64,000 nt of DNA from Faecalibacterium prausnitzii (GTDB lineage: Bacteria > Bacillota > Clostridia > Oscillospirales > Ruminococcaceae), in the NCBI RefSeq assembly GCF_003287495.1, contig NZ_PRLE01000001.1, positions 372,001-436,000 on the forward strand, in the 5' to 3' direction. The notes under the pieces were generated by a model. That model saw only the letters and a list, made by a program, of their open reading frames with translations, searched no databases and had not been told where the DNA came from. The translations under genes and the position numbers were made by a program. Positions 1 through 64,000 of this stretch are shown here, piece after piece (within the stretch, counting starts at the first letter, position 1; each line of letters begins with the position of its first letter).

Positions 1-668
1 TCGCAGCACATGGCCGCCCCCAGTGCAATGGGGTGGCGGCTGCCGCCGGGCAGAAAGTGCAGGTAAGCCCCGTGGGCGTTATCCACCAGCAGGGGCACGC
101 CCCGCGCCTTGCAGACGGCTGCCAGCCCGGCGATATCCTGCACGCTGCCCAGATAATCCGGGCTGGTGACGTAGACGCCAAAGGGCCGTGTCCCCTGCTC
201 TGCCTGCGTTTGCAGGGCCCTGCGCAGGGCCTCCGGCGTCACCGGGCAGCTGCACAGCGCCCCGGATGCTTCCGGGGCCGGCCAGAGCCACTGGATGTCG
301 AAATCCAGCAGGGCGGCGGCATAAAGCAGGGCCTTGTGGGCATTGCGGGCCGCCAGCAGCACCGGACGCTTCCCTGTTTTGGGAGCCCTCCGCAGCGCCA
401 GCGCCAGCATGGCCCGGATGCACTGGGACGAACCCTCCGTACTGTAATAAGTGCGCGCCGTGCCAAAGAGGGCCGTGGCATTTGCCTCGCTCCGGGCAAT
501 GATGCCCTCGGCCTCATACAGCTCATCGGCCCCTTTGATCTCGGTGATATCCCAGGCCTCACAGCCCAGAAACGGCTGGCCTTTATGGCCGGGCATGTGC
601 AGGCGGCTGGTGCCGGACTGCGCATACTGCCGCACAAAATCCACGATGGGGGCGGTCATGGAGCTCAT
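1..668 (-). CDS. Orn/Lys/Arg decarboxylase family protein, N-terminal part (cut by window edge)
   Basis: I read this frame directly from the minus strand. It is a PLP-dependent fold-type I decarboxylase of the arginine/lysine/ornithine (SpeA/Cad-like) family. About 222 of the usual 450-490 residues are inside the window. Near the N-terminus is the family hallmark HMPGHKG, followed by a Y-S-T-x-G-S-S-x-C segment (cofactor phosphate region) and a DNAHGAYLHF segment where relatives have DEAHGA. The PLP lysine lies beyond the edge, so substrate cannot be judged. The ATG overlaps the scfB stop codon by four bases (ATGA), so the two are probably translationally coupled. Expected cytosolic; substrate could be arginine, lysine or ornithine. 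Confidence 0.85.
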   Translation of the reverse strand, partial: MSSMTAPIVDFVRQYAQSGTSRLHMPGHKGQPFLGCEAWDITEIKGADELYEAEGIIARSEANATALFGTARTYYSTEGSSQCIRAMLALALRRAPKTGKRPVLLAARNAHKALLYAAALLDFDIQWLWPAPEASGALCSCPVTPEALRRALQTQAEQGTRPFGVYVTSPDYLGSVQDIAGLAAVCKARGVPLLVDNAHGAYLHFLPGGSRHPIALGAAMCC

Positions 669-2116
669 TCGCAGGCTTCGCCGGTGGCGCAGGCATTGCA
701 CTGGCCGCCGATCTCAATGGGCACCTCGATGCCCTGGGCAGCCAGCTCCTGGTTTTCGGCCACCTTGATCATGATGGCGCACTCCATCCGCTTGCGGAAC
801 AGCTCACAGCCGTACTCATACACGCCCTTGATGCTGCCCGTGGCGTGGTAGCCGTTGGCCGCACAGCCGCCGGAGCAGTAGAGCTTGGCCCAGCAATCCT
901 TGCACTCCTTGCGGGCATAGGCGTTGCAGTGCTTGAACTCATCCCGGATCTCGGTATTGGTGACACCTTTCCAGATATCGCCCATGAGGTACTTGGGGTC
1001 GCCGACGAACTGGTGGCAGGGGTACAGGTCGCCCCAGGGGGTAACGGCCATGTACTCGGTGCCGGAACCGCAGCCCGAAATGCGCTTGTAGATGCAGGGG
1101 CCGCCGGTCAGGTCGATCATGTAGTGGTAGAACGTGAAGCCGCGGCCCTCGCGGTCCCGCTTGATCATCTCTTTGGCCAGGATCTCATACTGCTCCTTGA
1201 GGATGGGCAGGTCCTCCGCGGTCAGGGCGCTGGGATCGTCCGGCTTGCAGACCACGGGCTCCATGCTCAGCTCGGTAAAGCCGAGGTCGGCCATGTGGAA
1301 GATGTCGTTGGTAAAATCCGTGTTAAAGTGGGTGTAAGTGCCGCGCATGTAGTAGTTTTTATCGCCGCGCTTCTTGACGAACTCCTGGAACTTGGGCACG
1401 ATGGCATCATAGCTGCCGCGGCCCGCGTAATCCTTGCGGAAGCGGTCGTGGACTTCCTTGCGGCCGTCCAGGCTCAGAACGACATTGTGGCACTCCTTGT
1501 TGCAGAAATCAATGACATCGTCGTCGATGAGCATGCCGTTGGTGGTCATGGTGAAGCGGAAATTCTTGTTGTGGATCTTCTCCTGCTCACGGCAGTAGGC
1601 CACCAGCTTTTTGACCATATCGAAATTCATCAGCGGCTCACCGCCGAAGAAATCGACTTCGAGGTTGCAGCGGGTGCCGCTGTTCTCAATGAGGAAATCC
1701 ATGGCGCGCTTGCCCACCTCAAAGCTCATGAGGGCACGCTCGCCCTCATAACGGCCCTGGGAAGCAAAGCAGTAGGAGCAGTTCAGGTTACAGGTGTGGG
1801 CCACATGCAGGCAGAGAGCTTTGACCACAGTGTTGCGGTTCTTAAAGTCAAATGCCATATCCTCGTAGACATCCGGGCTCCACAGCTTGCCCGCCTCTTT
1901 CAGGGCGGTGACATCATCGATGCACTGGCGCAGGTCTCCCTCGGTGACGTCGGGCCGGTCGCCATATTTTTTCATCATGGCAGACACGATCTCGTCCGGG
2001 GTGTGGTCTGCATACAGGGCGATCACATCATACGCCACATCGTCCACCACATGTACGGAACCGCTGCAGGTATCCAGCACGATGTTATATCCATTCAATT
2101 GATACTGATGTACCAT
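665..2116 (-). CDS. scfB: Radical SAM SCIFF peptide maturase (thioether-forming)
   Basis: This protein of about 483 residues is the maturase that installs Cys-Thr thioether links in the SCIFF peptide encoded just upstream. The radical SAM CxxxCxxC motif is C109, C113 and C116 (counting from MVHQ). The C-terminal third carries a SPASM-type cysteine-rich region (CGSG, a later CKDCWAKLYCSGGC block and a terminal CNAC) expected to hold two auxiliary [4Fe-4S] clusters. The first 80 residues fit the peptide-binding recognition domain of this family. An in-frame ATG lies upstream, but the ATG at 2116 has GGAGGT four bases in front and gives the standard N-terminus. A terminator-like hairpin sits between scfA and this gene. 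Confidence 0.95.
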   Translation of the reverse strand: MVHQYQLNGYNIVLDTCSGSVHVVDDVAYDVIALYADHTPDEIVSAMMKKYGDRPDVTEGDLRQCIDDVTALKEAGKLWSPDVYEDMAFDFKNRNTVVKALCLHVAHTCNLNCSYCFASQGRYEGERALMSFEVGKRAMDFLIENSGTRCNLEVDFFGGEPLMNFDMVKKLVAYCREQEKIHNKNFRFTMTTNGMLIDDDVIDFCNKECHNVVLSLDGRKEVHDRFRKDYAGRGSYDAIVPKFQEFVKKRGDKNYYMRGTYTHFNTDFTNDIFHMADLGFTELSMEPVVCKPDDPSALTAEDLPILKEQYEILAKEMIKRDREGRGFTFYHYMIDLTGGPCIYKRISGCGSGTEYMAVTPWGDLYPCHQFVGDPKYLMGDIWKGVTNTEIRDEFKHCNAYARKECKDCWAKLYCSGGCAANGYHATGSIKGVYEYGCELFRKRMECAIMIKVAENQELAAQGIEVPIEIGGQCNACATGEACE

Positions 2117-2133
2117 TTTTACCTCCATACCAT

Positions 2134-2161
2134 AAAAAAATGCCGCCCGGCAAAGGCGGCA
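2134..2161 (-). terminator. Attenuator hairpin between scfA and scfB
   Basis: On the minus strand a perfect 7-bp stem (2155-2161 with 2141-2147) is followed by seven T residues (2134-2140). It lies after the scfA stop and ends about 18 bases before the scfB start. It should stop most transcripts after the peptide gene and let some read into the maturase gene, giving more peptide than enzyme. Confidence 0.75.
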
Positions 2162-2176
2162 TAAGGTTTGCAAAAA

Positions 2177-2323
2177 TTACTTATTGCTGTTCTCGCACTG
2201 CTGGTTAGCCACGCCGCAGGAGGTCTTGCAAGCGGACTGGCAGGAAGTCTGGCACTCGCCGCAGCCGCCGGTCTTAACGCTCTTAGTCAGGTCACGAGTA
2301 GCGATAGTCTTAATACGTTCCAT
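2177..2323 (-). CDS. scfA: SCIFF ranthipeptide precursor (six cysteines in forty-five)
   Basis: This 48-residue peptide begins MERIKTIATRDL and ends with a C-terminal region holding exactly six cysteines (GGCGEC, TSC, SAC, TSC, QQC). That is the defining layout of the SCIFF family, which is nearly universal in Clostridia. ScfB, encoded directly downstream, forms thioether bridges on it. The ATG at 2323 is preceded by AGAGAGG at a good distance, and a strong promoter lies 69 bases further up. A longer upstream reading is not supported. The biological role of the mature SCIFF product is not established; its conservation suggests housekeeping signalling or metal/redox function rather than a bacteriocin. 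Confidence 0.96.
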   Translation of the reverse strand: MERIKTIATRDLTKSVKTGGCGECQTSCQSACKTSCGVANQQCENSNK

Positions 2324-2391
2324 AATAGAAAACCTCTCTAGCTCCATAGTTTCGTGCACGGAACCACCCGCACACCATGTTATCTTTATGT

Positions 2392-2420
2392 ATGATAACA
2401 CGCACGGGGGCTGATGTCAA
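2392..2420 (-). promoter_or_regulatory. Sigma-A promoter of scfA-scfB
   Basis: The minus strand shows TTGACA (2415-2420), a 17-base spacer and TATCAT (2392-2397). The -35 is a perfect match and the -10 has five of six bases. It is correctly placed for scfA. Confidence 0.85.
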
Positions 2421-2483
2421 GATTTTTAGGGGGCTTTTATCACCATCACCGCTTGGGAAAGCTCCCCAAGCTTCTGTCACGCT

Positions 2484-3407
2484 TCACCTTGCAATCGAGC
2501 AGGCCATCCGGTGGTAAGTGTGCCGCACGCCCCGCACCGCGATGGAGTAGGCCATGATATTCTCCGGCAGGGCCATCCCGAAGTAACCGGTATCGCCCAG
2601 GTGGTGGATATCGGTGCCCGCCATCTTGCACATGAGGGCAATGCGCTTTATCGTGTCGGTGTCAGCGCCCTCCTGCGAGGTGCCGATGGAAGTAATGGTC
2701 AGTGCGCCGTTCTGGTGGGCGCATGTGATCAGGCGTTGGGCGTACTCCTGCGTGATGCCGGGCACAGTGCCGGGGGCAGGCAGGAGGATGATGTCGGCTC
2801 CGGCCTCCACAAAGGAAGCAATGTCCTGCTCTGTCATAATGTTTTCCGCCGCCTCCGAAAGGATCCCCGCCGCGTGCATCTTGCCTGCCGCCAGGACGAT
2901 GCTGTCCCCGACGGCTTCTTTGAAACGGCGGAGCGTCTGCTCAATGGCTGTGTTGGTGACACCGACGCCGGGGTTGCCCGTGAGCAGGACAAAATCAATG
3001 CCCAGCTTCTTGGCCCGCAGAGCGTTCTCCACCGTAGCCCGACGCCCGGCGGACATGGCCCACATGGGGTCCGTCTCGATCTCCGCGTCATCCGCCACGG
3101 GCTCCAGATTGATGCCGACGGGCCGCCCGGTGAGCTTTTTCAGCAGGCGGATGGTCTCCCCCGGTTCCACCGGCGGCAGGCCGTGGATGACGGGCTGCTG
3201 CACATCAAACAGATTCAGCAGCAGGATATCCGCCCCCATGGAGGCCGCAAACTCCGCGTTGGTCACATTGCCCAGCAGCGGCTGCACCGAACCGATGGTC
3301 TCGCAGGCAATGACCCGGCCCTCGCTCTTCTGGATGGACTCCAGCAGGTCAGCCTTGGTGAACTGCGCAAAATCCGAAGCGCAGCAATCCAGCATTCGTT
3401 TTGCCAT
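2484..3407 (-). CDS. TIM-barrel-like protein of unknown function
   Basis: This 307-residue soluble protein begins MAKRMLDCCASDF. It shows repeated beta-alpha units with hydrophobic strands such as ADILLLNLFDV, FVLLTGNPGVGV and ADIILLPAPGTVPG, the look of a TIM barrel. I recognise the N-terminal pattern (KRxLDxxxxDF..., SEGRV) from a conserved clostridial family that is variously annotated, but I cannot name a reaction. Lysine and acidic residues near strand ends (AAGKMHAAG, DIHHLGDTG) could form an active site. The ATG at 3407 follows GGGAGA. It is a single-gene unit between scfA and tRNA-Gln on the same strand. It could be a phosphoenolpyruvate-mutase-like or aldolase-like enzyme, but that is a guess. 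Confidence 0.7.
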   Translation of the reverse strand: MAKRMLDCCASDFAQFTKADLLESIQKSEGRVIACETIGSVQPLLGNVTNAEFAASMGADILLLNLFDVQQPVIHGLPPVEPGETIRLLKKLTGRPVGINLEPVADDAEIETDPMWAMSAGRRATVENALRAKKLGIDFVLLTGNPGVGVTNTAIEQTLRRFKEAVGDSIVLAAGKMHAAGILSEAAENIMTEQDIASFVEAGADIILLPAPGTVPGITQEYAQRLITCAHQNGALTITSIGTSQEGADTDTIKRIALMCKMAGTDIHHLGDTGYFGMALPENIMAYSIAVRGVRHTYHRMACSIAR

Positions 3408-3473
3408 AGTGGGTTCTCCCTTTTTGTTTTTCTTTTATTATACGACAGGGCAGGGGGCTTTTACAAGACAAAC

Positions 3474-3502
3474 AAAAAAACCACCCGATTATTACCGGAT
3501 GG
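3474..3502 (-). terminator. Terminator of tRNA-Gln
   Basis: Read on the minus strand, a 7-bp stem (CCATCCG with CGGGTGG, one T-G pair) is followed by seven T residues. It starts seven bases after the encoded CCA of the tRNA. Confidence 0.85.
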
Positions 3503-3508
3503 CCAGAC

Positions 3509-3582
3509 TGGTTGGGGATGAGAGAATCGAACTCCCACAAGTAGAGTCAGAGTCTACCGCACTACCACTATGCAAATCCCCA
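3509..3582 (-). tRNA. tRNA-Gln (anticodon CUG)
   Basis: The 74-base gene folds as a full cloverleaf: acceptor TGGGGAT with ATCCCCA, anticodon stem GTAGA/TCTAC around loop CTCTGAC, T stem GGGAG/CTCTC with the TTCGATT loop, discriminator A and an encoded CCA. The anticodon CTG reads CAG, so it carries glutamine. It has its own consensus promoter upstream and a terminator just downstream, so it is a single-gene transcription unit. Confidence 0.95.
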
Positions 3583-3625
3583 ATATTCTGTTTTGTTTTG
3601 CGGGGTGAGCCGCTCAACGTGTGCT

Positions 3626-3654
3626 ATTATACGGAAAACGCGCGTCTTTGTCAA
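3626..3654 (-). promoter_or_regulatory. Consensus promoter of tRNA-Gln
   Basis: TTGACA (3649-3654), a 17-base spacer and TATAAT (3626-3631) on the minus strand match the sigma-A consensus at all twelve positions. The tRNA starts about 44 bases downstream. Confidence 0.92.
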
Positions 3655-3790
3655 GCGGTTTTTTGAAAAAATTTGCACTTTTTGAAAAATCAACGCGGAG
3701 CCGTGCACAGTGCCCTGAAATGTCATCCTTTTTGTGCCCGCTGCATATACTGGAAACCAGCAGATGCAAAAACAAAAAGGAGGACATCCT

Positions 3791-4072
3791 ATGGTACAAG
3801 CCGCACAAAAGCCGCAGACCCTGCTTTCCAGCCGCATCCCGCGGGACACGGAGCACGAGCGTTACCACCCGGAGCTGGAGGAGGAACTGAAAGAGTGCCT
3901 GTTCTGTCTGCGCCGCAACGAGATGATGTTTGATCTGGAAACGGACACAGACCTCATCGAGCAGCGCATCTACGAGCGGCAGGCCCTGCTGGCCCGCTAC
4001 CGTTACTTACTTTCCCGCGCCCGGGAACTAGGGCTCCACACGGTCTTGCAGAAGTATCAGCCACTGGGTTGA
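3791..4072 (+). CDS. DUF2508 (YaaL-like) family protein
   Basis: This 93-residue acidic and basic helical protein fits the DUF2508/YaaL family. It has a conserved stretch of the type D-x-D-L-I-E-x-x-I-Y-x-x-x-A-L-x-x-R-Y-x-Y-L-L-x-x-A-R-x-x-G-L. The N-terminal 30 residues, rich in Gln, Arg and Pro, make it slightly longer than usual. The ATG at 3791 has AAGGAGG seven bases upstream. In relatives yaaL sits next to recR or a sigma-K processing gene; here it is alone, facing spoIVA across a shared intergenic terminator. No function is known for the family. Confidence 0.8.
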   Translation: MVQAAQKPQTLLSSRIPRDTEHERYHPELEEELKECLFCLRRNEMMFDLETDTDLIEQRIYERQALLARYRYLLSRARELGLHTVLQKYQPLG

Positions 4073-4105
4073 TGTTCCTCATGGGAAATCAGCCTGAAAT
4101 GACAG

Positions 4106-4141
4106 CAGCCCCCGACGGAACTCCCGCCGGGGGCTGTTTTT
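4106..4141 (+). terminator. Terminator of the DUF2508 gene
   Basis: A perfect 9-bp stem (CAGCCCCCG with CGGGGGCTG) is followed by TTTTTG on the plus strand. It lies between two convergent genes; the minus side lacks a T-run. Confidence 0.88.
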
Positions 4142-4143
4142 GT

Positions 4144-5640
4144 TTAAAGTAAGATGCAGATGAGGCCGGTGCAGCCCTCGTTGATGACCTGCTCCAACGT
4201 TTCCTGCATTTTGGTGCGGGCTTCCTGCGGCATGTGCAAGAGCTTGTTCTGCAGCCCGTCGTTGACCAGCTCGTGCAGACTTTTGCCAAAGATATTGGAC
4301 TCCCACAGCTTGACGGGGTCGCTCTCAAAATCCTGCAAAAGGCTCTGGACTAAATCTTCGCTCTGCTTCTCGGTCCCCACGATGGGGCTGATCTCGGTAT
4401 GGATGGTGGCTTTCATCATCTGGATGGAGGGGGCGCTGGCTTCCAGCCGGACGCCGTACCGCCCGCCCTGCTGGACGATCTCAGGCTGTTCCAGCGAGAG
4501 CTCGTCAATGGTGGGCATGACGATGCCGTACCCGGTGGCCTCCACCTGCTCGAGGGCGGAACGAATTTTCTCGTACTCCCGGCTGGCCTTTGCCAGCGAG
4601 AGGATGCAGGGCATCAGCCCGGCCTCGTCGCCGATCTCCAGCCCGGTCTGCTCGCTGAGCACCTGATAAAAGACTTCCGGCTTCAGGATCACCGTCACCC
4701 GGACGATGCCGTCAGAGAGGTTCATCCCGCTGAGAGCGGTCTGCTGGACGGCGTCACAGGCCAGCGCGGCCCCGCCGAAGGCAGAGAGGTCTTTCATCCG
4801 GGTCACCTGCTCGGAAAAGGCCATGGCGGCAGAGTACACTTCCGTCTGGAGCCAGTGGCCTTTGTCCAGCATGGTCACCCAGCGGGGCAGCGCGAAATCC
4901 AGCTCCCGCACCGGGAACTCATACAGCACCTTTTGCAGGATGGTGTTCAGTGCGGCGGCATCCAGGTCCAGACAGCTGACGGCCAGCACGCTGCGGCCAT
5001 AGCTCTGCTCCAACTCGGCCGCCAGGGCCCGGGTCTCCGGGGCGTCCGGGTGGGTGCTGTTGAGGAGGATGACAAAGGGCTTGCCCAGCGCCTCCAGCTC
5101 CTGCACCACCCGCTGCTCCGCCGGGAGGTAGCTTTCCCGGGGGATCTCGCTGATGGAGCCATCCGTTGTGACCACGATGCCGATGGTGGAGTGGTCGGTG
5201 ATGACCTTGCGGGTACCCGTTTCTGCCGCCAGGTCAAAGGGGATCTCCTCCTCAAACCAAGGGCTCTTGACCATCCGGGGCTTGTCATCCTCCTCGTGGC
5301 CCATGGCCCCCTCCACCATGTAGCCCACACAGTCGATGAGGCGCACCCGGCACTCGCCCCCGCCCTCCAGTGCCAGCGGCACTGCCGTTTCCGGGATGAA
5401 CTTGGGCTCGGTAGTCATGATGGTACGCCCCGCCGCCGACTGAGGCAGCTCATCCCGGGCGCGGAGGCGGGCGGCCTCCGGCCCCATGGCAGGCAGCACC
5501 AGCTGCTCCATAAACCGCTTGATGAATGTACTCTTTCCTGTCCGCACCGGCCCCACCACCCCGATGAGGATGTCGCCGCCCGTCCGTGCACCGATCTCCC
5601 GGCAGACCGCGTTCTGCTCCAGCATTTCCTGCTTTTCCAA
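4144..5640 (-). CDS. spoIVA: Stage IV sporulation protein A (spore coat morphogenetic ATPase)
   Basis: This 498-residue protein is full length for SpoIVA, the ATPase that polymerises on the forespore surface and anchors the coat. The N-terminal P-loop GPVRTGKST follows ARTGGDI, the family signature, and LIDCVGY plus FVILLNSTHP are typical of its TRAFAC-like ATPase core. The C-terminal domain ends with GCTGLICILL, close to the membrane-targeting tail of other SpoIVA proteins. The likely start is a TTG at 5640 with GGGGAGAG upstream; an ATG five codons later is the alternative. The genes around it are not sporulation genes. Its presence suggests the host makes spores or descends from a spore former. 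Confidence 0.95.
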   Translation of the reverse strand: MEKQEMLEQNAVCREIGARTGGDILIGVVGPVRTGKSTFIKRFMEQLVLPAMGPEAARLRARDELPQSAAGRTIMTTEPKFIPETAVPLALEGGGECRVRLIDCVGYMVEGAMGHEEDDKPRMVKSPWFEEEIPFDLAAETGTRKVITDHSTIGIVVTTDGSISEIPRESYLPAEQRVVQELEALGKPFVILLNSTHPDAPETRALAAELEQSYGRSVLAVSCLDLDAAALNTILQKVLYEFPVRELDFALPRWVTMLDKGHWLQTEVYSAAMAFSEQVTRMKDLSAFGGAALACDAVQQTALSGMNLSDGIVRVTVILKPEVFYQVLSEQTGLEIGDEAGLMPCILSLAKASREYEKIRSALEQVEATGYGIVMPTIDELSLEQPEIVQQGGRYGVRLEASAPSIQMMKATIHTEISPIVGTEKQSEDLVQSLLQDFESDPVKLWESNIFGKSLHELVNDGLQNKLLHMPQEARTKMQETLEQVINEGCTGLICILL

Positions 5641-5716
5641 AGTGCTCTCCCCTCTCGTCCTGTTTTAGCAAAGTTTATGCGGCTATCTTTCAAAAAATAA
5701 CTGCTGCTTCCCGCTT

Positions 5717-5767
5717 TGCCAAGGCCTCTCCCTTTGGGAGAGGTGTCACCGCAGGTGACGGAGAGGG
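5717..5767 (+). repeat. Palindromic intergenic repeat, copy 1
   Basis: This copy contains CCTCTCCCTTTGGGAGAGG (perfect palindrome apart from the centre) and GTCACCGCAGGTGAC, ending GGAGAGGG. A second copy lies in inverted orientation at 5855-5913. Related segments occur at 8748, 14602 and 53604. Confidence 0.75.
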
Positions 5768-5787
5768 CTAGGATGCTGTCAAAAAGC

Positions 5788-5850
5788 AAAAACACAGCGA
5801 TACACTGCCTCTGACAAACAGAGTGCGTATCGCTGTGTTTGCGTGTTTTT
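5788..5850. terminator. Long hairpin between inverted repeats, probable two-way terminator
   Basis: AACACAGCGATAC (5791-5803) pairs perfectly with GTATCGCTGTGTT (5827-5839). T-rich DNA follows on both strands. It lies downstream of the SGNH hydrolase gene, the last gene of the nan operon, and upstream of spoIVA. Confidence 0.65.
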
Positions 5851-5854
5851 CTTT

Positions 5855-5913
5855 GCCAGGCTCGCCCTCTCAGGCGCTAACGCGCCAGCTCTCCCAAAGG
5901 GAGAGCCTCTGGC
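5855..5913 (-). repeat. Palindromic intergenic repeat, copy 2 (inverted)
   Basis: Read on the minus strand this copy starts GCCAGAGGCTCTCCCTTTGGG and ends CTGAGAGGGCGAG. It shares the CTCTCCCTTTGGGAGAG core with copy 1, in the opposite direction, and contains a GGCGCGTTAGCGCC palindrome. It ends 13 bases from the SGNH hydrolase stop codon. Confidence 0.75.
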
Positions 5914-5926
5914 GAGGAGGAAAATT

Positions 5927-6565
5927 TTACAATAAAGTCGGCACCAGCTCTGCCAGCTTTTCCGCCAGCTGAGCGTGGCCATGGCGGGTCAGGTGCATAA
6001 AGTCGATCCGATTGAACTCGCAGCCCTCGGCGTCCAGAAAGTGCGCGCCCTGCCGCTCGGCGATGACGCGGAACTGCTCCGCCACACCGGCGGATCTCTC
6101 CACACAGCCCTCGCCCATGACGGGGTCGTGGAAGCCCTCTTTGATACGGGGCGGGGCCACCACCAGAATGTTGGGGGCCTTGGCACCCCAGCAGTCCACG
6201 CTCTTGCACTTGAGGATGAGCCGTTCCAGACCCGCGGCGATACAGGCAGCGTTGGCTCCAAAGCGCTCCTTGACGTCGTTGGTGCCCAGCATGATGATGA
6301 GCAGGTCGATGACCTCATGGCTCTTGAGGAGGGCGTAGGCGGCGCTCAGGGCGTCCATAGATTCGTGGATGGGGTCTACAAAGACGGTCGTCCGGCCGGA
6401 GAGGCCCTCTTCGGTGACGAAATAATCGCTGCCCAGCGCGGTCTGCAGGCGGCAGGTCCAGCGTTCCTCCTCATTGAAGCGGATCCCGCCGTCGGCACAG
6501 TCCGTCGGGTCGGCACAGTAGCCGTGGGTGTTGCTGTCACCCAGGCAGAGAACATGTTTTTTCAT
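5927..6565 (-). CDS. SGNH/GDSL hydrolase, last gene of the nan operon
   Basis: This 212-residue protein has the SGNH blocks in order: GDSNTHG near residue 9 (catalytic Ser), a Gly in EGLSGRTT, GTNDVKERF with the Asn, and DFMHLTRHGHAQLA near the C-terminus with the Asp/His pair. There is no signal peptide, so it acts in the cytosol. It ends the nan operon, 15 bases after nanK, with AGGAGG before the ATG. From this context I infer an esterase that removes O-acetyl groups from sialic acid or its amino-sugar products. Other small ester substrates are possible. The family assignment is firm; the substrate is not. Confidence 0.88.
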   Translation of the reverse strand: MKKHVLCLGDSNTHGYCADPTDCADGGIRFNEEERWTCRLQTALGSDYFVTEEGLSGRTTVFVDPIHESMDALSAAYALLKSHEVIDLLIIMLGTNDVKERFGANAACIAAGLERLILKCKSVDCWGAKAPNILVVAPPRIKEGFHDPVMGEGCVERSAGVAEQFRVIAERQGAHFLDAEGCEFNRIDFMHLTRHGHAQLAEKLAELVPTLL

Positions 6566-6580
6566 GGTAGTTCCTCCTGT

Positions 6581-7510
6581 TCAGGTGTTTTCCATAGTCT
6601 GGCGGAAATAATACACAGCGCCTACCATTCCGGCGTCGTTGTGGAGCTGAGCCGCCCGGATCTCCAGCCCCTCGGCAAAGGCGGGCATGATGGAGCGCCG
6701 GACCTTTGCGGCCACCGGCTCGATGAGGAATTTTTCCTGCGCGCTGACGCCGCCGCCGATCAGGATGAGCTGCGGATTGAAGATGTGCACCATGCCCGCC
6801 AGCCCCTGCGCGATCTCGTCCGTCCAGCGGTCGATGAGATCGAGCACCAGCGGGTTTCCTGCCTCGGCCGCCGCAAAGATAGCCCGGCCATCTTTCAGGT
6901 TGGGGTCAATGGCGTGGGCTCCCCGCACCAGAGCCGTGGTGGAGGCGTACTGCTCCCAGCAGCCCACCGCCCCGCAGGTGCAAAGCAGGCCGTGCTGGGC
7001 GTGGGTACGGTAGTGGCCCATCTCGCCACCCAGGCCCCGGGCACCCTCCAGCAGGCGGCCCCCGGTCAGGATGCCGCCGCCGACGCCAGTGCCCAGCGTG
7101 ACACCGATGACGTCGGTATAGCCCTTTGCCCCGCCGACCCAGACTTCCCCCAGGCACATGCAGTTGGCGTCGTTGGCCACAGTGACGGGCCGGTGGAATT
7201 TGGCTTCCAGCTGCTCCTTGATGGGGCTGCCGATGTAGTTGGGCAGGTTGCCGCAGGTGCCCGCCACCACGCCGGTATGGCTGTTGATCTGGCCGGTGGC
7301 GGAAACGCCGATGCCTTCCAGCGCCTGCGGGTCTTCCCCCCGCGCGGTGAGGAACCGCTCGGCAGCGGCCAGCACCGTGGTCAGGATGGGAGTCTGCCAG
7401 CCGTCAAAGCTGACGCTCTCCTCGGCTTTGGCAAGGATGCCGCCCGTTTCGTCCACAAGGCCCAGCTTGACGCTGGTGCCGCCGATGTCAATGGCAAGAT
7501 ACTGTTTCAT
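6581..7510 (-). CDS. nanK: ROK family sugar kinase, probable N-acetylmannosamine kinase
   Basis: This 309-residue ROK kinase begins with the ATP phosphate motif DIGGTSVKLG. It has the ROK zinc site with the pattern CxCGxxGCxE (CTCGAVGCWEQY) and the catalytic Asp in ANDANC. Its place between nanE and an SGNH hydrolase in a sialic-acid operon points to phosphorylation of ManNAc at O6. A glucokinase is the main alternative, since ROK sequences alone do not settle the sugar. The gap to nanE is 24 bases, and an AAGGGAATG-type ribosome site precedes the ATG. Confidence 0.85.
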   Translation of the reverse strand: MKQYLAIDIGGTSVKLGLVDETGGILAKAEESVSFDGWQTPILTTVLAAAERFLTARGEDPQALEGIGVSATGQINSHTGVVAGTCGNLPNYIGSPIKEQLEAKFHRPVTVANDANCMCLGEVWVGGAKGYTDVIGVTLGTGVGGGILTGGRLLEGARGLGGEMGHYRTHAQHGLLCTCGAVGCWEQYASTTALVRGAHAIDPNLKDGRAIFAAAEAGNPLVLDLIDRWTDEIAQGLAGMVHIFNPQLILIGGGVSAQEKFLIEPVAAKVRRSIMPAFAEGLEIRAAQLHNDAGMVGAVYYFRQTMENT

Positions 7511-7534
7511 CCAGCATTCCCTTTCCTTTTGTTG

Positions 7535-8242
7535 TCATTTGTTCATGGCGTGGATGGCACCGGTAAAGCGGGCCGTGATCTCGGCCGGGCGGGTAATGGC
7601 ACCGCCCACCACCAGCGCAAAGGCACCGGCTTCCAGCGCCTTGACGGCCTGCTCCGGGTAGTGGATGTGGCCCTCGGCGATGACTTTGGCCGGGCACTGG
7701 GTGGCCAGGGTATGGACGAAATCAAAATCAATGTCGTCGCAGCCCTCGGTCTCGGGGGTATAGCCCCGCATGGTGGTGCCCACAAAGTCCGCGCCGGCAG
7801 CGGCACAGGCCAGGGCGTTTTCCACGTTGTCACAGTCGGCCATGAGCAGCTGGTCCGGGTATTTCTCTTTGATGGCCTTGATGAACTCCGGGGAGGTCAT
7901 GCCGTTGGGGCGGATGGCGGCAGTGCCCTGCACAGCCAGGATATCCACACCGCAGGCCACCAGCTCGTCCACTTCTTTCATGGTGACGGTGATGTACATG
8001 GGCGTGCCGGGGTAGTCCTTTTTGATGATGCCAATAACGGGCAGGTCCACCACCTGCTTGATCTGGGTGATGTCCCGCACGGTGTTGGCCCGGATGCCCA
8101 CGGCCCCGCTCATGGCGGCGGCTTTGGCCATCAGGGGCATCACACCGCCCTCCTTGGTGTACAGGGGCTCGGTCTCCAATGCCTGGCAGGAGACGATGAG
8201 GCCGCCCTTGATCTGTGCAAACAGTTTTTCTTTGTCCATCAT
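7535..8242 (-). CDS. nanE: N-acetylmannosamine-6-phosphate 2-epimerase
   Basis: This TIM-barrel enzyme of 235 residues converts ManNAc-6-P to GlcNAc-6-P. Typical NanE elements are GGLIVSCQALETEPL at the N-terminus, RANTVRDI, IIKKDYP, VMADCDN-type strand (LLMADCDN), GTTMRGYTPET and VIAEGHIHYPEQA. The ATG at 8242 overlaps the stop of the preceding gene (ATGA), with GGAGG seven bases upstream; a second ATG follows directly. Cytosolic; it feeds GlcNAc-6-P to NagA/NagB, which are not in this window. Confidence 0.95.
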   Translation of the reverse strand: MMDKEKLFAQIKGGLIVSCQALETEPLYTKEGGVMPLMAKAAAMSGAVGIRANTVRDITQIKQVVDLPVIGIIKKDYPGTPMYITVTMKEVDELVACGVDILAVQGTAAIRPNGMTSPEFIKAIKEKYPDQLLMADCDNVENALACAAAGADFVGTTMRGYTPETEGCDDIDFDFVHTLATQCPAKVIAEGHIHYPEQAVKALEAGAFALVVGGAITRPAEITARFTGAIHAMNK

Positions 8243-8706
8243 GCTTTGTCCTCCATTCTGATCTTGACGACGGCTTTGCGCACTTTCGTGCACTCCGGGC
8301 GGGCCACGCCGGGCTTGTGCAGCTCTCCGGGGAAGAACAGGACGAACCGCCCCTCCCCCAGCGAACCCGTGACGGCGTCCGGGCTGTTCTGGAACCCGAT
8401 GTCCCCCGTGAACGTCCCGACTTCCTCGCCGGGAGCCGTGGCGTAGCCCCAGCCCTCGCCGCCGGTGATGTCGATTTGCAGGTCCGCATAGCGGCGGTGG
8501 TACTCAGGGTTTGCCCCCTCGCCCGGTTTCAGGTCGGCCTCCATCACATTGATGAAGACATTCTCCCCGTCCACTTCGGTGCGGCCCAGTGGCAGGTCGG
8601 CCAGGGTGTGGCCCACACAGTAGGCGGTGAGGTAATCAATGGCGGTATCGAGGTTTTCATGGAAGCCCCGGTAGCGGTTCAGGTGTTCCAGCGTATCGCA
8701 GATCAT
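8239..8706 (-). CDS. nanQ: YhcH/YjgK/YiaL (DUF386) family protein, probable sialic acid anomerase
   Basis: This cupin-fold protein of 155 residues belongs to the DUF386/YhcH family. In E. coli the family member NanQ speeds interconversion of sialic acid anomers before the lyase step. Visible elements are ADLPLGRTEVDG, EADLKPGEGANPEYHRRYADLQ (His/Glu metal ligands) and FFPGELHKPGVA with a further His. It lies between nanA and nanE and overlaps nanE by four bases. The ATG follows CGGAGAAAACATC. The family call is certain; the anomerase role comes from context and E. coli work. Confidence 0.88.
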   Translation of the reverse strand: MICDTLEHLNRYRGFHENLDTAIDYLTAYCVGHTLADLPLGRTEVDGENVFINVMEADLKPGEGANPEYHRRYADLQIDITGGEGWGYATAPGEEVGTFTGDIGFQNSPDAVTGSLGEGRFVLFFPGELHKPGVARPECTKVRKAVVKIRMEDKA

Positions 8707-8747
8707 GATGTTTTCTCCGTTTTTGTGTTGTGATAAAACCAGAAACA

Positions 8748-8790
8748 GCGCCTGCCCTCTCCCCTCAAAAATGAGACGGAGAGGGGGCGC
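8748..8790 (-). repeat. Hairpin repeat between nanA and nanQ
   Basis: On the minus strand GCGCCCCCTCTCC pairs with GGGAGAGGGCAGGCGC across a short loop, leaving a two-base bulge. The CTCTCC/GGAGAG core resembles the repeats at 5717 and 5855. It could slow 3'-end decay of nanA mRNA or act as a weak attenuator; there is no strong T-run. Confidence 0.6.
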
Positions 8791-8808
8791 GGTTTCCGGG
8801 AACAGGGG

Positions 8809-9738
8809 TTACAGTTTTGCGATGGCGGCCTCGATCATGGCCTGTGCCTGCGCGACGATCTTCTCGTCCTCGCAGGCCAGGTTGGGCATGGGAGCGCGGA
8901 CGCCGCCCAGCTCCAGGCCGTACATCCGGCGCAGGATCTCTTTCTGCACCGCGTAGAGGTTGCCGTGGGCCTCGCACATCTTATAAATGATGCGGTCGGC
9001 ATCGTACTGGATGGCGCGGGCCTTTTCGATCTCACCCTTGTTGATGTGGTCGTTCATGGCCAGATACAACTCGGGCATCACGGCGTAAGTGCCGCCGATG
9101 CCGCCGTCGGCACCAATGACGCGGCCGGAGACGAACTGCTCATCCGGCCCGTTGAAGACCACGAAGCTGCCCTCGCCCCGGGCGGCGATGCCGGCATCCT
9201 TGAACATCTGGATGTCCTGGGTGGGCATGGAGCTGTTCTTGACGGCGACGACGTTGGGGTTCTTGAGCATCTCATGCAGCAGGCTCATGGTCAGGCCGGT
9301 GCCTGCCAGCTGGGGGATGTTATAGATGACGAAATCCGTGTTGGGGGCGGCAGCGGACATGTCATTCCAATACTTGGCAATGGCATACTCCGGCAGATGG
9401 AAGTAGATGGGCGGGATGGAAGCAATGGCGTCCACGCCCACGCTCTCGGCATGGGCTGCCAGCTCCACGCTGTCGGCGGTATTGTTGCAGCCGACATGGG
9501 CAATGACGGTGATCTTGCCTTTGGCCTCGCTCATGACAGCTTCCAGCAGCTTCTTGCGCTCATCGGGGTGCTGGTAGATGCACTCACCGGAGGAGCCGCC
9601 CACATAGACGCCCTTGACGCCCTTGGCGATCAGATGGCGGGTCAGGGCTTTCGCACCCTCCGTGGAAATATTGCCCTCTGCATCATAGCAGGCATAGAAG
9701 GCGGGGATGACGCCGCAGTATTTGGTTAAGTCTTTCAT
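8809..9738 (-). CDS. nanA: N-acetylneuraminate lyase
   Basis: This 309-residue enzyme of the DHDPS/NAL superfamily splits sialic acid into ManNAc and pyruvate. It shows the GGSSGE motif (residues 47-52), Y139 in VIYNIP and the Schiff-base lysine K167 in VVAVKNSS. Length and context (NanE, NanK, NanQ and a sugar ABC importer in the same operon) separate it from dihydrodipicolinate synthase. The ATG is followed directly by KDLTKY, and CTTTAAGGAGCG lies in front of it. Cytosolic homotetramer in relatives. Confidence 0.94.
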   Translation of the reverse strand: MKDLTKYCGVIPAFYACYDAEGNISTEGAKALTRHLIAKGVKGVYVGGSSGECIYQHPDERKKLLEAVMSEAKGKITVIAHVGCNNTADSVELAAHAESVGVDAIASIPPIYFHLPEYAIAKYWNDMSAAAPNTDFVIYNIPQLAGTGLTMSLLHEMLKNPNVVAVKNSSMPTQDIQMFKDAGIAARGEGSFVVFNGPDEQFVSGRVIGADGGIGGTYAVMPELYLAMNDHINKGEIEKARAIQYDADRIIYKMCEAHGNLYAVQKEILRRMYGLELGGVRAPMPNLACEDEKIVAQAQAMIEAAIAKL

Positions 9739-9861
9739 ACTATTCGCTCCTTAAAGCTTCAAACGTTTCTCATTTGGTTAACGGTTTCAGCGCCCTCTTG
9801 CGGTGCCCTGCGTCTGCTTCGGCCCTTGAATGGGCCTTGCATCCTGCAGACCGCGGCGCCA

Positions 9862-9904
9862 AAAGTTGCTCCCTGTTTCTGCCGCTGGCAGTGGTCGCAA
9901 CTTT
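9862..9904 (-). other. Structured intergenic segment between permease and nanA
   Basis: AAAGTTGC (minus strand, 9897-9904) pairs with GCAACTTT (9862-9869) and encloses a CTGCC/GGCAG stem; TTTT follows the outer stem. It begins at the permease stop codon. The remaining 120 bases to nanA hold a GGCCC/GGGCC pair and no gene. It may act as a processing site or attenuator. Confidence 0.45.
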
Positions 9905-10871
9905 AGCCCTTAACGGCACCCATTGCGATGCCCTTGGTAAAGTATTTCTGGAAGATGAGGAAGATGATGATGATGGGCACAGCGGCCAGCGCGGCACCGG
10001 CCATGATCAGACCGAAGTCGGTGCTGTTTTCCGCCTGCAGCTTGGCAATACCCAGCGAGATGGTCAGGTTGCTGGTGCTGGACAGCATGATCAGCTGCAT
10101 GAAGTAGTCGTTCCAGCTGTTGATGAACGTGAAGATGGCCAGCGCGCCGATGCCCGGCTTGACCATGGGCAGCACGATGCTGATAAAGGTCTTGGCCTCG
10201 CTGGCACCATCGATGCGGGCCGCTTCCAGCATCTCGGTGGGGATGCCCTCACTGAACTGCTTCATCAGGAAGACGCCGAACGGCCAGCCGACGATGGGGA
10301 AAATGACCGCCCAGATGGTGTTATACAGGTTGAGGGAGCTCATCTCGCGCAGCAGGGGGATCAGGATGACCTGCTTGGGCAGAGCCATGGCGCAGACGAT
10401 GAGGGTAAACAGCAGCTTGCGGCCCACGAAGCGCTTCTTGGCCAGTGCATAGCCTGCCATGGCAGCCGTTGCACAGGTGAGGATCATGGAGACGACCGCC
10501 ATGAAGACGGTGTTGACCATCCAGCGGATGGCCGCCGGGACGGTGGGGCCGACCGAGAAGTAGATGGGCTCGCCGTCGGCGCTGAAACGGCTGCCGAACG
10601 GCACGGCCAGCTGCCACAGCGGAGCGCTTTTGCCCGCAAACAGTTTCTGGTAGTTGGTGAGCACCCACTCACCGGGCCACCACTCCGGGGTGGTGGAGTT
10701 GATGGCCGCGCCCGTTTTGAACGAGCCAGTGATGATCCAGTACAGCGGGAACGCGAACAGCACCGCCATGATGCTGATGAGGATGATGGCAAGGATCATG
10801 TAGGCGCTCATCCGCTTGAGTTTGCTGGGGTGACGCTTTAAGGGCTTTTGCTTTTTTGCAGTTGCACTCAT
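9903..10871 (-). CDS. Sugar ABC transporter permease (MalG type), sialic acid importer
   Basis: This 322-residue integral membrane protein has six predicted helices and the permease EAA loop EAARIDGASEAKTFISIVLP, which contacts the ATPase. It ends GIAMGAVKG, as MalG-type permeases do. The chosen start is the ATG at 10871 (MSATAKK), because AAAGGAGG lies eight bases upstream; a GTG three codons earlier lies in the ribosome site itself. It pairs with the permease upstream and the lipoprotein SBP. A large periplasm-like loop follows the first helix, which is longer than usual. No ATPase gene is linked. Confidence 0.93.
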   Translation of the reverse strand: MSATAKKQKPLKRHPSKLKRMSAYMILAIILISIMAVLFAFPLYWIITGSFKTGAAINSTTPEWWPGEWVLTNYQKLFAGKSAPLWQLAVPFGSRFSADGEPIYFSVGPTVPAAIRWMVNTVFMAVVSMILTCATAAMAGYALAKKRFVGRKLLFTLIVCAMALPKQVILIPLLREMSSLNLYNTIWAVIFPIVGWPFGVFLMKQFSEGIPTEMLEAARIDGASEAKTFISIVLPMVKPGIGALAIFTFINSWNDYFMQLIMLSSTSNLTISLGIAKLQAENSTDFGLIMAGAALAAVPIIIIFLIFQKYFTKGIAMGAVKG

Positions 10872-10885
10872 TTCCGGCACCTCCT

Positions 10886-11812
10886 TTAATTATCCTGGTT
10901 GCCCAGCTTGAACTGGACCGCCGACAGGATGGCAATGATGACCGCCAGCACCACGCCCATGGCGTTGCCGTAGCCGTAGCGGTAGAGCTTGAACGCGGTG
11001 TAGTAGATGTAGTACATGATGGTATCGGTGCTGTGGTTGGGGCCGCCGGACGTCAGCAGCTGGATCAGCGCAAAGCACTGGAACGAGTTGATGGTGGTGA
11101 TGACCAGGATGTACAGGGTGGTGGGCATGATGGCGGGCCACTTGATCTTCCAGAACGCCTGGAAATCGTTCGCGCCGTCCACCTCCGCCGCTTCCACGAT
11201 GGACTGATCGACGTTGCCCAGGGCGGAGACGTACAGGACGATGGGCTGGCCCACCGAGGTGGTGAGCAGGATGAGGATGATGCAGCCCAGGGCGTATTTT
11301 TCATCGCCCAGCCAGTTGATGTTCTTATCAATGAGGCCGACGGCTTTGCCCAGGTAGTTGAAGATGCCGTAGTAGTTGTTGTACATCCACTTCCACACCA
11401 CGGTAACGGCCACGGAGCCGGTGACCACCGGCAGGTAGAACACGCAGCGGAAGAGGCTGGTGGCCCACTCCGGCAGGTCTACGATGGCGGAGGACACCCA
11501 CAGCGAGAACGCGCAGGTGACGGGCACCGAGACGATGACGATGATGAACGTATTTTTGAGCGCGCCAATGAAGACGGGGTCACTGAACAGTTCTTTATAG
11601 TTTGCCAGGCCCACGAAAACATCGGCACGGTTCATGGTGGAGTCAAAGAAGCTTGTGACCACGCAGAGCACCATGGGATAGATGACGAACCCCAGGAAGA
11701 AGATCAGGCTGGGCAACAGGAACAGGTAGGAGGCAATGGTCTCCTGCCGGACCAGTGCGCTGCTGCGTTTTGGCTCTTCGATCTTTACAGTCTTTGCTGC
11801 CAAAAAAATCAC
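10886..11812 (-). CDS. Sugar ABC transporter permease (MalF type), sialic acid importer
   Basis: This permease of about 308 residues has an N-terminal helix (LFLLPSLIFFLGFVIYP) and the EAA loop EAAEVDGANDFQAFWKIKWP. It forms the other half of the transport channel with the gene 14 bases downstream. Start choice is uncertain: GTG at 11812 or TTG at 11815 or 11803 are all possible, with GAAAGAAAGG upstream; none is an ATG. A strong hairpin separates it from the SBP gene, so it is probably made in smaller amounts than the binding protein. Specificity for sialic acid is inferred from the operon. Confidence 0.92.
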   Translation of the reverse strand: MIFLAAKTVKIEEPKRSSALVRQETIASYLFLLPSLIFFLGFVIYPMVLCVVTSFFDSTMNRADVFVGLANYKELFSDPVFIGALKNTFIIVIVSVPVTCAFSLWVSSAIVDLPEWATSLFRCVFYLPVVTGSVAVTVVWKWMYNNYYGIFNYLGKAVGLIDKNINWLGDEKYALGCIILILLTTSVGQPIVLYVSALGNVDQSIVEAAEVDGANDFQAFWKIKWPAIMPTTLYILVITTINSFQCFALIQLLTSGGPNHSTDTIMYYIYYTAFKLYRYGYGNAMGVVLAVIIAILSAVQFKLGNQDN

Positions 11813-11850
11813 CAAACCTTTCTTTCCGGCATGTGCACCGGTTTCTTACA

Positions 11851-11891
11851 CAAAATGCCCCTCCCTCGCCGGGATGTTCGAGGGAGGGGCA
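11851..11891 (-). terminator. Attenuator hairpin after the nan binding-protein gene
   Basis: A perfect 13-bp stem (11879-11891 with 11856-11868) with a 10-base loop is followed by TTTTG on the minus strand. It sits between the SBP and permease genes. The same layout occurs in the mal cluster at 43771. It likely sets high SBP and low permease expression. Confidence 0.8.
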
Positions 11892-11926
11892 CAAAGTTTA
11901 CCTTGATCTGCCCTCAGGCAGGCTCG

Positions 11927-13291
11927 TTATGCCTCGGCAGCAGCGGCTGCATTGGCGTTGTCGCAGAACGTCTTGACGGCAGTGGTCACATCCTCACCGG
12001 TGCCAACACGCTGGAGCATGTTCCACCACTCGGTACGGGCGGTTGCCCAGCCCGGGGTGATCTGGTAGTAATCGCCCAGGTAGTTCATGAACTTGCTATA
12101 CTCGCTCATGATCTCGTTGCCGGCGTAGATGTCGCCCACGCTTGCACGGACCGGGAAGTAAGTGGAAGCCAGAACGCTTGCACCCACCTGATCGGGGTCG
12201 GCCGCGATGAAGTCGATAAAGGTCTTGGCTGCTTCGATCTTGGCGTCATCGCCGTTATTGAAGATGCCAAAGCCCCAGATACCGCCGCAGAGCTTCGGGT
12301 CGCCGCTTGCGGTGGGGAATGCCATGGGGAAGATCTCATCGCCGCTGTTGGTCAGGCCGGCGTCGTTGTTGTCGGTGTTGAGCTGCTGGGCAATGTTCCA
12401 GCAGAATGCCATCTGCAGGGTGCCGTTGCGGAAGAGGGTGATCTCTTCGCCGCCGTTGATGGAAGCGTCAAAGTTGATGCCGTCGGCGTCGTGCAGAGTC
12501 TGGATGGCCTTGATGTTCTCAGCGGAATCCGCGGTGTACTTGGTGTGGGCCGCATCGGTAAAGGTGCCGCCGTACATGTTGTTGATGATGGCGCGGGTGC
12601 CCTGGTCGCCGCCCTGGCCGCTGCAGTAGATGGCTGCCACGTTCTCGTAGCCGCCCTTGTACAGGGCATCCACGGTAGCCAGGAAGTCATCGGTGCTCCA
12701 GGTGTGGGTATCGGTGTTGATGTACTTGTCCGCGCCCACTTCCTTCACTTTGGTCATGTTGACAGCCATGCAGTGCGCGGTCATGCACAGGGGATACTCG
12801 TAGTAATCACCGGCGTCGTTCTTGCAGGCGGATTCCACAGACTCATAGATGTCTTTCTTGGCATCGTCGGTCCACAGGTCGTTCAGCGGAGCCATGACGC
12901 CCTTGGCACCCCAGTTGGCCACCAGACGCTCGGGGCCTTCCATGATGAGGTCGGGCGCGCTGCCGCCCTCGATGGCGGTGTTGACCTGGTCGTCGCCGTT
13001 GGTGTAATCCAGATACTCCACGGTGACCTTGATATCGGGGTACTTGGCGTTGAAGCTGGCGATGATTTCCTGAACGGTCTCATCCTTGCCCCAGCCGCCG
13101 ATGGGGTATGTCCACAGCTTGATGTTGGCGGCGGCGCTGCCGGAAGCCTCGGCAGAGGCAGCCGGGGCAGCGGAAGAAGCGGTGGAAGCAGCTGTGCTGG
13201 TAGAAGAACCGCCGCATGCGGCCAGAGCGCCTGCCGCGCTGAGCGCGCCAACGGCTTTCAGGAAAGAGCGGCGAGAGATACTTTTTTTCAT
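11927..13291 (-). CDS. Sugar ABC transporter substrate-binding lipoprotein, sialic acid importer
   Basis: This 454-residue extracytoplasmic solute-binding protein (family 1 type) is anchored by a lipobox, LAAC, near residue 25, followed by a Ser/Ala/Thr-rich linker. The signal peptide starts MKKSISRRSFLK, which fits the twin-arginine pattern S-R-R-x-F-L-K. The mature part has YPIGGWGKDETVQEII and repeated Trp/Tyr residues that would stack on sugar. It is the first gene of the nan operon, with AAGGAG before the ATG and an operator-overlapped promoter 66 bases up. The ligand is inferred from the catabolic genes downstream. Confidence 0.93.
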   Translation of the reverse strand: MKKSISRRSFLKAVGALSAAGALAACGGSSTSTAASTASSAAPAASAEASGSAAANIKLWTYPIGGWGKDETVQEIIASFNAKYPDIKVTVEYLDYTNGDDQVNTAIEGGSAPDLIMEGPERLVANWGAKGVMAPLNDLWTDDAKKDIYESVESACKNDAGDYYEYPLCMTAHCMAVNMTKVKEVGADKYINTDTHTWSTDDFLATVDALYKGGYENVAAIYCSGQGGDQGTRAIINNMYGGTFTDAAHTKYTADSAENIKAIQTLHDADGINFDASINGGEEITLFRNGTLQMAFCWNIAQQLNTDNNDAGLTNSGDEIFPMAFPTASGDPKLCGGIWGFGIFNNGDDAKIEAAKTFIDFIAADPDQVGASVLASTYFPVRASVGDIYAGNEIMSEYSKFMNYLGDYYQITPGWATARTEWWNMLQRVGTGEDVTTAVKTFCDNANAAAAAEA

Positions 13292-13356
13292 AACAGTTTC
13301 TCCTTATTTTATCACGGTGCGGCCCCTCGTGCGGCGGGCCGTTGTTCATTGGCCTT

Positions 13357-13385
13357 ATTATAGAAAATAATTTTCATTTTGTCCA
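13357..13385 (-). promoter_or_regulatory. nan operon promoter with palindromic operator in the spacer
   Basis: The minus strand has TGGACA (13380-13385), 17 bases and a perfect TATAAT (13357-13362). The spacer contains GAAAATNATTTTC (13363-13375), a perfect palindrome around its centre. Such GAAAT...ATTTC palindromes resemble sites of RpiR-type NanR regulators, and an rpiR gene is divergent here. Binding would block RNA polymerase directly. Confidence 0.82.
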
Positions 13386-13404
13386 TTAGCCGCTTGTCTA
13401 ATTA

Positions 13405-13417
13405 AAAAATTATTTTC
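13405..13417. promoter_or_regulatory. Second RpiR operator candidate
   Basis: AAAAATTATTTTC matches the operator at 13363 in 12 of 13 bases. It lies 42 bases away centre to centre, four helical turns, upstream of the -35 of the nan promoter. Confidence 0.6.
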
Positions 13418-13532
13418 TTGTGCATCTCGCACAACTTTCTGGGATACATCCTGTTTTTTAGCACTTTGTCCAATTTTGTCCCCAATTGTTTTTATTTTGT
13501 AACCATTTCAGTTTCATCTCGTTCACGGGGTA

Positions 13533-13548
13533 TGAAAATTATTTTTCA
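13533..13548. promoter_or_regulatory. Third RpiR operator candidate, near the regulator promoter
   Basis: TGAAAATTATTTTTCA is the same palindrome with one extra T in the right arm. It lies about 100 bases upstream of the rpiR -35 element. The rest of 13418-13646 is AT-rich with no gene. Confidence 0.55.
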
Positions 13549-13646
13549 GCCAATTTGAAAGACTTTTTCAGGAATAAGTATCACTTTTCACAAATTTTTG
13601 GATGCTCTGCACAGAAAACCGGGTACATTTGTGGGCAAAGCCCCAC

Positions 13647-13675
13647 TTGTAAACCGGGCGGAATTCTTTTATACT
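13647..13675 (+). promoter_or_regulatory. Promoter of the rpiR regulator gene
   Basis: TTGTAA (13647-13652), 17 bases and TATACT (13670-13675) on the plus strand, 71 bases before the ATG. Confidence 0.65.
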
Positions 13676-13746
13676 TTTTATGGAACAGGTGTAAGAACAG
13701 TGCAGCGGGAGCCCGGCTCCCCTGCTTTATAAGGAGTAATCAAATC

Positions 13747-14592
13747 ATGTCGATCAACTTTTGGGATCTGCTGCACCAGCGGCAGGACGAGCTGACCAAG
13801 TCCGGCCGGGCGGTAGCGGATTATCTGCTCCAGCACGCCGACGAAGCGCAGTACCTCTCCATCTCTTCCCTCGCCAAGGAGTGCAATGTGGCCGAGGCCA
13901 CGGTCTTCCGCTTCTGCCGGGCACTGGGCTTTGAGGGCTACCACGAGATGCGCATTGCCCTGGCCCAGGCCAACGCCACTGGCAGCATGGTCAACCATCA
14001 GGAGCTGCAGCCCGGGGCCACCACGGCCACCCTCTGCGACCATGCCCACGCCCTTTTTATGACAGCCATCAACGGCACCCAGAACGCCCTTTCCACCGAG
14101 GCTGTGGACGAAGCGGCCAACCTGATGCGGGCGGCAAAGCAGGTATTCTGTTTCGGGCAGGGCGGCAGCATGTTACTGGCCAACGACATCTGCGCCCGCT
14201 TTTCCAGCCTTTCCACCAAGTTCCGGACGGCGGGCGACAGTCATTTGCAATTACTGACAGCCAGCCTGATGGGCCCGGAGGACGTGGTGCTCTTTGTTTC
14301 CTACTCCGGTGCCACCCGCGACATGATGGAGACCTTGCGCACGGCCAAGGACGCCGGAGCCAAAATCATTTTACTGACCCACTACGAGGACTCCCCCGGC
14401 GCGGCATTGGCGGATGTAGTGCTGCTGTGCGGGGCGCAGGAGAGCCCGCTGGACTCCGGCAGCATCCCCATCAAGGTGGCGGTGCTCTATGTCGGCGAGG
14501 TGCTGCTGCTGCGCTACATGATGGACGACCCCGAGACCGCCAACACGGCACAGGACCGCACCAGTGAAGCCGTGGCGATGAAATTGTTGTAA
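13747..14592 (+). CDS. RpiR family transcriptional regulator of the nan operon (NanR-like)
   Basis: This 281-residue protein has an N-terminal RpiR helix-turn-helix domain (SISSLAKECNVAEATVFRFCRALGF split by a typical turn) and a C-terminal SIS sugar-phosphate domain (VFCFGQGGSMLLA, FVSYSGATRDMMETL, AKIILLTHYEDSP). RpiR proteins of this type sense ManNAc-6-P or GlcNAc-6-P and control sialic acid genes in Clostridium and relatives. The ATG at 13747 has AAGGAG upstream; the frame is open further but the extension has no homologous look. It is divergent from the nan operon with three shared palindromes between, so it is very probably its repressor and may repress itself. Confidence 0.92.
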   Translation: MSINFWDLLHQRQDELTKSGRAVADYLLQHADEAQYLSISSLAKECNVAEATVFRFCRALGFEGYHEMRIALAQANATGSMVNHQELQPGATTATLCDHAHALFMTAINGTQNALSTEAVDEAANLMRAAKQVFCFGQGGSMLLANDICARFSSLSTKFRTAGDSHLQLLTASLMGPEDVVLFVSYSGATRDMMETLRTAKDAGAKIILLTHYEDSPGAALADVVLLCGAQESPLDSGSIPIKVAVLYVGEVLLLRYMMDDPETANTAQDRTSEAVAMKLL

Positions 14593-14601
14593 ATCGCGCC
14601 A

Positions 14602-14637
14602 GGGAGCTGTCGAGCGAATGCGAGACTGAGAGGTTTC
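14602..14637 (+). repeat. Degenerate intergenic repeat, copy 3
   Basis: GGGAGCTGTCGAGCG followed by GCGAGACTGAGAGGTTTC. The same arrangement (GGGAGCTG, GAG-rich middle, CTGAGAGGTTT) is seen at 53604. It lies directly after rpiR and before its terminator. Confidence 0.6.
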
Positions 14638-14646
14638 CCCCTTACG

Positions 14647-14702
14647 AAAAAAAACTTCCGAATGCCGGAACGTGACCGTTCCAGTTCGGAAGTTTTTTCT
14701 TT
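14647..14702. terminator. Two-tier bidirectional terminator
   Basis: An outer stem AAAAAACTTCCGAA/TTCGGAAGTTTTTT encloses an inner stem GGAACG/CGTTCC. T-runs exist on both strands, so it serves rpiR and the convergent acetyltransferase gene. Confidence 0.9.
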
Positions 14703-14721
14703 TTATGATACCGCGTAAAAA

Positions 14722-15930
14722 TCAAATGTAATCCGAAATATACGGAATTTTGTGGAAGAGCACGTCGTCCAGGCGCTCGGCGGCCTCTTCCCTGCCCTCG
14801 ATGCGCTCCAGCTCATAGAGACGGTCGGCGGTCTTATAACCCAGCAACAGGGTGGAGAGGGTACCGATGCCCATTTTCAGCTTATACTCCGCCGGGGCAT
14901 TCACTACCTTGCAGTGACCATCGGCAAAGCGGACGGTGAACGTCCGGTTATTCCAGGGCAGCAGGGTGTCCTCGATTTCCAGGTCGATGCAGAGCTCGCC
15001 GCCATCGGGGTCGCAGGGGTAATCTTCCAAAAAGCTCTCCACATCCACGATGCGGCCCATCGCGTAGGGGCGGATGCTCTCCTTGATGTCGCCATCGTCC
15101 ATCTCGAAGGCGATGGGTTCACTAAAGTAAGTATTGCCATGCACCTCGTCGATCATGGAGTCGTGGGCGTGGATATACTCCCACAGGCCTTTCTGTGCCT
15201 CGCGGTTGAGGTAGATCATCTCCTTGATATGCATGATATCGTTCTTGATGAGGTAGACCATATAGCCGCAGGGCTTATCTTTCATGTTGTAGTAGACGGC
15301 CACGTTGGTGTCGTCCTCATCCCAGCGCCAGTATTCCTCCCAGGCCAGATTATTGCGGAACAGGCACCCGTGGGTGACGGAGGCAAAGTGGGAATGGAGC
15401 TCATGGAAATCGGTGTTATCCCACGCTACCCGGCGGACATAGCCCGGGGCCTGGACTTTGGTGGGGATCTGCCGGTCCTTGATGTTGAACGAAATTTTAT
15501 TGGAGACGATTTCCCACCCGAGGTGATGATACAGCGGGATGGAGTAGGGGTAGAGCAGCGCAAACGTCTTGCCCTCCTCATACATCCGGGTCAGGCCCTG
15601 GATCATCAACTTTTTCATAATGCCCTGCCCGGTGTACTCCGGGTAGGTGCAGACACTGGTGACGAAGCCGACGTGGTAGACTTCATCGTAGATGTTCATT
15701 TTCAGCGGGTAGACCGCGAACTGGGAGACGAGGGTATCGCCGTCAAAACAGCCCAGCACATCGGCGCGTTCCAGCACCGGGAATTTGGACTGCTTGATCT
15801 CATCGTCTTTCCAGCCTGTAGCCGTCAGTTCCTCCTCCGTCACCTGAAAGGTGTAGCGGAGCAGGGCGTTATACTGATCCAGGTCGTCCGTTTCCAGATA
15901 GCGCGTGGTGTAATGCTCTGCGGAGTTCAT
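14722..15930 (-). CDS. GNAT acetyltransferase, Eis family
   Basis: This 402-residue protein has the Eis layout: an N-terminal GNAT domain with the acetyl-CoA loop in FVTSVCTYPEYTGQGIMKKLM (V-x-x-x-R/G-x-x-G/A type), a second degenerate GNAT-like domain with the motif LLYPYSIPLYHHLGWE, and a C-terminal sterol-carrier-like domain (LEIEDTLLPWNNRTFTVRF). Eis enzymes acetylate lysines or amines such as aminoglycosides and polyamines. It is the last gene of the long minus-strand run that starts at pelD, 44 bases after the pseudokinase. Transfer of acetyl groups to the amino sugars of the Pel-like polymer is conceivable, but Eis proteins are cytosolic and this is only speculation. Confidence 0.85.
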   Translation of the reverse strand: MNSAEHYTTRYLETDDLDQYNALLRYTFQVTEEELTATGWKDDEIKQSKFPVLERADVLGCFDGDTLVSQFAVYPLKMNIYDEVYHVGFVTSVCTYPEYTGQGIMKKLMIQGLTRMYEEGKTFALLYPYSIPLYHHLGWEIVSNKISFNIKDRQIPTKVQAPGYVRRVAWDNTDFHELHSHFASVTHGCLFRNNLAWEEYWRWDEDDTNVAVYYNMKDKPCGYMVYLIKNDIMHIKEMIYLNREAQKGLWEYIHAHDSMIDEVHGNTYFSEPIAFEMDDGDIKESIRPYAMGRIVDVESFLEDYPCDPDGGELCIDLEIEDTLLPWNNRTFTVRFADGHCKVVNAPAEYKLKMGIGTLSTLLLGYKTADRLYELERIEGREEAAERLDDVLFHKIPYISDYI

Positions 15931-15974
15931 GGAATGATTGCCTCCTTTCGTTCTTTCACTTTCCCGTATTTTAC

Positions 15975-17690
15975 TCAGTCCGTGTCGTATTCAACGGAGC
16001 CGGCGGGGGCTTCCCCGCTGCCGTCGGCGGTGGCGGTGTTATCGGAGGCGGCGGGCTGCTCCGGGGTGGCCGGGACATTCTCCACGCTGGGGTCCGCGGC
16101 AATATACACCACGATGACGCTCCCGGCCTCCACGCTGGTACCCGCTTCGGCGCTGCAGGAAACGACGCATCCCGACGCATAGGAGCCGTCGTTGACCACC
16201 ATGAAGCAGCTGGGCACCAGGCCCCTGCTCTCCAGCTCTTTCACGGCTCCCTCCTGGGTAAAGCCGATGACGTTGGGCATCTCGATCATCTCGGGGCCCT
16301 TGCTTACCACCAGGCTGATGGTGCCGCCCTCTTCCAGCAGCTCCCCTGCCGCGGGCTCCTGCCGGATGATCTTGCCCTCGGCCACGGTGTCGCTGTATTC
16401 CAGCGTGACATAGAAGAGATAATCGCCCACATAGCTGCGGTTGTTCCGCACCTGAGCGTCATAATCCAGCCCCACGAAATCGGGCACCAGATTGGCGGGC
16501 TCGGTGATGCTGGGCTCCTCCGGCACGCTCTCGGGCGTGGTGACGGACGAAGCCCCCTGTTCCGGCAGGTGGGTACTCACAAAGCCCCAGACCGCGAGCA
16601 GGGTGAGCACGGCCAGCAAGATCAGGATGGCCGCCAGCAGGTTGCGCAGGCTGAGCAGGTGGGTGTCATCCCCGGGGTCTTTTGCCGCCGGGGCGGTCTC
16701 GGGCTTCATGGTGCGGGCCAGCTCCTGGGTGTACTCCTGAGAGGACAGGGCCTTGAACAGCTGGGGCACGGTCTGGATGCGCTCCACCGGCTTGAGCCGC
16801 AGGCCGTACTGCAAAACGTCCGAGAGGTAGACCGGCAGGGCCGGGTTGACGGTGCGGGCTTTGGGGTTGGAGTCCGACACCAGCCGCTGGGCGGCGGGCA
16901 CCGGGCTCAGGCCGCAGACCATCCGATAAAAGACGGCGGCAAGGCTGTATTCATCGGTATAGCGGCCCTCAAACTCGGCGGTGGAGTATTGCTCCGGGGC
17001 CGAGAAGCCCTCGTACAGCTGCTCGTGGAGGCCGCTTCCGGCCGTGCGCAGGCCCACGGTGGCGTAGCCCGTCAGCCGGGCCCGGCCATTGTCCAGCACC
17101 CGGATGTTGGCCGGGCAGATGCCCCGGTGCACCAGCCCCACCTCGTGCATGGCCGCCACGCCCTCAAATACGGGCTGCAGCATGGCACAGGCGGCGGCAG
17201 GCTCCACGGGGCCGGGGTGATCTTCCAGCCATTTCTGCAGGGGCCGTCCGCCGGGGTTTTCCATCACGGCGTAGACGGTATTGTTCTCTTCAAACACGTC
17301 CAGCACGGCTTCCAGGCCGTTGGCCGGGGTGATGCGCTGGATGGCGTGGTAGAGGTCCGCAAAATCCATCCGGGTGGTCTTGAACAGCACCTCGCTGCCG
17401 GGTTTGGGGCGTAAATGGCAGTCCCGGCCCCGCTCGGCGGCCAACGTCAGGGGCATATACTCCTTGACGGTGACCCGGAAGCGGCCCTTGTTCTCCACGC
17501 CCCGGTAAAGGATGCCCTCACCGTCGATGCTCTGGATCTCGCCCACGGTGTACCGCCCTGCCAGCACGGTGCCCACCGGGAGGCTGCCCGACGGGTTGCG
17601 TCCGGTCAGGCTCCGCCCGCAGTGAGGGCAGACCGGTTCCGGTGCGTCCAGCTCCTGCATACAGTACGGGCATATCCGTTTTGCGTCCAT
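15975..17690 (-). CDS. Zinc-ribbon, kinase-like (pseudokinase), membrane-anchored PASTA protein
   Basis: This 571-residue protein starts with a zinc ribbon (C7, C10, C21, C24), followed by a protein kinase fold (about 40-315), one membrane helix (351-372) and two PASTA-like repeats (about 400-465 and 468-535) outside the cell. The ATP lysine is kept (VTVKEYMP, K76) and so is the APE motif (232). However, the HRD motif reads H188-R-G190 and DFG reads T-G208-Y-A, so both the catalytic and the metal-binding aspartates are gone. I conclude it is probably an inactive sensor or scaffold. The ATG at 17690 follows GGGGGAACC. It lies 61 bases after the DUF4832 gene, in line with the Pel-like operon. 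Confidence 0.85.
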   Translation of the reverse strand: MDAKRICPYCMQELDAPEPVCPHCGRSLTGRNPSGSLPVGTVLAGRYTVGEIQSIDGEGILYRGVENKGRFRVTVKEYMPLTLAAERGRDCHLRPKPGSEVLFKTTRMDFADLYHAIQRITPANGLEAVLDVFEENNTVYAVMENPGGRPLQKWLEDHPGPVEPAAACAMLQPVFEGVAAMHEVGLVHRGICPANIRVLDNGRARLTGYATVGLRTAGSGLHEQLYEGFSAPEQYSTAEFEGRYTDEYSLAAVFYRMVCGLSPVPAAQRLVSDSNPKARTVNPALPVYLSDVLQYGLRLKPVERIQTVPQLFKALSSQEYTQELARTMKPETAPAAKDPGDDTHLLSLRNLLAAILILLAVLTLLAVWGFVSTHLPEQGASSVTTPESVPEEPSITEPANLVPDFVGLDYDAQVRNNRSYVGDYLFYVTLEYSDTVAEGKIIRQEPAAGELLEEGGTISLVVSKGPEMIEMPNVIGFTQEGAVKELESRGLVPSCFMVVNDGSYASGCVVSCSAEAGTSVEAGSVIVVYIAADPSVENVPATPEQPAASDNTATADGSGEAPAGSVEYDTD

Positions 17691-17751
17691 GGTGGTTCCC
17701 CCTTGCGGCGTGTTGTAGTGCCTTTTATTGTAGCATATCGCGGATGGGAAA

Positions 17752-19092
17752 TCAAATGAGCACCGCCCGGCCATTGCGGATTTTGGTCTTCATGGCGAAG
17801 CGGACGGCGTCGCGGCCGGTCATGGGGTCCACGATGCCGAGGGTGAGCCTCTGGCCGCCGTTTTTCCCGGAGAGGGAGAGCCGCACCCCCTCCAGCGTGA
17901 CGGAGATCGTCTGCTCCTGCCCGGGCAGAAGCTCCGGCAGGCTCAAACCCAGCGGGAGGGTGTGCAGGGTATTCCCTGCCGCGTCTTCCAGATACAGGTT
18001 CGTGCTCCAGTCCCAGTAAAACGGCGCGTTTCCGTCATTCCGGATCGTCAAAGTGACCGTGGTGCCGCCCGGGCCCGGGGTGAGGGTGAGCTGAGTGACC
18101 CGGAGGCGGTAGCCCAGGTTTTTGAGCACCGCATTGTATCCGCCGCGGTACGTTTCCTCCGCCACCTTGGGACCGAGGAAGCTCATGTGGGACTGCTGCA
18201 CCAGCTCCACGGTCTGGGAGAGCTGGCTGCGGAGCATCGTCTTCATGGGGATGGAGCTGGTGAACTCGCCGCCCACGGGGGCGCTTTGCCAGAACGCGGG
18301 CATGGGGGCCAGGGCGTTGGGCTCCTCGCCGTACCAGCCGCCGTTCTGCAGCCAGCCCAGCCACTCGGCGGTGTCTTCCCCGTGGCCGGTCATATCGTTG
18401 TAAACGCCCAGGCCGTGGGCCGCCGTGATGTTGAATGGCCGCCGCATGAGCAGCTTTGCCGTGGGGAACGCGGCCTCATAGTCCGCGACGTATTCGTCCC
18501 GGATGGCCTCGCCGGGCATGGGGACCAGCCCCTCCCCGGTCTTGATGTGCCACTCGCCCCAGTGGCCCAGGCTCCCCAGCTCCACATAGGTGACAAAGCC
18601 GTCGGTGCCAAAGTGCTCGCCCAGGGCGGCAAGCACCCGGCGGTGGGCGGCCCGGAACGCGGCATTGCTGTAATCCGGGGAGTATCCCTTGCCGTAATCG
18701 GTGCTGTACCAGCTGCCATCGCCGGTCTGGGCGTAGAGCCAGTCCGGGATGTCCATGTGGCTCTCCTGCCCCGGCACATCGCAGACGAAGCGGACCACCA
18801 GATGGATGCCCCGGGCCCGCAGGTCACGGAAGCCGTATTGGGCGTCCAGAGCATCCCAGGCGTAAACGCCCTCCTGGGGCTCCACCTCCCGCCAGCGCAG
18901 CTCCACATACCGCAGGAGGGAATCCTGGGCATAGGCGCTGTCGGTCATGGGGGCATAGCCGATCTGCGCGTTGGGGAACGCGCTTTCATCCGGCGTGTAA
19001 ATCCTGGTCTGTGTCGCGGCGTTTTTCAGCATGGAGCCTCCCATTCCCAGCAGGAAGAGCCCTGCGGCCAGCAGGCTGGCCAATTCAGCCAT
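17752..19092 (-). CDS. Secreted or anchored DUF4832/DUF4874-type protein, putative glycoside hydrolase
   Basis: This 446-residue protein has an N-terminal hydrophobic signal or anchor (LASLLAAGLFLLGMGGSML). A TIM-barrel-like part follows with LRWREVEPQEGVYAWD, GIHLVVRFVCD and VELGSLGHWGEWH, where an acidic residue near the strand ends resembles hydrolase active sites. The last 110 residues form a beta-sandwich (TLTPGPGGTTVTLTIRNDG), the DUF4832 pattern. The start at 19092 overlaps the DUF4956 stop by eight bases with GGGGAG in front, so they are co-translated. In this operon it could trim or bind the polysaccharide, standing in for the hydrolase domain that PelA has in Gram-negative bacteria. 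That role is inferred. Confidence 0.8.
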   Translation of the reverse strand: MAELASLLAAGLFLLGMGGSMLKNAATQTRIYTPDESAFPNAQIGYAPMTDSAYAQDSLLRYVELRWREVEPQEGVYAWDALDAQYGFRDLRARGIHLVVRFVCDVPGQESHMDIPDWLYAQTGDGSWYSTDYGKGYSPDYSNAAFRAAHRRVLAALGEHFGTDGFVTYVELGSLGHWGEWHIKTGEGLVPMPGEAIRDEYVADYEAAFPTAKLLMRRPFNITAAHGLGVYNDMTGHGEDTAEWLGWLQNGGWYGEEPNALAPMPAFWQSAPVGGEFTSSIPMKTMLRSQLSQTVELVQQSHMSFLGPKVAEETYRGGYNAVLKNLGYRLRVTQLTLTPGPGGTTVTLTIRNDGNAPFYWDWSTNLYLEDAAGNTLHTLPLGLSLPELLPGQEQTISVTLEGVRLSLSGKNGGQRLTLGIVDPMTGRDAVRFAMKTKIRNGRAVLI

Positions 19093-19750
19093 GATACTCC
19101 CCGTTGTACTGGATGAGTGTGACATCCTGCACTCCTTCCACCGCCCGGACGCGGTCTGCAAACTCCACGTTGGGGTCATTGCAGAAGACCTCTACGGCCA
19201 TCTCGGTGTTCTCGCCCCGCATGGTCTTGGATTTGACGACGAACTTGATGCGGCCCAGCGCCCGGACGATGTTGTCCCCGGCCTCCGTGCCCGCATAGTG
19301 GATCACGGCGATGTACACCCGGCCTTTGGCCTGCCAGTGGGAGAAGAGGTAGATCATGCCGATCATGACAACCGCCGTGACCAGCCCCAGCGCGTACATG
19401 CCCGCGCCTGCCGTGATGCCCGTGGTGATGGACCAGAACAGGTAGAGCAGGTCCAGCGGGTCCTTGACGGCAGTGCGGAAGCGGACGATGGACAACGCAC
19501 CCACCATACCAAGGGAGATGACCACGTTGGTGCTGATGGCCAGCGTGACCATGCAGGTAAGCACGCACATGCCCACCAGCGTGACTGCAAAGCTGCGGGA
19601 GTAGACCACACCCGTGTAGAACTTGCGGTAGACCAGATAGATGAGGATGCCCAGCGCCAGCGCCGCCAGCAGCGCCACGGCCAGCTTGGGCGCGTCGTAC
19701 TGGGTAAAGGCGTTCAGGACGGATTTCTTGATAAAGTCTTTTGTGCTCAT
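19085..19750 (-). CDS. DUF4956 membrane protein
   Basis: This 221-residue protein has four hydrophobic helices (LAVALLAALALGILIYLVY, SFAVTLVGMCVLTCMVTLA, VVISLGMVGALSIVRFR and YALGLVTAVVMIGMIYLF) and a soluble C-terminal alpha/beta domain. The GALSIVRFRTAVKDPLDL segment is the DUF4956 signature. The family is commonly encoded next to VTC-domain and CotH genes, as here, but its activity is unknown. The ATG at 19750 has AAAGGAA upstream, and the VTC gene ends 22 bases before it. Confidence 0.9.
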   Translation of the reverse strand: MSTKDFIKKSVLNAFTQYDAPKLAVALLAALALGILIYLVYRKFYTGVVYSRSFAVTLVGMCVLTCMVTLAISTNVVISLGMVGALSIVRFRTAVKDPLDLLYLFWSITTGITAGAGMYALGLVTAVVMIGMIYLFSHWQAKGRVYIAVIHYAGTEAGDNIVRALGRIKFVVKSKTMRGENTEMAVEVFCNDPNVEFADRVRAVEGVQDVTLIQYNGEYHG

Positions 19751-19772
19751 AAAGCGATTTAATTCCTTTCCC

Positions 19773-20564
19773 TCAGGGTTCGTTCCAGTAGGTAAAGCCA
19801 TGCTGGTAGGCGGTTTTATCGCAGCACAGCACATATTTGGAGACGGCGGTCAGTTCCTGCGCCCGGGGCGGGAGGAGATCCCGCACGATCTGGGGCAGAA
19901 ACTCGGTGAACTTGACTTCCAGCACCAGCTTGCCCGGCTCCAGCACCGGCAGGGTGGGCAGCGTGGGGTCAAAGATGTCCCAGCTGCCCACGGCGGCCCG
20001 GACGCCCATGTCGAACGTGACCCGCACGGTGCCGGCATCTAAAATCCAGGGTTCCCGGTCGTAATCCACGATGACCCGGGGCCGGAGGACATTGCTGACA
20101 CACTCGGTATAGAACTCCTGACACAGGCGGTGGGGGCTGTGGAGCAAAAAGTCATAGTCCCCGGCCAGGATCCGCTCAAACTCCGCCCGGGTCAGGGGGG
20201 CGGCTTCTTTGTAGATCCAGCTGCCGAACTTTTTCTTCCGCTCCAGCTTGATGCTCCTGTCGCTGCAATTGTAGACGCGGACGCGGTACTTCTTGCGCAG
20301 GAGGACGCCCGCGTCTTTCTCCGCGTAGGCGGTGTTCCAGTAATCGTCAAAGTAGAGGCTGCGGATGAAGTACCCGCCCTGCTTCGCGTGAGGGTCCAGG
20401 TGGAGCACCGGGGCCATCCGCACGGCCAGCTCGGCCTTGTCGGCGTAGGAGATGAGGTACTTCAGCTCGTGGCGGTAAGCCTCGGCATGGCTGCGGGGCG
20501 GCGGGGCCAGCAGCTCTTTGCCCCACTCCATGCCCCGCTGCCAGAGTGCGGCATCATTCTTCAT
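19773..20564 (-). CDS. VTC domain protein (polyphosphate polymerase-like)
   Basis: This 263-residue protein matches the VTC tunnel fold, whose yeast member makes polyphosphate from ATP. Basic and acidic residues lining the tunnel are visible in order: RHELKYLI, IRSLYFDD, KKYRVRVYN, IKLERKKK, RPRVIVDYDREPW, LVLEVKF and SKYVLC. No SPX or membrane domain is attached. The ATG at 20564 has GGAGG six bases upstream and overlaps the end of the CotH gene by 11 bases. It may make polyphosphate or use another triphosphate substrate. The link with CotH and DUF4956 is a recurring but unexplained bacterial gene group. Confidence 0.92.
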   Translation of the reverse strand: MKNDAALWQRGMEWGKELLAPPPRSHAEAYRHELKYLISYADKAELAVRMAPVLHLDPHAKQGGYFIRSLYFDDYWNTAYAEKDAGVLLRKKYRVRVYNCSDRSIKLERKKKFGSWIYKEAAPLTRAEFERILAGDYDFLLHSPHRLCQEFYTECVSNVLRPRVIVDYDREPWILDAGTVRVTFDMGVRAAVGSWDIFDPTLPTLPVLEPGKLVLEVKFTEFLPQIVRDLLPPRAQELTAVSKYVLCCDKTAYQHGFTYWNEP

Positions 20565-22362
20565 AGGTATCCTCCACCACGGTACCGTCCGGCTGGATGT
20601 AGAAGCACTTGACGCCATACACCTTGCCGCTGTCGATGACATAATAATCAAAGGCGTCCTGGGTGTAGCCGGAGGCGTTGGTGGCCCGCACCCGGATGAA
20701 ATACTGGCCCGCGGCGGGGGCGGCCGTCTGGGTCATGGGCAGGACGACGTGTTCTTCCCGGTAGACCATCTGCCGGAACTGATAATCCCGGGCCAGCTCC
20801 ACGGTGTAGGAGATGTCCTCGGCATTGAAATCATAAGAGGTGTCCCAGCTGAGCTGCAGCACTCCATTCTGAAGAGAAGGCGTGCCGATATAGAACGGCA
20901 TGGGATTGTGGTAGCTCTCCCAGTAATAATCGTAGTCTTCGTCGATCTCGGGCCAGATGCTTTCCAGCACCTCCTCATATTGCTCATGGGTGATGGGAAC
21001 ATGGAGCCGATCCGGCATCCGCCAGACATATTCCTCGGTAACGCTGCGGTAGTGCGCCAGCATGGACTCAATGCGATCCTGGTTCATGTAGGCATAGAGC
21101 TCGTTCATGGCGGTGTCCAGCAGCTGGCGGAAGCTCTCGGTCTGGAGGCAGCGGCGGAACAGCACATTGCCCCAGTAGTTGCTCACGCCCCGCTCCCAGC
21201 TCTCGGAATCCGAGAACTGGATGATCTCCCGCTCCTTGCGGCGGAGCATACCGTCGTTGTCCCAGTCCAGCAGATACCAGCAGTCGGAGTTCTGGGGACT
21301 GTAGAGGTAAACATTCCGGCTCTGGGTATCGGTGTTGCCCGTCAACAGTTGGAACGCCAGCCAGTAGGCAATATTCTCGGGGTCAAAATACCGGGCAAAC
21401 ACTTCCTCATCCATGGAGGAAGATTCATCGTTGAGGACGTCCAGCATCTCAATGAGCTTGGAATGGTCGCTGTTGCCCTTGATCTCCATGAGCTGCTCAA
21501 AGGCCGTCTGGTCATAGGCAGGGTCCGTCGTGAGGCGGATAATATCTTCATTCCGGTAGAACTCAAAGGAGTTGATCTTGTACAGCTGGCCCGTGGAGTC
21601 CAGCCCGTGGGCTTTCAGGGCCGTTTTATTCAGCTGTTCCACCTGCGTGTAGAGGCCATAATCTTCAAAAACACCGCTGGAGCTGTCGGTCAGATCTTTC
21701 ACATAAAGATGGACAAATTGGGTCCGCAGGCCCATCATCTGGTCGATGCCCTTGATGAGGTCGTAGGCCATTTTGTTGCGGAACCGCAGGCCCTCGCCCA
21801 TGTGCTTGTTGAGGGCGATGGTGCGCTGGCCCCGCCAGCTTCCCTTGTTCTTTTTGAGCTCGATCTTATAGTTTTTCTGGGCGTTCCGGCTGGAGGTCTG
21901 GCCGCGGATCTGCACCGTGGCGTTGGGGGCCTCCACCCCATAGCCCAGCTCCCCGGGCAGGGGGCCGTTCTCGTCGCCCACCTGCAAAAGGGCGTTGACC
22001 TGATAGCGGGGCACGCCCATGGCCGCGTAATCGTAGGCGGAGTAGTGGTTGATCTGGGCCCAGCTGTGGTTGGTGTTCTCGCTGTCGTTGCCCCGGCTCA
22101 CGGTGAGGTACATGGTCACCACGCCGCTGTCGTCGTAAACGGTGTAGAGCTCCGGGTTGTCCCGCAGGTGGACGCTGTTGAGCTCGGTCCGCGGTGCCTT
22201 TTCCTCAGCACCGGTGCTGGCACTGGCAGAGGCCGCCTCGGAGCGGGCGGCGCTTTCCGCACTGCCGGCATCGGGCAGCACGGCGCAGCCCGCACAGAGC
22301 CCGGCCAGCGCCACACCCAGCCCCAGCACTTTGCGCCGGGGGATCAAAGCATTTTTATTCAT
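20554..22362 (-). CDS. CotH kinase family lipoprotein
   Basis: This 602-residue protein starts MNKNALIPRRKVLG and has a lipobox LCAGC, so it is surface-anchored. The CotH kinase domain covers roughly residues 60-440, with the typical motif GQTSSRNAQKNYKIELKK, RTIALNKH, DYGLYTQVEQ and a DWDND-type metal site (YLLDWDNDGM). A fibronectin III-like domain follows (QLSWDTSYDFNAEDISYTV). CotH of Bacillus phosphorylates coat proteins. The start at 22362 overlaps pelG by eight bases. Its substrate here could be a surface protein or the Pel-like polymer; neither is shown. Confidence 0.92.
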   Translation of the reverse strand: MNKNALIPRRKVLGLGVALAGLCAGCAVLPDAGSAESAARSEAASASASTGAEEKAPRTELNSVHLRDNPELYTVYDDSGVVTMYLTVSRGNDSENTNHSWAQINHYSAYDYAAMGVPRYQVNALLQVGDENGPLPGELGYGVEAPNATVQIRGQTSSRNAQKNYKIELKKNKGSWRGQRTIALNKHMGEGLRFRNKMAYDLIKGIDQMMGLRTQFVHLYVKDLTDSSSGVFEDYGLYTQVEQLNKTALKAHGLDSTGQLYKINSFEFYRNEDIIRLTTDPAYDQTAFEQLMEIKGNSDHSKLIEMLDVLNDESSSMDEEVFARYFDPENIAYWLAFQLLTGNTDTQSRNVYLYSPQNSDCWYLLDWDNDGMLRRKEREIIQFSDSESWERGVSNYWGNVLFRRCLQTESFRQLLDTAMNELYAYMNQDRIESMLAHYRSVTEEYVWRMPDRLHVPITHEQYEEVLESIWPEIDEDYDYYWESYHNPMPFYIGTPSLQNGVLQLSWDTSYDFNAEDISYTVELARDYQFRQMVYREEHVVLPMTQTAAPAAGQYFIRVRATNASGYTQDAFDYYVIDSGKVYGVKCFYIQPDGTVVEDTYEE

Positions 22363-23845
22363 CTTCCCTCTCCTCTCCGGCGGCGTGTTTTGCACGCACT
22401 GCCGATCTGGTTTCCAGAAACAGGCCCAGCCGGGTGAACCGCCCGGCCCTGGTCTCGGCCACGATGGGCTGCTGGCCCAGGACCCGATACGGCAGGTTGG
22501 CCGTAAAGGCGTCCAGCCGGAGCAGCGTGACCAGATAGAACAGCGCGGCCCCGATGAGGAAGCCGAAGCCGTAGAACGCGGTGTTGAACGCCATGGACAG
22601 GGCCGTGAATCCGCTGGCGGACACCGCAAACACGGCGGCAGCCGTGACCGCGCCGCGGTAGTCCGTGAAGTAGAGCAAAATCATCAGAATGGTGTTGCCC
22701 ACGGCGTAGAGGCCGTACCCCACGCAGAGGGTGCGGAAATAGCCGTGCATCAGGTTGTTGAAGCCCAGGGGCAGCAGGTCCAGCAGCGTCCCCTCCAGCG
22801 AGAGGACCGCCGCCGTGACAAAGAGCTGCTTGAGGGCCGTGAACCGGAGCTCCCGGTTGAGGACGGCCAGCATCTCCTCCTCGGCGGTGACGATGTCGCC
22901 CACAACGCCGCCATCGTTGAAGAGGCTGTAGTAATCCCGGTACTTGGGGTAGAAGTTGACCTCCACCGACACCACAAAGTTGATGCTGGTGATGAGGATG
23001 GTCAAAAAGGCGATGAGGGCCGGGACATCGTAATAGGGTGCCCCGTAGAACAGGCCCTTGACCTGCACGCCCACCGGCCCCACCCAGCAGATGACGAGGT
23101 GGGCAAACAGGCCAATGTTGGTGCACAGGCCGGTGAACGCCAGAGGCAGGAATTCATCCACCCATTTCAGAAACGTCCAAGGGCTTTCATCGCTCTGGTG
23201 GAAATAGCGGTAGAGCAGCACCACGTCCCAGACCATCATCAGACCGTAGCCCATGGCCACGGCAAAGAGCATCCCCTCCGGCACCGGGAAGCCCAGCAGG
23301 ACCACCAGTACCAGCCCCAGCCCGAACGCCAGCCCGATGGCCGCTAAAAACGAGCAGAGGATGCCCCGGTAATCCTTGATGGCCGTGAGGTAGCTCATGC
23401 CGTTCCAGTTCACGATCATCTCCGCGAAGAGCCACAGGCAGAGCAGCCCCTGCAGCAGAGTGGCCCCGGAGACAAGGAGGAACAGCCCGTACAGGCTGCA
23501 CCCCAGCACCAGCATCAGGCTGGAAGAGCCCCAGAACGAGGGCAGGATGGTCTGCTCCTGTTCCTCATACAGCATATCTGCCAGATACCGTGTCACCGGC
23601 ATGGAGAAAAAGCTGGTGACGGTGAGGGAGAACAGCAGCGTATAGGTGATCATGCAGACCAGCAGGTCCTGCTGGGCTCGCTCGGCCCCCACCCAGCCAC
23701 AGAGCAGCAGAATGCCCATCTGGAGCGCCACGCCCAGCAGCATGGGCCCGGTGCAGATGATGCCCGCGTACCCGTAGGCCCGCAGGGAGGCAAACAGGCC
23801 TTTGCGGCGGAACAGCTTTTTCAGTTCAAATCCAATTCCTGCCAT
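22355..23845 (-). CDS. pelG: Pel exopolysaccharide export membrane protein PelG
   Basis: This 496-residue protein has about 12 hydrophobic helices and starts MAGIGFELKKLFRRKG, the PelG signature. PelG is a flippase-like (MOP superfamily) partner of the glycosyltransferase PelF that passes the growing polymer across the membrane. Charged C-terminal 50 residues (RFTRLGLFLETRSAVRAKH) extend into the cytosol. It starts four bases after the pelF stop, with TTGGAG in front inside the pelF end. It overlaps the CotH gene by eight bases, which ties the CotH-VTC-DUF4956 group to the Pel genes in one message. Confidence 0.94.
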   Translation of the reverse strand: MAGIGFELKKLFRRKGLFASLRAYGYAGIICTGPMLLGVALQMGILLLCGWVGAERAQQDLLVCMITYTLLFSLTVTSFFSMPVTRYLADMLYEEQEQTILPSFWGSSSLMLVLGCSLYGLFLLVSGATLLQGLLCLWLFAEMIVNWNGMSYLTAIKDYRGILCSFLAAIGLAFGLGLVLVVLLGFPVPEGMLFAVAMGYGLMMVWDVVLLYRYFHQSDESPWTFLKWVDEFLPLAFTGLCTNIGLFAHLVICWVGPVGVQVKGLFYGAPYYDVPALIAFLTILITSINFVVSVEVNFYPKYRDYYSLFNDGGVVGDIVTAEEEMLAVLNRELRFTALKQLFVTAAVLSLEGTLLDLLPLGFNNLMHGYFRTLCVGYGLYAVGNTILMILLYFTDYRGAVTAAAVFAVSASGFTALSMAFNTAFYGFGFLIGAALFYLVTLLRLDAFTANLPYRVLGQQPIVAETRAGRFTRLGLFLETRSAVRAKHAAGEEREDE

Positions 23846-23848
23846 GTG

Positions 23849-25264
23849 TTACTCCAAGTGATATTCTTTTGCGGTTTCGTCGTACATTTTCTGGTAGTTG
23901 GCCAGCATCTGCTCGTGGTGGAAGTAGGCGTCCACTCGTCTCTGTCCAATGCGGCCCATCTCCTCCCGGCGGGCACGGCTGGCGCACATCTTTTCCATGG
24001 CGTCGGCCAGGCCCTGGCGGTACATGGGCGGCACGCAGTAGCCCGCAATGCCAAAGGTGTCCCCGGGAGCGCCCTCCAGCAGCTCCCGGCAGCAGCCCAC
24101 CTCGGTGGTCACGCAGGGGCGGCGGGCCGCCATGGATTCCAACACCGAGAGTGGCTGCCCCTCCGAGATGCTGGTGAGGATGGTGAAATCCAGTTTCTGC
24201 ATATACTGCACCACGTCCACACGGCCGGTGAAGAGCAGATTTTTGATCTGCAATTGCTCCACCAGCGCATAGCACTCGTTGGCGTAACCCTCATCGTCCA
24301 CGCCGCCCATGATGTGGAGACGGACGTTGGGTACCCGGGAGGCCAGCTCAAAGAAGGCGTAGATCATGGTCTTGACGTCCTTGATGGGGGCCAGACGCAC
24401 CACCGCGCCGATGTCCACCCAGCCGTCCTCTTCTTTCAGCGGGATATCGCAGAACCGCTGGTACTGGACGCCGTTGGGGATGACGATGCACTTGGCCCCG
24501 TCGCAGCCCATCTCGATCTGGGTGCGGCGGGCGTTGTAGAACAGGCTGCTGACCCGGAACGCCCGCCGGTAAATTTCTTCCGATAACATATAGAAGAACC
24601 GGATCCAGCGGCTCTTGAACGAGGGCACCACCCACTCGGCCCGGATGATCTCCTCCTCCCGCTCCCGGGTGTAGATGCCGTGCTCGGTGAGGAGGACGGG
24701 GGCGTGGTTCAGGCTGCCGCCCAGGCAGGCCAGCAGGCCGCCGTAGCCCGTGGAGATGGCGTGGTAGACATCCGCTTTGGGCACCCGGCCCGTGAGCAGA
24801 TAGAGCACCGGCAGCAGCATGGAGCGCATGGTGTGGAACGCGTCGGCATAGGCCACATAGGGGTACTCCTTGAGGCAGATATCGGTGAACAGCTCCATGA
24901 AATCCCTACTCTGCAAAAAGGAGAGCGGGTGGACGCCTTTTTGCTGAAACAGTCGGAACAGCACGTCCCAGTCCGGGTGGCCCAGCCGCACCAGCTCCCG
25001 CAGGGCGGCGCGCTCGGCCTCATGAAAGAGGACCGGCTGCTGCTCGCCGTGGAGGCGGAGGGCGTCGTCCAGAAAGACTTCCTCCACCTCTTTCACGTTG
25101 GGAGGCAGCTCATACACGAACTTGCCCCGGTCTTCAGCTTTGGCCCCGATGACCCAGAGGGAGAACTCCTGCCGGGGCATGGCCTGGATATAAGCGTGCA
25201 TCCAGGTGGACACGCCGCCGTGGACATAGGGGTAGGAGCCCTCCAGCACCAGACAAATGCGCAT
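23849..25264 (-). CDS. pelF: Pel exopolysaccharide glycosyltransferase PelF
   Basis: This 471-residue GT-B glycosyltransferase polymerises the amino-sugar chain from UDP sugars in the cytosol. The N-terminus RICLVLEGSYPYVHGGVSTW is the PelF signature; VIPNGVQYQRF, VVRLAPIKDVKT and the C-terminal EGQPLSVLESMAARRP with the conserved E-x7-E pair are typical of the family. The ATG at 25264 (MRICLV) is five bases after the DUF2194 gene stop, with AAAGGGG upstream. Pel polymer in other bacteria is rich in GalNAc and GlcNAc; the sugar here cannot be read from sequence. Confidence 0.94.
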   Translation of the reverse strand: MRICLVLEGSYPYVHGGVSTWMHAYIQAMPRQEFSLWVIGAKAEDRGKFVYELPPNVKEVEEVFLDDALRLHGEQQPVLFHEAERAALRELVRLGHPDWDVLFRLFQQKGVHPLSFLQSRDFMELFTDICLKEYPYVAYADAFHTMRSMLLPVLYLLTGRVPKADVYHAISTGYGGLLACLGGSLNHAPVLLTEHGIYTREREEEIIRAEWVVPSFKSRWIRFFYMLSEEIYRRAFRVSSLFYNARRTQIEMGCDGAKCIVIPNGVQYQRFCDIPLKEEDGWVDIGAVVRLAPIKDVKTMIYAFFELASRVPNVRLHIMGGVDDEGYANECYALVEQLQIKNLLFTGRVDVVQYMQKLDFTILTSISEGQPLSVLESMAARRPCVTTEVGCCRELLEGAPGDTFGIAGYCVPPMYRQGLADAMEKMCASRARREEMGRIGQRRVDAYFHHEQMLANYQKMYDETAKEYHLE

Positions 25265-25268
25265 GGTC

Positions 25269-27131
25269 TCACGCCCCTTTCTTTTCAATGTGGATGGTGT
25301 CGGCGTTGGCTTTGAGCAGGTAGAGGTTCCCCGTCAGGTTGGTGAGCTCGCCGCCCGTCACCCGGCCGGGGGTGCCTTCATTGGCCCGGAAGAACAGCCA
25401 CCCCTCGTCCACAAAATTGCCGAGGGTAAGCGTCCACTCCGTGGGGGTGCTCTCGGTGGTGACGGTGAGCTGGCTGTACCGCTGGACCGCACCGGCACAC
25501 TCGGTGCCGGTCTGCTTGCGCAGGTCGGGGGCAGCGGCGGAGAGCCATTTGAGGTAATCCTCAAAGCCACCCTTGTACACCTCCCAGCCCTCTTCCGCGC
25601 CGCGGTCCACATCCAGCAGGTCGTCCGGGTGCATGAAGTGGGTGCTGACGTAGTGCATGTTCAGCTCGTTCATGGCAGCCAGCCGCATGTAGGTATCCCC
25701 CACCATGCCGCCAGAGACGATGCGGGGCTGTTCCACCATGCCGTCGCTGGCCACACCGAACTCCTGCACATAGGGCAGGTCCGTGCCATCCTCAAAATAG
25801 GTGCTGGCAATGGTACGGATCTGCGGCACGTTGCTGCCCAGCACCTGCCGCCCGGCAACGGAGAGAATGTTGGAGGGCGGCACATAAACGCTGCCATTCG
25901 TATGGGGCAGCACGGTCTTCTGGAACGCGATCAGCTCGTCCATGGCGGCCACGATGGCGTCCTCGCCGGGCCACTGGCGGTAGCTGTAGAGGTCTTTATA
26001 ATCGGTATCGGGCAGCACCAGCGGCTGGTGGTTGTAGCCGTGGTAGCCCACTTCCCCGCCCTGCCGCAGCAGCAGGCTGCCAAAATAGCGGAACTGCTGG
26101 GTGTCCGGCTGGCGGGTGGGGGCATCCACCGTGTTATCCTCGTAGTTTTCGATCATGACGCCGGTAAAGCGGATGGAGTATTTCTGGGCCAGCTTCATCA
26201 GGTCCGGCCACCAGACTTTGGCGTAAAAATCCGCAATGCTCATGCTGTAATCCCGGCGGATATAGGTGCCATCGCCGCCCGGCACCGGGGAGGGGAAATC
26301 GTCCAGGTAGAACACCGCCCCGTTGATGACGGGGTAGGCCGTGGCGTCGCACAGCAGGCTGTAGGAGGCCGCGTACACGCCCCGCAGCACCTTATCATAG
26401 ATGCCGATGTTATCCACCACCACCCGGCCGGAGCCGCTGGAATGCTCCCACACCAGCGGGACGCCCTTGTCCCCGGTGCGGGCATACACGGTGGTATCCT
26501 CCCGGAGGCTGACGCTGAGGGCAGACTGGAACGGGTCACTGAACTCATACCGCTGCCCGCCGCCCAGCATAAAGTCTTCCGATGGGACGATGCTTTCCAC
26601 CATCTTATACTCCCATGCAGAGGACTGGACCCCCAGCTTTTGTGAAATCGCATCGAAATATGTCGTTTTGTCCGGTGTCATGGCGAAGAGCACACTTCCG
26701 CCGTTCTGCACCCAGTTCATCAGGTCGATGAGGCGCTTGCCCAGGGCGTCCAGGTTGCTCATGAGGACCACCACGGTCTGATACTGGCTGAACTCCGGCA
26801 GGCTGGTCAGGGCCGTGGTGTGCACGTCTACCGCCTGGGTACCCACTTTCATGTCCAGCAGGATCTGGTCGAACTGCTCCTTGACCTGGTCGGTACCCTC
26901 CTGCCCGGAGTCGTAGAGCAGCAGGCAGGTGACGGGTTGGCCGAACATGGCGATGGAGGCGGGCTTGACCTCCGCGCGAGGGAGATAATCAATTTTAAAT
27001 TGGGTGGAGGCGTACCGGATGCCGCTGCGCTCCGCAAACAGGATGGCCGCCATGGCCAGGAACACGGCCCAGATGAGGAGCAGTTTCCGCCAGCGGAACG
27101 CATCCAGCCAGGAATGCAATTTGTGTTTCAT
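25269..27131 (-). CDS. DUF2194 protein, PelA-like polysaccharide deacetylase
   Basis: This 620-residue membrane-anchored protein has one N-terminal helix (16-34). It carries a large extracellular part with a flavodoxin-like segment (about 60-150) and a CE4-like deacetylase core. The core holds the acidic pair YLDDFPSPV (D277, D278) and the zinc pattern HxxxH in GYHGYNHQP (H364, H368). In Gram-positive Pel operons such a DUF2194 protein takes the place of the PelA deacetylase and makes the polymer cationic. No hydrolase domain is fused. The ATG at 27131 shares one base with the pelE stop (TGATG). Confidence 0.88.
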   Translation of the reverse strand: MKHKLHSWLDAFRWRKLLLIWAVFLAMAAILFAERSGIRYASTQFKIDYLPRAEVKPASIAMFGQPVTCLLLYDSGQEGTDQVKEQFDQILLDMKVGTQAVDVHTTALTSLPEFSQYQTVVVLMSNLDALGKRLIDLMNWVQNGGSVLFAMTPDKTTYFDAISQKLGVQSSAWEYKMVESIVPSEDFMLGGGQRYEFSDPFQSALSVSLREDTTVYARTGDKGVPLVWEHSSGSGRVVVDNIGIYDKVLRGVYAASYSLLCDATAYPVINGAVFYLDDFPSPVPGGDGTYIRRDYSMSIADFYAKVWWPDLMKLAQKYSIRFTGVMIENYEDNTVDAPTRQPDTQQFRYFGSLLLRQGGEVGYHGYNHQPLVLPDTDYKDLYSYRQWPGEDAIVAAMDELIAFQKTVLPHTNGSVYVPPSNILSVAGRQVLGSNVPQIRTIASTYFEDGTDLPYVQEFGVASDGMVEQPRIVSGGMVGDTYMRLAAMNELNMHYVSTHFMHPDDLLDVDRGAEEGWEVYKGGFEDYLKWLSAAAPDLRKQTGTECAGAVQRYSQLTVTTESTPTEWTLTLGNFVDEGWLFFRANEGTPGRVTGGELTNLTGNLYLLKANADTIHIEKKGA

Positions 27132-28042
27132 CACGCGTTCTTCCCCTGCCAGAACCGCACCGTCTCGCGGCCCTTTGCGCTGAGGTAGACCTCCTTTTCC
27201 TCGATGTCATGCAGTGTTTTCTGGATGGCCGCACCATCCCGCAGGGCAGCCGCCATCCGCAGGTGGAGCAGCCAGGGCGTTTCCCGCTGGGGCCAGCGGG
27301 CCGTCAGCGCGTCCAGCGTGGCCTCGGCCCGGTCGTACTCGGCAAGGGCCAGCTGGGCTGCTGCCAGCTTGCATTCCAGCGTGTAGCTGCGGCGTCCCAG
27401 GGCATCCAGCCGCTTTTTGAGCAGCTGCTCCAGCTGGTGGCGCTGAATCTCCGCCGCCTTTCCCTGCACAAAGCCGCCGTCCAGATAGCTTTCCAGATAA
27501 TCGCAGTATTCTTCCAGCACCTTGGCGTCGCCGGGGGCGGCGGCATAGCGCTGCTCCTGCTGCTGGAGCTTCAGGTCGGCCTCTTTGGAAATTTGCGCCA
27601 GTGCAGTGGAGGCATAGTGTACCACCTCGCTGTCGTCGTCCATCCGGGCCTGCTGCAACAGGTCGTAGTAACCTGCGGGGTCGTCCGTGAGCACCGAGAG
27701 GATGAGCTTCCGCTTCTGGGCGGGGCTGTTCACCAGCAGGGCCTCTTCCAGCGGGACGACGGTATCTTTCTCCTCGTTTTCCGCCACGAGGATATTTTTG
27801 TAGATTTCTTCGTTGATGCGCAGTTTCTCCAATGTCCGGTCGAGCAGCTGCCCGTCCGTGAGCCGGTGGGAGGTGTGGAGCAGCACCACGCACAAAGGCC
27901 CCCACACCGGCACCAGCAGCGCCACCGGGAGGAAATACCCCTCCACTTCCAGCGCCCGGGAGCGGGCCAGCAGCCAGAGGGCCCCGCACAGAGCCAGATG
28001 CAGCACCAAAAACAGCAGACCAAACCAGAATCCGCTCCCCAT
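27131..28042 (-). CDS. pelE: Pel exopolysaccharide membrane protein PelE
   Basis: This 303-residue protein has two N-terminal hydrophobic helices (about 4-26 and 36-56), followed by a cytosolic helical region rich in Ala, Leu, Glu and Lys that looks like TPR repeats (AALAQISKEADLKLQQQEQ, ECKLAAAQLALAEYDRAEATLDAL). That is the PelE layout; PelE joins PelD, PelF and PelG in the inner-membrane synthase complex. The call leans on position between pelD and the DUF2194 deacetylase, because PelE is poorly conserved. AGGAGG inside the end of pelD serves as its ribosome site; the gap is four bases. Confidence 0.85.
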   Translation of the reverse strand: MGSGFWFGLLFLVLHLALCGALWLLARSRALEVEGYFLPVALLVPVWGPLCVVLLHTSHRLTDGQLLDRTLEKLRINEEIYKNILVAENEEKDTVVPLEEALLVNSPAQKRKLILSVLTDDPAGYYDLLQQARMDDDSEVVHYASTALAQISKEADLKLQQQEQRYAAAPGDAKVLEEYCDYLESYLDGGFVQGKAAEIQRHQLEQLLKKRLDALGRRSYTLECKLAAAQLALAEYDRAEATLDALTARWPQRETPWLLHLRMAAALRDGAAIQKTLHDIEEKEVYLSAKGRETVRFWQGKNA

Positions 28043-28046
28043 CTCA

Positions 28047-30158
28047 CTACACCTCCTGTTTGGCGGCGCTCACCAGCCGCAGCTGCTCGTCCAGCGGCAC
28101 GGAGATGACATGCAGACCTTTCTCTCCCATGCGCTTGGTCAGCAGGGGCAGGTTTGCTTCCTCCGCCTGATTCATCAGCAGGTAGATCGCGTTGTCCGAG
28201 CCCACGCCGGCCACATCCGTGCTGCGGATGGAGCGCTCCACCCGGGCGTTGAGGTCGGCCTGGTTCTTGAACTCGCCCGTCACCCGCAGCAGCAGGTGGT
28301 GGGCCATTTTATCTTCCTGCAAGGTGCAGGCGGATTCCAGCTTCTGCGCAAACACGGCAGGCCGCAGCAAGCAGGTACCGGGCAGATACCAGCTCTCCCG
28401 CACGGCGTTCTCGTACTCAAAGGCACGCACCAGCGCTGTTTCCACCAGCCCGCAGAGGATGCGGAAAAGGTTCTGGTAGTAGAGCGTCATCTGCTCCTCG
28501 GTGGCCGTCCGCAGACCAATGAGCACCACGAGGGTGCCGTTCTGCCGCACGCCTGCCGCGTACATGGGCAGGCCGGGCCTGAGCTCCCGGTTCACCCACA
28601 GACCCTCCTGCTCAATGCCCCGGAGGACATCCAGCCGCTGGGCCACCTCGATGGAATGGGCCGGGGCAGGCTCCAGCCCGGCGCTGGCGGCGGTCAGGCG
28701 GGCAAAGGTGTGGTTTTGTTCCAGCCGGTAGATGGTCAGGCTGTGGTTTTCCAGCACGTCCTCCATCACCTGGACGGTCTTGCGGTAAATTTCCTGCGGC
28801 TGCAGCATATCCAGCTGCTGGGTCACGGTATAAATTTTGCCAAAACTGTCCCGGCGGCCTAAGATCTGGCGGCGGAACATCTGTTTGTCTTCCAAAGTAT
28901 CCTGATACAGCCGCTGGGTGAACCGGAGCCGGTCGCGCAGGAGGTCGTTTTCCTCCCGCACAAAGCGGGCGGCCTCGGTGTTGCGCAGCTGCACATAGCC
29001 GCAGGAGGCGCCCACCACAAAGTAGACGATGAACGCCAGCCAGTTGGAGGGCTCATAGAACAGCAGCATCAGGGTTGTCCCCTGCCGCAGATACCCTGCC
29101 GCCAGCGAGACGGAGGCCAGCACGGCAGCCAGCACACCCGCGTTGAGGCCGTACACCGTGCCGATGAGCATGACGAACATCAGCCGGAAATCGATCATCT
29201 GGAACTGGGCGTCGGTGCCGGTGGCCCGTACCAGCACTTCCGAGAGAAGCCATGCGGCTAATATCTCCACGATGCGGAGCAGCCGGGTGCTCTGGCGGAG
29301 TTTGTCCATGGCGCGGTGGACGACGCTCTTTTTTTCGGTCTGGCGGGCCTGCCAGAGCTTGTAGATGGCGGGCAGGTCGTCCAGCAGACTGTACCGCTGG
29401 AACCAGCCGTACCGGCGGCGGACCGTGCGGTCGTCGGTGGGGTACGTCTGGAGGGTGTCGGCGCCGTAGCTCACTTCCAGCCCGGGCTGCAGCTTTTGCA
29501 GCACCTCGCCCACCTGCCGCTGGGTGGCGTCGAACACCTGCGGCAGCAGGAACCGCTCCGGCTCCGGCGTCCAGGTATCAAACACCCGGGCGGTCAGGTC
29601 GGCCAGTTCCTCCATGCAGAGGGCAAGCAGGGGCTGGGCCGCCTGCTCATCCATCTGCACCGTGCCGGTGGGCATCTGCTCAAACAGGCGGGCAAACTGC
29701 TCCGTGCCGCTCTCTGAGACGGCGTAGAGATAAGGCAGCCGGAACACCTTGACCTGAATTTTGCTGGTCTTGGCATAATGGAAGCAGAGCTCCTCCGCCG
29801 CGTTTGCCAGCAGCGATTTGCCGGAGGGGGGCGTCAGAGCGGCCATCGGGCCCGAAAAGTACAGCAGCTGCACTTCCCGCTCACGGCAGGCCTGCAGCAC
29901 CCAGCGCAGCCGGTCCAGCTCGCCCTCCTGCTCGCCGTGGGGCAGCAGGTACTCTGAAAAATAGACGATGCGGTCAAACTGGTAGGTCTCGTTGATCTGG
30001 GCCAGCAGCTGCTTGCCGTCCAGGGTGACGGTCTTCACCCGGGTGTCCAGCAGTGCTTCGCTCTTGGTGTGGGTGGTCAGCACATGGTCGTCAGGGAACG
30101 CCGTCTCGATCCACTCCTGGGTCAGAAACGCCGTATAGCCTGTCAATAATATCTCCAT
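28047..30158 (-). CDS. pelD: PelD-like cyclic-di-GMP receptor with N-terminal epimerase-like domain
   Basis: This 703-residue protein is the first gene of the operon. Residues 1-230 look like a degenerate NAD-dependent epimerase/SDR domain (LLTGYTAF, YFSGPMA, VKVFRLPYLYA). It lacks a clean Rossmann glycine motif and the catalytic Tyr. About 295-390 holds the membrane helices, 395-435 a charged coiled-coil-like stretch, about 440-575 a GAF domain and 600-700 a degenerate GGDEF domain. There the signature reads SDNAI (654-658), but R645-S-T-D648 keeps the RxxD inhibitory-site motif five residues before it, the spacing used to bind cyclic-di-GMP. The ATG at 30158 has AGGAG upstream. Confidence 0.88.
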   Translation of the reverse strand: MEILLTGYTAFLTQEWIETAFPDDHVLTTHTKSEALLDTRVKTVTLDGKQLLAQINETYQFDRIVYFSEYLLPHGEQEGELDRLRWVLQACREREVQLLYFSGPMAALTPPSGKSLLANAAEELCFHYAKTSKIQVKVFRLPYLYAVSESGTEQFARLFEQMPTGTVQMDEQAAQPLLALCMEELADLTARVFDTWTPEPERFLLPQVFDATQRQVGEVLQKLQPGLEVSYGADTLQTYPTDDRTVRRRYGWFQRYSLLDDLPAIYKLWQARQTEKKSVVHRAMDKLRQSTRLLRIVEILAAWLLSEVLVRATGTDAQFQMIDFRLMFVMLIGTVYGLNAGVLAAVLASVSLAAGYLRQGTTLMLLFYEPSNWLAFIVYFVVGASCGYVQLRNTEAARFVREENDLLRDRLRFTQRLYQDTLEDKQMFRRQILGRRDSFGKIYTVTQQLDMLQPQEIYRKTVQVMEDVLENHSLTIYRLEQNHTFARLTAASAGLEPAPAHSIEVAQRLDVLRGIEQEGLWVNRELRPGLPMYAAGVRQNGTLVVLIGLRTATEEQMTLYYQNLFRILCGLVETALVRAFEYENAVRESWYLPGTCLLRPAVFAQKLESACTLQEDKMAHHLLLRVTGEFKNQADLNARVERSIRSTDVAGVGSDNAIYLLMNQAEEANLPLLTKRMGEKGLHVISVPLDEQLRLVSAAKQEV

Positions 30159-30241
30159 CTTCTCTTCTCCTCGTCCGCTGTGTGGAGAGCGGGCTGTTCA
30201 AAGACAAAAGTTTGTTTCTTGCAAAAAAACTTACTGGAAGA

Positions 30242-30270
30242 ATTTTACCACTGCGGCAGTGGGATTTCAA
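30242..30270 (-). promoter_or_regulatory. Pel operon promoter with a perfect palindrome in the spacer
   Basis: The minus strand has TTGAAA (30265-30270), a 17-base spacer and TAAAAT (30242-30247). The first 15 spacer bases next to the -10 are CCACTGCNGCAGTGG (30248-30262), a perfect palindrome. It is 84 bases before the pelD start. A regulator binding there would block transcription of the whole operon. Confidence 0.65.
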
Positions 30271-30319
30271 CTGCCAAGCCCGGGCAGCCGGGCAGATTTT
30301 CCCCGTTGGCCGCCAAATG

Positions 30320-30353
30320 AAAAAATCCCCCTGAGCAAATGCTCAGAGGGATT
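30320..30353 (-). terminator. Terminator of ssrA
   Basis: A 14-bp stem with one mismatch (AATCCCTCTGAGCA with TGCTCAGGGGGATT on the minus strand) is followed by TTTTTT. It begins seven bases after the tmRNA CCA end. Confidence 0.88.
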
Positions 30354-30360
30354 TCTCATT

Positions 30361-30710
30361 TGGTGGAGGCGATGGGAGTCGAACCCATGTCCGAAAAGAG
30401 CTCAGCGCAGGTGTCTCCGGGTGCAGGCGATCTACAACATTCCCGCCGCGTCACGCCGATCGTCAGGCTAACGCTTTGGTAGCTTCATGAGTTCCTGCCG
30501 GTCCGCAAAGCTTAAGTCCGTTCAGGTGCTGTGTCTAAAGGACGCCCCGGCCCCACACGACACAAGAGTGGGCGGAACGCGCAGCACTCAGGCTGCGAGC
30601 AACTGATAATTATTGTTGTCAGTTAATTTTTTGGAGGAGTTATAGAGCAGTTCCCCCGCTGCTACCCGCTGCCCAGGCCTCCCTCCCCCCGTCGAAACCT
30701 TTACGCCCCC
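30361..30710 (-). ncRNA. ssrA: tmRNA (ssrA)
   Basis: The 350-base RNA begins GGGGGCGTAAAGGTTTCGACGG and ends with a T-loop GTTCGACTCCC, CGCCTCC and an encoded CCA. The two ends pair as a 7-bp acceptor stem with one G-U. The tag reading frame ends ...DNNNYQLLAA followed by TGA, a good protease tag with LAA-like end. The exact resume codon is not clear. It lies 67 bases downstream of smpB, its protein partner, on the same strand. Pseudoknot-like GC-rich pairs fill the middle part. Confidence 0.95.
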
Positions 30711-30734
30711 ATAAAAGCACACCTTGCGGCGTGC
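30711..30734 (-). terminator. Hairpin between smpB and ssrA
   Basis: GCACGCC and GGTGTGC pair around a GCAA tetraloop and are followed by TTTTAT, ending exactly at the tmRNA 5' end. It may end smpB transcripts or guide 5' processing of a smpB-ssrA transcript. I see no good separate ssrA promoter. Confidence 0.5.
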
Positions 30735-30777
30735 TGGTAAGCGAATGTTCCTGGCAGGAAAAGCTGCCTGAAAAAGT

Positions 30778-31260
30778 TTAGTAATACTGGCCGTTGGATT
30801 TGACCGCCCGGTCAATGGAACGCTTGGCGTCCCGCTGGGCGGCGTCGGCGCGCTTGTCGTAGAGCTTTTTGCCCTTGCACAGGCCCACTTCCATCTTCAC
30901 GCGGCCATGCTTGAAGTAAAGCGAGAGCGGTACCAGGGTGTACCCCTGCAGCTTGCACTGCTGGTGCAGCCGCCGGATCTCGTTCTTGTGCGCCAGCAGA
31001 CGCCGCACCCGCAGCGGGTCCTGATTGAAGATGTTGCCGTGGTCGTAGGGAGTGATGTGCATTCCCTTGACCAGCAGCTCGCCGTCTTCGATATCGACCC
31101 AGCTGTCTTTCAGGTTGACACCTCCGGCCCGTAAGCTCTTGACCTCAGTGCCCTTGAGCTCCACGCCGGTCTCCAGCGCTTCCATCACAAAATACTCGTG
31201 GCGCGCCTCACGGTTGGTGGCAATGGTCTTGGTTGCCGGACGTTCTTTCGTCGGTGCCAT
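30778..31260 (-). CDS. smpB: SsrA-binding protein
   Basis: This 160-residue protein is full-length SmpB, which binds tmRNA and delivers it to stalled ribosomes. Conserved blocks are IATNREARHEYFVMEALETGVELKGTEVKSLR (in part), NLKDSWVDIEDGE, HITPYDHGN and RKWLLHKxEI-type RRLLAHKNEI. The C-terminal basic tail KRSIDRAVKSNGQYY reaches the decoding centre. It precedes ssrA directly and has its own promoter upstream. The ATG follows AAGAAAGGAGGCGCACCC. Confidence 0.96.
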   Translation of the reverse strand: MAPTKERPATKTIATNREARHEYFVMEALETGVELKGTEVKSLRAGGVNLKDSWVDIEDGELLVKGMHITPYDHGNIFNQDPLRVRRLLAHKNEIRRLHQQCKLQGYTLVPLSLYFKHGRVKMEVGLCKGKKLYDKRADAAQRDAKRSIDRAVKSNGQYY

Positions 31261-31299
31261 GGGTGCGCCTCCTTTCTTCTGGTCTGGCTTCGTTTTTGT

Positions 31300-31327
31300 A
31301 GTATATCATATTCCCACGGTTTTGCAA
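31300..31327 (-). promoter_or_regulatory. Promoter of smpB
   Basis: TTGCAA (31322-31327), a 16-base spacer and TATACT (31300-31305) on the minus strand, about 40 bases before the ATG. Confidence 0.75.
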
Positions 31328-31341
31328 GGGCGGATTTTGAA

Positions 31342-31358
31342 GAAAGTGTAACACTTTC
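31342..31358. promoter_or_regulatory. Perfect 17-base palindrome between recR and smpB
   Basis: GAAAGTGTNACACTTTC lies 15 bases upstream of the smpB -35. It may be an operator or a weak terminator stem for recR; the minus side continues TTCAAAATC, so no real T-run. Confidence 0.55.
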
Positions 31359-31374
31359 CCAAATTTTCCGTGCC

Positions 31375-31974
31375 TTACAGTTCCCCGCGGCCAGAGAGGG
31401 CCCGGTACAGGGTGGTTTCATCGGTGTACTCCAGGCTGGCGCCCACCGGCAGGCCGTAGGCCAGGCGAGTGGTCTTGATGCCCATGGGCTTGATGAGCTT
31501 GGCCAGGTACATGGCGGTGGCCTCGCCCTCCACGGTGGGGTTCATGGCCATGATGACCTCTTTCACCGTGCCGTCGCCCAGGCGGGCCAGCAGCTCCTTG
31601 ACGCTGAGCTGCTCCACGCCGATGCCGTCCATGGGGCTGATGAGGCCGTGCAGGACATGATACAGGCCGTGGTATTCCCGGGTGCGCTCAAAGGCCTGCA
31701 CGTCCCGGGGGGTCTCCACCACGCAGATGACCGAGCGGTCCCGCTTGGCGCTGGCGCAGATGGGGCAGAGCTCTGCCTCGGTGTAGTTCTGGCAGACGCG
31801 GCAGCGGTGGAGCTTGGTGTGGGCGTTCTGGATGGCACCCGCCAGGGCGGCGGCGTCCGCATCCGACATGCTCAGCACCTGATAGGCCATCCGGGTGGCA
31901 CCCTTGCGGCCAATCCCCGGGAACTTGCTGAACTCTTCGATCAGCTTTTCCAGCGGGGCTGCATTGTAACCCAT
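31375..31974 (-). CDS. recR: Recombination mediator RecR
   Basis: This 199-residue protein has the RecR layout: helix-hairpin-helix (FPGIGRKGATRMAYQ), a four-cysteine zinc site (CRVCQNY...LCPIC), a Toprim domain (ICVVETPRDVQAFERT and LISPMDGIG) and the C-terminal Walker-B-like LAYGLPVGASLEYTDETTL. RecR helps load RecA at gaps with RecO. It is the last gene of the dnaX-ybaB-recR operon, 16 bases after ybaB. Confidence 0.97.
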   Translation of the reverse strand: MGYNAAPLEKLIEEFSKFPGIGRKGATRMAYQVLSMSDADAAALAGAIQNAHTKLHRCRVCQNYTEAELCPICASAKRDRSVICVVETPRDVQAFERTREYHGLYHVLHGLISPMDGIGVEQLSVKELLARLGDGTVKEVIMAMNPTVEGEATAMYLAKLIKPMGIKTTRLAYGLPVGASLEYTDETTLYRALSGRGEL

Positions 31975-31990
31975 TGCGTTCCCTCCCGGA

Positions 31991-32329
31991 TCAGAGGCCG
32001 GGGATGTTCATGCCGCCGGTCAGCTTGCCCATCTCGGCTTCCGCGGTCTCGTCCACCTGCTTGACAGTGGCGTTGATGGCAGCCGCCACCAGGTCTTCCA
32101 GCATCTCAATGTCGTCCGGATCCACGGCCTCGGGCTTGATCGTGATGGACAGCACCTCGTGCTTGCCATTCATCTTGACGGTGACCATCTCACCGGAGGC
32201 GCTGCCGGTGTACTCGGCAGCTTCCAGCTCAGCCTGCTTCGCCTTCATATCCTCCTGCATCTTCTGAGCCTGACGCATCAGGGCGTTCACATCGGGGCGG
32301 CCAAAGCCTGCGGGCATTCTTGCTTTCAT
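31991..32329 (-). CDS. YbaB/EbfC family nucleoid-associated protein
   Basis: This 112-residue protein matches YbaB/EbfC, a small dimeric DNA-binding protein. It has the N-terminal Met/Gln-rich helix (NALMRQAQKMQEDMKAKQAELEA in part), the VTVKMNGKHEVLSI strand and IKPEAVDPDDIEMLEDLV. The ATG at 32329 (MKARMP) is chosen because GGAG lies eight bases upstream; an ATG two codons earlier is too close. It sits between dnaX and recR as in most bacteria. Confidence 0.95.
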   Translation of the reverse strand: MKARMPAGFGRPDVNALMRQAQKMQEDMKAKQAELEAAEYTGSASGEMVTVKMNGKHEVLSITIKPEAVDPDDIEMLEDLVAAAINATVKQVDETAEAEMGKLTGGMNIPGL

Positions 32330-32355
32330 GATCATTTCTCCTTTAAAATGTTATT

Positions 32356-34203
32356 TTATGCTTTTTTCTTGCGATCGGTGTCCTCAATGGAGACATCGAG
32401 CCCCAACTGCTCCAGCTTGTGCAGGGACTCCTCCGCATTGGAGGCGGTCTTCCCTGCCGCTTTGGGCTCATAGGGGCCGATGGGCACTGCCACACCGGAC
32501 ACCTGGGCGATCAGCTTTTTGATGAGCTTCTGGCTATCCTTGTTGGCCCGGATGAAATCGCGGAACGTCTTACCGCCGTCGATCAGCACCCGGGTACCAT
32601 CAAAGTAAGCCTTGGATTTTTTCAGGTAGGTATAGAGCATGGGGTCTTTTTCCTGTAACAGATGGATGACCTCGCTCCATTTGTCAAAGGGATTGATGCC
32701 GGCAGCCGCCACCTTGCGGGGCCGGTCAAGGGCGGGATCTGCCGCGCAGTCCGCTTTCGGCTGCTGCGGCATGGGAGCCGGGGCAGGCGTTGCGGGCGGT
32801 TCCGGAACCGGTTCGGCCAGCGGCATGGGCGGCGCGGGCTCTTCCCACGGGAGGGCGGCGGCGCTCTCCTGCACCGGCGGCTCTTCGGGGATGGGAGGAG
32901 CTTCCTCCTGTACGGCAGGGGCCGGGGCAGACTCCTGCGGGGCAGCGGGGGCAGCAACCACCGGGGCCGGGGCGACCGGAGCCTGCTGCACCGGGGCCGC
33001 AGGGGCGCTCACAAAGGGCTGCGGCTGGGCCTGTGCGGCCGCAAAGGGCCGGGGGGCTTCCGGAGCAGGGGCGGCAGAGGCACAGGCCGGAACGGCCTGG
33101 ATCGGCTGCGCCACGGGCTGCAGCGGCTCTGCCAGATTGACCAGTGCCAGTTCCAGCTCAATGCGCTGGTCGCTGCCGCGGGCCATGTGCTCCAGCGCGT
33201 TGCCCAGCAGCCGGATGGCCCGGATGGGTTCCCGCTGGCCCAGCGCCGGGCCTTTTTGCAGATAGAGGGCTTCTTCCTCGGGCGAGACACCAGTCAGCAG
33301 CGCCTGCCCGCCGGGCAGGGCCGCCAGCATCAGGGCCCGGTAGTGGGCAATGAGCTCATCCGTCAGCCGCTTGATGTCCACCGAGTCCTGCTGCCGCAGC
33401 TGGGCCAGACAGGCCAGCGCCGTGGCGCCATCCTGGGCGGCAATGGCGTCCGAGATGCGGAACAGGTAGCTCCGGTCGGTCACGCCCGCCATCTTGCGGA
33501 CAACGCTGGCGTCGATCTGGGAGGTCACACCCGCGCAGGTGTCCAGGATGGACAGCGCATCGCGCATGGCACCATCCGCCAGGCGGGAGATAAGCTCCGC
33601 GCCCTCGGTGGTCAGCTGCAGGTGCTCCTCCCCGGCGATGTACTCCACCCGCCGGGCAATGTCCTCCGGGACGATGCGGGCAAAATCATACCGCTGGCAG
33701 CGGGAGAGGATGGTCTCCGGCACTTTCTGGATCTCGGTCGTGGCCAGGATGAAGATGACGTGGGCGGGCGGCTCCTCCAGCGTTTTGAGCAGGGCGTTGA
33801 ACGCCGCCGTCGAGAGCATGTGCACCTCGTCGATGATATATACTTTATACCGGCACTCGCTGGGGGTGTAGGCCGTCTCATCCCGCAGGCCGCGGATATC
33901 GTCCACGCCGTTGTTGGAGGCCGCGTCCATCTCCACCACGTCCAGGATGCTGCCGTCGTCGATGCCGCGGCAGATGGAGCACTGGCAGCAGGGGTCGCCG
34001 TCGTGGGGGTTGAGGCAGTTGACCGCCTTGGCAAAGATCTTGGCGCAGGTGGTCTTGCCCGTGCCGCGCACGCCTGTAAACAGGTAGGCGTGGCCAACGC
34101 GCCCGGCGGCCACCTGGTTGCGCAGCGCGGTCACCGTGCCGTGCTGGGCCACCACATCCTCAAACCGCTGGGGTCTCCACTTGCGGTACAACGCGCGATA
34201 CAT
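32356..34203 (-). CDS. dnaX: DNA polymerase III subunit gamma/tau
   Basis: This 615-residue clamp-loader ATPase begins MYRALYRKWRPQRFEDVV. It has the Walker A GVRGTGKTT, a zinc site (CLNPHDGDPCCQCSIC), the Walker B IIDEVHML and the SRC motif in ILSRCQRYDF. Residues 370-510 form a Pro/Ala/Glu-rich linker, and the last 100 form a tau-like domain that may bind polymerase alpha. The ATG at 34203 has AAAGGAGGAG upstream; the frame extends into the SRP RNA gene but that part is not protein-like. Gamma production by frameshifting is not evident. Confidence 0.97.
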   Translation of the reverse strand: MYRALYRKWRPQRFEDVVAQHGTVTALRNQVAAGRVGHAYLFTGVRGTGKTTCAKIFAKAVNCLNPHDGDPCCQCSICRGIDDGSILDVVEMDAASNNGVDDIRGLRDETAYTPSECRYKVYIIDEVHMLSTAAFNALLKTLEEPPAHVIFILATTEIQKVPETILSRCQRYDFARIVPEDIARRVEYIAGEEHLQLTTEGAELISRLADGAMRDALSILDTCAGVTSQIDASVVRKMAGVTDRSYLFRISDAIAAQDGATALACLAQLRQQDSVDIKRLTDELIAHYRALMLAALPGGQALLTGVSPEEEALYLQKGPALGQREPIRAIRLLGNALEHMARGSDQRIELELALVNLAEPLQPVAQPIQAVPACASAAPAPEAPRPFAAAQAQPQPFVSAPAAPVQQAPVAPAPVVAAPAAPQESAPAPAVQEEAPPIPEEPPVQESAAALPWEEPAPPMPLAEPVPEPPATPAPAPMPQQPKADCAADPALDRPRKVAAAGINPFDKWSEVIHLLQEKDPMLYTYLKKSKAYFDGTRVLIDGGKTFRDFIRANKDSQKLIKKLIAQVSGVAVPIGPYEPKAAGKTASNAEESLHKLEQLGLDVSIEDTDRKKKA

Positions 34204-34233
34204 CCGGCTCTCCTCCTTTGACAATAAAAAATC

Positions 34234-34412
34234 GGACAGCGCTGACGGGGTTTGACCCCCGCCTTGCGTAACTCGGCATACGGATGCAGGCTGACTGAAA
34301 CGCACGGGGCGCGCCGCTTAAGGCTGCTTGGTTCCCCACCTGACCTGGTTCACAACGGCCCCATCGTACAGGGCCCGCATCCGTATGCCGAACCACGCAG
34401 CAGGCGCTGTCC
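34234..34412 (-). ncRNA. ffs: Signal recognition particle RNA (large bacterial type)
   Basis: The minus strand holds the SRP hallmark GAACCAGGTCAGG ... GGAACCAAGCAGCC that forms the Ffh-binding helix 8. The arms pair along the length: GGACAGCGC with GCGCTGTCC at the ends, and GGCATACGGATGC with GCATCCGTATGCC further in. The RNA of about 180 bases is followed by TTTTTTATTG, a terminator formed with the terminal stem. It sits directly upstream of dnaX, as scr does in Bacillus. Exact ends are estimated from pairing. Confidence 0.9.
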
Positions 34413-34483
34413 GACATGACACATCTTTGATGTGCTTGGTTATTGTATCATACTTTGGGGCAGATTGCAAGAGGGCAGCAAAA

Positions 34484-34515
34484 GAGCCCCGCCGGAAAAA
34501 ACTCCGGCGGGGCTC
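34484..34515 (-). terminator. Terminator of pta
   Basis: A 12-bp stem (GAGCCCCGCCGG with CCGGCGGGGCTC) is followed by TTTTGC on the minus strand. Confidence 0.82.
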
Positions 34516-34540
34516 TGATATCCGTCTAGCAGGTAATCAA

Positions 34541-35566
34541 TCAGGACTGGCAGGCAGTGATCAGGCTCATCTTGTAGACCTCGTCCGCGTTGCAGCCGCG
34601 GGACAGGTCGTTGATGGGAGCGTTCAGGCCCTGCAGGATGGGGCCGTAAGCAGCATAGCCGCCCAGACGCTGTGCGATCTTATAGCCGATGTTGCCGGCC
34701 TCGATGCAGGGGAAGATAAAGGTGTTGGCCTGGCCAGCGACCTTGCTGCCCTTGCACTTGACCTGAGCGACCTCGGGAGCAACGGCAGCGTCAAACTGCA
34801 GCTCGCCGTCCACAGCCAGCTCGGGGTCCATCTCCTGAGCCTTGATGACTGCATCGTGGCTCAGAGCAACGGTGCCGCCCTTGCCGGAGCCCTTGGTGGA
34901 GAAGCTCAGGACAGCCACTTTCGGATCGATGCCGAACAGCTTTGCGGTCTTGGCGGTCTCGATGGCCACCTCAGCCAGCTTTGCGGAAGCAGAGACCTTG
35001 ACCTCGCCGGTAACCTTGTCCACGGTATCGGTGTAGTCGATGTTGACAGCGCAGTCGCCCATGGCAATGCGCTTCAGGCCCTCTTCGCCGCAGTCGCGGT
35101 CCAGGATGAAGCAGGAGCTCACCAGATGCGCGCCTTTCTTGGTCTTGACCAGCTGCAGAGCGGGGCGGATGGTATCAGCGGTGGAGTAGGTAGCGCCGCC
35201 CAGCAGGCAGTCAGCCTTGCCCATCTTGACCAGCATGGTGCCGAAGTAGTTGGACTTCTTCAGCAGAGCAGTGCACTCCTCAGCGGACTGCTTGCCCTTG
35301 CGCAGCTCGACCATGGTGTTGACCATCTCATCGAAGCCTGCGTAGTTCTCAGGGTCGATGATCTCGGCAGCGGAAATATCATAGTTGCCAGCAGCAGCGG
35401 CAGCCTTGCACTCTGCCTCATTGCCGACCATAACCACTTTCAGCACGCCCTCAGCCAGCAGCTTGCTTGCGGCCTCCAGGATGCGGGGGTCATTGCCCTC
35501 GGTAAAAACGATCGTCTTGGGGTTCGCTTTCAGCTGGGCTACCAGCGGTGCAAACATATCAGCCAT
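34541..35566 (-). CDS. pta: Phosphate acetyltransferase
   Basis: This 341-residue enzyme interconverts acetyl-CoA and acetyl phosphate, the route to acetate and ATP with AckA. Family blocks are KTIVFTEGNDPRIL, YFGTMLVKMGKADCLLGGATYSTADTIRPALQ (in part), LSFSTKGSGKG and GELQFDAA, plus ANTFIFPCIEAGNIGYKI. It is the short, single-domain Pta type. The ATG at 35566 has GGAGGT upstream. The codon use is strongly biased towards a few codons, which fits high expression. Downstream ackA is not in this window. Confidence 0.96.
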   Translation of the reverse strand: MADMFAPLVAQLKANPKTIVFTEGNDPRILEAASKLLAEGVLKVVMVGNEAECKAAAAAGNYDISAAEIIDPENYAGFDEMVNTMVELRKGKQSAEECTALLKKSNYFGTMLVKMGKADCLLGGATYSTADTIRPALQLVKTKKGAHLVSSCFILDRDCGEEGLKRIAMGDCAVNIDYTDTVDKVTGEVKVSASAKLAEVAIETAKTAKLFGIDPKVAVLSFSTKGSGKGGTVALSHDAVIKAQEMDPELAVDGELQFDAAVAPEVAQVKCKGSKVAGQANTFIFPCIEAGNIGYKIAQRLGGYAAYGPILQGLNAPINDLSRGCNADEVYKMSLITACQS

Positions 35567-35629
35567 TGTGATTACCTCCGAAATAACTTTTGCAATTTTT
35601 CCTGGGCGCACAGGAGCGCCCTCTTTTTT

Positions 35630-35657
35630 ATTCTAGCACAGAGTCAGAAAACTTCAA
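35630..35657 (-). promoter_or_regulatory. Promoter of pta
   Basis: TTGAAG (35652-35657), 16 bases and TAGAAT (35630-35635), with a TGC extended -10, on the minus strand. A GGGCGC/GCGCCC hairpin lies in the leader at about 35604-35621. The rest of 35660-35810 is AT-rich with nothing I recognise. Confidence 0.72.
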
Positions 35658-35812
35658 GACAAAACCGCAATTTTGTGGTATATTAATTCCAGAAATTCAT
35701 CACAGGTTTGTGAAATGTTTGTCATTTAATTTGTTAAGAAACAGACGATGCTTCCCCCGTCGAACTGTTTTACGGGCTATAACCTCTTTCTTTTTCCGTT
35801 CTATATTTTACA

Positions 35813-35827
35813 TGCACATCATGCGCA
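35813..35827. promoter_or_regulatory. Operator candidate of the toxin-antitoxin operon
   Basis: TGCACATCATGCGCA is an imperfect palindrome (one mismatch pair around a central C), seven bases upstream of the -35. RelB/DinJ antitoxins bind such sites to repress their own operon. Confidence 0.55.
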
Positions 35828-35834
35828 TAATATG

Positions 35835-35862
35835 TTGACATTTCTCTCAAATATGCTATATT
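35835..35862 (+). promoter_or_regulatory. Promoter of the dinJ-yafQ operon
   Basis: TTGACA (35835-35840), 16 bases and TATATT (35857-35862), with a TGC extended -10. Confidence 0.8.
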
Positions 35863-35894
35863 GATCATAGAATACTTGTATGGAGGTTTTCGAT

Positions 35895-36176
35895 ATGGCA
35901 AGAACAAGCACCAATATCAGTCTTGACCCGGAGCTCAAGCGTTCCAGTCAGGAATTGTTTGCCGATCTCGGCATTGACCTTTCCACCGCGATCACTCTTT
36001 TTCTCAAGCAGTCTCTCCGTGTCCAGGGCCTTCCCTTTGCTGTCACTCGGGAGAATCCCAATGCAGAAACGGCAGCCGCGCTGAACGAGTATGTCGAGAT
36101 GAAAGCACACCCAGAAAAGTATAAGCGCTACGCTTCTTTTCAGGATGCCATGAATGAGGTACTCTCGGATGCTTGA
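35895..36176 (+). CDS. dinJ: RelB/DinJ family antitoxin
   Basis: This 93-residue protein begins MARTSTNISLDPELKRSSQ, a ribbon-helix-helix DNA-binding start, followed by LGIDLSTAITLFLKQSLRVQGLPF, the DinJ signature. The C-terminal tail should wrap and neutralise the YafQ toxin. The ATG at 35895 has GGAGG upstream; an in-frame ATG five codons earlier overlaps the ribosome site. It overlaps the toxin gene by eight bases. The pair is in an AT-rich patch between pta and a DNA glycosylase gene, which suggests insertion by transfer. Confidence 0.93.
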   Translation: MARTSTNISLDPELKRSSQELFADLGIDLSTAITLFLKQSLRVQGLPFAVTRENPNAETAAALNEYVEMKAHPEKYKRYASFQDAMNEVLSDA

Positions 36177-36444
36177 TGTCGTTCTTTCCAACCGCTTCAA
36201 GAAAGACCTCAAGCTCGCTGCCAAACGCGGCCTTGATCTGGATGCGCTCAACGCCATCGTCGATCAGCTTGCCGCCGGGCAGCCTCTGCCGGACAAAAAC
36301 CGTGACCATGCCCTGACCGGTGATTATATCGGCTTTCGCGAATGTCATATCCGGCCGGACTGGCTTCTCGTTTATCGTGTCGATGGGGAAGACTTGATCC
36401 TCTTTCTTTTCCGCACCGGCAGCCACACCGATCTATTCGATTGA
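36169..36444 (+). CDS. yafQ: YafQ family mRNA interferase toxin
   Basis: This 91-residue RelE-superfamily toxin should cut mRNA on the ribosome. The YafQ catalytic residues are all visible: H47 in RDHAL, H60 in ECHIRPD, D64 in the same motif and H86 in GSHTDLF. The core D-H-x-L-x-G-x-Y-x-G-x-R-E-C-H-I-x-P-D-W-L-L-V-Y pattern is well kept. The ATG at 36169 is inside the end of the antitoxin gene, with TGAGG upstream, so translation is coupled. It looks intact and active. Confidence 0.93.
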   Translation: MLDVVLSNRFKKDLKLAAKRGLDLDALNAIVDQLAAGQPLPDKNRDHALTGDYIGFRECHIRPDWLLVYRVDGEDLILFLFRTGSHTDLFD

Positions 36445-36510
36445 ACCGACAGCAGGCAGTTCCCGGACTGTCTGCTTTTTGTCATTTTATAAAGAGTAAG
36501 GAACGAAGCT

Positions 36511-37077
36511 ATGGATCTTGAAACGTTACGCACCCAATGCCTCTCCTGCACCCGTTGCCCGCTGCACACCACCCGCACCAACGTGGTGTTCGGGCAGGGC
36601 GTACCCACGGCCGAAGTGCTGTTTGTGGGCGAGGGCCCCGGCCAGAGCGAGGATGAGCAGGGCCTGCCTTTTGTGGGCCGCAGCGGCCAGCTGCTGGATA
36701 AATACCTGTTTGCCATCGACCTGGACCGGAACCAGAACTGCTACATCGCCAACATCGTCAAGTGCCGCCCGCCCCAGAACCGCGACCCGCTCCCGGCCGA
36801 GAGCGAGGCCTGTATGCCCTGGCTGCGGGAGCAGTTCCGCATCTTGCAGCCCAAGATCGTGGTCTGCCTGGGCCGCATTGCCGCCCAGCGGATGATCCGG
36901 GCGGATTTCTCCGTGACCAAAGAGCACGGCACCTTTATTGAAAAAGGCGGCATTTGGTTCATGGGCACGTTCCACCCCGCCGCCCTGCTCCGCCAGAAGC
37001 AGAATAAACCGGACGCCTTTGCGGATTTCCTGGCCCTGCGGGAGAAGATCGGGCAGGTGTGCGAGCACACTTACTGA
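36511..37077 (+). CDS. Uracil-DNA glycosylase, family 4 (iron-sulfur type)
   Basis: This 188-residue enzyme removes uracil from DNA. The four cluster cysteines C13, C16, C85 and C101 are in place, as are the motifs GEGPGQSEDEQGLPFVGRSG (uracil pocket) and TFHPAALLR. The family is typical of anaerobes and thermophiles. The frame has AAGGA before the ATG. It lies 66 bases before the next plus-strand gene and may be co-transcribed with it. Confidence 0.95.
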   Translation: MDLETLRTQCLSCTRCPLHTTRTNVVFGQGVPTAEVLFVGEGPGQSEDEQGLPFVGRSGQLLDKYLFAIDLDRNQNCYIANIVKCRPPQNRDPLPAESEACMPWLREQFRILQPKIVVCLGRIAAQRMIRADFSVTKEHGTFIEKGGIWFMGTFHPAALLRQKQNKPDAFADFLALREKIGQVCEHTY

Positions 37078-37143
37078 TCCATGGAGGAAACACAATCCGC
37101 CCCGCTTTTGCATAGCTTTATAGCAAAAGCGAGGTGTTCTCTC

Positions 37144-38232
37144 ATGATGCAGACCACGAGCAAAACCGTTGATTTCTTCCTCGGTGCCACCACGCCCGCC
37201 GGGTTCAAAGGCTATTTTGAGCCCCTGCGGCGGGAGCCGGGGATACAGATGTATCTCATCAAAAGCGGGCCAGGCTGCGGCAAATCCACCCTGATGAAGC
37301 AGCTGGCCCAAAAGGCCGAGCAGCAGGGCCAGTCCATTGAGCGGGTGCACTGCGCCAGCGACCCGGACAGTCTGGACGGGGTGGTGTTTCTGGGGCAGCG
37401 GGCCGCCATCGTGGACGCCACCGCACCCCATGTATTGGAACCGGACGCCCCGGGGGCCGACGAGATCGTTGTCAGTCTCTATCACACCATCCGGGCCGAG
37501 GCCCTGGCTCCCCACCGCGAGGAAGTCAAAGCCCTGTTCCGGCGCAACGCGCAGCTGCGGGCCCGGGCCGCGCGATATGTAGCCTCCGCCGGGAGTTTGC
37601 TGCTGGACAGCCGCCGGGCCGAGGCCTGCAGTACCAACTTTGAAAAAGTCCGCCGTTATGTCAAGCGGCTCTGCACCCGGGTGCTGCCCCGGTGCCCGGA
37701 CGACTGCTCCCCCAGCGAGGAGCTGCGTCTGCTCTCGGCCATCACCCCCAAGGGGATGGTCTTTTACAAGGGCACCGTGCAGGCTCTGGCCGACCGCTGC
37801 ATCGTCTTCCGGGACGATTACGGGGCCGTCTCCCGGCTGCTGCTGGAACTCATCCGGGCCGAAGCGCTGGCCCGGGGGTATCACATCATCACCTGCCCCT
37901 GTGCCATGCACCCGGAGGATAAGATCGACCACATTCTCATCCCCTCCCTGCGGCTGGCGTTCCTCACGGACAACAGCTGGCACCCGGTGCAGCTGCCCGG
38001 CGTGCAGGCCGTGCGGTGCACCCGATTCCTGGACCGGGAAAATCTGGCCCGGTGCCGGGCCCGGCTGCGGTTCAACGAGCGAGCCGCCAACGAGCTGCTG
38101 GAACAGGCCGTTGCCCTGATGGCACAGGCCAAAAGCTGCCACGATGAGCTGGAAACCTACTACCGCGCGGCGGTGGATTTTGAGGCCGTCAATGCAGAGG
38201 TGCAGAAATGCGCTGAGATGCTGCAACTATGA
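37144..38232 (+). CDS. P-loop ATPase of the PRK06851-like family, function unknown
   Basis: This 362-residue protein has a Walker A motif KSGPGCGKSTLMKQL near residue 45 after FLGATTPAGFKGYFEPL. Relatives carry two P-loop halves. The second half here (about 230 on) has IVFRDDYGAVSRLLLELI where the second P-loop would be, so that site is lost. The C-terminal half has DKIDHILIPSLRLAFLT, conserved in the family. The family is common in spore-forming Firmicutes but has no known role. The chosen ATG at 37144 has GCGAGGTG upstream; a frame from 37081 is open but lacks a ribosome site. Confidence 0.75.
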   Translation: MMQTTSKTVDFFLGATTPAGFKGYFEPLRREPGIQMYLIKSGPGCGKSTLMKQLAQKAEQQGQSIERVHCASDPDSLDGVVFLGQRAAIVDATAPHVLEPDAPGADEIVVSLYHTIRAEALAPHREEVKALFRRNAQLRARAARYVASAGSLLLDSRRAEACSTNFEKVRRYVKRLCTRVLPRCPDDCSPSEELRLLSAITPKGMVFYKGTVQALADRCIVFRDDYGAVSRLLLELIRAEALARGYHIITCPCAMHPEDKIDHILIPSLRLAFLTDNSWHPVQLPGVQAVRCTRFLDRENLARCRARLRFNERAANELLEQAVALMAQAKSCHDELETYYRAAVDFEAVNAEVQKCAEMLQL

Positions 38233-38238
38233 GGATAT

Positions 38239-38264
38239 GTTCTCTTTTGTCCCCAAAAGAGAAC
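38239..38264 (+). repeat. Perfect hairpin after the ATPase gene
   Basis: GTTCTCTTTTG pairs with CAAAAGAGAAC over 11 bp with a four-base loop. There is no T-run after it, so it may stabilise the 3' end rather than terminate. Confidence 0.6.
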
Positions 38265-38350
38265 CAGAAAAGGGCCGCTAGTTTCGAGGCGCGGGGCACG
38301 AATCAGGGGCTGCTCGCCCCTAATAACCCCATTTATGTTTGCTACACTGA

Positions 38351-38399
38351 AAAATTTGGGAGATTCACGCATTCGCGTGAAGATCTCTGTCCAAATTTT
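38351..38399 (+). repeat. Large inverted repeat before the helicase gene
   Basis: AAAATTTGG (38351-38359) pairs with CCAAATTTT (38391-38399) and encloses TTCACGC/GCGTGAA. A further hairpin, ATTTGCTGC/GCAGCAGAT, lies at 38412-38432. Together they occupy most of the gap before the helicase start and may be a leader structure or a mobile repeat. Confidence 0.6.
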
Positions 38400-38459
38400 C
38401 CAGCTTCGCTGATTTGCTGCTTTGCAGCAGATGTTATGTTGTTGTAAGAGGAAAACAGG

Positions 38460-40955
38460 ATGGCTGAAGTAAAGCTCTCAGTGCGGGAGCTGGTAGAGTT
38501 TTTATTACGGACGGGCAGCATCGACAGCCGCTTTGCGGGGTTCGACCGGGCCAACGAGGGGGCCCGCATCCACCGCAAGCTTCAAAAGGCCGCCGGGGAA
38601 GGCTATCAGGCGGAAGTCTTCCTCTCCGAAACCCGGGAGGTGGACGGCATCCCGTTCACCATCGAGGGCCGGGCCGACGGCATTTTCCAGAGCGAGGACG
38701 GCGTGACCGTCATCGACGAAATCAAAACCACCGCCATCCCCACGGACGAAATTCAGGAGGACGGCAACCCCTGCCACTGGGCACAGGGGATGGTCTACGG
38801 GGCCATCTATGCCAAACAGCAGGGCCTGCCCCGGCTGGATGTCCGGCTGACCTATTACCAGATCGACACCGACGAGATCGTCCGGTTTCCCCGACATTTC
38901 ACGCAGGAAGAACTGGACGCGTTCTTCGAAGGTCTGCTGCGGCAGTACGCCCCCTGGGCCCGGCGCCAGCTGGACTGGGACACCCGCCGGGCTGCCAGTC
39001 TGAACGCCCTGCGCTTCCCCTTTGAAACGTACCGGCCCGGGCAGCGGGCTCTTGCCGGGGAAATCTACCGGGCCTGCAAGGCGGGCGGCAAAGGCGGGGC
39101 CCGGCTCTTCTGCCAGGCCCCCACCGGCATCGGCAAGACCATGAGCGCCCTCTTCCCGGCACTGAAAGCCATGGGCGAGGGCCACGGCGAAAAGCTCTTT
39201 TACCTCACGGCCCGCAACACCACCCAGGCCGCTGCCGAGGACGCCCTTGCCCGGCTGCGGGCCTCAGCCCCGGAGCTGGCCCTGCGCAGCGTGACCCTGA
39301 CGGCCAAGGAGAAAGCCTGTCTGTGCAGGGACGCCGAGGGTCATCCCGCCTGTCTGCCGGAGCTCTGCCCCTACGCCAACGGCTACTACGACCGCCTCAA
39401 AACGGCCCTCTCTGCCCTTCTGGACGGCGGCAGCGGCTGTTTTGACCGGACCGTGCTGGCCGAGACGGGCCGGAAATTCTCGGTCTGCCCTTTTGAGCTG
39501 GGGCTGGACCTGAGCGAGTGGTGCGACGTGGTCATCGGGGATTACAACTATCTGTTTGACCCGGTGGTAAGGCTCCGCCGCTTCTTCGATGCCTCCGGTG
39601 ACTGGCTCTTCCTCATCGACGAGGCCCACAACCTGCCCGACCGGGCCCGGGCCATGTACTCCGCCAGCTTTTCCAAGGCCAGCCTCACCGAGGCCAAGCG
39701 CTCTCTGGGCCCGGGCAAAAGCGCCCTCAAAACGGCCCTGCGCAAGGCTGACAAGGCCTTTCTGGAAGCGCGGCGGGCTGTGGCGGAGCTGGCCCCCCGG
39801 CACGGCACCCTGCCCGCGGAAGCTGCCCCCGCCGAGGCCAAACAGACCAGCCTGCTGGACGCCCCGGAGACGGAAACCGCATTCGCGCTGCCGGAGCCGC
39901 TTTTTGCGGAGGACGGCACGGTCTTTTTTCGGGAGCTGCCCGCCGGGCTGTTAAAGCCCCTGCAGGCCCTGACAGCTCCCCTGCAGGACTGGCTGGAGCA
40001 GCACCCGGACGCCGAGGCCCACACAGCCTTGCTCGACCTTTATTTTAAGGTACAGGACATCCTGCGGGCGGCAGAGCGGTACGACGAGCACTTTACCGCC
40101 CAGCTGACGGCCTATGGCAGCGCGCTGGATTTCCACATCCTCTGCCTGGACCCGGCCCCCTTTGTGGACGCCAGCCTCAGCGGCGGGCGGGCCGCCGCCC
40201 TGTTCAGCGCAACGCTGACCCCGCCGGGCTACTACCGGAATGTGTTGGGCTGCCCGGACGCCCGGGCCGTGGCGCTGGAAAGCCCGTTCCCGCCCCAGCA
40301 CCTGGGGCTCTACTGCCTGCCCTCCATCTCCACCCGGTATCGGGACCGGGAGGCCAGCATCCGCCCCCTCTCCGACGCGCTGGCGGCCATGGCAAAAGGC
40401 AAAGTGGGCAACTATCTGGCGTTTTTCCCCAGTTACGCCTACCTGCGGCAGGTGTACGAGGATTTCACGGCCCGCTACCCGGACATCCCCACGCTGGCAC
40501 AGGAGAGCGGACTGGACGACGCCGGGCGGGCGGCCTTTCTGGCCCGGTTTGCGCCCCACCCGGAAAAGACTCTGCTAGGCTTCGGGGTGCTGGGCGGCAT
40601 CTTCGGGGAGGGGGTCGATTTAGCGGGGGACCGCCTCATCGGGTGCGCCATCGTGGGGGTGGGCCTGCCCCAGGTGAACCCCCGGCAGGAGATGCTCCGC
40701 CGCTATTACGACGCGGCCCCCGGCGGCACCGGCTTTGACTACGCCTACCGCTGCCCGGGCATGAACAAGGTCTTACAGGCGGCAGGGCGGGTCATCCGCA
40801 CCAGCGAAGATAAAGGCGTGGTTCTTTTGCTGGATGACCGCTTTGCCCGCAGCGAGTATACCCGGCTGTTCCCCCGTCACTGGGGGCACCTGCAATATCT
40901 GCAAAACACTCAGGCCCTCTCGGAAGCATTGAACGCTTTCTGGAAGCAGCCTTGA
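38460..40955 (+). CDS. DinG/XPD-like helicase with N-terminal PDDEXK nuclease-like domain
   Basis: This 831-residue protein begins with a Cas4/RecB-like nuclease domain (about 1-175) with D73 in GRADGIF and D86-E87-x-K89 in VIDEIKTT. The helicase starts near 190 with APTGIGKT (220-227), an iron-sulfur cysteine set (C289, C298, C303, C343), the DEAH box 387-390 and C-terminal motifs LFSATL, GIFGEGVDL and QAAGRVIRT. It is a 5'-3' XPD-type helicase by family. The nuclease domain has the full motif and may be active. The ATG is preceded by AAGAGGAAAACAGG. A strong terminator follows; it is probably transcribed alone. A role in repair is inferred. Confidence 0.92.
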   Translation: MAEVKLSVRELVEFLLRTGSIDSRFAGFDRANEGARIHRKLQKAAGEGYQAEVFLSETREVDGIPFTIEGRADGIFQSEDGVTVIDEIKTTAIPTDEIQEDGNPCHWAQGMVYGAIYAKQQGLPRLDVRLTYYQIDTDEIVRFPRHFTQEELDAFFEGLLRQYAPWARRQLDWDTRRAASLNALRFPFETYRPGQRALAGEIYRACKAGGKGGARLFCQAPTGIGKTMSALFPALKAMGEGHGEKLFYLTARNTTQAAAEDALARLRASAPELALRSVTLTAKEKACLCRDAEGHPACLPELCPYANGYYDRLKTALSALLDGGSGCFDRTVLAETGRKFSVCPFELGLDLSEWCDVVIGDYNYLFDPVVRLRRFFDASGDWLFLIDEAHNLPDRARAMYSASFSKASLTEAKRSLGPGKSALKTALRKADKAFLEARRAVAELAPRHGTLPAEAAPAEAKQTSLLDAPETETAFALPEPLFAEDGTVFFRELPAGLLKPLQALTAPLQDWLEQHPDAEAHTALLDLYFKVQDILRAAERYDEHFTAQLTAYGSALDFHILCLDPAPFVDASLSGGRAAALFSATLTPPGYYRNVLGCPDARAVALESPFPPQHLGLYCLPSISTRYRDREASIRPLSDALAAMAKGKVGNYLAFFPSYAYLRQVYEDFTARYPDIPTLAQESGLDDAGRAAFLARFAPHPEKTLLGFGVLGGIFGEGVDLAGDRLIGCAIVGVGLPQVNPRQEMLRRYYDAAPGGTGFDYAYRCPGMNKVLQAAGRVIRTSEDKGVVLLLDDRFARSEYTRLFPRHWGHLQYLQNTQALSEALNAFWKQP

Positions 40956-40959
40956 TCTT

Positions 40960-41007
40960 CCCGGCATCGGTACCGACGAGAAATCGGTCACGGTGTCGGG
41001 ATTTTTT
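40960..41007 (+). terminator. Terminator of the helicase gene
   Basis: A long stem with few mismatches (CCCGGCATCGGTACCGA with TCGGTCACGGTGTCGGG) is followed by ATTTTTTC. Confidence 0.88.
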
Positions 41008-41077
41008 CTGTCTAATTTTTCCAATTTCATCCGTGAAAAGTAACAAAACGGTACGGTTCTCCCGGAGTTTTTGATGA

Positions 41078-41097
41078 TTCCCGGAAATTACCGGGAA
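41078..41097. repeat. Inverted repeat upstream of the LacI regulator
   Basis: TTCCCGG and CCGGGAA (7 bp, perfect) flank AAATTA. It could be an operator. The intergenic region 40956-41281 holds this repeat, the one at 41122 and the operator at 41224, and no gene. Confidence 0.5.
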
Positions 41098-41121
41098 CAT
41101 TCTTTAGTTTCGCTTTCTCGG

Positions 41122-41153
41122 CAGATCAACCTGCACAAAGACGGGTTGATCTG
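41122..41153. repeat. 10-bp perfect inverted repeat upstream of the LacI regulator
   Basis: CAGATCAACC and GGTTGATCTG flank a 12-base loop. There is no T-run on either side, so it is a regulatory site or RNA structure rather than a terminator. Confidence 0.55.
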
Positions 41154-41223
41154 TTAGACAAAATTGCCAAAAGTGATTCCGACCGATTGATTTTTTGTGC
41201 GGATTGTGCCATACTATAGCCAC

Positions 41224-41236
41224 TGGAAACGTTCCC
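41224..41236 (+). promoter_or_regulatory. LacI/CcpA-type operator near the regulator start
   Basis: TGGAAACGTTCCC has the LacI-family core AACGTT and fits the relaxed cre pattern TGNAANCGNWNNC. It is 46 bases before the regulator start and suggests autoregulation or catabolite control. Confidence 0.6.
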
Positions 41237-41281
41237 GACACCGTTCCCGAAGATTTTCCAAAAAACGAGGTGCTTCTCCCC

Positions 41282-42301
41282 ATGCCGAATCTGACGATCA
41301 AAGATATCGCCCGCATCAGCGGCTGCTCGGTCAGCACCATCTCCCGCGTCATCAATGACCGCCCCGACGTGCGGCCCGAGACCAAGGAGCACGTTTTAAA
41401 AGTCATGCGGGAAGCCGGGTTCGTCCCCAACACCAACGCCCGCCAGCTCAAGATCCAGCAGTCGCGGAGCGTGGTCTTTGTGGTCAAGGGCACCCGCAAC
41501 CTCTTCTTCTCGGACTTCCTGGTCCAGCTGCAGCGGGCGGCCACCCTGTACGGCTACAACGGCATCATCTCCTACATCGACGAAAACGCCAACGAGATCG
41601 ACGCGGCCGAAAAGATCCTGCGGGAGATCAAGCCCAAGGGCATCATCTTTCTGGGCGGTAGCGTAGCCAATTTCCAGAATGGCTTTTCCAGCATCTCCGT
41701 CCCCGCGGTGCTGGCCACTCTCGTTTCGGACGAGCTCCACTTCCCCAACCTTTCCATGGTGGGCGTGGATGACCGGGCGGCGGCCCATACCGCCGTGGCC
41801 CACCTCATCGCACAGGGGCACAGCAAGATCGCGGTGTTGGGCGGCCCCGCCACCAGTTTTCCCAGCCGGATGCGCCGCCTGGGCGCGCAGGATGCCATGG
41901 AGCAGGCGGGCCTCACCTTTGATGACCGGCTCTACGGCCTCTCCAACTACGATTTTGAATCCGCCTACCACGCCATGAACAGCCTGCTGGCACGCCGGGC
42001 CGAGTTTACCGCCCTGTTTGCCATGAGCGATGTCATCGCGTTTGGTGCCATCCGGGCGCTGGTCAGCGCCGGGTTCCGGGTGCCGCAGGATGTCTCCGTC
42101 ATCGGCTTTGACGGGATTACGATGTCCCGCTACTGTGTCCCGGTCATGACCACCATCGTCCAGCCCAGCGAGCAGATCGCGCTCCAGAGCATTGAGCTTC
42201 TGATCAATCAGATCGAGCACGGGGCCCCGGCTCAGACCATCACCCTGCAGCCCGAGCTGCAGCAGGGCGAAAGCGTCTGCCCCTGCCGCCACCCGCTCTA
42301 A
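41282..42301 (+). CDS. LacI family regulator of the maltodextrin cluster
   Basis: This 339-residue protein begins with the LacI helix-turn-helix TIKDIARISGCSVSTISRVIND and a hinge with NTNARQLKIQQS. A periplasmic-binding-protein-like sensor domain follows (MVGVDDRAAAHTAVAHL, FAMSDVIAFGAIRAL, VIGFDGITMSRY). It is divergent from nothing and lies 87 bases before the sugar-binding protein gene on the same strand, so it is most likely its regulator (MalR-like). The ATG at 41282 follows ACGAGGTG; the open frame upstream covers the operator and is not coding. Confidence 0.93.
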   Translation: MPNLTIKDIARISGCSVSTISRVINDRPDVRPETKEHVLKVMREAGFVPNTNARQLKIQQSRSVVFVVKGTRNLFFSDFLVQLQRAATLYGYNGIISYIDENANEIDAAEKILREIKPKGIIFLGGSVANFQNGFSSISVPAVLATLVSDELHFPNLSMVGVDDRAAAHTAVAHLIAQGHSKIAVLGGPATSFPSRMRRLGAQDAMEQAGLTFDDRLYGLSNYDFESAYHAMNSLLARRAEFTALFAMSDVIAFGAIRALVSAGFRVPQDVSVIGFDGITMSRYCVPVMTTIVQPSEQIALQSIELLINQIEHGAPAQTITLQPELQQGESVCPCRHPL

Positions 42302-42388
42302 TATTTCTTTTGATTTCCTGCCGCTCCCTGTGGGCGGCAAGTAAAATAGCACCTCATAATTTTTCAATAATGAAGAAGGAGAATAATT

Positions 42389-43735
42389 ATGAAAAAGATG
42401 ATCTCTCGTCGTAACTTCCTGAAAGCCGCTGGTGTTTCCGCTGCTGCTCTGGGTCTGGCTGCCTGCGGCGGCTCTTCCAGCAGCACCGCTGCTTCCACGG
42501 CCACTTCTACCGCTGCTTCCAGCACCGCTGCTGCTTCCGGCGCTTCCGGCAAGGTCTACTACCTGAACTTCAAGCCCGAGCAAGATCAGGATTGGCAGGA
42601 TCTGGCCGCTGAGTACACCAAGGAGACCGGCGTGCCTGTCACCGTCGTGACTGCCGCTTCCGGCCAGTACGAGACCACCCTGATGAGCGAGATGGAGAAG
42701 AGCGAAGCTCCCACCCTGTTCCAGGTCAACGGCCCTGTGGGTCTGGCCAACTGGAAAGATTACTGCCTGGACCTGTCCGACAGCAAGCTCTACGGCGAGC
42801 TGACCAGTGACTCCTTTGCCCTGAAAGACGGCGACGCCGTTACCAGTATCGCATACGTCATCGAGACTTACGGCATCATCTACAACAAAGAGCTGCTGAG
42901 CGCCGCCGGTTACACCCAGGACGACATCAAGGGCTTTGATGACCTGAAGAAGGTCGCTGATGACATCCAGGCACGCAAGGCCGAGCTGGGCGTGGACGGT
43001 GCTTTCACCTCCGCCGGCATGGATAGCTCTTCCGACTGGCGCTTCAAGACCCATCTGGCAAACCTGCCCATCTACTATGAGTACAAGGCAGACGGCATTG
43101 GTTCCACCGACGCCATCAAGGGCACCTATCTGGACAACTACAAGCAGATTTGGGATCTGTACATCACCGATTCCACCTGTGACCCCAAGCTGCTGGCCTC
43201 CAAGACTGGCAACGACGCCGTGGCTGAGTTTGTGGGCAAGAAGGCTGTGTTCTACCAGAACGGCACTTGGGCTTACAATGACGTGAAGGATCTGGGTGAC
43301 GACAACCTGGGTATGCTGCCCATCTACATCGGTGTGGACGGCGAGGAGAATCAGGGCCTGTGCACCGGTTCCGAGAACTTCTGGTGCGTGAACAACACCT
43401 CTTCGGACGAAGACATCCAGGCGACTCTGGACTTCCTGTACTGGTGTGTCACCTCTGAGGCCGGCACCAGCGCGATGGCTGACAAGATGGGCTTCGTCAT
43501 CCCCTTCAAGAAGGCTAAGGACTCCACCAACCCCCTGATCACCATTGCAAACGATTATGTGGCCGCTGGCAAGACCAGTGTGGACTGGTGCTTCTCCACC
43601 ATGCCTTCCGAGGAGTGGAAGAACGGCGTGGGCAGCGCGCTGACCGCTTATGCCGCAGGCACCGGCGATTGGAATGCCGTCACCACCGCCTTTGTGGACG
43701 GCTGGGCCAAGGAGTATAAGCTGGCCAACGGCTAA
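42389..43735 (+). CDS. Sugar ABC transporter substrate-binding lipoprotein, maltodextrin type
   Basis: This 448-residue solute-binding protein starts MKKMISRRNFLK, a twin-arginine pattern, and has the lipobox LAAC followed by a Ser/Thr/Ala linker. The mature protein resembles family 1 binding proteins: FQVNGPVGLANWKDY, YETYGIIYNKELL, FYQNGTWAYNDVKD and a C-terminal SVDWCFSTMPSEEWKNGVGSAL (in part). Codon use is very biased, which fits strong expression. AAGGAG precedes the ATG. The MalQ gene at the end of the cluster points to maltodextrin as ligand. Confidence 0.93.
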   Translation: MKKMISRRNFLKAAGVSAAALGLAACGGSSSSTAASTATSTAASSTAAASGASGKVYYLNFKPEQDQDWQDLAAEYTKETGVPVTVVTAASGQYETTLMSEMEKSEAPTLFQVNGPVGLANWKDYCLDLSDSKLYGELTSDSFALKDGDAVTSIAYVIETYGIIYNKELLSAAGYTQDDIKGFDDLKKVADDIQARKAELGVDGAFTSAGMDSSSDWRFKTHLANLPIYYEYKADGIGSTDAIKGTYLDNYKQIWDLYITDSTCDPKLLASKTGNDAVAEFVGKKAVFYQNGTWAYNDVKDLGDDNLGMLPIYIGVDGEENQGLCTGSENFWCVNNTSSDEDIQATLDFLYWCVTSEAGTSAMADKMGFVIPFKKAKDSTNPLITIANDYVAAGKTSVDWCFSTMPSEEWKNGVGSALTAYAAGTGDWNAVTTAFVDGWAKEYKLANG

Positions 43736-43770
43736 GCTCCCCCATCGTTTCTAACACCTGACTTGCAAAA

Positions 43771-43808
43771 GGAGGCGGGCGAATGGTTCGCCCGCCTCCC
43801 TCTTTTTT
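43771..43808 (+). terminator. Attenuator hairpin after the mal binding-protein gene
   Basis: A perfect 13-bp stem (43771-43783 with 43787-43799) with a three-base loop is followed by CTCTTTTTTGG. It lies between the SBP and permease genes and should limit read-through to the permeases and MalQ. Confidence 0.85.
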
Positions 43809-43819
43809 GGAGGTATATC

Positions 43820-44671
43820 ATGCAAAAGGCCATCAGCAAATATTGGCCGGTGTTCGTGCTGCCTACCCTGATCGCGTTCATCATCGGCTTTATCTGGCCC
43901 TTTATCTGGGGCATTTATCTGTCGTTCCAGCGGTTCACCACCGTCAGCAAGACCACGTTCGTGGGCATCCAGAACTACATCAGCGTGTTCCAGGATTCCA
44001 CGTTCCTCCACGCGTTCGGCTTCACGGCGGCGTTCACCGTGGTGTCCACCGTCCTCATCAACGTCTGCGCCTTTGCCATCGCGCTGGTGCTCACCCGGGG
44101 CATCAAGGGCACCAACCTCTTCCGCACCGTCTTCTTCATGCCCAACCTGATCGGCGGCATCCTGCTGGGCTACATCTGGCAGATCCTGCTCAACGGCGTG
44201 CTGGCCAACCTGCAAAAGCCCCTGCTGGCCCTGGATGCCAGATACGGCTTCATCGGTCTGGTCATCCTGATGTGCTGGCAGCAGATCGGCTACATGATGA
44301 TCATTTATGTGGCCGGCCTGCAGAGCGTCCCCGGCGATCTCATCGAAGCCGCCAAGATCGACGGTGCCAACGACCGGGAGATCCTGTTCAAGATCAAGCT
44401 CCCCATGGTCATGCCCAGCGTTACCATCTGCACGTTCCTCACCCTGACCAACAGCTTCAAGCTGTTTGACCAGAACGTTGCCCTGACGGGCGGCGAGCCC
44501 GCCAACATGAGCGAGATGCTGGCTCTGAACATCTACAACACGTTCTATGGCCGCTCCGGCGCCCAGTGGAAAGGCATTGGCCAGGCAAAGGCCGCGGTCT
44601 TCTTCCTCATCGTCGTCGTCATCTCGCTGGCCCAGCTTCATTTCACCCGCTCTAAGGAGGTGCAGCAGTAA
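43820..44671 (+). CDS. Sugar ABC transporter permease (MalF type), maltodextrin importer
   Basis: This 283-residue permease has six helices and the EAA loop EAAKIDGANDREILFKIKLP. It forms the channel with the next gene, which starts in its stop codon (TAATG). GGAGG precedes the ATG at 43820; the frame upstream runs through the attenuator and is not coding. It lacks the long MalF loop of E. coli and is the usual Gram-positive size. A shared MsmX-type ATPase from elsewhere must power it. Confidence 0.94.
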   Translation: MQKAISKYWPVFVLPTLIAFIIGFIWPFIWGIYLSFQRFTTVSKTTFVGIQNYISVFQDSTFLHAFGFTAAFTVVSTVLINVCAFAIALVLTRGIKGTNLFRTVFFMPNLIGGILLGYIWQILLNGVLANLQKPLLALDARYGFIGLVILMCWQQIGYMMIIYVAGLQSVPGDLIEAAKIDGANDREILFKIKLPMVMPSVTICTFLTLTNSFKLFDQNVALTGGEPANMSEMLALNIYNTFYGRSGAQWKGIGQAKAAVFFLIVVVISLAQLHFTRSKEVQQ

Positions 44672-45513
44672 TGTCCAAACAGCGTAAAGCCTGGGATACC
44701 GTCCTTGCAGTGGTCATGATCCTGCTCTGCCTGCTCTGGGTCTACCCCATCGTTCTGATCTTAATTAACAGTCTCAAGGTGGAGGGCACGTTCACCACCT
44801 CCACCGTCTTCCAGCTGCCCACCAAAGAGACGTTTGCGGGCCTGTCCAACTACGTCTACGGCGTCTTCAAGATGAACTTCCTCTCCAGCCTGGGCTACAG
44901 CCTGCTCATCACGGTGTCCAGCGTGGTGCTCATCCTGCTGTGCTGCTCCATGACGGGCTGGTACCTCACCCGTGTCAACAACAAGCTCAGCAAGTTCATG
45001 AACCTGCTCATCGTCTTCTCCATGGTCGTGCCATTCCAGATGGTCATGTTCACCCTGTCCAAAACGGCGGACACCCTCAAGCTGAACACCCCGTGGAACA
45101 TCTGCATCATCTATCTGGGCTTCGGCGCGGGCCTGGCCGTCTTCATGTTCACCGGCTTCATGAAGAGCGTCCCCATTGAGATCGAGGAGGCCGCCATGAT
45201 CGACGGCTGCAACCCCCTCCAGATCTTCTTCAAGGTCGTTTTCCCCATCCTCAAGCCGACCATGATCTCCACCGCCATTCTGGAGACCATGTGGGTCTGG
45301 AACGACTACCTCCTGCCCACGCTGGTGCTGGACATCAAGAAATACCGCACCATCCCCATGGCCATCCAGTACTTCCGCGGCGGCTATGGCCGCGTGGAGC
45401 TGGCCCCCATGATGGCCTGCATCATCATTGCCATCATCCCCATCATCATCCTATACATGACCTGCCAGAAGTACATCATCGAGGGCGTCGTGGCAGGCGC
45501 TGTCAAAGGTTAA
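44671..45513 (+). CDS. Sugar ABC transporter permease (MalG type), maltodextrin importer
   Basis: This 280-residue permease has six helices (first one VLAVVMILLCLLWVYPIVLI) and the EAA loop EAAMIDGCNPLQIFFKVVFP. It ends YIIEGVVAGAVKG, as MalG-type permeases do. It overlaps the previous gene by one base and precedes malQ by 27 bases with AAGGAGG between. No unusual feature. Confidence 0.94.
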   Translation: MSKQRKAWDTVLAVVMILLCLLWVYPIVLILINSLKVEGTFTTSTVFQLPTKETFAGLSNYVYGVFKMNFLSSLGYSLLITVSSVVLILLCCSMTGWYLTRVNNKLSKFMNLLIVFSMVVPFQMVMFTLSKTADTLKLNTPWNICIIYLGFGAGLAVFMFTGFMKSVPIEIEEAAMIDGCNPLQIFFKVVFPILKPTMISTAILETMWVWNDYLLPTLVLDIKKYRTIPMAIQYFRGGYGRVELAPMMACIIIAIIPIIILYMTCQKYIIEGVVAGAVKG

Positions 45514-45540
45514 TCTCAACACGACAAGGAGGGTTCCAAA

Positions 45541-47007
45541 ATGCGTGCATGCGGCATCCTGATGCCCGTGTTCAGCCTGCCAGGCCCCTTTGGCATTGGC
45601 ACACTGGGCAAAGAAGCATTCGCGTTTGTGGATTTTCTGGCCGGAGCGAAGCAGACCTATTGGCAGATCCTGCCCATTGGCCCGACCGGCTACGGAGACA
45701 GCCCTTACCAGAGCTTTTCCGCTTTCGCAGGCAACCCCTATTTCATTGATTACCGGCTGCTGGTCGAGCAGGGTCTCCTGACCCAGGCCGAGCTGCCCGC
45801 CCCCCAGCCTGTGGGTGCCATTGATTATGGTGCCCTCTACCGCGAGCGCCCGCTGGTGCTGAAAAAGGCCGCCGACCGGCTGCTGGCCTCCCCCACGGAG
45901 GCCTACCACACGTTCTGCACCAGGCAGGACTTCTGGCTGGAGGATTACGCCCTGTTCATGGCCATCAAGGCCGAGCAACATCAGGCAGGCCTCGCCGACT
46001 GGCCGGATGCTCTGCGCACCCGTCAGCCGGAAGCACTGGCCGCCGCCCGGGCCCGGCTGGCGGAGCAGGTGGATTATCACAAGGCCGTGCAGTTCTTCTT
46101 CTACACCCAGTGGAACGCCCTCAAGGCCTATGCCAATGCAAAAGGCGTTCAGCTGGTGGGTGACATTCCCATCTATGTCAGCCCGGATTCCAGCGACCTG
46201 TGGACCCACCCGGAGCTCTTCCAGACCGATGGGCAGGTCCACCTGACCCAGGTGGCCGGCTGCCCGCCAGACGCCTTTGCCGCCGACGGCCAGCTCTGGG
46301 GCAACCCGCTCTACGACTGGCCCAAGCATCAGGCCACGGACTTTGCCTGGTGGAAGCGCCGGATGCAGCACGCCACCTCCATTTACAACGTGGTCCGCAT
46401 CGACCACTTCCGCGGCTTTGAGAGCTACTACTCCATCCCCGCCGGGAACAAAACGGCAGCGGGCGGCCACTGGGAAAAGGGCCCTGACCGTGCGTTCATC
46501 CAGGCCATGCACGAGTGTCTGGGCGAGGGCGGCATCATTGCCGAGGACCTGGGCTACCTGACCCCGGAGGTCAAAGCCATGCTGGCCGCCAGCGGCTACC
46601 CGGGCATGAAGATCATGCAATTTGCCTTTGACCGCCGGGAGCCGGGCAACTACCTGCCCTACACCTACCCTGCCAACAGCGTGGTCTACACCGGCACGCA
46701 CGATAACGTCACCACCGAGGGCTGGCAGCAGACTGCCGCCCCCGAGGATGTGGCCTACGCCTGCCGTTATCTGCGCTGCACGCCGGGCACCCTCACTGAG
46801 GCCATGATCTCCGCCTGCCTCGCCAGTGCTTCGGATATGGCAATCATCCCTTTCGCAGACTGGCTTCATCTGGGCGCGGAGGCCCGCATCAACACCCCCA
46901 GCACCCAGGGTGCCAACTGGCAGTGGCGGCTGGCCCAGCCCCTCCCTGACGGCCTGGACGGCCATATTGCAGAGCTGACCCGGCTCTACGACCGTGCTCC
47001 CGCCTGA
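45541..47007 (+). CDS. malQ: 4-alpha-glucanotransferase (amylomaltase)
   Basis: This 488-residue GH77 enzyme transfers glucan chains between maltodextrins and releases glucose. The three catalytic acids are in place: D288 in RIDHFRGFE (nucleophile), E335 in IAEDLGYLTPEV and D388 in GTHDNVTTEGW. The N-terminus GILMPVFSLPGPFGIGTLG is typical. It is the last gene of the cluster, followed by a terminator, and shows that the importer brings in maltodextrins. AAGGAGGG precedes the ATG. Confidence 0.97.
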   Translation: MRACGILMPVFSLPGPFGIGTLGKEAFAFVDFLAGAKQTYWQILPIGPTGYGDSPYQSFSAFAGNPYFIDYRLLVEQGLLTQAELPAPQPVGAIDYGALYRERPLVLKKAADRLLASPTEAYHTFCTRQDFWLEDYALFMAIKAEQHQAGLADWPDALRTRQPEALAAARARLAEQVDYHKAVQFFFYTQWNALKAYANAKGVQLVGDIPIYVSPDSSDLWTHPELFQTDGQVHLTQVAGCPPDAFAADGQLWGNPLYDWPKHQATDFAWWKRRMQHATSIYNVVRIDHFRGFESYYSIPAGNKTAAGGHWEKGPDRAFIQAMHECLGEGGIIAEDLGYLTPEVKAMLAASGYPGMKIMQFAFDRREPGNYLPYTYPANSVVYTGTHDNVTTEGWQQTAAPEDVAYACRYLRCTPGTLTEAMISACLASASDMAIIPFADWLHLGAEARINTPSTQGANWQWRLAQPLPDGLDGHIAELTRLYDRAPA

Positions 47008-47049
47008 CGGGAAATTTCCGAAACGCTATTTTCTTCATTTTCTCCCCAT

Positions 47050-47101
47050 AAAACCGCCGCGTTGCCTGCTCTGTTCCCAGAGCCAGGAGTGGCGGTTTTT
47101 C
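47050..47101. terminator. Terminator of malQ
   Basis: AAAACCGCC pairs with GGCGGTTTT around a branched loop with CTGCTCTG/CAGAGCCAG; TTTTTCTG follows. A-rich DNA before it would also allow use on the minus strand. Confidence 0.78.
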
Positions 47102-47141
47102 TGTTCTATCGCAATGTTCATAAATAGTGCCTATCAAAACG

Positions 47142-47204
47142 GCATATTTGCGATATGCAGTTTGCGGATGTTGCTTGTGCGTTAAAAACGCAAACTGCTA
47201 TAAA
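47142..47204 (+). promoter_or_regulatory. Cluster of nested inverted repeats with a possible promoter
   Basis: GCATAT/ATATGC (47142-47158), GCAGTTTGCG/CGCAAACTGC (47157-47166 with 47189-47198, perfect) and an inner GCGTT/AACGC overlap. TGCTATAAA (extended -10, 47199-47204) follows the right arm directly, with TTGTGC 18 bases before it. This looks like a regulated promoter 230 bases before the double-glycine-leader genes. The stretch 47205-47349 is AT-rich with no recognisable site. Confidence 0.5.
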
Positions 47205-47349
47205 ATGCATCCAGCGCAAATTTTACACAACATTTTTTCACCATCCTCTTGCAGAGCATTTTCCACTATTTTTCGTTTTTTCGTTTCTTTTTCCAATTTT
47301 TCCGTTCAAAGTCCTTGAAATTCGTCTAAATTTATCTTTCAGCGCTCTC

Positions 47350-47378
47350 TTGTTGTTTTTCCGCAGTTATGCTATAAT
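47350..47378 (+). promoter_or_regulatory. Promoter of the double-glycine-leader peptide genes
   Basis: TTGTTG (47350-47355), a 17-base spacer and a perfect TATAAT (47373-47378) with the TGC extended -10. It is 56 bases before the first ATG. Confidence 0.82.
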
Positions 47379-47433
47379 CCTGATAAGTGATTCTCCGCCC
47401 CTGTGCGGACGTACGAGCGAAAGGAGTTTTCCC

Positions 47434-47901
47434 ATGATGGAACTTACATATCAGAACCAGATGTTGTTGCCCGCATCCTACACGGTTCTCTCCGAAGAGG
47501 AAATGACCTATATTGAGGGCGGTGCCATCACAGTCAGTAATGCTACAGCTGCTGTGCTGAATTTTGCGATCAACTTTGCTGTGAATACCATCAAGACCCT
47601 GGGCCAGGGTGCCTTTAATGCTGCTTGGAATGGTATGAAAGAGATGCATGATGATGGCCTATCCATTACAGGCTCAGTCAAACATTACTGGGGCCGTCAA
47701 ACTCCTGCTGGCAAGGCAGGTACGGTTGTGATCGGCAGTTTTGCCGCTTTCTATGTTTATGCACAGACCATGCAGATCATCAACACGGCCGTTGCGATTT
47801 ATCAGGATATCAAGGCCATCTATGAGCAGACCAAAGCTGACAAGGCTGCCAAAGAGGCTGCCGCTGCTGCCATTCCGAACAACACGCTGGCTGTGGCCTG
47901 A
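47434..47901 (+). CDS. Double-glycine-leader secreted peptide precursor 1
   Basis: This 155-residue protein starts with a leader MMELTYQNQMLLPASYTVL followed by SEEEMTYIEGG, a classic double-glycine cleavage pattern (hydrophobic at -4, -7, -12 and Glu-rich). The product after GG is about 125 residues with two hydrophobic stretches (TAAVLNFAINFAVNTI and VVIGSFAAFYVYAQTMQII), a basic middle and an Ala/Lys-rich helix at the end. It has no cysteines and no known bacteriocin fold. The ATG at 47434 has AAAGGAG seven bases upstream. The next gene has a related leader. No C39 transporter, immunity or modification gene is nearby. Length is large for a class II bacteriocin. Confidence 0.8.
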   Translation: MMELTYQNQMLLPASYTVLSEEEMTYIEGGAITVSNATAAVLNFAINFAVNTIKTLGQGAFNAAWNGMKEMHDDGLSITGSVKHYWGRQTPAGKAGTVVIGSFAAFYVYAQTMQIINTAVAIYQDIKAIYEQTKADKAAKEAAAAAIPNNTLAVA

Positions 47902-47941
47902 GCGTGTCCTGTGTAATTTGAGTTGAAAGGAGTTCTTTGTG

Positions 47942-48271
47942 ATGAAACACCTTTGTTTTCCCGCTTCGTACGCGCGTCTTTCTGAGGAGGAGCAGTGCGA
48001 GACCATCGGCGGAGGCGATCTGCGCAGCGCATGGAGCACCTTTACCGACAACCTCCACTTTGGTGATTTTTCCATGGGCAGCGGATTGCTGACATTCTCC
48101 ATCTCCTTTGTGCCCATGCTGCTGTTCAACGTCATCCGCACCGGATACCGGGCCGCGGAAACGATTTACAACAAGCTGAGCGCCCGGTACGGCTATCAGG
48201 ACGAGACCCTGACGGCTTTCCAGCAGTATACCGATGAGATGCGCAATAAGCACCAGAAAAACAACGCTTAA
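47942..48271 (+). CDS. Double-glycine-leader secreted peptide precursor 2
   Basis: This 109-residue protein starts MKHLCFPASYARLSEEEQC followed by ETIGGG. The leader shares PASYxxLSEEE with precursor 1, 40 bases upstream, so both probably use one processing exporter. The part after the Gly-Gly has one hydrophobic stretch (GLLTFSISFVPMLLFNVI), a basic amphipathic helix and a charged tail. The only cysteines are in the leader. The ATG at 47942 follows AAAGGAG; a GTG directly before it is possible. Product type is unknown: a two-peptide bacteriocin, a signalling peptide or a surface-acting helix are all open. Confidence 0.78.
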   Translation: MKHLCFPASYARLSEEEQCETIGGGDLRSAWSTFTDNLHFGDFSMGSGLLTFSISFVPMLLFNVIRTGYRAAETIYNKLSARYGYQDETLTAFQQYTDEMRNKHQKNNA

Positions 48272-48285
48272 AGTCTTAAAAACAA

Positions 48286-48325
48286 GCAGCGGCAGGCACT
48301 CCCAAAAGGTGGGGGTGCCTGCTGC
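48286..48325 (+). terminator. Strong hairpin after the peptide genes
   Basis: GCAGCGGCAGGCACTCCC pairs with GGGGGTGCCTGCTGC around an A-rich loop. Only TCTGTC follows, so termination may be partial and the PAP2 gene may be reached. Confidence 0.6.
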
Positions 48326-48399
48326 TCTGTCAATGCCACAAAGGGGATGGAGCTGACGGTCCACCCCAGAAACAGAGAGCTCATGAAGAAGGAGCCTTT

Positions 48400-48924
48400 A
48401 TGAACGCTGAACTGCAATTTCTCACTGCCCTGCAAGGCCTGCACACTCCTGCCCGGGATGTCGTCATGCTCTTCTTCACCCGGCTGGGCAATGCCGGGTT
48501 TGTCTGGATCACGCTGGCGGCTATCCTGCTGCTCTTCCGCCGCACCCGCCGGGCCGGGTGCATTCTGGCGCTGGCCCTTGTGTGCGACCTTGTACTCTGC
48601 AACTTCATCCTCAAGCCGCTGGTGCACCGTGTCCGCCCCTGTGACCTGTTGCCCGAGATAACCCTCCTCATCCCCCACCCCAGCGATTACTCATTCCCCT
48701 CCGGGCACACGGCGGCCTCCTTTACCGCCGTGGCTGCCCTCTGGCTGGCCGGGAAGAAACGGCTGGCCGGTGCCACTCTTGTACTGGGCGTCTTCATCGC
48801 CTTTTCCCGCCTCTACCTCTGCGTCCACTTCCCCACCGATATCCTCGGCGGCGTGCTGGTGGGGCTCGTCTGTGGCTGGCTGGGAAAATGGCTGTGGGAA
48901 TCTTTCGCTCAAAAACAAGCATGA
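48400..48924 (+). CDS. PAP2 superfamily membrane phosphatase
   Basis: This 174-residue protein has five or six helices and the three PAP2 motifs: KPLVHRVRP, PSGHT and SRLYLCVHFPTD. These form a vanadium-haloperoxidase-like phosphatase site at the outer face of the membrane. Substrates in the family are undecaprenyl pyrophosphate, phosphatidate or phosphatidylglycerol phosphate; the sequence does not decide. AAGGAG precedes the ATG. It is 128 bases after the peptide genes, with a hairpin between, so linkage to them is uncertain. Confidence 0.92.
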   Translation: MNAELQFLTALQGLHTPARDVVMLFFTRLGNAGFVWITLAAILLLFRRTRRAGCILALALVCDLVLCNFILKPLVHRVRPCDLLPEITLLIPHPSDYSFPSGHTAASFTAVAALWLAGKKRLAGATLVLGVFIAFSRLYLCVHFPTDILGGVLVGLVCGWLGKWLWESFAQKQA

Positions 48925-48926
48925 GA

Positions 48927-48970
48927 AAAGCCCTGCGGCTCGGTTGTTGAGCCGCAGGGCTTTGTTGTTT
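48927..48970. terminator. Bidirectional terminator between PAP2 gene and yebC
   Basis: A perfect 15-bp stem AAAGCCCTGCGGCTC/GAGCCGCAGGGCTTT with a 7-base loop; T-runs follow on both strands. Confidence 0.9.
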
Positions 48971-48994
48971 GGTTCAGGGGAGAACAAGCCGTAC

Positions 48995-49732
48995 TTATTC
49001 CGGCAGGTCCTCTTCGTTCTCCAGGCTGTGCCAGACGTTCTGGACATCGTCGTTGTCCTCGAGGGCGTCCAGCAGCTTACCCATCAGCTTGAGCTGATCG
49101 GGGTCAGTCAGGCGGGTGGTGGTCATGGGGACCATGGCCAGATCATCGCTCAGGATCTCGTAGCCTTTCTCCTCCATTGCCTTGACGACAGCGGAGTAGT
49201 TCTCGGGATCGGTGGTGATCTCTGCGGCCTCTTCGCCTGCATCGAAATCCTCAGCACCGGCATCCAGAGCATCCATCATGGCCTCGTCGGCATCCTTGTC
49301 CTCGAGGGAGATGTCGATGACGCCTTTCTGGCTGAACAGGAAGCCCACGCAGCCCATAGCACCCAGGTTGCCGCCGTTCTTATCAAAGTAGTGGCGCAGG
49401 TCTGCAGCGGTACGGTTGCGGTTGTCGGTCAGGGTCTCGACCATGACCGCCACGCCGCCGGGGCCGTAACCCTCGTAGGTGATTGCCTCGTACTCGGTCT
49501 TATCGCCGCCCTCGGCTTTCTTGATGATGCGCTGGATGTTATCGTTGGGCACGCTCATGCGCTTTGCCTTGGAGATCAAGTCCGCCAGCTTGCTGTTGGA
49601 AGCGGGGTTGGGGCCGCCGGTACGGACAGCCACGCTGATCTCACGGCCGATCTTGGTAAAGACTTTTGCCTTTGCGCCGTCGGTCTTTTCCTTTTTGCGC
49701 TTAATATTGTTCCATTTGCTATGTCCAGACAT
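48995..49732 (-). CDS. yebC: YebC/PmpR (TACO1) family protein
   Basis: This 245-residue protein starts MSGHSKWNNIKRKKEKTD and has the family blocks GREISVAVRTGGPNP, NSKLADLISKAKRMSVPNDNI (in part), YEGYGPGGVAVMVE and NRNRTAADLRHYFDKNGGNLG. Family members act as regulators and, in Bacillus and mitochondria, help translation of proline-rich stretches. The start at 49732 is the conserved one with AGGAGG upstream; the open frame upstream is not coding. It is a single-gene unit. Confidence 0.95.
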   Translation of the reverse strand: MSGHSKWNNIKRKKEKTDGAKAKVFTKIGREISVAVRTGGPNPASNSKLADLISKAKRMSVPNDNIQRIIKKAEGGDKTEYEAITYEGYGPGGVAVMVETLTDNRNRTAADLRHYFDKNGGNLGAMGCVGFLFSQKGVIDISLEDKDADEAMMDALDAGAEDFDAGEEAAEITTDPENYSAVVKAMEEKGYEILSDDLAMVPMTTTRLTDPDQLKLMGKLLDALEDNDDVQNVWHSLENEEDLPE

Positions 49733-49891
49733 GGGAAAGAGCCTCCTAAATATTCTCAGTGATCTCCGCCTGCGGGCAGACGGGCTGTGGTCGCCCGCAT
49801 GTGGCAGCACACAAAATCTAACTGTTTAATTCTATCACAATCAGTGCACGCGTTCAAGCCTTATCCGGCCTGTTTTTGTCAAAAAAGAGCG

Positions 49892-51442
49892 TTACAACAG
49901 GCGCAGCGCCTTGGGGTAGTGGTTTTTCACCCGCCCGCCGGACACTTTGCCGCCGCCCAGGGGCCAGCCATCCACGGTCACGCAGCACCAGCCGTCGGCG
50001 GCGGCGCGGGCTTCGATCTCCCGGCCCGAGAGATATTCCACGGTGCGGGGGTCGGTCAGCGTCAGCTCCTCCCGGTTGGTGCACTGGGCGCCGAACGCTG
50101 TAAAGAGGTGGTGCTCCGGCACAAAACGGCCTTTCTGCACGCTGCCCACAAACACGCCTGCCCGCAGCACATGGAGCGTGGTCTGGGGGAACGGCAGAGG
50201 CAGCAGCACCCCGCCGCCATGCACCACCGCCGGGCGCTGGGCCAGCGCCGGGAAGTACCGGGCCGCAAACTCCTGCCAGGCTGCCAGACTCTGGGCCGGG
50301 GTGGCTTCCCCTGCCCCGGCGTCCCGAGTGCGGGTATTCCGGCCCTGCACGGCCTCGTGGCAGCTGCGGGAAGCTTCCCTCCGGGCACTGCGGGCATCGG
50401 CCTTGTCAAAACCCTTTGCGGGCTTTCCTTTGCCTTTGCCGGCCTTTTTGCCCGCCTGGGCGGCCGCCTCCAGCCAGAGCTGTTCTTCGGGACTGTACTC
50501 GCCGGGAGCCGGCAGGACGCGGGGCGTGCCCGCCTTGACCAGCCGGGCCATGAAATGCCCCTCACCGCCCTGGCAGGGCCAGACACGGCGCACTTTGGTC
50601 ACGTCCAGCGGCAGGCCGCCGGTGCGGTTGGCCTCGCCCTCACTGCCAAAGGTGTAGTCCACATTGCCCAGGGCGTCCGCCAGCGTGAATTCCGGGTGGC
50701 GCTGCAAAAAGGCCGCCACCTGGCCCTCATCCTCTTCCGGGGCGAACGTACAGGTGGAATAGACCAGCTGCCCGCCGGGGGCCAGCACCGCCGCCGCGCA
50801 GTCCAAAATCTGCGCGCCCAGCTCGGCGCACTGCTTCACCAGCGCCTCGCTGTGCTGGGTGACCGCCACGGCCTCCTTGCGGAACATTCCCTCGCCGGAG
50901 CAGGGGGCGTCCACCAGCACCCGGTCAAAAAACTCCGGCAGAGCCTCCGCGATGCGGGCCGGGGCCTCGTTCAGGATGACCGCATTGGGCACGCCCATCC
51001 GCTCCAGATTGCTCTTGAGGATGTCGGCCCGGGCAGCCACATACTCATTGCTGACAAGCAGCCCCTGCCCCTGCAGCGCCGCCGCCAGCTGGCTGCTCTT
51101 GCCGCCGGGAGCCGCGCACAGGTCCAGCACCCGCATCCCGGGCTTCACGCCCAGCAGCGGGGCCGCCGACGCCGCCGAGGGCTCCTGCGAGTAAAACACG
51201 CCCGCATGGTGGTAGGGGTGCCGCCCGGGCTTGAACGTTTCTTCCCGCACCACGAACGCCGCCTTGCAGAACGGCGAGGGTTCCAGCGCCATGTCCGCTT
51301 TGGCTGCAAACGTCCCCGGCGTGGTGCGCAGGGCCGAGACGGTCACACCCCGGGCCGCGCTGTCACTGGGGGCGGCATAGAGCGTCTCATACCGCTGCCC
51401 CAGCAGGGCCCGCTCCCGGGCTTCAAAATATTCGGTGGGCAT
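49892..51442 (-). CDS. RsmF-like 16S rRNA cytosine-5 methyltransferase
   Basis: This 516-residue enzyme has a NOL1/NOP2/Sun-type SAM domain with DLCAAPGGKSSQLA (SAM motif I), DAPCSGEGMF (motif IV, catalytic helper Cys) and YSTCTFAPEEDE (motif VI, nucleophile Cys). A Lys/Ala-rich linker (about 335-360) leads to a C-terminal PUA-like RNA-binding domain typical of RsmF. The ATG at 51442 has AAAGGAGG upstream. It methylates C5 of a cytosine in small-subunit rRNA in relatives; the exact base is not known here. Confidence 0.9.
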   Translation of the reverse strand: MPTEYFEARERALLGQRYETLYAAPSDSAARGVTVSALRTTPGTFAAKADMALEPSPFCKAAFVVREETFKPGRHPYHHAGVFYSQEPSAASAAPLLGVKPGMRVLDLCAAPGGKSSQLAAALQGQGLLVSNEYVAARADILKSNLERMGVPNAVILNEAPARIAEALPEFFDRVLVDAPCSGEGMFRKEAVAVTQHSEALVKQCAELGAQILDCAAAVLAPGGQLVYSTCTFAPEEDEGQVAAFLQRHPEFTLADALGNVDYTFGSEGEANRTGGLPLDVTKVRRVWPCQGGEGHFMARLVKAGTPRVLPAPGEYSPEEQLWLEAAAQAGKKAGKGKGKPAKGFDKADARSARREASRSCHEAVQGRNTRTRDAGAGEATPAQSLAAWQEFAARYFPALAQRPAVVHGGGVLLPLPFPQTTLHVLRAGVFVGSVQKGRFVPEHHLFTAFGAQCTNREELTLTDPRTVEYLSGREIEARAAADGWCCVTVDGWPLGGGKVSGGRVKNHYPKALRLL

Positions 51443-51575
51443 CCCACAGACCTCCTTTTGATGTTTTTGTTTTTTCAAAGCCGGGTGCATAAAGCCGCCC
51501 CGCCCGGCCACACTAGAGGCAGAGCCAGCGGCCAGTCCGCTTCCTCTTTTTTGAATCGGAAAGGAGCAACCAACC

Positions 51576-51779
51576 ATGGAAAACCGCAGCAATAACTGCA
51601 AGAATCAGAGCCAGAACAAAACGACCAACCAGACCAACGACCAGGCCAAGAACAGCACGGCCAACCGGACCACCAACAGCGCCGCCAACGAGCACAAGCA
51701 CCCCAACCAGTACACCAAGGGTGCCGACGACGAGGGTGCCAAGAACAGCACCCGCAGCTCTGCCCGCAACAGCCGCTAA
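51576..51779 (+). CDS. Small Asn/Thr/Ser-rich hydrophilic protein
   Basis: This 67-residue protein is made almost only of Asn, Thr, Ser, Gln, Lys, Ala and Arg (MENRSNNCKNQSQNKTTNQ at the start). It has no hydrophobic segment. AAAGGAG eight bases before the ATG and a good terminator after the stop support a real gene. It is divergent from the rRNA methyltransferase. I do not recognise a family. The composition recalls small acid-soluble or coat-associated spore peptides, and spoIVA is in the same window, but this is only a suggestion. Confidence 0.65.
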   Translation: MENRSNNCKNQSQNKTTNQTNDQAKNSTANRTTNSAANEHKHPNQYTKGADDEGAKNSTRSSARNSR

Positions 51780-51803
51780 GCATTCCTGAGCATTCCGCGG
51801 CAA

Positions 51804-51857
51804 AAAGCCCACTGCTTTCCCCTGCACTGTTTTCCAGTGCGGAAAGCAGCGGGCTTT
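51804..51857. terminator. Bidirectional terminator
   Basis: AAAGCCCACTGCTTTCC pairs with GGAAAGCAGCGGGCTTT (one mismatch) and encloses GCACTG/CAGTGC. It serves the small Asn-rich gene and the convergent mrnC operon. Confidence 0.85.
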
Positions 51858-51865
51858 CGCATTGC

Positions 51866-52270
51866 TTATTTCTCGTTGGGGTCAAACGACTGCCAGAGCG
51901 TTTCAAACAGCTCGTGCACCCGGGCCAGCTGGCCGTTGAGGTAGAGCCAGCCCAGCAGGCACTCAAAGCCGGTGGAAGCACGGTACTCCTCCGGGGAGGC
52001 GTGCTTGGCCACGCTGGCCTTGCTGGCGTTGCGGCCCCGCTTGAAGACCGCCAGCTCGTCCTCGGTGAAGAGCGGTTCCAGCAGCTGCTCCTCCCGGAAC
52101 TGCGCCCGGGCCGAGACATACTTGACCTTTTCCGCGTTCAGCCTGCCCGCCGAGAGCCGGTGGTGTTCCACCAGCCGCTGACGCACCAGCAGCTCCAGCA
52201 CGCTGTCGCCCACAAAGGCCAGTGCCAGCGGGCTGAGCTCGCGGGGGTCGATCTTTTCTGGTTCCTGCAT
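51866..52270 (-). CDS. mrnC: Mini-ribonuclease 3
   Basis: This 134-residue enzyme is an RNase III domain without a double-strand-binding domain. It matures the 23S rRNA ends in Firmicutes. The catalytic strand LALAFVGDSVLELLVRQRL has the conserved Asp, and the second acidic motif is in ECLLGWLYLNG. It is the last gene of the rplU-rpmA-obg-mrnC run, nine bases after obg. Length is normal. Confidence 0.95.
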   Translation of the reverse strand: MQEPEKIDPRELSPLALAFVGDSVLELLVRQRLVEHHRLSAGRLNAEKVKYVSARAQFREEQLLEPLFTEDELAVFKRGRNASKASVAKHASPEEYRASTGFECLLGWLYLNGQLARVHELFETLWQSFDPNEK

Positions 52271-52279
52271 AAAAACCTC

Positions 52280-53563
52280 TTAGAAAATATAATCGAACTG
52301 ATAATCGCCGATGAGGATGGTGTCGTTCTCCTGCACGCCCTTTTCCACCAGAGCAGCCAGAATGCCGCTCTCGTCCAGCTGGCGCTGGAAATACTGCAGG
52401 CTCTCGTAGTCGTCTACATTGCTGCCGGCCAGGATATACTCCAGCCAGGGCGCGTTGACGCTCCACACATGAGCCTCCATCCGCATGATGGAGAACTCGC
52501 GGCCGCCGGCCTTGGGCTCGGGTTTCTTGTACTCGGGCGCAAAGACAGGGATGGCCGGGATGTCTTTCAGGCGGTTGTACACCAGGCCCGGCAGCTCCCG
52601 CACGCCCTGCATGGTGGCGGCAGAGATGGGCACAAAGGTCAGGCCCTTGGCCTCCACATACTTGCGGAAGTCCTCGATCTGCTCCTCGGTGGCCAGGTCG
52701 CACTTGTTGCCCACCACGATCTGCGGGCGCTCGGCCAGCGCGGGGCTGAACTTTGCCAGCTCCTCGTTGATCTTCTCAAAGTCCTCGATGGGGTCACGGC
52801 ACTCGCTGCCGGAGACATCCACCACATGCAGCAGCAGGCGGCAGCGCTCCACATGGCGGAGGAAATCGTGGCCCAGGCCGATACCCTCACTGGCACCCTC
52901 GATCAGGCCGGGGATGTCGGCGCAGACAAAGCTGGCACCCTCCCCCACCGAGACGACGCCCAGCGTGGGCACCAGAGTGGTGAAGTGATAGTTCGCGATC
53001 TTGGGCTTGGCCGCGCTGATGGTGGAGATGAGGGTGGATTTGCCCACGTTGGGGAAACCAATGAGTCCCACATCCGCGATCAGCTTCAGCTCCAGCGTGA
53101 CCTGAATGTCCTCGCCGGGCATACCGGGCTTTGCAAACTTGGGGATCTGGCGGGTAGGCGTTGCAAAATGCGCGTTGCCATAGCCGCCGCGGCCGCCCCT
53201 GGCGATGGTCACCGGGGTGTGGTCGGACAGATCCGCGATCACAAGGCCGCTCTCCGCGTCCTTGATGACAGTGCCCAGAGGCACCTTGATGATAAGGTTC
53301 TCGGCATTTTTGCCGTGGCAGAGGCTTGCCCCGCCCTTGCCGCCCTCATCGGCGGTGTATTTGCGCTTGTAGCGGAAATCCATCAGGGTGGTGAGGTGGT
53401 CGTCCACGACGAAGATGATATCACCGCCGCGGCCGCCATCGCCGCCGTCCGGGCCGCCCGCGGCCACGAATTTTTCACGATGGAAGCTGACCGCGCCGTC
53501 GCCGCCCTTGCCCGCATGGAGCCAGATGGTGGCGATGTCGATAAAGTTGGTTTGTGCTGCCAT
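52280..53563 (-). CDS. obg: GTPase Obg (ribosome assembly, stress)
   Basis: This 427-residue protein has the glycine-rich Obg fold (GKGGDGAVSFHREKF, GGDGGRGGD), the G domain with GFPNVGKST, DIPGLIEGA, NKCD and SAATMQG, and a C-terminal OCT domain ending DTILIGDYQFDYIF. It works in 50S assembly and growth control. It follows rpmA at a distance of about 180 bases with a terminator and a repeat between, so it may have some separate expression. Confidence 0.97.
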   Translation of the reverse strand: MAAQTNFIDIATIWLHAGKGGDGAVSFHREKFVAAGGPDGGDGGRGGDIIFVVDDHLTTLMDFRYKRKYTADEGGKGGASLCHGKNAENLIIKVPLGTVIKDAESGLVIADLSDHTPVTIARGGRGGYGNAHFATPTRQIPKFAKPGMPGEDIQVTLELKLIADVGLIGFPNVGKSTLISTISAAKPKIANYHFTTLVPTLGVVSVGEGASFVCADIPGLIEGASEGIGLGHDFLRHVERCRLLLHVVDVSGSECRDPIEDFEKINEELAKFSPALAERPQIVVGNKCDLATEEQIEDFRKYVEAKGLTFVPISAATMQGVRELPGLVYNRLKDIPAIPVFAPEYKKPEPKAGGREFSIMRMEAHVWSVNAPWLEYILAGSNVDDYESLQYFQRQLDESGILAALVEKGVQENDTILIGDYQFDYIF

Positions 53564-53603
53564 ACAGCCCCTCCTGTTCTCAAAAAAGGCCTTTTCCTCC
53601 TCG

Positions 53604-53657
53604 ATTTAGCTCCCATATCAGGGGAGCTGGACGCGCCAGAGCGCGGCCTGAGAGGTT
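53604..53657 (+). repeat. Degenerate intergenic repeat, copy 4
   Basis: AGCTCCC/GGGGAGCT hairpin followed by GCGCCAGAGCGCGGC and CTGAGAGGTTTTA. The end matches copy 3 at 14602 (CTGAGAGGTTT). It lies between rpmA and obg. Confidence 0.6.
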
Positions 53658-53689
53658 TTATGTTCCAATCAGAAAAGGCCGTCTTCATC

Positions 53690-53720
53690 AAAAAGAGCCG
53701 GGCCCTAAAGGTCCGGCTCT
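53690..53720 (-). terminator. Terminator after rpmA
   Basis: AGAGCCGGACC pairs with GGGCCCGGCTCT on the minus strand around a TTTA loop (one mismatch), followed by TTTTTGATG. Partial read-through to obg is likely. Confidence 0.8.
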
Positions 53721-53745
53721 ATGGGTTGCAGATTTTAGAAAGAAG

Positions 53746-53997
53746 TTACTGCTTCACGCTGCACTTCTTGCCGCTCTTGCCCACGCGCTCGAAACGGACG
53801 GTGCCGTCAACCAGAGCAAACAGGGTATCATCGCTGCCCTTGCCAACGTTCTCACCCGGCATAATGTGGGTGCCACGCTGACGAACCAGGATGTTGCCGG
53901 CCAGAACGAACTGACCATCTGCACGCTTAGCGCCCAGACGCTGTGCTGCGGAATCGCGGCCGTTCTTGGTGCTGCCTACGCCCTTTTTATGTGCCAT
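53746..53997 (-). CDS. rpmA: Ribosomal protein bL27
   Basis: This 83-residue protein begins [16 protein letters not shown], the mature L27 start that reaches the peptidyl-transferase centre. Most Firmicutes encode a short N-terminal extension that the Prp protease removes; here there is none, and no prp gene lies between rplU and rpmA. The start is fixed by an AGGAGG site seven bases upstream. It is 14 bases after rplU. Confidence 0.97.
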
Positions 53998-54011
53998 TGT
54001 AATTTACCTCC

Positions 54012-54323
54012 TTAGCCGTTGATCGCAGTGATCTCAACCTTGGTGAAAGGCTGACGATGGCCCATGCGGCGAGCACTGTGCTTCTTTGCGCGATAGGTGA
54101 TGATGTTCAGCTTCTTGCCCTTGCCATTCTTGATGACCTTGGCAGAGACGGAAGCGCCCTCAACAACGGGAGCGCCAACCTTGACAGAACCCTCCTCGCC
54201 AATAGCGAGAACCTGATCAAACTTCACTTCGGAGTCGGCCTCAACGTCCAGCTTTTCAATGTAGACGATGTCGCCCTGCTCCACGCGGTACTGCTTACCG
54301 CCGGTAACAATGATTGCGTACAT
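54012..54323 (-). CDS. rplU: Ribosomal protein bL21
   Basis: This 103-residue protein starts [18 protein letters not shown] and ends [17 protein letters not shown], typical of L21. The ATG at 54323 is chosen because AAAAGGAA lies nine bases upstream and it gives the standard N-terminus. An ATG three codons earlier is possible. It heads the rplU-rpmA operon with its own promoter and a structured leader. Confidence 0.97.
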
Positions 54324-54329
54324 TTGTTT

Positions 54330-54410
54330 CATTCCTTTTCGTTGTACTCGCTGGTCGTAAAGGCAGGCCCTCACAGGGGCCATTTGAAGCGCCCACACCA
54401 AGCGGCTAGA
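54330..54410 (-). promoter_or_regulatory. Structured 5' leader of rplU (L21 leader candidate)
   Basis: The 80-base leader contains GGCCC/GGGCC and GGCGCTT/AAGCGCC-like pairs on the minus strand. Firmicute rplU genes often carry an L21 leader RNA that senses the protein. The match here is by position and pairing only. Confidence 0.35.
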
Positions 54411-54412
54411 AT

Positions 54413-54441
54413 AGTATAGCAAAAAAATGCCGGGATTGCAA
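54413..54441 (-). promoter_or_regulatory. Promoter of the rplU-rpmA operon
   Basis: TTGCAA (54436-54441), a 17-base spacer and TATACT (54413-54418) with a TGC extended -10 on the minus strand. Confidence 0.85.
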
Positions 54442-54476
54442 GGGCTTTTTTGCGCTTTGGGGCAAATATTTTTTGT

Positions 54477-55535
54477 TTACCCGTTCTTTTGCTGCCGGGC
54501 CAGGTTCTCGTCCAGGATCTCCCCCACCTCTTTGTTCCACGCGGCGGTCTTTTCCAAAAATTCCGCACGGGAGGCGGAAGCGGGCAGGCTGCTTTCCGGG
54601 CCAAAGAACGCGATCGGCCCGTCCAGCTTCTTTTTCTTGGCGCGGTTGTCCGCGTTCAGGGCCAGCGGCACCATGAGCGGTTTGTCCTTATCCTTGCGGG
54701 TCAGGTAAATTTCCAGCGTGAGACCAACGATTACGGCCAGCCCGGCAACGAGCTGGGACACCCGCAGGCCGATGGAGGGCACCAGCATCAGGCTGTCCGT
54801 GCGGAGAGCCTCGATCCAGAAACGGCCCGCACCGTACCAGATGAGGTACCGCAGGGTGATATCACCGTTGAACTTCCGCTTTTTCAGGTAGAAGTACAGC
54901 AGCGCAAAGCCCACAAAGCACCAGATGCTCTCATAGAGGAACGTGGGGTGGACGGGCAGGTTCGGGTCAATGACAACGCCTTTCTGGGCCGTGACCGTGC
55001 TGCCCATGAGGTAGTTGCGGGTGGCCTCGCTGTACATGCCCCAGGGCAGGGTGGTATTGCAGCCAAAAGCCTCCTGATTGAAGAAGTTGCCCCAGCGGCC
55101 GCAGCCCTGCCCGATGAGGAAGCCCATGGCCGTCAGGTCAAACATGGGCAGCACGGGCACGCCCCGCCATTTGCAGGCCAGTCCGCCGAACAAAAAGCCG
55201 CCGATGATGCCGCCGTAGATGGCAAGGCCGCCGTCCCGGATGGCAAGCATCTCCCAGATGTTTTCATACGCAAAGGGAGCCATGGCAACGTAATAAGCCC
55301 GGGCGCTGGCAATGCCCAGCACCACGCCGATAAGGATCACATCCACCATGGCGTCCGGGTCCACGCCGAATTCCTGACAGTGCCGGAACGCAAACACCAG
55401 CGCCAGACACAGGCCCACCGCGATGCAGACACCGTACCAGTAAATGTGGATGCCTCCGATGGAGAACGCCACCCGGTTGATCGTGAATTCCAGCCCCAGC
55501 CCGGGGAATTGTACCAGATTCGTTAAACTTGTCAT
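54477..55535 (-). CDS. lgt: Prolipoprotein diacylglyceryl transferase
   Basis: This 352-residue membrane enzyme adds diacylglycerol to lipobox cysteines, for example in the two binding lipoproteins of this window. It has seven helices, the Lgt signature GRWGNFFNQEAFG and the conserved YGGIIGG and RFWIEALRTDSL segments. A 60-residue charged C-terminal extension (from about 290) is longer than usual. Its ATG overlaps the stop of the M16 gene upstream (ATGA), so it is the last gene of that operon. Confidence 0.96.
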   Translation of the reverse strand: MTSLTNLVQFPGLGLEFTINRVAFSIGGIHIYWYGVCIAVGLCLALVFAFRHCQEFGVDPDAMVDVILIGVVLGIASARAYYVAMAPFAYENIWEMLAIRDGGLAIYGGIIGGFLFGGLACKWRGVPVLPMFDLTAMGFLIGQGCGRWGNFFNQEAFGCNTTLPWGMYSEATRNYLMGSTVTAQKGVVIDPNLPVHPTFLYESIWCFVGFALLYFYLKKRKFNGDITLRYLIWYGAGRFWIEALRTDSLMLVPSIGLRVSQLVAGLAVIVGLTLEIYLTRKDKDKPLMVPLALNADNRAKKKKLDGPIAFFGPESSLPASASRAEFLEKTAAWNKEVGEILDENLARQQKNG

Positions 55536-56845
55536 GCTTCTTCCTCCTCCCCATCGTCCTCCGGCAGGACAGCGGTGCCGTCCGGCTGGATGTACATGGT
55601 TGCCATCCGCTCTTCGCAGAGGATCTGCTGGAGAGCCGCATCGGCATCTTCCGCCTTCAGGCCCGCCAGCGTGGTGATCTGCTGGGCCACGGTCTGGCCT
55701 GCCAATGCAAAATCCGCCATCTGGCTGGCCGAGTCCTCCACGTTTTCCAGATTCTCAATGAGCTGGCCGTATTTTTCATTCTTGCAGAGGGTGAAAATTT
55801 CACGGTCCACGCCCTCGGCCCGCACCCGGGCGATCTCGTCCAGCAGCAGCTGCCGGACGGTATCCGGCGCGTCACTTTCGCCCGTGAAGAGGATGCAGCA
55901 GCAGCCATCCACCCGGAGCACCTCGCCGCCAAAGCCGGGGTTGGTCAGCCCCTCGTCGTAAAGGCGGCGGTAGAGTTTGGACATCCCGCCGCAGATGCAG
56001 CAGAGGATCAGATCATACAGCATCTCGCTCCGCAGGTCGCCGGAGGGCAGCGGCTCCTCCTTGAAGCCCAGGCCAAAGCAGGGCTTGGCCACCGGCATCC
56101 GGAGGGTCTTTTCTTTGGCCGCCAGCGTCATGGGCTCGTCCCGCCACAGGCGCTGAACCCGCTCTGCAGGGCGGGGCTCCATCAGGCCGTTCCGCTCACA
56201 GGCGGCCAGGATCTGCTCCATGGTGGTGTTTCCGGCTGCCGCCAGCACCATGTTGTTGGGGGCGTAGAACGCCTTGCAGCAGTCGTACAGCATCTCGGGC
56301 GTGATGGTGGCAATGCTCTCACAGGTACCCGCAATGTCGCTGCGGATAGGGTGACTGTGGTACAGGCACTCGCACAGGCCGGTGATGAGCCGCCAGTCCG
56401 CGCTGTCGTCGTACATCTTGATCTCCTGCCCGATGATGCCCTGTTCCTTATCAATGGTCTGCTGGGTAAAGTAGGGCTTGCCCACCATTTCCAGCAGCAC
56501 GTCCAGGCTCTCGTCCAGCTGTTCCGTCGCCGTAAAGAGATAGCAGGTGCGGTCAAAGGCCGTGAAAGCGTTGGCGTTGGCACCGGTCTTGGCAAACTTG
56601 GCAAAGGCGTCCCCGTCCTGGTCCTCAAACATCTTGTGCTCCAGGAAATGGGCCACGCCCGCCGGGAGGTGTACCTCTTTGTCGTCCAGCCGGAAGTCCC
56701 GGTCAATGGAGCCAAAGCGGGTGGCATAAATGACATGGGTGCCGGAGTAGCCCGGCATGGGCCGCACAATGACCGTCAGGCCCGAGGGCAGCACTTTCCA
56801 CTGGTCGGCAGCGGTCTGCTCCAGAACGCTCTGTTTTTCAGGCAT
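55532..56845 (-). CDS. M16 family zinc peptidase, YmfH-like
   Basis: This 437-residue protein has the inverted zinc motif HxxEH in AHFLEHKMFE near residue 65 and a third ligand region further on, so it should be an active metallopeptidase. The length and the pair with an HxxEH-less partner fit the YmfH/YmfF set of Bacillus, which is linked to EF-P modification. The start overlaps the partner by eight bases, and its stop overlaps lgt. Cytosolic; substrate unknown. Confidence 0.9.
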   Translation of the reverse strand: MPEKQSVLEQTAADQWKVLPSGLTVIVRPMPGYSGTHVIYATRFGSIDRDFRLDDKEVHLPAGVAHFLEHKMFEDQDGDAFAKFAKTGANANAFTAFDRTCYLFTATEQLDESLDVLLEMVGKPYFTQQTIDKEQGIIGQEIKMYDDSADWRLITGLCECLYHSHPIRSDIAGTCESIATITPEMLYDCCKAFYAPNNMVLAAAGNTTMEQILAACERNGLMEPRPAERVQRLWRDEPMTLAAKEKTLRMPVAKPCFGLGFKEEPLPSGDLRSEMLYDLILCCICGGMSKLYRRLYDEGLTNPGFGGEVLRVDGCCCILFTGESDAPDTVRQLLLDEIARVRAEGVDREIFTLCKNEKYGQLIENLENVEDSASQMADFALAGQTVAQQITTLAGLKAEDADAALQQILCEERMATMYIQPDGTAVLPEDDGEEEEA

Positions 56846-58121
56846 GGGTGCTCCCCTCCTCTCGTGTCAGACAGTAGCTGACCGAAAGGGTCAGCGCCCG
56901 CAGGATGGCCCGGACATCCTCTTTGGTCACGGCACAAAGGGCCGCGCGTGCTTCGTCCGGGCTCTGGATGGGCCCGCCCCGCAGCACTTCCATGTAATAC
57001 CAGGTCTCAATGCCGCCGAGGGTATCTTCCAGCCCGGTCATCCCGCTCAGGAGGGAGCGGCGGCAGTCCTCCAGTTCCTCGTCCGTAATGGGCCCGTCGC
57101 ACAGGTCGGCCAGCTCTTTCAAAACAGCTTTTTCGGCCCGGGCCGCGTCGGCATGCTCCACGCCGCTGTTCACGGCCATACTGCCCGTAAAGCTCTGGAA
57201 CGAGGACGAGCAGTAATAGCACAGGTGATCCCGCTCCCGGACATTCAAAAACAGGCGGCTGGTCACGCTGCCGCCGTAGAGGGCCATGGCCAGCCGGACG
57301 GCTGCCAGCTGCCGGGGCTGCATGGGCTGGCCCAGCGTGAACAGCATACAGAGCTTGGCCTGGGTGGTGTCAAACGTCTCGGTTTTGTAAAGCGGCTCCC
57401 GCCGGGGCATGGCCATGTTCTCCGCCAGTGCCGCCGGGGCACGCTCCACCTGAGACAGCTCTTCCAGCAGGGCGTTTTTCACCGCCTCGGTCTGGGCCTC
57501 GCCGCAGCCCAGCACGATCAGCTCGATGCTGGCCGCGCGCAGCATCTCGTAGTAAGCATCGGTGAGCTGGCGGGCAGTCAGGCCCTCCACCTCTTCCAGA
57601 TAGCCCTCCTGCCGGACGCCCGCCGGGCTGTCACCAAAAAACTCCCGGTTGGCCTGCCGCTGGCAGTAGAGGCGCTTCTCGTTCACTTCATCTTCCAGCG
57701 CCTTTTTGAGCATCTGTTTTTCAATCTTCACAGCTTCCGGGTCAAAGGTCTCCCCCACAAAATAGGGGTGGAACGCGGTCCCCAGGGCCAGCTCTGCGTA
57801 TTCCTGCGTCAAGGGCTCCCCCTCCAGCGCAAACTGGTCTTTGATGCCCGTCACGCTGACACAGAGGTTGTGGTTGGCGCCCATGGGGCGGGCATCCACA
57901 GTCAGGTCCGCCCCGTAGAGGCGGGCCAGCTTCTTGGTCAGCTGGGTCATATCCGGGCAGTCGGCATAGCCGCGCTCCATCACCAGCGGCAGCAGGGCAT
58001 GAGCCGTGGCGGTCTCCCGCTTTGCCGGGAGGGCAAAATGGATGCTGACGCGGCAGCGGTTGAATTTTTGCGCCGGGTCCCAAGAAAGGTGTACCCCGGG
58101 CGCGATCTCCATTCGTTTCAA
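56838..58121 (-). CDS. M16 family protein without zinc motif, YmfF-like partner
   Basis: This protein of about 427 residues has the M16 fold (HFALPAKRETATAHALLPLVMERGYADCP where the active relative has HxxEH, and LNVRERDHLCYYCSS near the C-terminal half). The zinc motif is absent, so it is the non-catalytic half of a heterodimer with the next gene. The best start is a TTG at 58121 with GAGGA seven bases upstream; an ATG three codons in is the alternative. Loss of the motif is normal for this family. Confidence 0.88.
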   Translation of the reverse strand: MKRMEIAPGVHLSWDPAQKFNRCRVSIHFALPAKRETATAHALLPLVMERGYADCPDMTQLTKKLARLYGADLTVDARPMGANHNLCVSVTGIKDQFALEGEPLTQEYAELALGTAFHPYFVGETFDPEAVKIEKQMLKKALEDEVNEKRLYCQRQANREFFGDSPAGVRQEGYLEEVEGLTARQLTDAYYEMLRAASIELIVLGCGEAQTEAVKNALLEELSQVERAPAALAENMAMPRREPLYKTETFDTTQAKLCMLFTLGQPMQPRQLAAVRLAMALYGGSVTSRLFLNVRERDHLCYYCSSSFQSFTGSMAVNSGVEHADAARAEKAVLKELADLCDGPITDEELEDCRRSLLSGMTGLEDTLGGIETWYYMEVLRGGPIQSPDEARAALCAVTKEDVRAILRALTLSVSYCLTREEGSTHA

Positions 58122-58156
58122 TTGATATTCCTCATTCGATGTGATAGCTTGGTTTT

Positions 58157-58990
58157 TCAGGTCTCGTTGGCCGCGCTGAGCTGGCCCAGGGCCAGAAACT
58201 CTTCCAGCGAGAGGCCGCTGGCACGGATGGCAAGGGCGTTTTCCACCCCTACATACCGCCAGTGCCAGGGAGCAAAGGCCATGCCCGTGGCCGCCTGCCG
58301 GTCCTCCGGACAGCGGAGGATGAAACCATATTCGGCAGCATAAGCCGTCAGCCACTCATAGGCCCGGCTCTGGGCAAACGTCTCATCTTTCGCTGCGCTG
58401 TCCGCCGCCAGAATATCCGCCGCGTATCCGGTGGCGTACTCGCTGGCCTCCGGCATGGGCACGGTCAGCGCCGCTTTGGCAGAGGCTTCCTCTTCCGAGA
58501 GGCCTTTTTCCAGGTACGCCTGTTTTGCGGCATCAAAGGCAGCCTGCCGGGCAGCCGCGTCCTGATAGCCGGTTTCCAGCGTCAGGGCAATGCCGCTGTT
58601 CCGGGCAGCCTCGGCCATGGTGCGGTACTGCTGAGCAGCTTCCGCTTCCAGCTGCTGGCCCGTGGCATCGTCCGCCACGGCAAGCTCCGGAGTGGGCTCC
58701 GCCGTCAGGGGGAGGTTCGTGTTTACCAGCGCCAGCCGCCCGTCCGCAAGGTCGAGGGTATAGGCACTGCCGTCATACTGCTGGGCCTCAAACACCTCCG
58801 GCCCCGCAATGAGGGCGTGGGCTTTGGGCAGCAGCCAGAGGATGCCCGTGGTCATCAGGACCATGGCTCCGGCACAGGCACCCAGAAAAAGCACCCAGTT
58901 ACGCACCAGCCGCAGACGGCGGCGGATACGGCGCTGGCGGCGGGTCGGCTGCGGGGCAGCGCGGCGGGGGGTAGCTTGATTTTGCTCCAT
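58157..58990 (-). CDS. Degenerate D-Ala-D-Ala carboxypeptidase (M15/VanY-like), membrane-anchored
   Basis: This 277-residue protein has an Arg-rich cytosolic start, one helix (about 31-54) and an M15B domain outside the cell. Family landmarks are present: LALVNTNLPL, GFILRCPED, TGMAFAPWHWRYVG and LSLEEFL. Two key residues are not: the zinc His of the SxHxxGxAxD motif is Tyr185 (SEYATGYAAD) and the catalytic Glu before PWH is Ala240. D192 and H243 remain. It is therefore probably inactive and may bind peptidoglycan. It is the first gene of the M16-lgt run. The ATG at 58990 (MEQNQA) follows AGAAGGGAAC. Confidence 0.85.
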   Translation of the reverse strand: MEQNQATPRRAAPQPTRRQRRIRRRLRLVRNWVLFLGACAGAMVLMTTGILWLLPKAHALIAGPEVFEAQQYDGSAYTLDLADGRLALVNTNLPLTAEPTPELAVADDATGQQLEAEAAQQYRTMAEAARNSGIALTLETGYQDAAARQAAFDAAKQAYLEKGLSEEEASAKAALTVPMPEASEYATGYAADILAADSAAKDETFAQSRAYEWLTAYAAEYGFILRCPEDRQAATGMAFAPWHWRYVGVENALAIRASGLSLEEFLALGQLSAANET

Positions 58991-59113
58991 AACGAATGTT
59001 CCCTTCTCACAGCAGTGCAAAACTGCGTCTGCGGCATTTACAGACACAATTTATATTATACACCCCTTTGCAGAAGCTGTAAACGCCAACCGCTGTAAAA
59101 GAATTATGAATGC

Positions 59114-59148
59114 AAAAAGCCTCCCTGCCCAAAACAGGCAGAGAGGCT
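59114..59148 (-). terminator. Terminator of the threonine operon
   Basis: AGCCTCTCTGCC pairs with GGCAGGGAGGCT on the minus strand (one mismatch) and is followed by TTTTTGC. It begins 13 bases after the lysC stop. Confidence 0.88.
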
Positions 59149-59160
59149 GAACTCTTTTGC

Positions 59161-60360
59161 TTAGTCGAACAGCATATCGTGGATGGCGCTGACAGCCTTG
59201 TCGGCGTCGGCACGGTCGATGATGCAGGAGATCTTGATCTCGCTGGTGGAGATCATCTTGATGTTGATGTTGTTGTTGGACAGTGCCTCAAACATCTTGG
59301 AAGCCACGCCGCTGTGGCTCTGCATACCGGCACCAACGATGGAGACCTTTGCGCAGGTCTCGTCGCAGGTGATATCCTGGAAGTTTGCACCCTCGCGCAG
59401 AGCTTTCAGTGCAATGTCGGCATCGCCCTCAGAGCAGGTAAAGCTGATGTCTTTCTTGCCGTCGCGGCCGGTGGACTGCAGGATGATGTCCACGTTGACA
59501 TTCTTCTGGGCCAGCAGGCCAAAGATCTTGAAGCTGGTGCCCGGCTCATCGGGAACGTTCAGAATCGTAATAACAGCAACGTCGGTATCCTTTGCGACGC
59601 CCTTGATCAGCATACCTTCCATGTCTTTGACAACCTCCTTGACGATGGTTCCCGGGACGGGATTCAGGCTGGAAAGCACTTCCAGCTCCACGTTATACTT
59701 CTTTGCCAGCTCCACGCTGCGGTTGTTGAGCACCTGTGCGCCGAGGGAGGCCAGCTCCAGCATCTCGTCAAAGGTGATCTCTTTCAGCTTGCGGGTGTTG
59801 CGCACCTTGCGCGGGTCGGCGGTGTAAACGCCCTCCACGTCGGTAAAGATCTGGCAGCGGTCCGCGTGCAGGGCAGCCGCAATGGCAACCGCGCTGGTAT
59901 CCGAGCCGCCGCGGCCCAGGGTGGTGATATCATCCAGCTTGTTCAGGCCCTGGAAGCCTGCCACGACCACCACGCGGTTGCGCTCCAGCTCGGAGGAGAT
60001 GCGCTCCGTCTCCAGCTTGGTGATGCGGGCCTTGGTGTAGGCACGGTCGGTGCGGAAACCAGCCTGCCAGCCCGTCAGGCTGGTGGCATGGCAGCCGATC
60101 TCGTTCAGCGCCATGGCCAGCAGTGAGATGCTGATCTCCTCACCAGCTGCCAGCAGCATATCCATCTCACGGGCAGAGGGGTCGTGGCTGATCTCAGCCG
60201 CTTTCGCGATCAGGTCGTCGGTGGTATCGCCCTGGGCAGACACCACGACCACCACGTCATTTCCCGCGTTGTGGGTATTGGCCACGATACGGGCCACGTT
60301 GAAGATACGGTCCCGGTCCTTCACCGAAGAACCGCCGAACTTCTGTACGATCAACGCCAT
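59161..60360 (-). CDS. lysC: Aspartate kinase
   Basis: This 399-residue enzyme starts the aspartate pathway. It has the kinase start IVQKFGGSSVKD, the TTLGRGGSDTSAVA and FTDVEGVYTADPR blocks and two C-terminal ACT domains for feedback control (about 265-399). It is the monofunctional type. As the last gene of an operon with hom and thrB, it is likely threonine-sensitive, though the sequence alone does not prove this. It is 21 bases after thrB. Confidence 0.96.
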   Translation of the reverse strand: MALIVQKFGGSSVKDRDRIFNVARIVANTHNAGNDVVVVVSAQGDTTDDLIAKAAEISHDPSAREMDMLLAAGEEISISLLAMALNEIGCHATSLTGWQAGFRTDRAYTKARITKLETERISSELERNRVVVVAGFQGLNKLDDITTLGRGGSDTSAVAIAAALHADRCQIFTDVEGVYTADPRKVRNTRKLKEITFDEMLELASLGAQVLNNRSVELAKKYNVELEVLSSLNPVPGTIVKEVVKDMEGMLIKGVAKDTDVAVITILNVPDEPGTSFKIFGLLAQKNVNVDIILQSTGRDGKKDISFTCSEGDADIALKALREGANFQDITCDETCAKVSIVGAGMQSHSGVASKMFEALSNNNINIKMISTSEIKISCIIDRADADKAVSAIHDMLFD

Positions 60361-60381
60361 AGTTTGTCACTCTCCTTTAAT

Positions 60382-61287
60382 TCACTCTACGGTCGCGCCG
60401 GTATTATCGGCATCCAGCCGCAGCAATGTAAATGCTTCACATCCGTCCAGGCCCTCCAGGAGCTCCAGCCCCTTTTCCAGCTTGGAATAGAATTTCTCCG
60501 CCGTGGCTTTTTCGCCCACGGCCATCACGGTGCTGCCTGCACCCGAGACATACACAGCCTTGGCACCGCACAGGCGGGCCATCTCAAACACCTCTTTGGA
60601 GCCCGGCATCAGGGGCATCCGGTAGGGTTGGTGCAGCTTATCCTCGGTGGCAATGGCCAGCAGGTCATGCCGTCCCTCGCAGAATGCCGCCGGTACCAGC
60701 GCCGCGCGGGACAGGTTATACACCGCGTCCTTGTGGGCGATCTCCTTGGGCAGGGCCGCACGGGCCGCCTCGGTCAGGAGCTTGTAGTCCGGCACAATGG
60801 CCGCAAAGCAGAGGGTCTGGTCCACATCCCGCTTGACGGAGTAGACCACGCCGTCTTCATACACGCTGCTGGTCAGGCCGCCCAGCAGGGCCGGTGCCAC
60901 GTTGTCCGGGTGGCCCTCAATGGAAGTAGCCAGCGTCAGCAGTTCCTGGGTGTTGAGCACATCGCCCAGCATCCGGTTGGCTCCCAACAGACCCGCAATG
61001 ATGCAGGCAGAGGAAGAACCCAGGCCTCTTGCCATGGGGATGGGATTCGTCTGCACGATCTTGAGGGGCGGGATGGTCTTGCCCACCTTATCAAACAGGC
61101 CCTTGGCCGAGCGGTACACGAGGTTGGACTCGTTGCGGGGGATGCGGGTGCCGTCCGCCGAGGAAATTTCCAGATGGTCGCTCTCCTCAAACGTAACGGT
61201 ATTGTAAAGGGTCACTGCCAGGCCCAGCGCGTCAAAACCGGAGCCAACGTTGGCGCTGGTGGCCGGGACCGAAACCTTGATCTTCAT
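60382..61287 (-). CDS. thrB: Homoserine kinase
   Basis: This 301-residue GHMP kinase begins KIKVSVPATSANVGSGFDALGLA and has the ATP loop PMARGLGSSSACIIAG, EGHPDNVAPAL and the C-terminal VSGAGSTVMAV. It phosphorylates homoserine before threonine synthase (not in this window). GAAAGGTGCAGCC precedes the ATG. It lies between hom and lysC in one operon. Confidence 0.96.
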   Translation of the reverse strand: MKIKVSVPATSANVGSGFDALGLAVTLYNTVTFEESDHLEISSADGTRIPRNESNLVYRSAKGLFDKVGKTIPPLKIVQTNPIPMARGLGSSSACIIAGLLGANRMLGDVLNTQELLTLATSIEGHPDNVAPALLGGLTSSVYEDGVVYSVKRDVDQTLCFAAIVPDYKLLTEAARAALPKEIAHKDAVYNLSRAALVPAAFCEGRHDLLAIATEDKLHQPYRMPLMPGSKEVFEMARLCGAKAVYVSGAGSTVMAVGEKATAEKFYSKLEKGLELLEGLDGCEAFTLLRLDADNTGATVE

Positions 61288-61316
61288 GGCTGCACCTTTC
61301 CTTTGTTTTGTAACAC

Positions 61317-62552
61317 TCAGTCTTCATCCGGCAGGCGCTTGAGCCACAGCTTGACGCTGCCGCCCACGGCCTCTACCTTGCGGGCTGCCTCGGCCAGAGC
61401 CTTTTCATCGGCTTGTTCCACAAAGTAGGAGCAGCCCTCGTAGTGCTCATCCACCACACGGCCTTTGCCGTAGATGGCTTCCGCCACCGCCGGAGCAATC
61501 CCTGCCACACGCACATAGTATGCGGTGGGCGTCGGGTCGGTGAGCATCCCATCCACAGGCTCCGCGGGCTGCCAGAACAGGCTGTCGTGGACCTTGGAGC
61601 CGTTCTTGAGGGCGTCCACCACATCGGCCACCACGGCGCTGGCGGTGGGCAGCTTGCCCGCGCCCTTGCCGTAAAAGACCACGTCGCCCAGCATGTCGCC
61701 CTTGACCAGCACGGCGTTGAACACATCATCCACGCCGGCCAGCTGGTTGGCTTTGGGCACGAGGCAGGGCTCCACGCCCGCGGCCACGCTGCCGTCCTCG
61801 CCCCGCTTCATCCAGGCAATGAGCTTGATGACACAGCCCAGCTTCTCAGCAGCGGCCACATCGGCCACCGTGATGTCCCGGATGCCTCGGGTGGGGATGT
61901 TCTGGGGGTAGATCTGATGGCCGCAGACCAGTGAGGACAGAATGGCGATCTTGCGGCAGGCGTCGCGGCCATCCACGTCATCGCCGGGATCCTTGGTCTC
62001 GGCGTACCCCAGCTCCTGGGCGATCTTCAAAGCCTCGTCAAAGCCCAGATTCTCCCGCACCATCTTGGTCAGCATGAAGTTGGTGGTGCCGTTCACGATG
62101 CCCTCCACCTCGGTGATGACATTGGCGGCCAGGCACTGATGCATCGGGGTGATGATCGGCGTGCCGCCGCCCACCGAAGCCTCAAACAGGAACGCGCAGT
62201 TGTGAGCCTTGGCCAGGCCCAGCAGCTCGGCGCCGTAGGTGGCCACCATCTCCTTGTTGGAGGTGCAGACGCTCCGGCCGCTCTCGAGGCAGGCCTTGAC
62301 ATAGGGGTACGCAAACCGCGTGCCGCCGATGGTCTCTACCACGACGCGGATCTCAGGGTCTTCCAGGATGGTGTCAAAGTTCTTGACGAACAGATGGGCA
62401 GCCGGATGATTGGAGAAATCCTTGGGGTCCAGAATATACTTGACCTCCACCGGCTCGCCTGCCCGGCGGGAGACACCGGCTGCATTGCGGCAGAGCACCT
62501 CGTACACGCCGCTGCCAACCGTGCCAAACCCTAAAATTGCAATCTTGGCCAT
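61317..62552 (-). CDS. hom: Homoserine dehydrogenase
   Basis: This 411-residue enzyme has the NAD-binding start KIAILGFGTVGSGVYEVL, the catalytic block KDPGDDVDGRDACRKIAILSSL (in part), GTTNFMLTKM and a C-terminal ACT-like domain. It makes homoserine from aspartate semialdehyde. It follows the ACT-domain gene by 45 bases and precedes thrB by 29. An ATG with GGAAAGAGGGAAAAT upstream marks the start. Confidence 0.97.
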   Translation of the reverse strand: MAKIAILGFGTVGSGVYEVLCRNAAGVSRRAGEPVEVKYILDPKDFSNHPAAHLFVKNFDTILEDPEIRVVVETIGGTRFAYPYVKACLESGRSVCTSNKEMVATYGAELLGLAKAHNCAFLFEASVGGGTPIITPMHQCLAANVITEVEGIVNGTTNFMLTKMVRENLGFDEALKIAQELGYAETKDPGDDVDGRDACRKIAILSSLVCGHQIYPQNIPTRGIRDITVADVAAAEKLGCVIKLIAWMKRGEDGSVAAGVEPCLVPKANQLAGVDDVFNAVLVKGDMLGDVVFYGKGAGKLPTASAVVADVVDALKNGSKVHDSLFWQPAEPVDGMLTDPTPTAYYVRVAGIAPAVAEAIYGKGRVVDEHYEGCSYFVEQADEKALAEAARKVEAVGGSVKLWLKRLPDED

Positions 62553-62597
62553 GTATTTTCCCTCTTTCCCTATTGCTTCAAAAATACAGAGTCGGTT

Positions 62598-63029
62598 TTA
62601 CAGATTATATCCGCAGTGGACCCCCACCACCATCCGCTGGCGGCTGAGCTTTTCGGTCAGTTCCTCGGGGGTCATCTGCATGGTGTCGGTCCGGATGGTA
62701 ACGGCCACCAGCGCCGCGCCATTTTCCGGCGTGGACTGATTGATGGTCACGATGCTGGCTCCGGCCGCGCTGATGCCGGCCAGCAGGCTCTGCAAAGCGC
62801 CCGTTTCGTCCCGCAGCGTCGCCATGACGGTGATGACCTCCCGGCCATTCTCGGAATCAAAAATGCAATCCTTATATTTATAAAAAGCACTGCGGGACAG
62901 GTCCACACTGCGGGTCGCAGCCGAGATGCTGCGTGCCTCGCCGCTGGCCAGAAGTTCCTTGGCGCGTACCACCTTGAGGAAAACTTCCGGCAGGACCTGT
63001 GCGTCTACCAGATAAAAGCGGCGTTCCAA
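62598..63029 (-). CDS. ACT domain protein (UPF0735/PheB-like)
   Basis: This 143-residue protein starts RRFYLVDAQVLPEVFLKVVRAKELL after a TTG, with a helix-turn-helix-like stretch (AATRSVDLSRSAFYKYKD) and a C-terminal ACT domain (VITVMATLRDETGALQSLL). Such proteins usually precede hom in Firmicutes and are thought to act as amino-acid-responsive regulators. The TTG at 63029 is chosen because GAGGTG lies six bases upstream; the frame is open to 63092. It heads the threonine operon and could be the sensor for it. Confidence 0.9.
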   Translation of the reverse strand: MERRFYLVDAQVLPEVFLKVVRAKELLASGEARSISAATRSVDLSRSAFYKYKDCIFDSENGREVITVMATLRDETGALQSLLAGISAAGASIVTINQSTPENGAALVAVTIRTDTMQMTPEELTEKLSRQRMVVGVHCGYNL

Positions 63030-63068
63030 CTTGTTCACCTCACAAACACAAGTGTTCTTGCAGAGAAT

Positions 63069-63113
63069 ATAATAGCATCCGGCCTCACGCATTGCAAGAG
63101 GTCGGATGCTATT
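63069..63113 (-). promoter_or_regulatory. Promoter of the threonine operon overlapped by a 16-base inverted repeat
   Basis: TTGCAA (63092-63097), a 17-base spacer and TATTAT (63069-63074) lie on the minus strand. AATAGCATCCGGCCTC (63071-63086) pairs with GAGGTCGGATGCTATT (63098-63113), with one G-T. The repeat covers the -10 and flanks the -35. It may be an operator, or the terminator of the penicillin-binding protein gene, or both. Confidence 0.65.
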
Positions 63114-63196
63114 TTGTCAGATTATCCAGTTTTGCTGTCGGAAGCGCCGCTTTCCCGCACCGAATCACAAGGGCCCGGCCCGGAAAAGTATGATTT

Positions 63197-64000
63197 TTAA
63201 TCCGTCTCCACGCCCGTTGCGGCGGGGTCCGGGATCTGGGTTGCCTGTGTGTCGGCCGCGGACGCCGCACCGCTGCTGTGGGAGTAGTTGCAGGTATCGG
63301 GCAGGTCGTCCGCACGGTAGTACCCGGTCGCGCGGCTGGGGCAGTTGGGCCCGGCCAGCAGGCCGCTCTGGGTGCAGTAAGCACGCTCCACAACGCCGTC
63401 CGAGGTCGGGAACGCCTTGTAGGGCAGGTCTGCCTGCACCTGCTCCATATAGGCTTTCCATGCCTTGACGCAGGTTTTGGTCTTGGCCTGATCCTTGGAC
63501 AGGGTGTTGGTCATATCATAGGGTGCATCGTAGCCCCACCACACCGCGGTAACGTAGTACGGCGTGCCGCCCACGAACCAGAGGTCTCTTTCATCGCTGG
63601 CGGTACCGGTCTTACCAAAGGACTCCATGCCGCTGGAGTTGGGGTAGTTGCCGCGGGCCGTGCCCACATTGGAGTAGAGCACGTTTTTCAGCAGGCGATT
63701 CATCACATAGGCCGTCTGCGGGGTCAGGGCCTGATAGCTGGTGGCGTTGTTTTCCAGATAGATATTGCCGTCCCGGTCCAGCACACGGGTGTACAGGTGC
63801 GGGGTGGTATACTCGCCATCGTAGAAGATCTGGAACGCGGCTGCCAGTGCCATGGGCGTCACGCCGTGAGTCTGGCTGCCCATGACCATCTGGGCCAGAC
63901 CCACATCGTTGGTCGGATCCAGCGTGTTCAGCTGCAGGGTATTGTAAACAAAGTTGAAGATATTGCTTGCGCCCACCAGGTCACCCACACGGATGGCGAT
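63197..64000 (-). CDS. Class A penicillin-binding protein, C-terminal part (cut by window edge)
   Basis: About 268 residues of the transpeptidase end are visible. The KTG box reads FGKTGTASDERDLWFVGGTPYY, split by a loop, with the usual ALAAAFQIFYDGEYTTPHLY region before it. The Ser-x-x-Lys and SxN motifs lie beyond the edge. It cross-links peptidoglycan outside the membrane. The C-terminal tail (after about residue 205 of the visible part) is rich in Cys, Asp, Ala and Thr, with CTQSGLLAGPNCPS and DTCNYSH, which could form disulfides or bind the wall. The frame is open to the last base. Confidence 0.9.
   Translation of the reverse strand: MAIRVGDLVGASNIFNFVYNTLQLNTLDPTNDVGLAQMVMGSQTHGVTPMALAAAFQIFYDGEYTTPHLYTRVLDRDGNIYLENNATSYQALTPQTAYVMNRLLKNVLYSNVGTARGNYPNSSGMESFGKTGTASDERDLWFVGGTPYYVTAVWWGYDAPYDMTNTLSKDQAKTKTCVKAWKAYMEQVQADLPYKAFPTSDGVVERAYCTQSGLLAGPNCPSRATGYYRADDLPDTCNYSHSSGAASAADTQATQIPDPAATGVETD

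Follow-up and report, generated by a model that had tools for sequence, protein, structure and literature searches.

Known Pel operons and polyphosphate polymerases

In other species, PelD, PelE, PelF and PelG make and export a GalNAc polymer, which PelA_DA deacetylates, and PelD binds c-di-GMP through an RxxD motif. The VTC complex of yeast passes polyphosphate into the vacuole. A class of Pel operons in which a block of cotH, PPP, DUF4956 and DUF4832 genes is contiguous with pelDEA_DAFG was described by Whitfield 2020, and the accessible text of that paper reports the cotH set from streptococci, clostridia and actinobacteria (PMC7112168). Neither Faecalibacterium nor Collinsella is mentioned in its main text. 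In a 2025 study of Streptococcus intermedius, each gene of such an operon was deleted (PMC12345266). According to the accessible parts of this study, Pel was still produced when any one of the added four genes was missing. Aggregation in one medium fell by more than half when the DUF4956 or the CotH gene was lost, with more Pel in the DUF4956 mutant and less in the CotH mutant. No effect was reported there for loss of the VTC gene, and the DUF4832 protein was a hydrolase able to cut Pel. The authors of both papers proposed that phosphorylation regulates the system and that it is connected with phosphate metabolism, and the S. intermedius mutants support a polyphosphate link weakly. The original prediction had assumed that no such combined system was characterised, a claim overtaken by these two papers.

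A related gene set occurs in Clostridium perfringens NELoc-2, which in the accessible part of its description comprises a VTC protein, a small membrane protein, CotH, a HEAT protein and a chitin-synthase-like glycosyltransferase (PMC2879425). The small membrane protein would be DUF4956, judging by its size and position. The gene order equals that of our locus L157. Compared with the locus described below, NELoc-2 has a GT2 synthase in place of Pel and the order VTC-DUF4956-CotH.

Organization of the Faecalibacterium locus

The window, the whole stretch of 64,000 nucleotides of Faecalibacterium prausnitzii DNA analysed here, contained a nine-gene block, pelD-E-A_DA-F-G-cotH-VTC-DUF4956-DUF4832, running on the minus strand from 30158 to 17752. 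With the pseudokinase that follows, ten genes lay on this strand at the following positions, preceded by a promoter-like site:

30242..30270, minus strand: promoter-like site before pelD, TTGAAA-17-TAAAAT with TG ahead of the second hexamer, 10 of 12 matches
28047..30158, minus strand: pelD, with a possible degenerate N-terminal epimerase-like domain, a membrane segment and a C-terminal degenerate GGDEF domain with an RxxD I-site
27131..28042, minus strand: pelE-like gene, 303 aa, by position and profile
25269..27131, minus strand: pelA_DA (DUF2194), predicted polysaccharide deacetylase (PF09960, E 1.1e-177)
23849..25264, minus strand: pelF, GT4 glycosyltransferase (NF038011 PelF, E 7.3e-95, above the NCBIfam cut-off)
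22355..23845, minus strand: pelG, membrane exporter (PF16933, E 3.9e-136)
20554..22362, minus strand: cotH, predicted secreted lipoprotein kinase (PF08757, E 4.6e-73)
19773..20564, minus strand: VTC-domain polyphosphate-polymerase-like protein (PF09359, E 5.2e-32)
19085..19750, minus strand: DUF4956 membrane protein with an ACT/MgtC-like C-terminal domain (PF16316, E 1.9e-11)
17752..19092, minus strand: DUF4832 protein (PF16116, E 9.8e-17)
15975..17690, minus strand: PASTA/zinc-ribbon pseudokinase with a partial kinase domain and PASTA repeats, outside the operon

The tight spacing noted originally was reproduced when the junctions were recomputed. From pelD to the DUF4832 gene, the likely starts gave +4, -1, +4, +3, -8, -11, +22 and -8 bases, followed by +61 bases to the pseudokinase. 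The promoter-like site is weak, because seven such sites were found against 3.5 (sd 2.1) in shuffled sequence.

The five core genes are contiguous on one strand, and the locus is a Gram-positive Pel operon (pelDEA_DAFG). It belongs to the published subclass in which cotH, PPP, DUF4956 and DUF4832 genes are contiguous with pel, and it is ordinary for that class. As far as the accessible text of PMC7112168 allows the comparison, it shares gene content and contiguity with the streptococcal and clostridial operons of Whitfield 2020, and the core five genes and an RxxD PelD with the Bacillus cereus pelDEA_DAFG operon. S. intermedius SIR_1591-1594 likewise encode CotH, polyP-polymerase, DUF4956-type and DUF4832 proteins beside pelDEA_DAFG, in a cluster from another phylum order (accessible parts of PMC12345266). 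By its domain, the DUF4832 protein appears related to the S. intermedius Pel hydrolase SIR_1591.

PelD and PelE

PelD and PelE gave no Pfam match above cut-off, and both were assigned by position and iterative profile matches, PelD also by its RxxD motif. Each profile matched in 83 of 87 pel loci. These 87 count two genomes twice (L192 is the L016 genome and L223 the L018 genome), and L192 and L223 were excluded from the residue-conservation counts, the lineage tree, the PelD RxxD rows and the VTC clade. The window PelD carries the motif as RSTD at residues 645-648, and the aligned R and D were kept in 78 of 82 PelD rows. The four misses were two Faecalibacterium PelDs in which the C-terminal domain is lost (L018 and L019) and two short or fragmentary rows (L198 and L216). 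Seven GGDEF proteins were found in the same genome, and the operon is probably under c-di-GMP control.

At the other end of the protein, the window PelD (703 aa) has a glycine-containing start and no Epimerase match at E 0.5. The Epimerase matches of the aligned PelDs included L179 at 4.2e-56 and L018 at only 0.2, and GxxGxxG occurred in L179 only among the 82 rows. An epimerase-like PelD extension accompanies the cotH set in the accessible text of PMC7112168, and the window PelD may have a degenerate form of it; the two Faecalibacterium PelDs without a C-terminal domain differ from the operons described there.

Distribution and conservation

PelG was found in 7 of the 31 same-genus genomes searched. 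All seven had the identical nine genes in the same order, as seen from an alignment of six Faecalibacterium loci plus the window. Because this order is kept in all seven, the arrangement reflects more than chance. Beyond the genus, we surveyed the best-scoring 80 of 423 PelG loci, a sample biased toward close kin by that choice. CotH, VTC and DUF4956 were all present in 65 of these 80. Of the 68 loci in which 3.3 kb or more of sequence followed pelG, 62 carried all three and six were without one or more. The order PelG-CotH-VTC-DUF4956 was found in 63 of the best-scoring 80, spanning Lachnospiraceae, Oscillospiraceae and Actinomycetota. The physical coupling proposed at the outset, and its conservation in relatives, were borne out by both surveys.

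The distribution of pel within Faecalibacterium is patchy and comprises two very different lineages. One of them grouped with the Collinsella and Bifidobacterium versions in a quick tree without bootstrap, as were all our trees, which suggests exchange among gut bacteria. Spread by plasmids was considered and rejected, since the PelG relatives on 18 plasmid records were all below 60% identity. Homology to four relatives ends at the 3' end of ssrA, and a search there for signs of mobile-element insertion found no attachment-like repeat and no integrase. No report of pel in Faecalibacterium was found in the literature searched.

Structure and active sites of the added proteins

The VTC profile matched yeast Vtc4 (3g3q) with an E-value of 1.4e-5, and a PDB sequence search with the single protein gave no match. 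The structural model (pLDDT 88.9) had Vtc4 3g3r as its best fold match (E 1.4e-13). Positions aligned with yeast Vtc4 R264/R266 and E426 were unchanged in 72/72 pel and 37/37 non-pel VTCs, the E426 end of the alignment being not significant on its own. The non-pel sample covered 39 of 51 non-pel DUF4956 places, from which L174 and L178, having no clustered VTC, were dropped. Judging from alignment and model, the VTC protein appears to have the tunnel fold, catalytic basic residues and glutamate of VTC polyphosphate polymerases. It thus resembles the yeast VTC complex in polymerase-domain fold and catalytic-tunnel residues (accessible parts of PMC9911596; PDB 3g3r/7ytj). In contrast to yeast, the bacterial protein has no SPX domain, and DUF4956, which looks unrelated, would serve as its membrane part. 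The VTC protein was rejected as the sole maker of polyphosphate, and is not the only route to it, because PPK1 was present in all ten Faecalibacterium genomes checked.

The DUF4956 model (pLDDT 71.2) gave fold matches for its C-terminal domain only, which resembled regulatory ACT domains. The modelled membrane part was of poor quality and matched no known channel. The most conserved stretch of the protein holds the invariant basic residues R90, R92 and K96.

By its PF08757 match and its alignment with 5jd9 (E 5.7e-8), the cotH product has a CotH fold, and its two presumed catalytic aspartates, kept in 108/108 and 107/108 rows, would be equivalent to B. subtilis D228. The window CotH has a lipobox-like LCAGC after a twin-arginine-like start. 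By a crude regular expression, a lipobox was seen in 38 and a hydrophobic run in 68 of 80 pel CotH rows; such signals may be masked by upstream residues, since the open reading frames run from stop to stop.

Pairing of VTC with DUF4956

Among 299 genomes of the phylum, the 46 with VTC were exactly the 46 with DUF4956 (Fisher p 2.8e-55, without correction for relatedness). In 14 control genomes, too, both were confined to the same three, one of them an archaeon. VTC lay at most 3 kb from DUF4956 at 52 of 53 places, the remaining place being at a contig edge. VTC and DUF4956 are probably an obligate pair that forms a membrane-coupled polyphosphate polymerase. In the accessible parts of PMC12345266, the three-gene arrangement is said not to be found outside Pel; here, however, 30 of the 51 places outside pel had CotH together with the pair, and none of them showed the gene order seen in pel. 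The pel VTCs themselves formed one clade in 71 of 72 cases (quick tree, no bootstrap). The profile for the GT2 synthases was built from three loci that it later matched, and its fourth match was a 681 aa protein. No report of VTC paired with DUF4956 outside pel was found in the literature searched. The VTC/DUF4956 co-occurrence, the CotH association outside pel and the pel-specific VTC clade are new here.

Proposed mechanism and alternatives

We favour, with moderate confidence, a Pel operon of known type that recruited a VTC-DUF4956 polyphosphate machine and a secreted CotH kinase, the pseudokinase being unrelated. Speaking for it are the conserved gene order, the shared distribution of VTC and DUF4956, the unchanged catalytic positions of VTC and CotH, the invariant basic residues of DUF4956, and the aggregation and Pel-level changes in two S. 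intermedius mutants. Against it stand the Pel made in S. intermedius without the added genes, the PPK1 route, the loci and PelG-positive genomes that are without part of the set, the E426 end of the Vtc4 alignment and the poor membrane model of DUF4956. The polyphosphate link of the operon is one that we infer from the sequences, and the original suggestion of a polymer that is phosphorylated or tied to polyphosphate may hold. A cytoplasmic VTC protein and a membrane-embedded DUF4956 protein would act as one machine, making polyphosphate from ATP and passing it through the membrane. Once outside, this polyanion would bind Pel, which is cationic and partly deacetylated, and give a stiffer matrix. 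CotH, as a surface lipoprotein, would act as a kinase on some component of the matrix or envelope. It might draw on the exported polyphosphate as donor, because ATP is scarce outside the cell.

It is possible, if on the doubtful side, that CotH, VTC and DUF4956 are instead a regulatory or signalling set. CotH would then phosphorylate Pel or envelope proteins, while VTC and DUF4956 sense or buffer phosphate, tuning Pel output without matrix polyphosphate. The published proposals of phosphorylation control and a phosphate link (PMC7112168, PMC12345266, as far as accessible) point this way, as do the S. intermedius deletions, which shift the Pel level and do not abolish Pel. The ACT-like domain of DUF4956 would fit too, and outside pel the set adjoins a response regulator and histidine kinase in 18 of 38 loci. 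However, all the Vtc4-like catalytic residues are invariant, which would be needless in a mere sensor.

A bolder version of the recruited polyphosphate machine is unlikely, and we offer it as speculation. VTC and DUF4956 would together make up a prokaryotic polyphosphate polymerase-translocase in which each half is obligate and which corresponds distantly to yeast VTC. The movable module would have joined Pel (as CotH-VTC-DUF4956) and, separately, GT2 synthases (as VTC-DUF4956-CotH). In Pel, surface polyphosphate would cross-link the cationic polymer and serve a secreted CotH kinase as phosphate donor in place of ATP.

The four added genes might also do unrelated work, their tie to pel reflecting no more than common regulation or hitch-hiking in a transfer unit. 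VTC-DUF4956 mostly occurs without pel, and of the 12 genomes with PelG in the phylum sample only 3 had it (p 0.40; two weak PelG genomes, G100 and G339, are counted); pel genomes outside this kin group are usually without VTC (9 of the 12). Pel is also made without the added genes in S. intermedius. This explanation is nonetheless improbable: the genes overlap tightly, their order is kept across the three groups named above in most of the best-scoring 80 of 423 loci, pel has its own VTC clade, and two S. intermedius mutants have aggregation phenotypes (accessible parts of PMC12345266).

The downstream pseudokinase

The pseudokinase has orthologues in 17 of 17 congeners checked, and 11 of these congeners gave no PelG match. 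All 17 have HRG and (T/A)GY motifs and lack the HRD and DFG motifs of PASTA Ser/Thr kinases, and the VAIK-type lysine is kept. In the six pel-bearing ones among them the gene lies well away from pel or on a different contig, and no pseudokinase was found in the 87 pel loci. Among relatives that align that far, homology of the kinase region starts at or just before the start codon, at about 17691-17704. The pseudokinase, which had been counted as a part of the system, is an independent gene that belongs to the genus and an unrelated neighbour of the Pel operon; it was rejected as an operon member. That pel, the CotH-VTC module and this gene form an uncharacterised fusion, as their adjacency across 61 bases in the window suggested, is hardly credible given these results and the prior publication of the operon class (PMC7112168, PMC12345266, accessible parts).

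Implications

These results extend a known class of Pel operon to a major producer of butyrate, Faecalibacterium. That VTC and DUF4956 co-occur perfectly across 299 genomes gives DUF4956 a testable role, in which it would work in the membrane alongside a bacterial polyphosphate polymerase. The pairing also offers a simple approach to the question of polyphosphate export by bacteria into the biofilm matrix.

Structure and distribution of the pel operon

The ten genes of this region all lie on the minus strand where the original prediction placed them, nine from pelD to the DUF4832 gene and a pseudokinase gene. Its tight junctions were also confirmed: with the likely starts, the nine genes are separated by +4, -1, +4, +3, -8, -11, +22 and -8 bases, followed by +61 to the pseudokinase gene. 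PelD and PelE, which have no Pfam model of their own, were recognised by position and iterative profiles. Promoter-like sites precede pelD (30270-30242) and the pseudokinase gene (17755-17727); both are weak, the stretch holding 7 such sites versus 3.5 expected.

PelG was found in 7 of the 61 genomes searched (the window's own and 60 relatives), all among the 31 of the same genus and including Faecalibacterium sp. I4-3-84 and F. hattorii. The identical nine genes in identical order were present in all seven (six loci and the window). These form two lineages, one of five genomes (window included) with PelG identity of at least 71% to the window, and one of G001 and G021 with 32-34%. The very divergent loci of the second lineage (L020 and L021, 20 kb each) keep the nine-gene order unchanged within the genus.

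The operon belongs to an already known class, and the claim that no such combined system had been characterised did not hold, since it was published by Whitfield 2020 and dissected in S. intermedius (available text of PMC7112168, PMC12345266). The former describes streptococcal and clostridial pelDEA_DAFG with contiguous cotH, polyphosphate polymerase, DUF4956 and DUF4832 genes, replacement of DUF4832 in bifidobacterial Pel operons, and an epimerase-like PelD extension accompanying the cotH set. In S. intermedius, as far as the available text of PMC12345266 describes, single-gene deletions showed that Pel requires pelDEA_DAFG and does not require the other four genes. Aggregation in one medium fell by over half when the DUF4956-type or the CotH gene was lost, Pel being up in the former mutant and down in the latter, and the DUF4832 protein disperses aggregates.

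Linkage of pel to CotH and VTC genes elsewhere, which the original prediction proposed to check, was borne out. A PelG profile scan of named genomes gave 423 relatives; among the best 80 kept, CotH, VTC and DUF4956 (the trio) occurred in 65 loci, the order pelG-cotH-VTC-DUF4956 in 63 and DUF4832 in 37. Where at least 3.3 kb followed pelG, 62 of 68 of these best loci held all three. The other six were two from Liquorilactobacillus, L258 (none of the trio), L245 and L257 (CotH only) and L260 (VTC and DUF4956 only). As these 80 loci are nearest kin, their trio frequency cannot be taken as that of pel loci in general. Across the 299 genomes of the phylum sample, 12 had PelG (11 above the cut-off); of those 12, 3 had VTC and 2 had it beside PelG.

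One group of the PelG tree (support 100) joined the window to four other Faecalibacterium, nine Collinsella and three Bifidobacterium rows, and the second Faecalibacterium lineage lay further from it than its members from each other. This grouping suggests that pel was exchanged between phyla, as read from a quick tree with an arbitrary root.

Pseudokinase and flanking genes

15975-17690, minus strand: zinc-ribbon PASTA pseudokinase, genus-conserved (17/17 genomes given), HRG and T/AGY motifs

Identification as a pseudokinase was right, since HRD is changed to HRG and DFG to (T/A)GY in 17/17 orthologues. Its proposed link to the operon failed. Present at 67-77% identity in all 17 congeneric genomes given out of 30 others, it is a gene of the genus outside the operon. 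It lies 0.2-1.6 Mb from pel in three pel-bearing genomes (G006, G009, G025) and on a separate contig in three others (G001, G015, G021), and no relative was found among 87 pel loci. An Eis-like GNAT/SCP2 acetyltransferase gene (14722-15930) lies beside it. Upstream, ssrA and smpB likewise showed no linkage to pel in those relatives that were checked. Homology and synteny with four relatives stop at the ssrA 3' end (30359-30361; tmRNA 30361-30710), possibly an integration hotspot. In G009 (L054), ssrA is followed by ORFs that by eye look holin- and tail-like; in G011 (L052, 10277-19978), the block from dnaX to ssrA is flipped with respect to its neighbours on the right.

The VTC-DUF4956 pair outside pel

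DUF4956 was found in 46 of 299 phylum genomes and VTC in exactly those 46 (Fisher p 2.8e-55, relatedness not corrected). VTC lay within 3 kb at 52 of 53 DUF4956 places, the remaining one being at a contig edge, and CotH within 6 kb at 32, two in pel and 30 of 51 outside. Of these 30, 27 were ordered VTC-DUF4956-CotH and three otherwise, none in pel order. The remark of the S. intermedius authors that the trio arrangement is absent outside Pel (available text of PMC12345266) is thus true of the exact order and untrue of the three-gene company. One clade of the VTC tree (97, quick tree) held 71 of the 72 pel rows, the exception being L179.

Among 38 module loci examined, 18 had a response regulator and histidine kinase alongside and seven a Cthe_2159-type carbohydrate-binding protein. 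These seven (L183-L187, L189, L153), six without CotH, represent a second flavour of the module. At three loci the context was an operon for a GT2 synthase:

L155, 4960-11969: a single operon that combines VTC-DUF4956-CotH with a GT2 synthase and with bactofilin/LRR and AlgX/DHHW-like proteins
L154: GT2 synthase operon with an MBOAT-DHHW protein
L157: HEAT protein and chitin-synthase-like GT2; mirrors the C. perfringens NELoc-2 table in the available part of PMC2879425

Active sites and probable c-di-GMP control

Mutation of R264, R266 or E426 impairs yeast Vtc4 (PMC9911596, available text). The aligned residues were invariant in 72/72 pel and 37/37 non-pel VTCs, as mapped by motif with the glutamate end of the alignment weak. 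The VTC model (pLDDT 88.9) best matched Vtc4 (3g3r, E 1.4e-13). Two CotH aspartates were kept in 108/108 and 107/108 rows. The DUF4956 model was middling (pLDDT 71.2), its C-terminal part resembling ACT, NikR and MgtC C-terminal domains.

The RxxD motif, which binds c-di-GMP in B. cereus PelD (PMC7112168, available text), was present in the window PelD and in 78 of 82 PelD rows, and the window's genome encodes 7 GGDEF proteins. The whole C-terminal receptor domain is gone from PelD of F. hattorii (L018, 3817-5658) and G025 (L019), with the remainder of both operons intact; the same loss is reported in streptococci (PMC7112168, same text). L179 (80-2317, from G164) encodes PelD with an intact NAD-epimerase domain (E 4.2e-56), and carries two cotH genes in tandem.

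Proposed mechanism

Gene content, conservation, retained active sites and VTC-DUF4956 pairing were observed here; Pel synthesis, deacetylation, c-di-GMP control and the DUF4832 hydrolase are established in other systems. The mild S. intermedius mutant phenotypes (PMC12345266, available text) count against a polyphosphate mechanism, as does the presence of PPK1. In such a mechanism, VTC-DUF4956 would make polyphosphate and move it out of the cell. Deacetylated Pel is cationic, and the exported polyphosphate would bind it; ATP is scarce outside cells, and the polyphosphate may perhaps also serve CotH.
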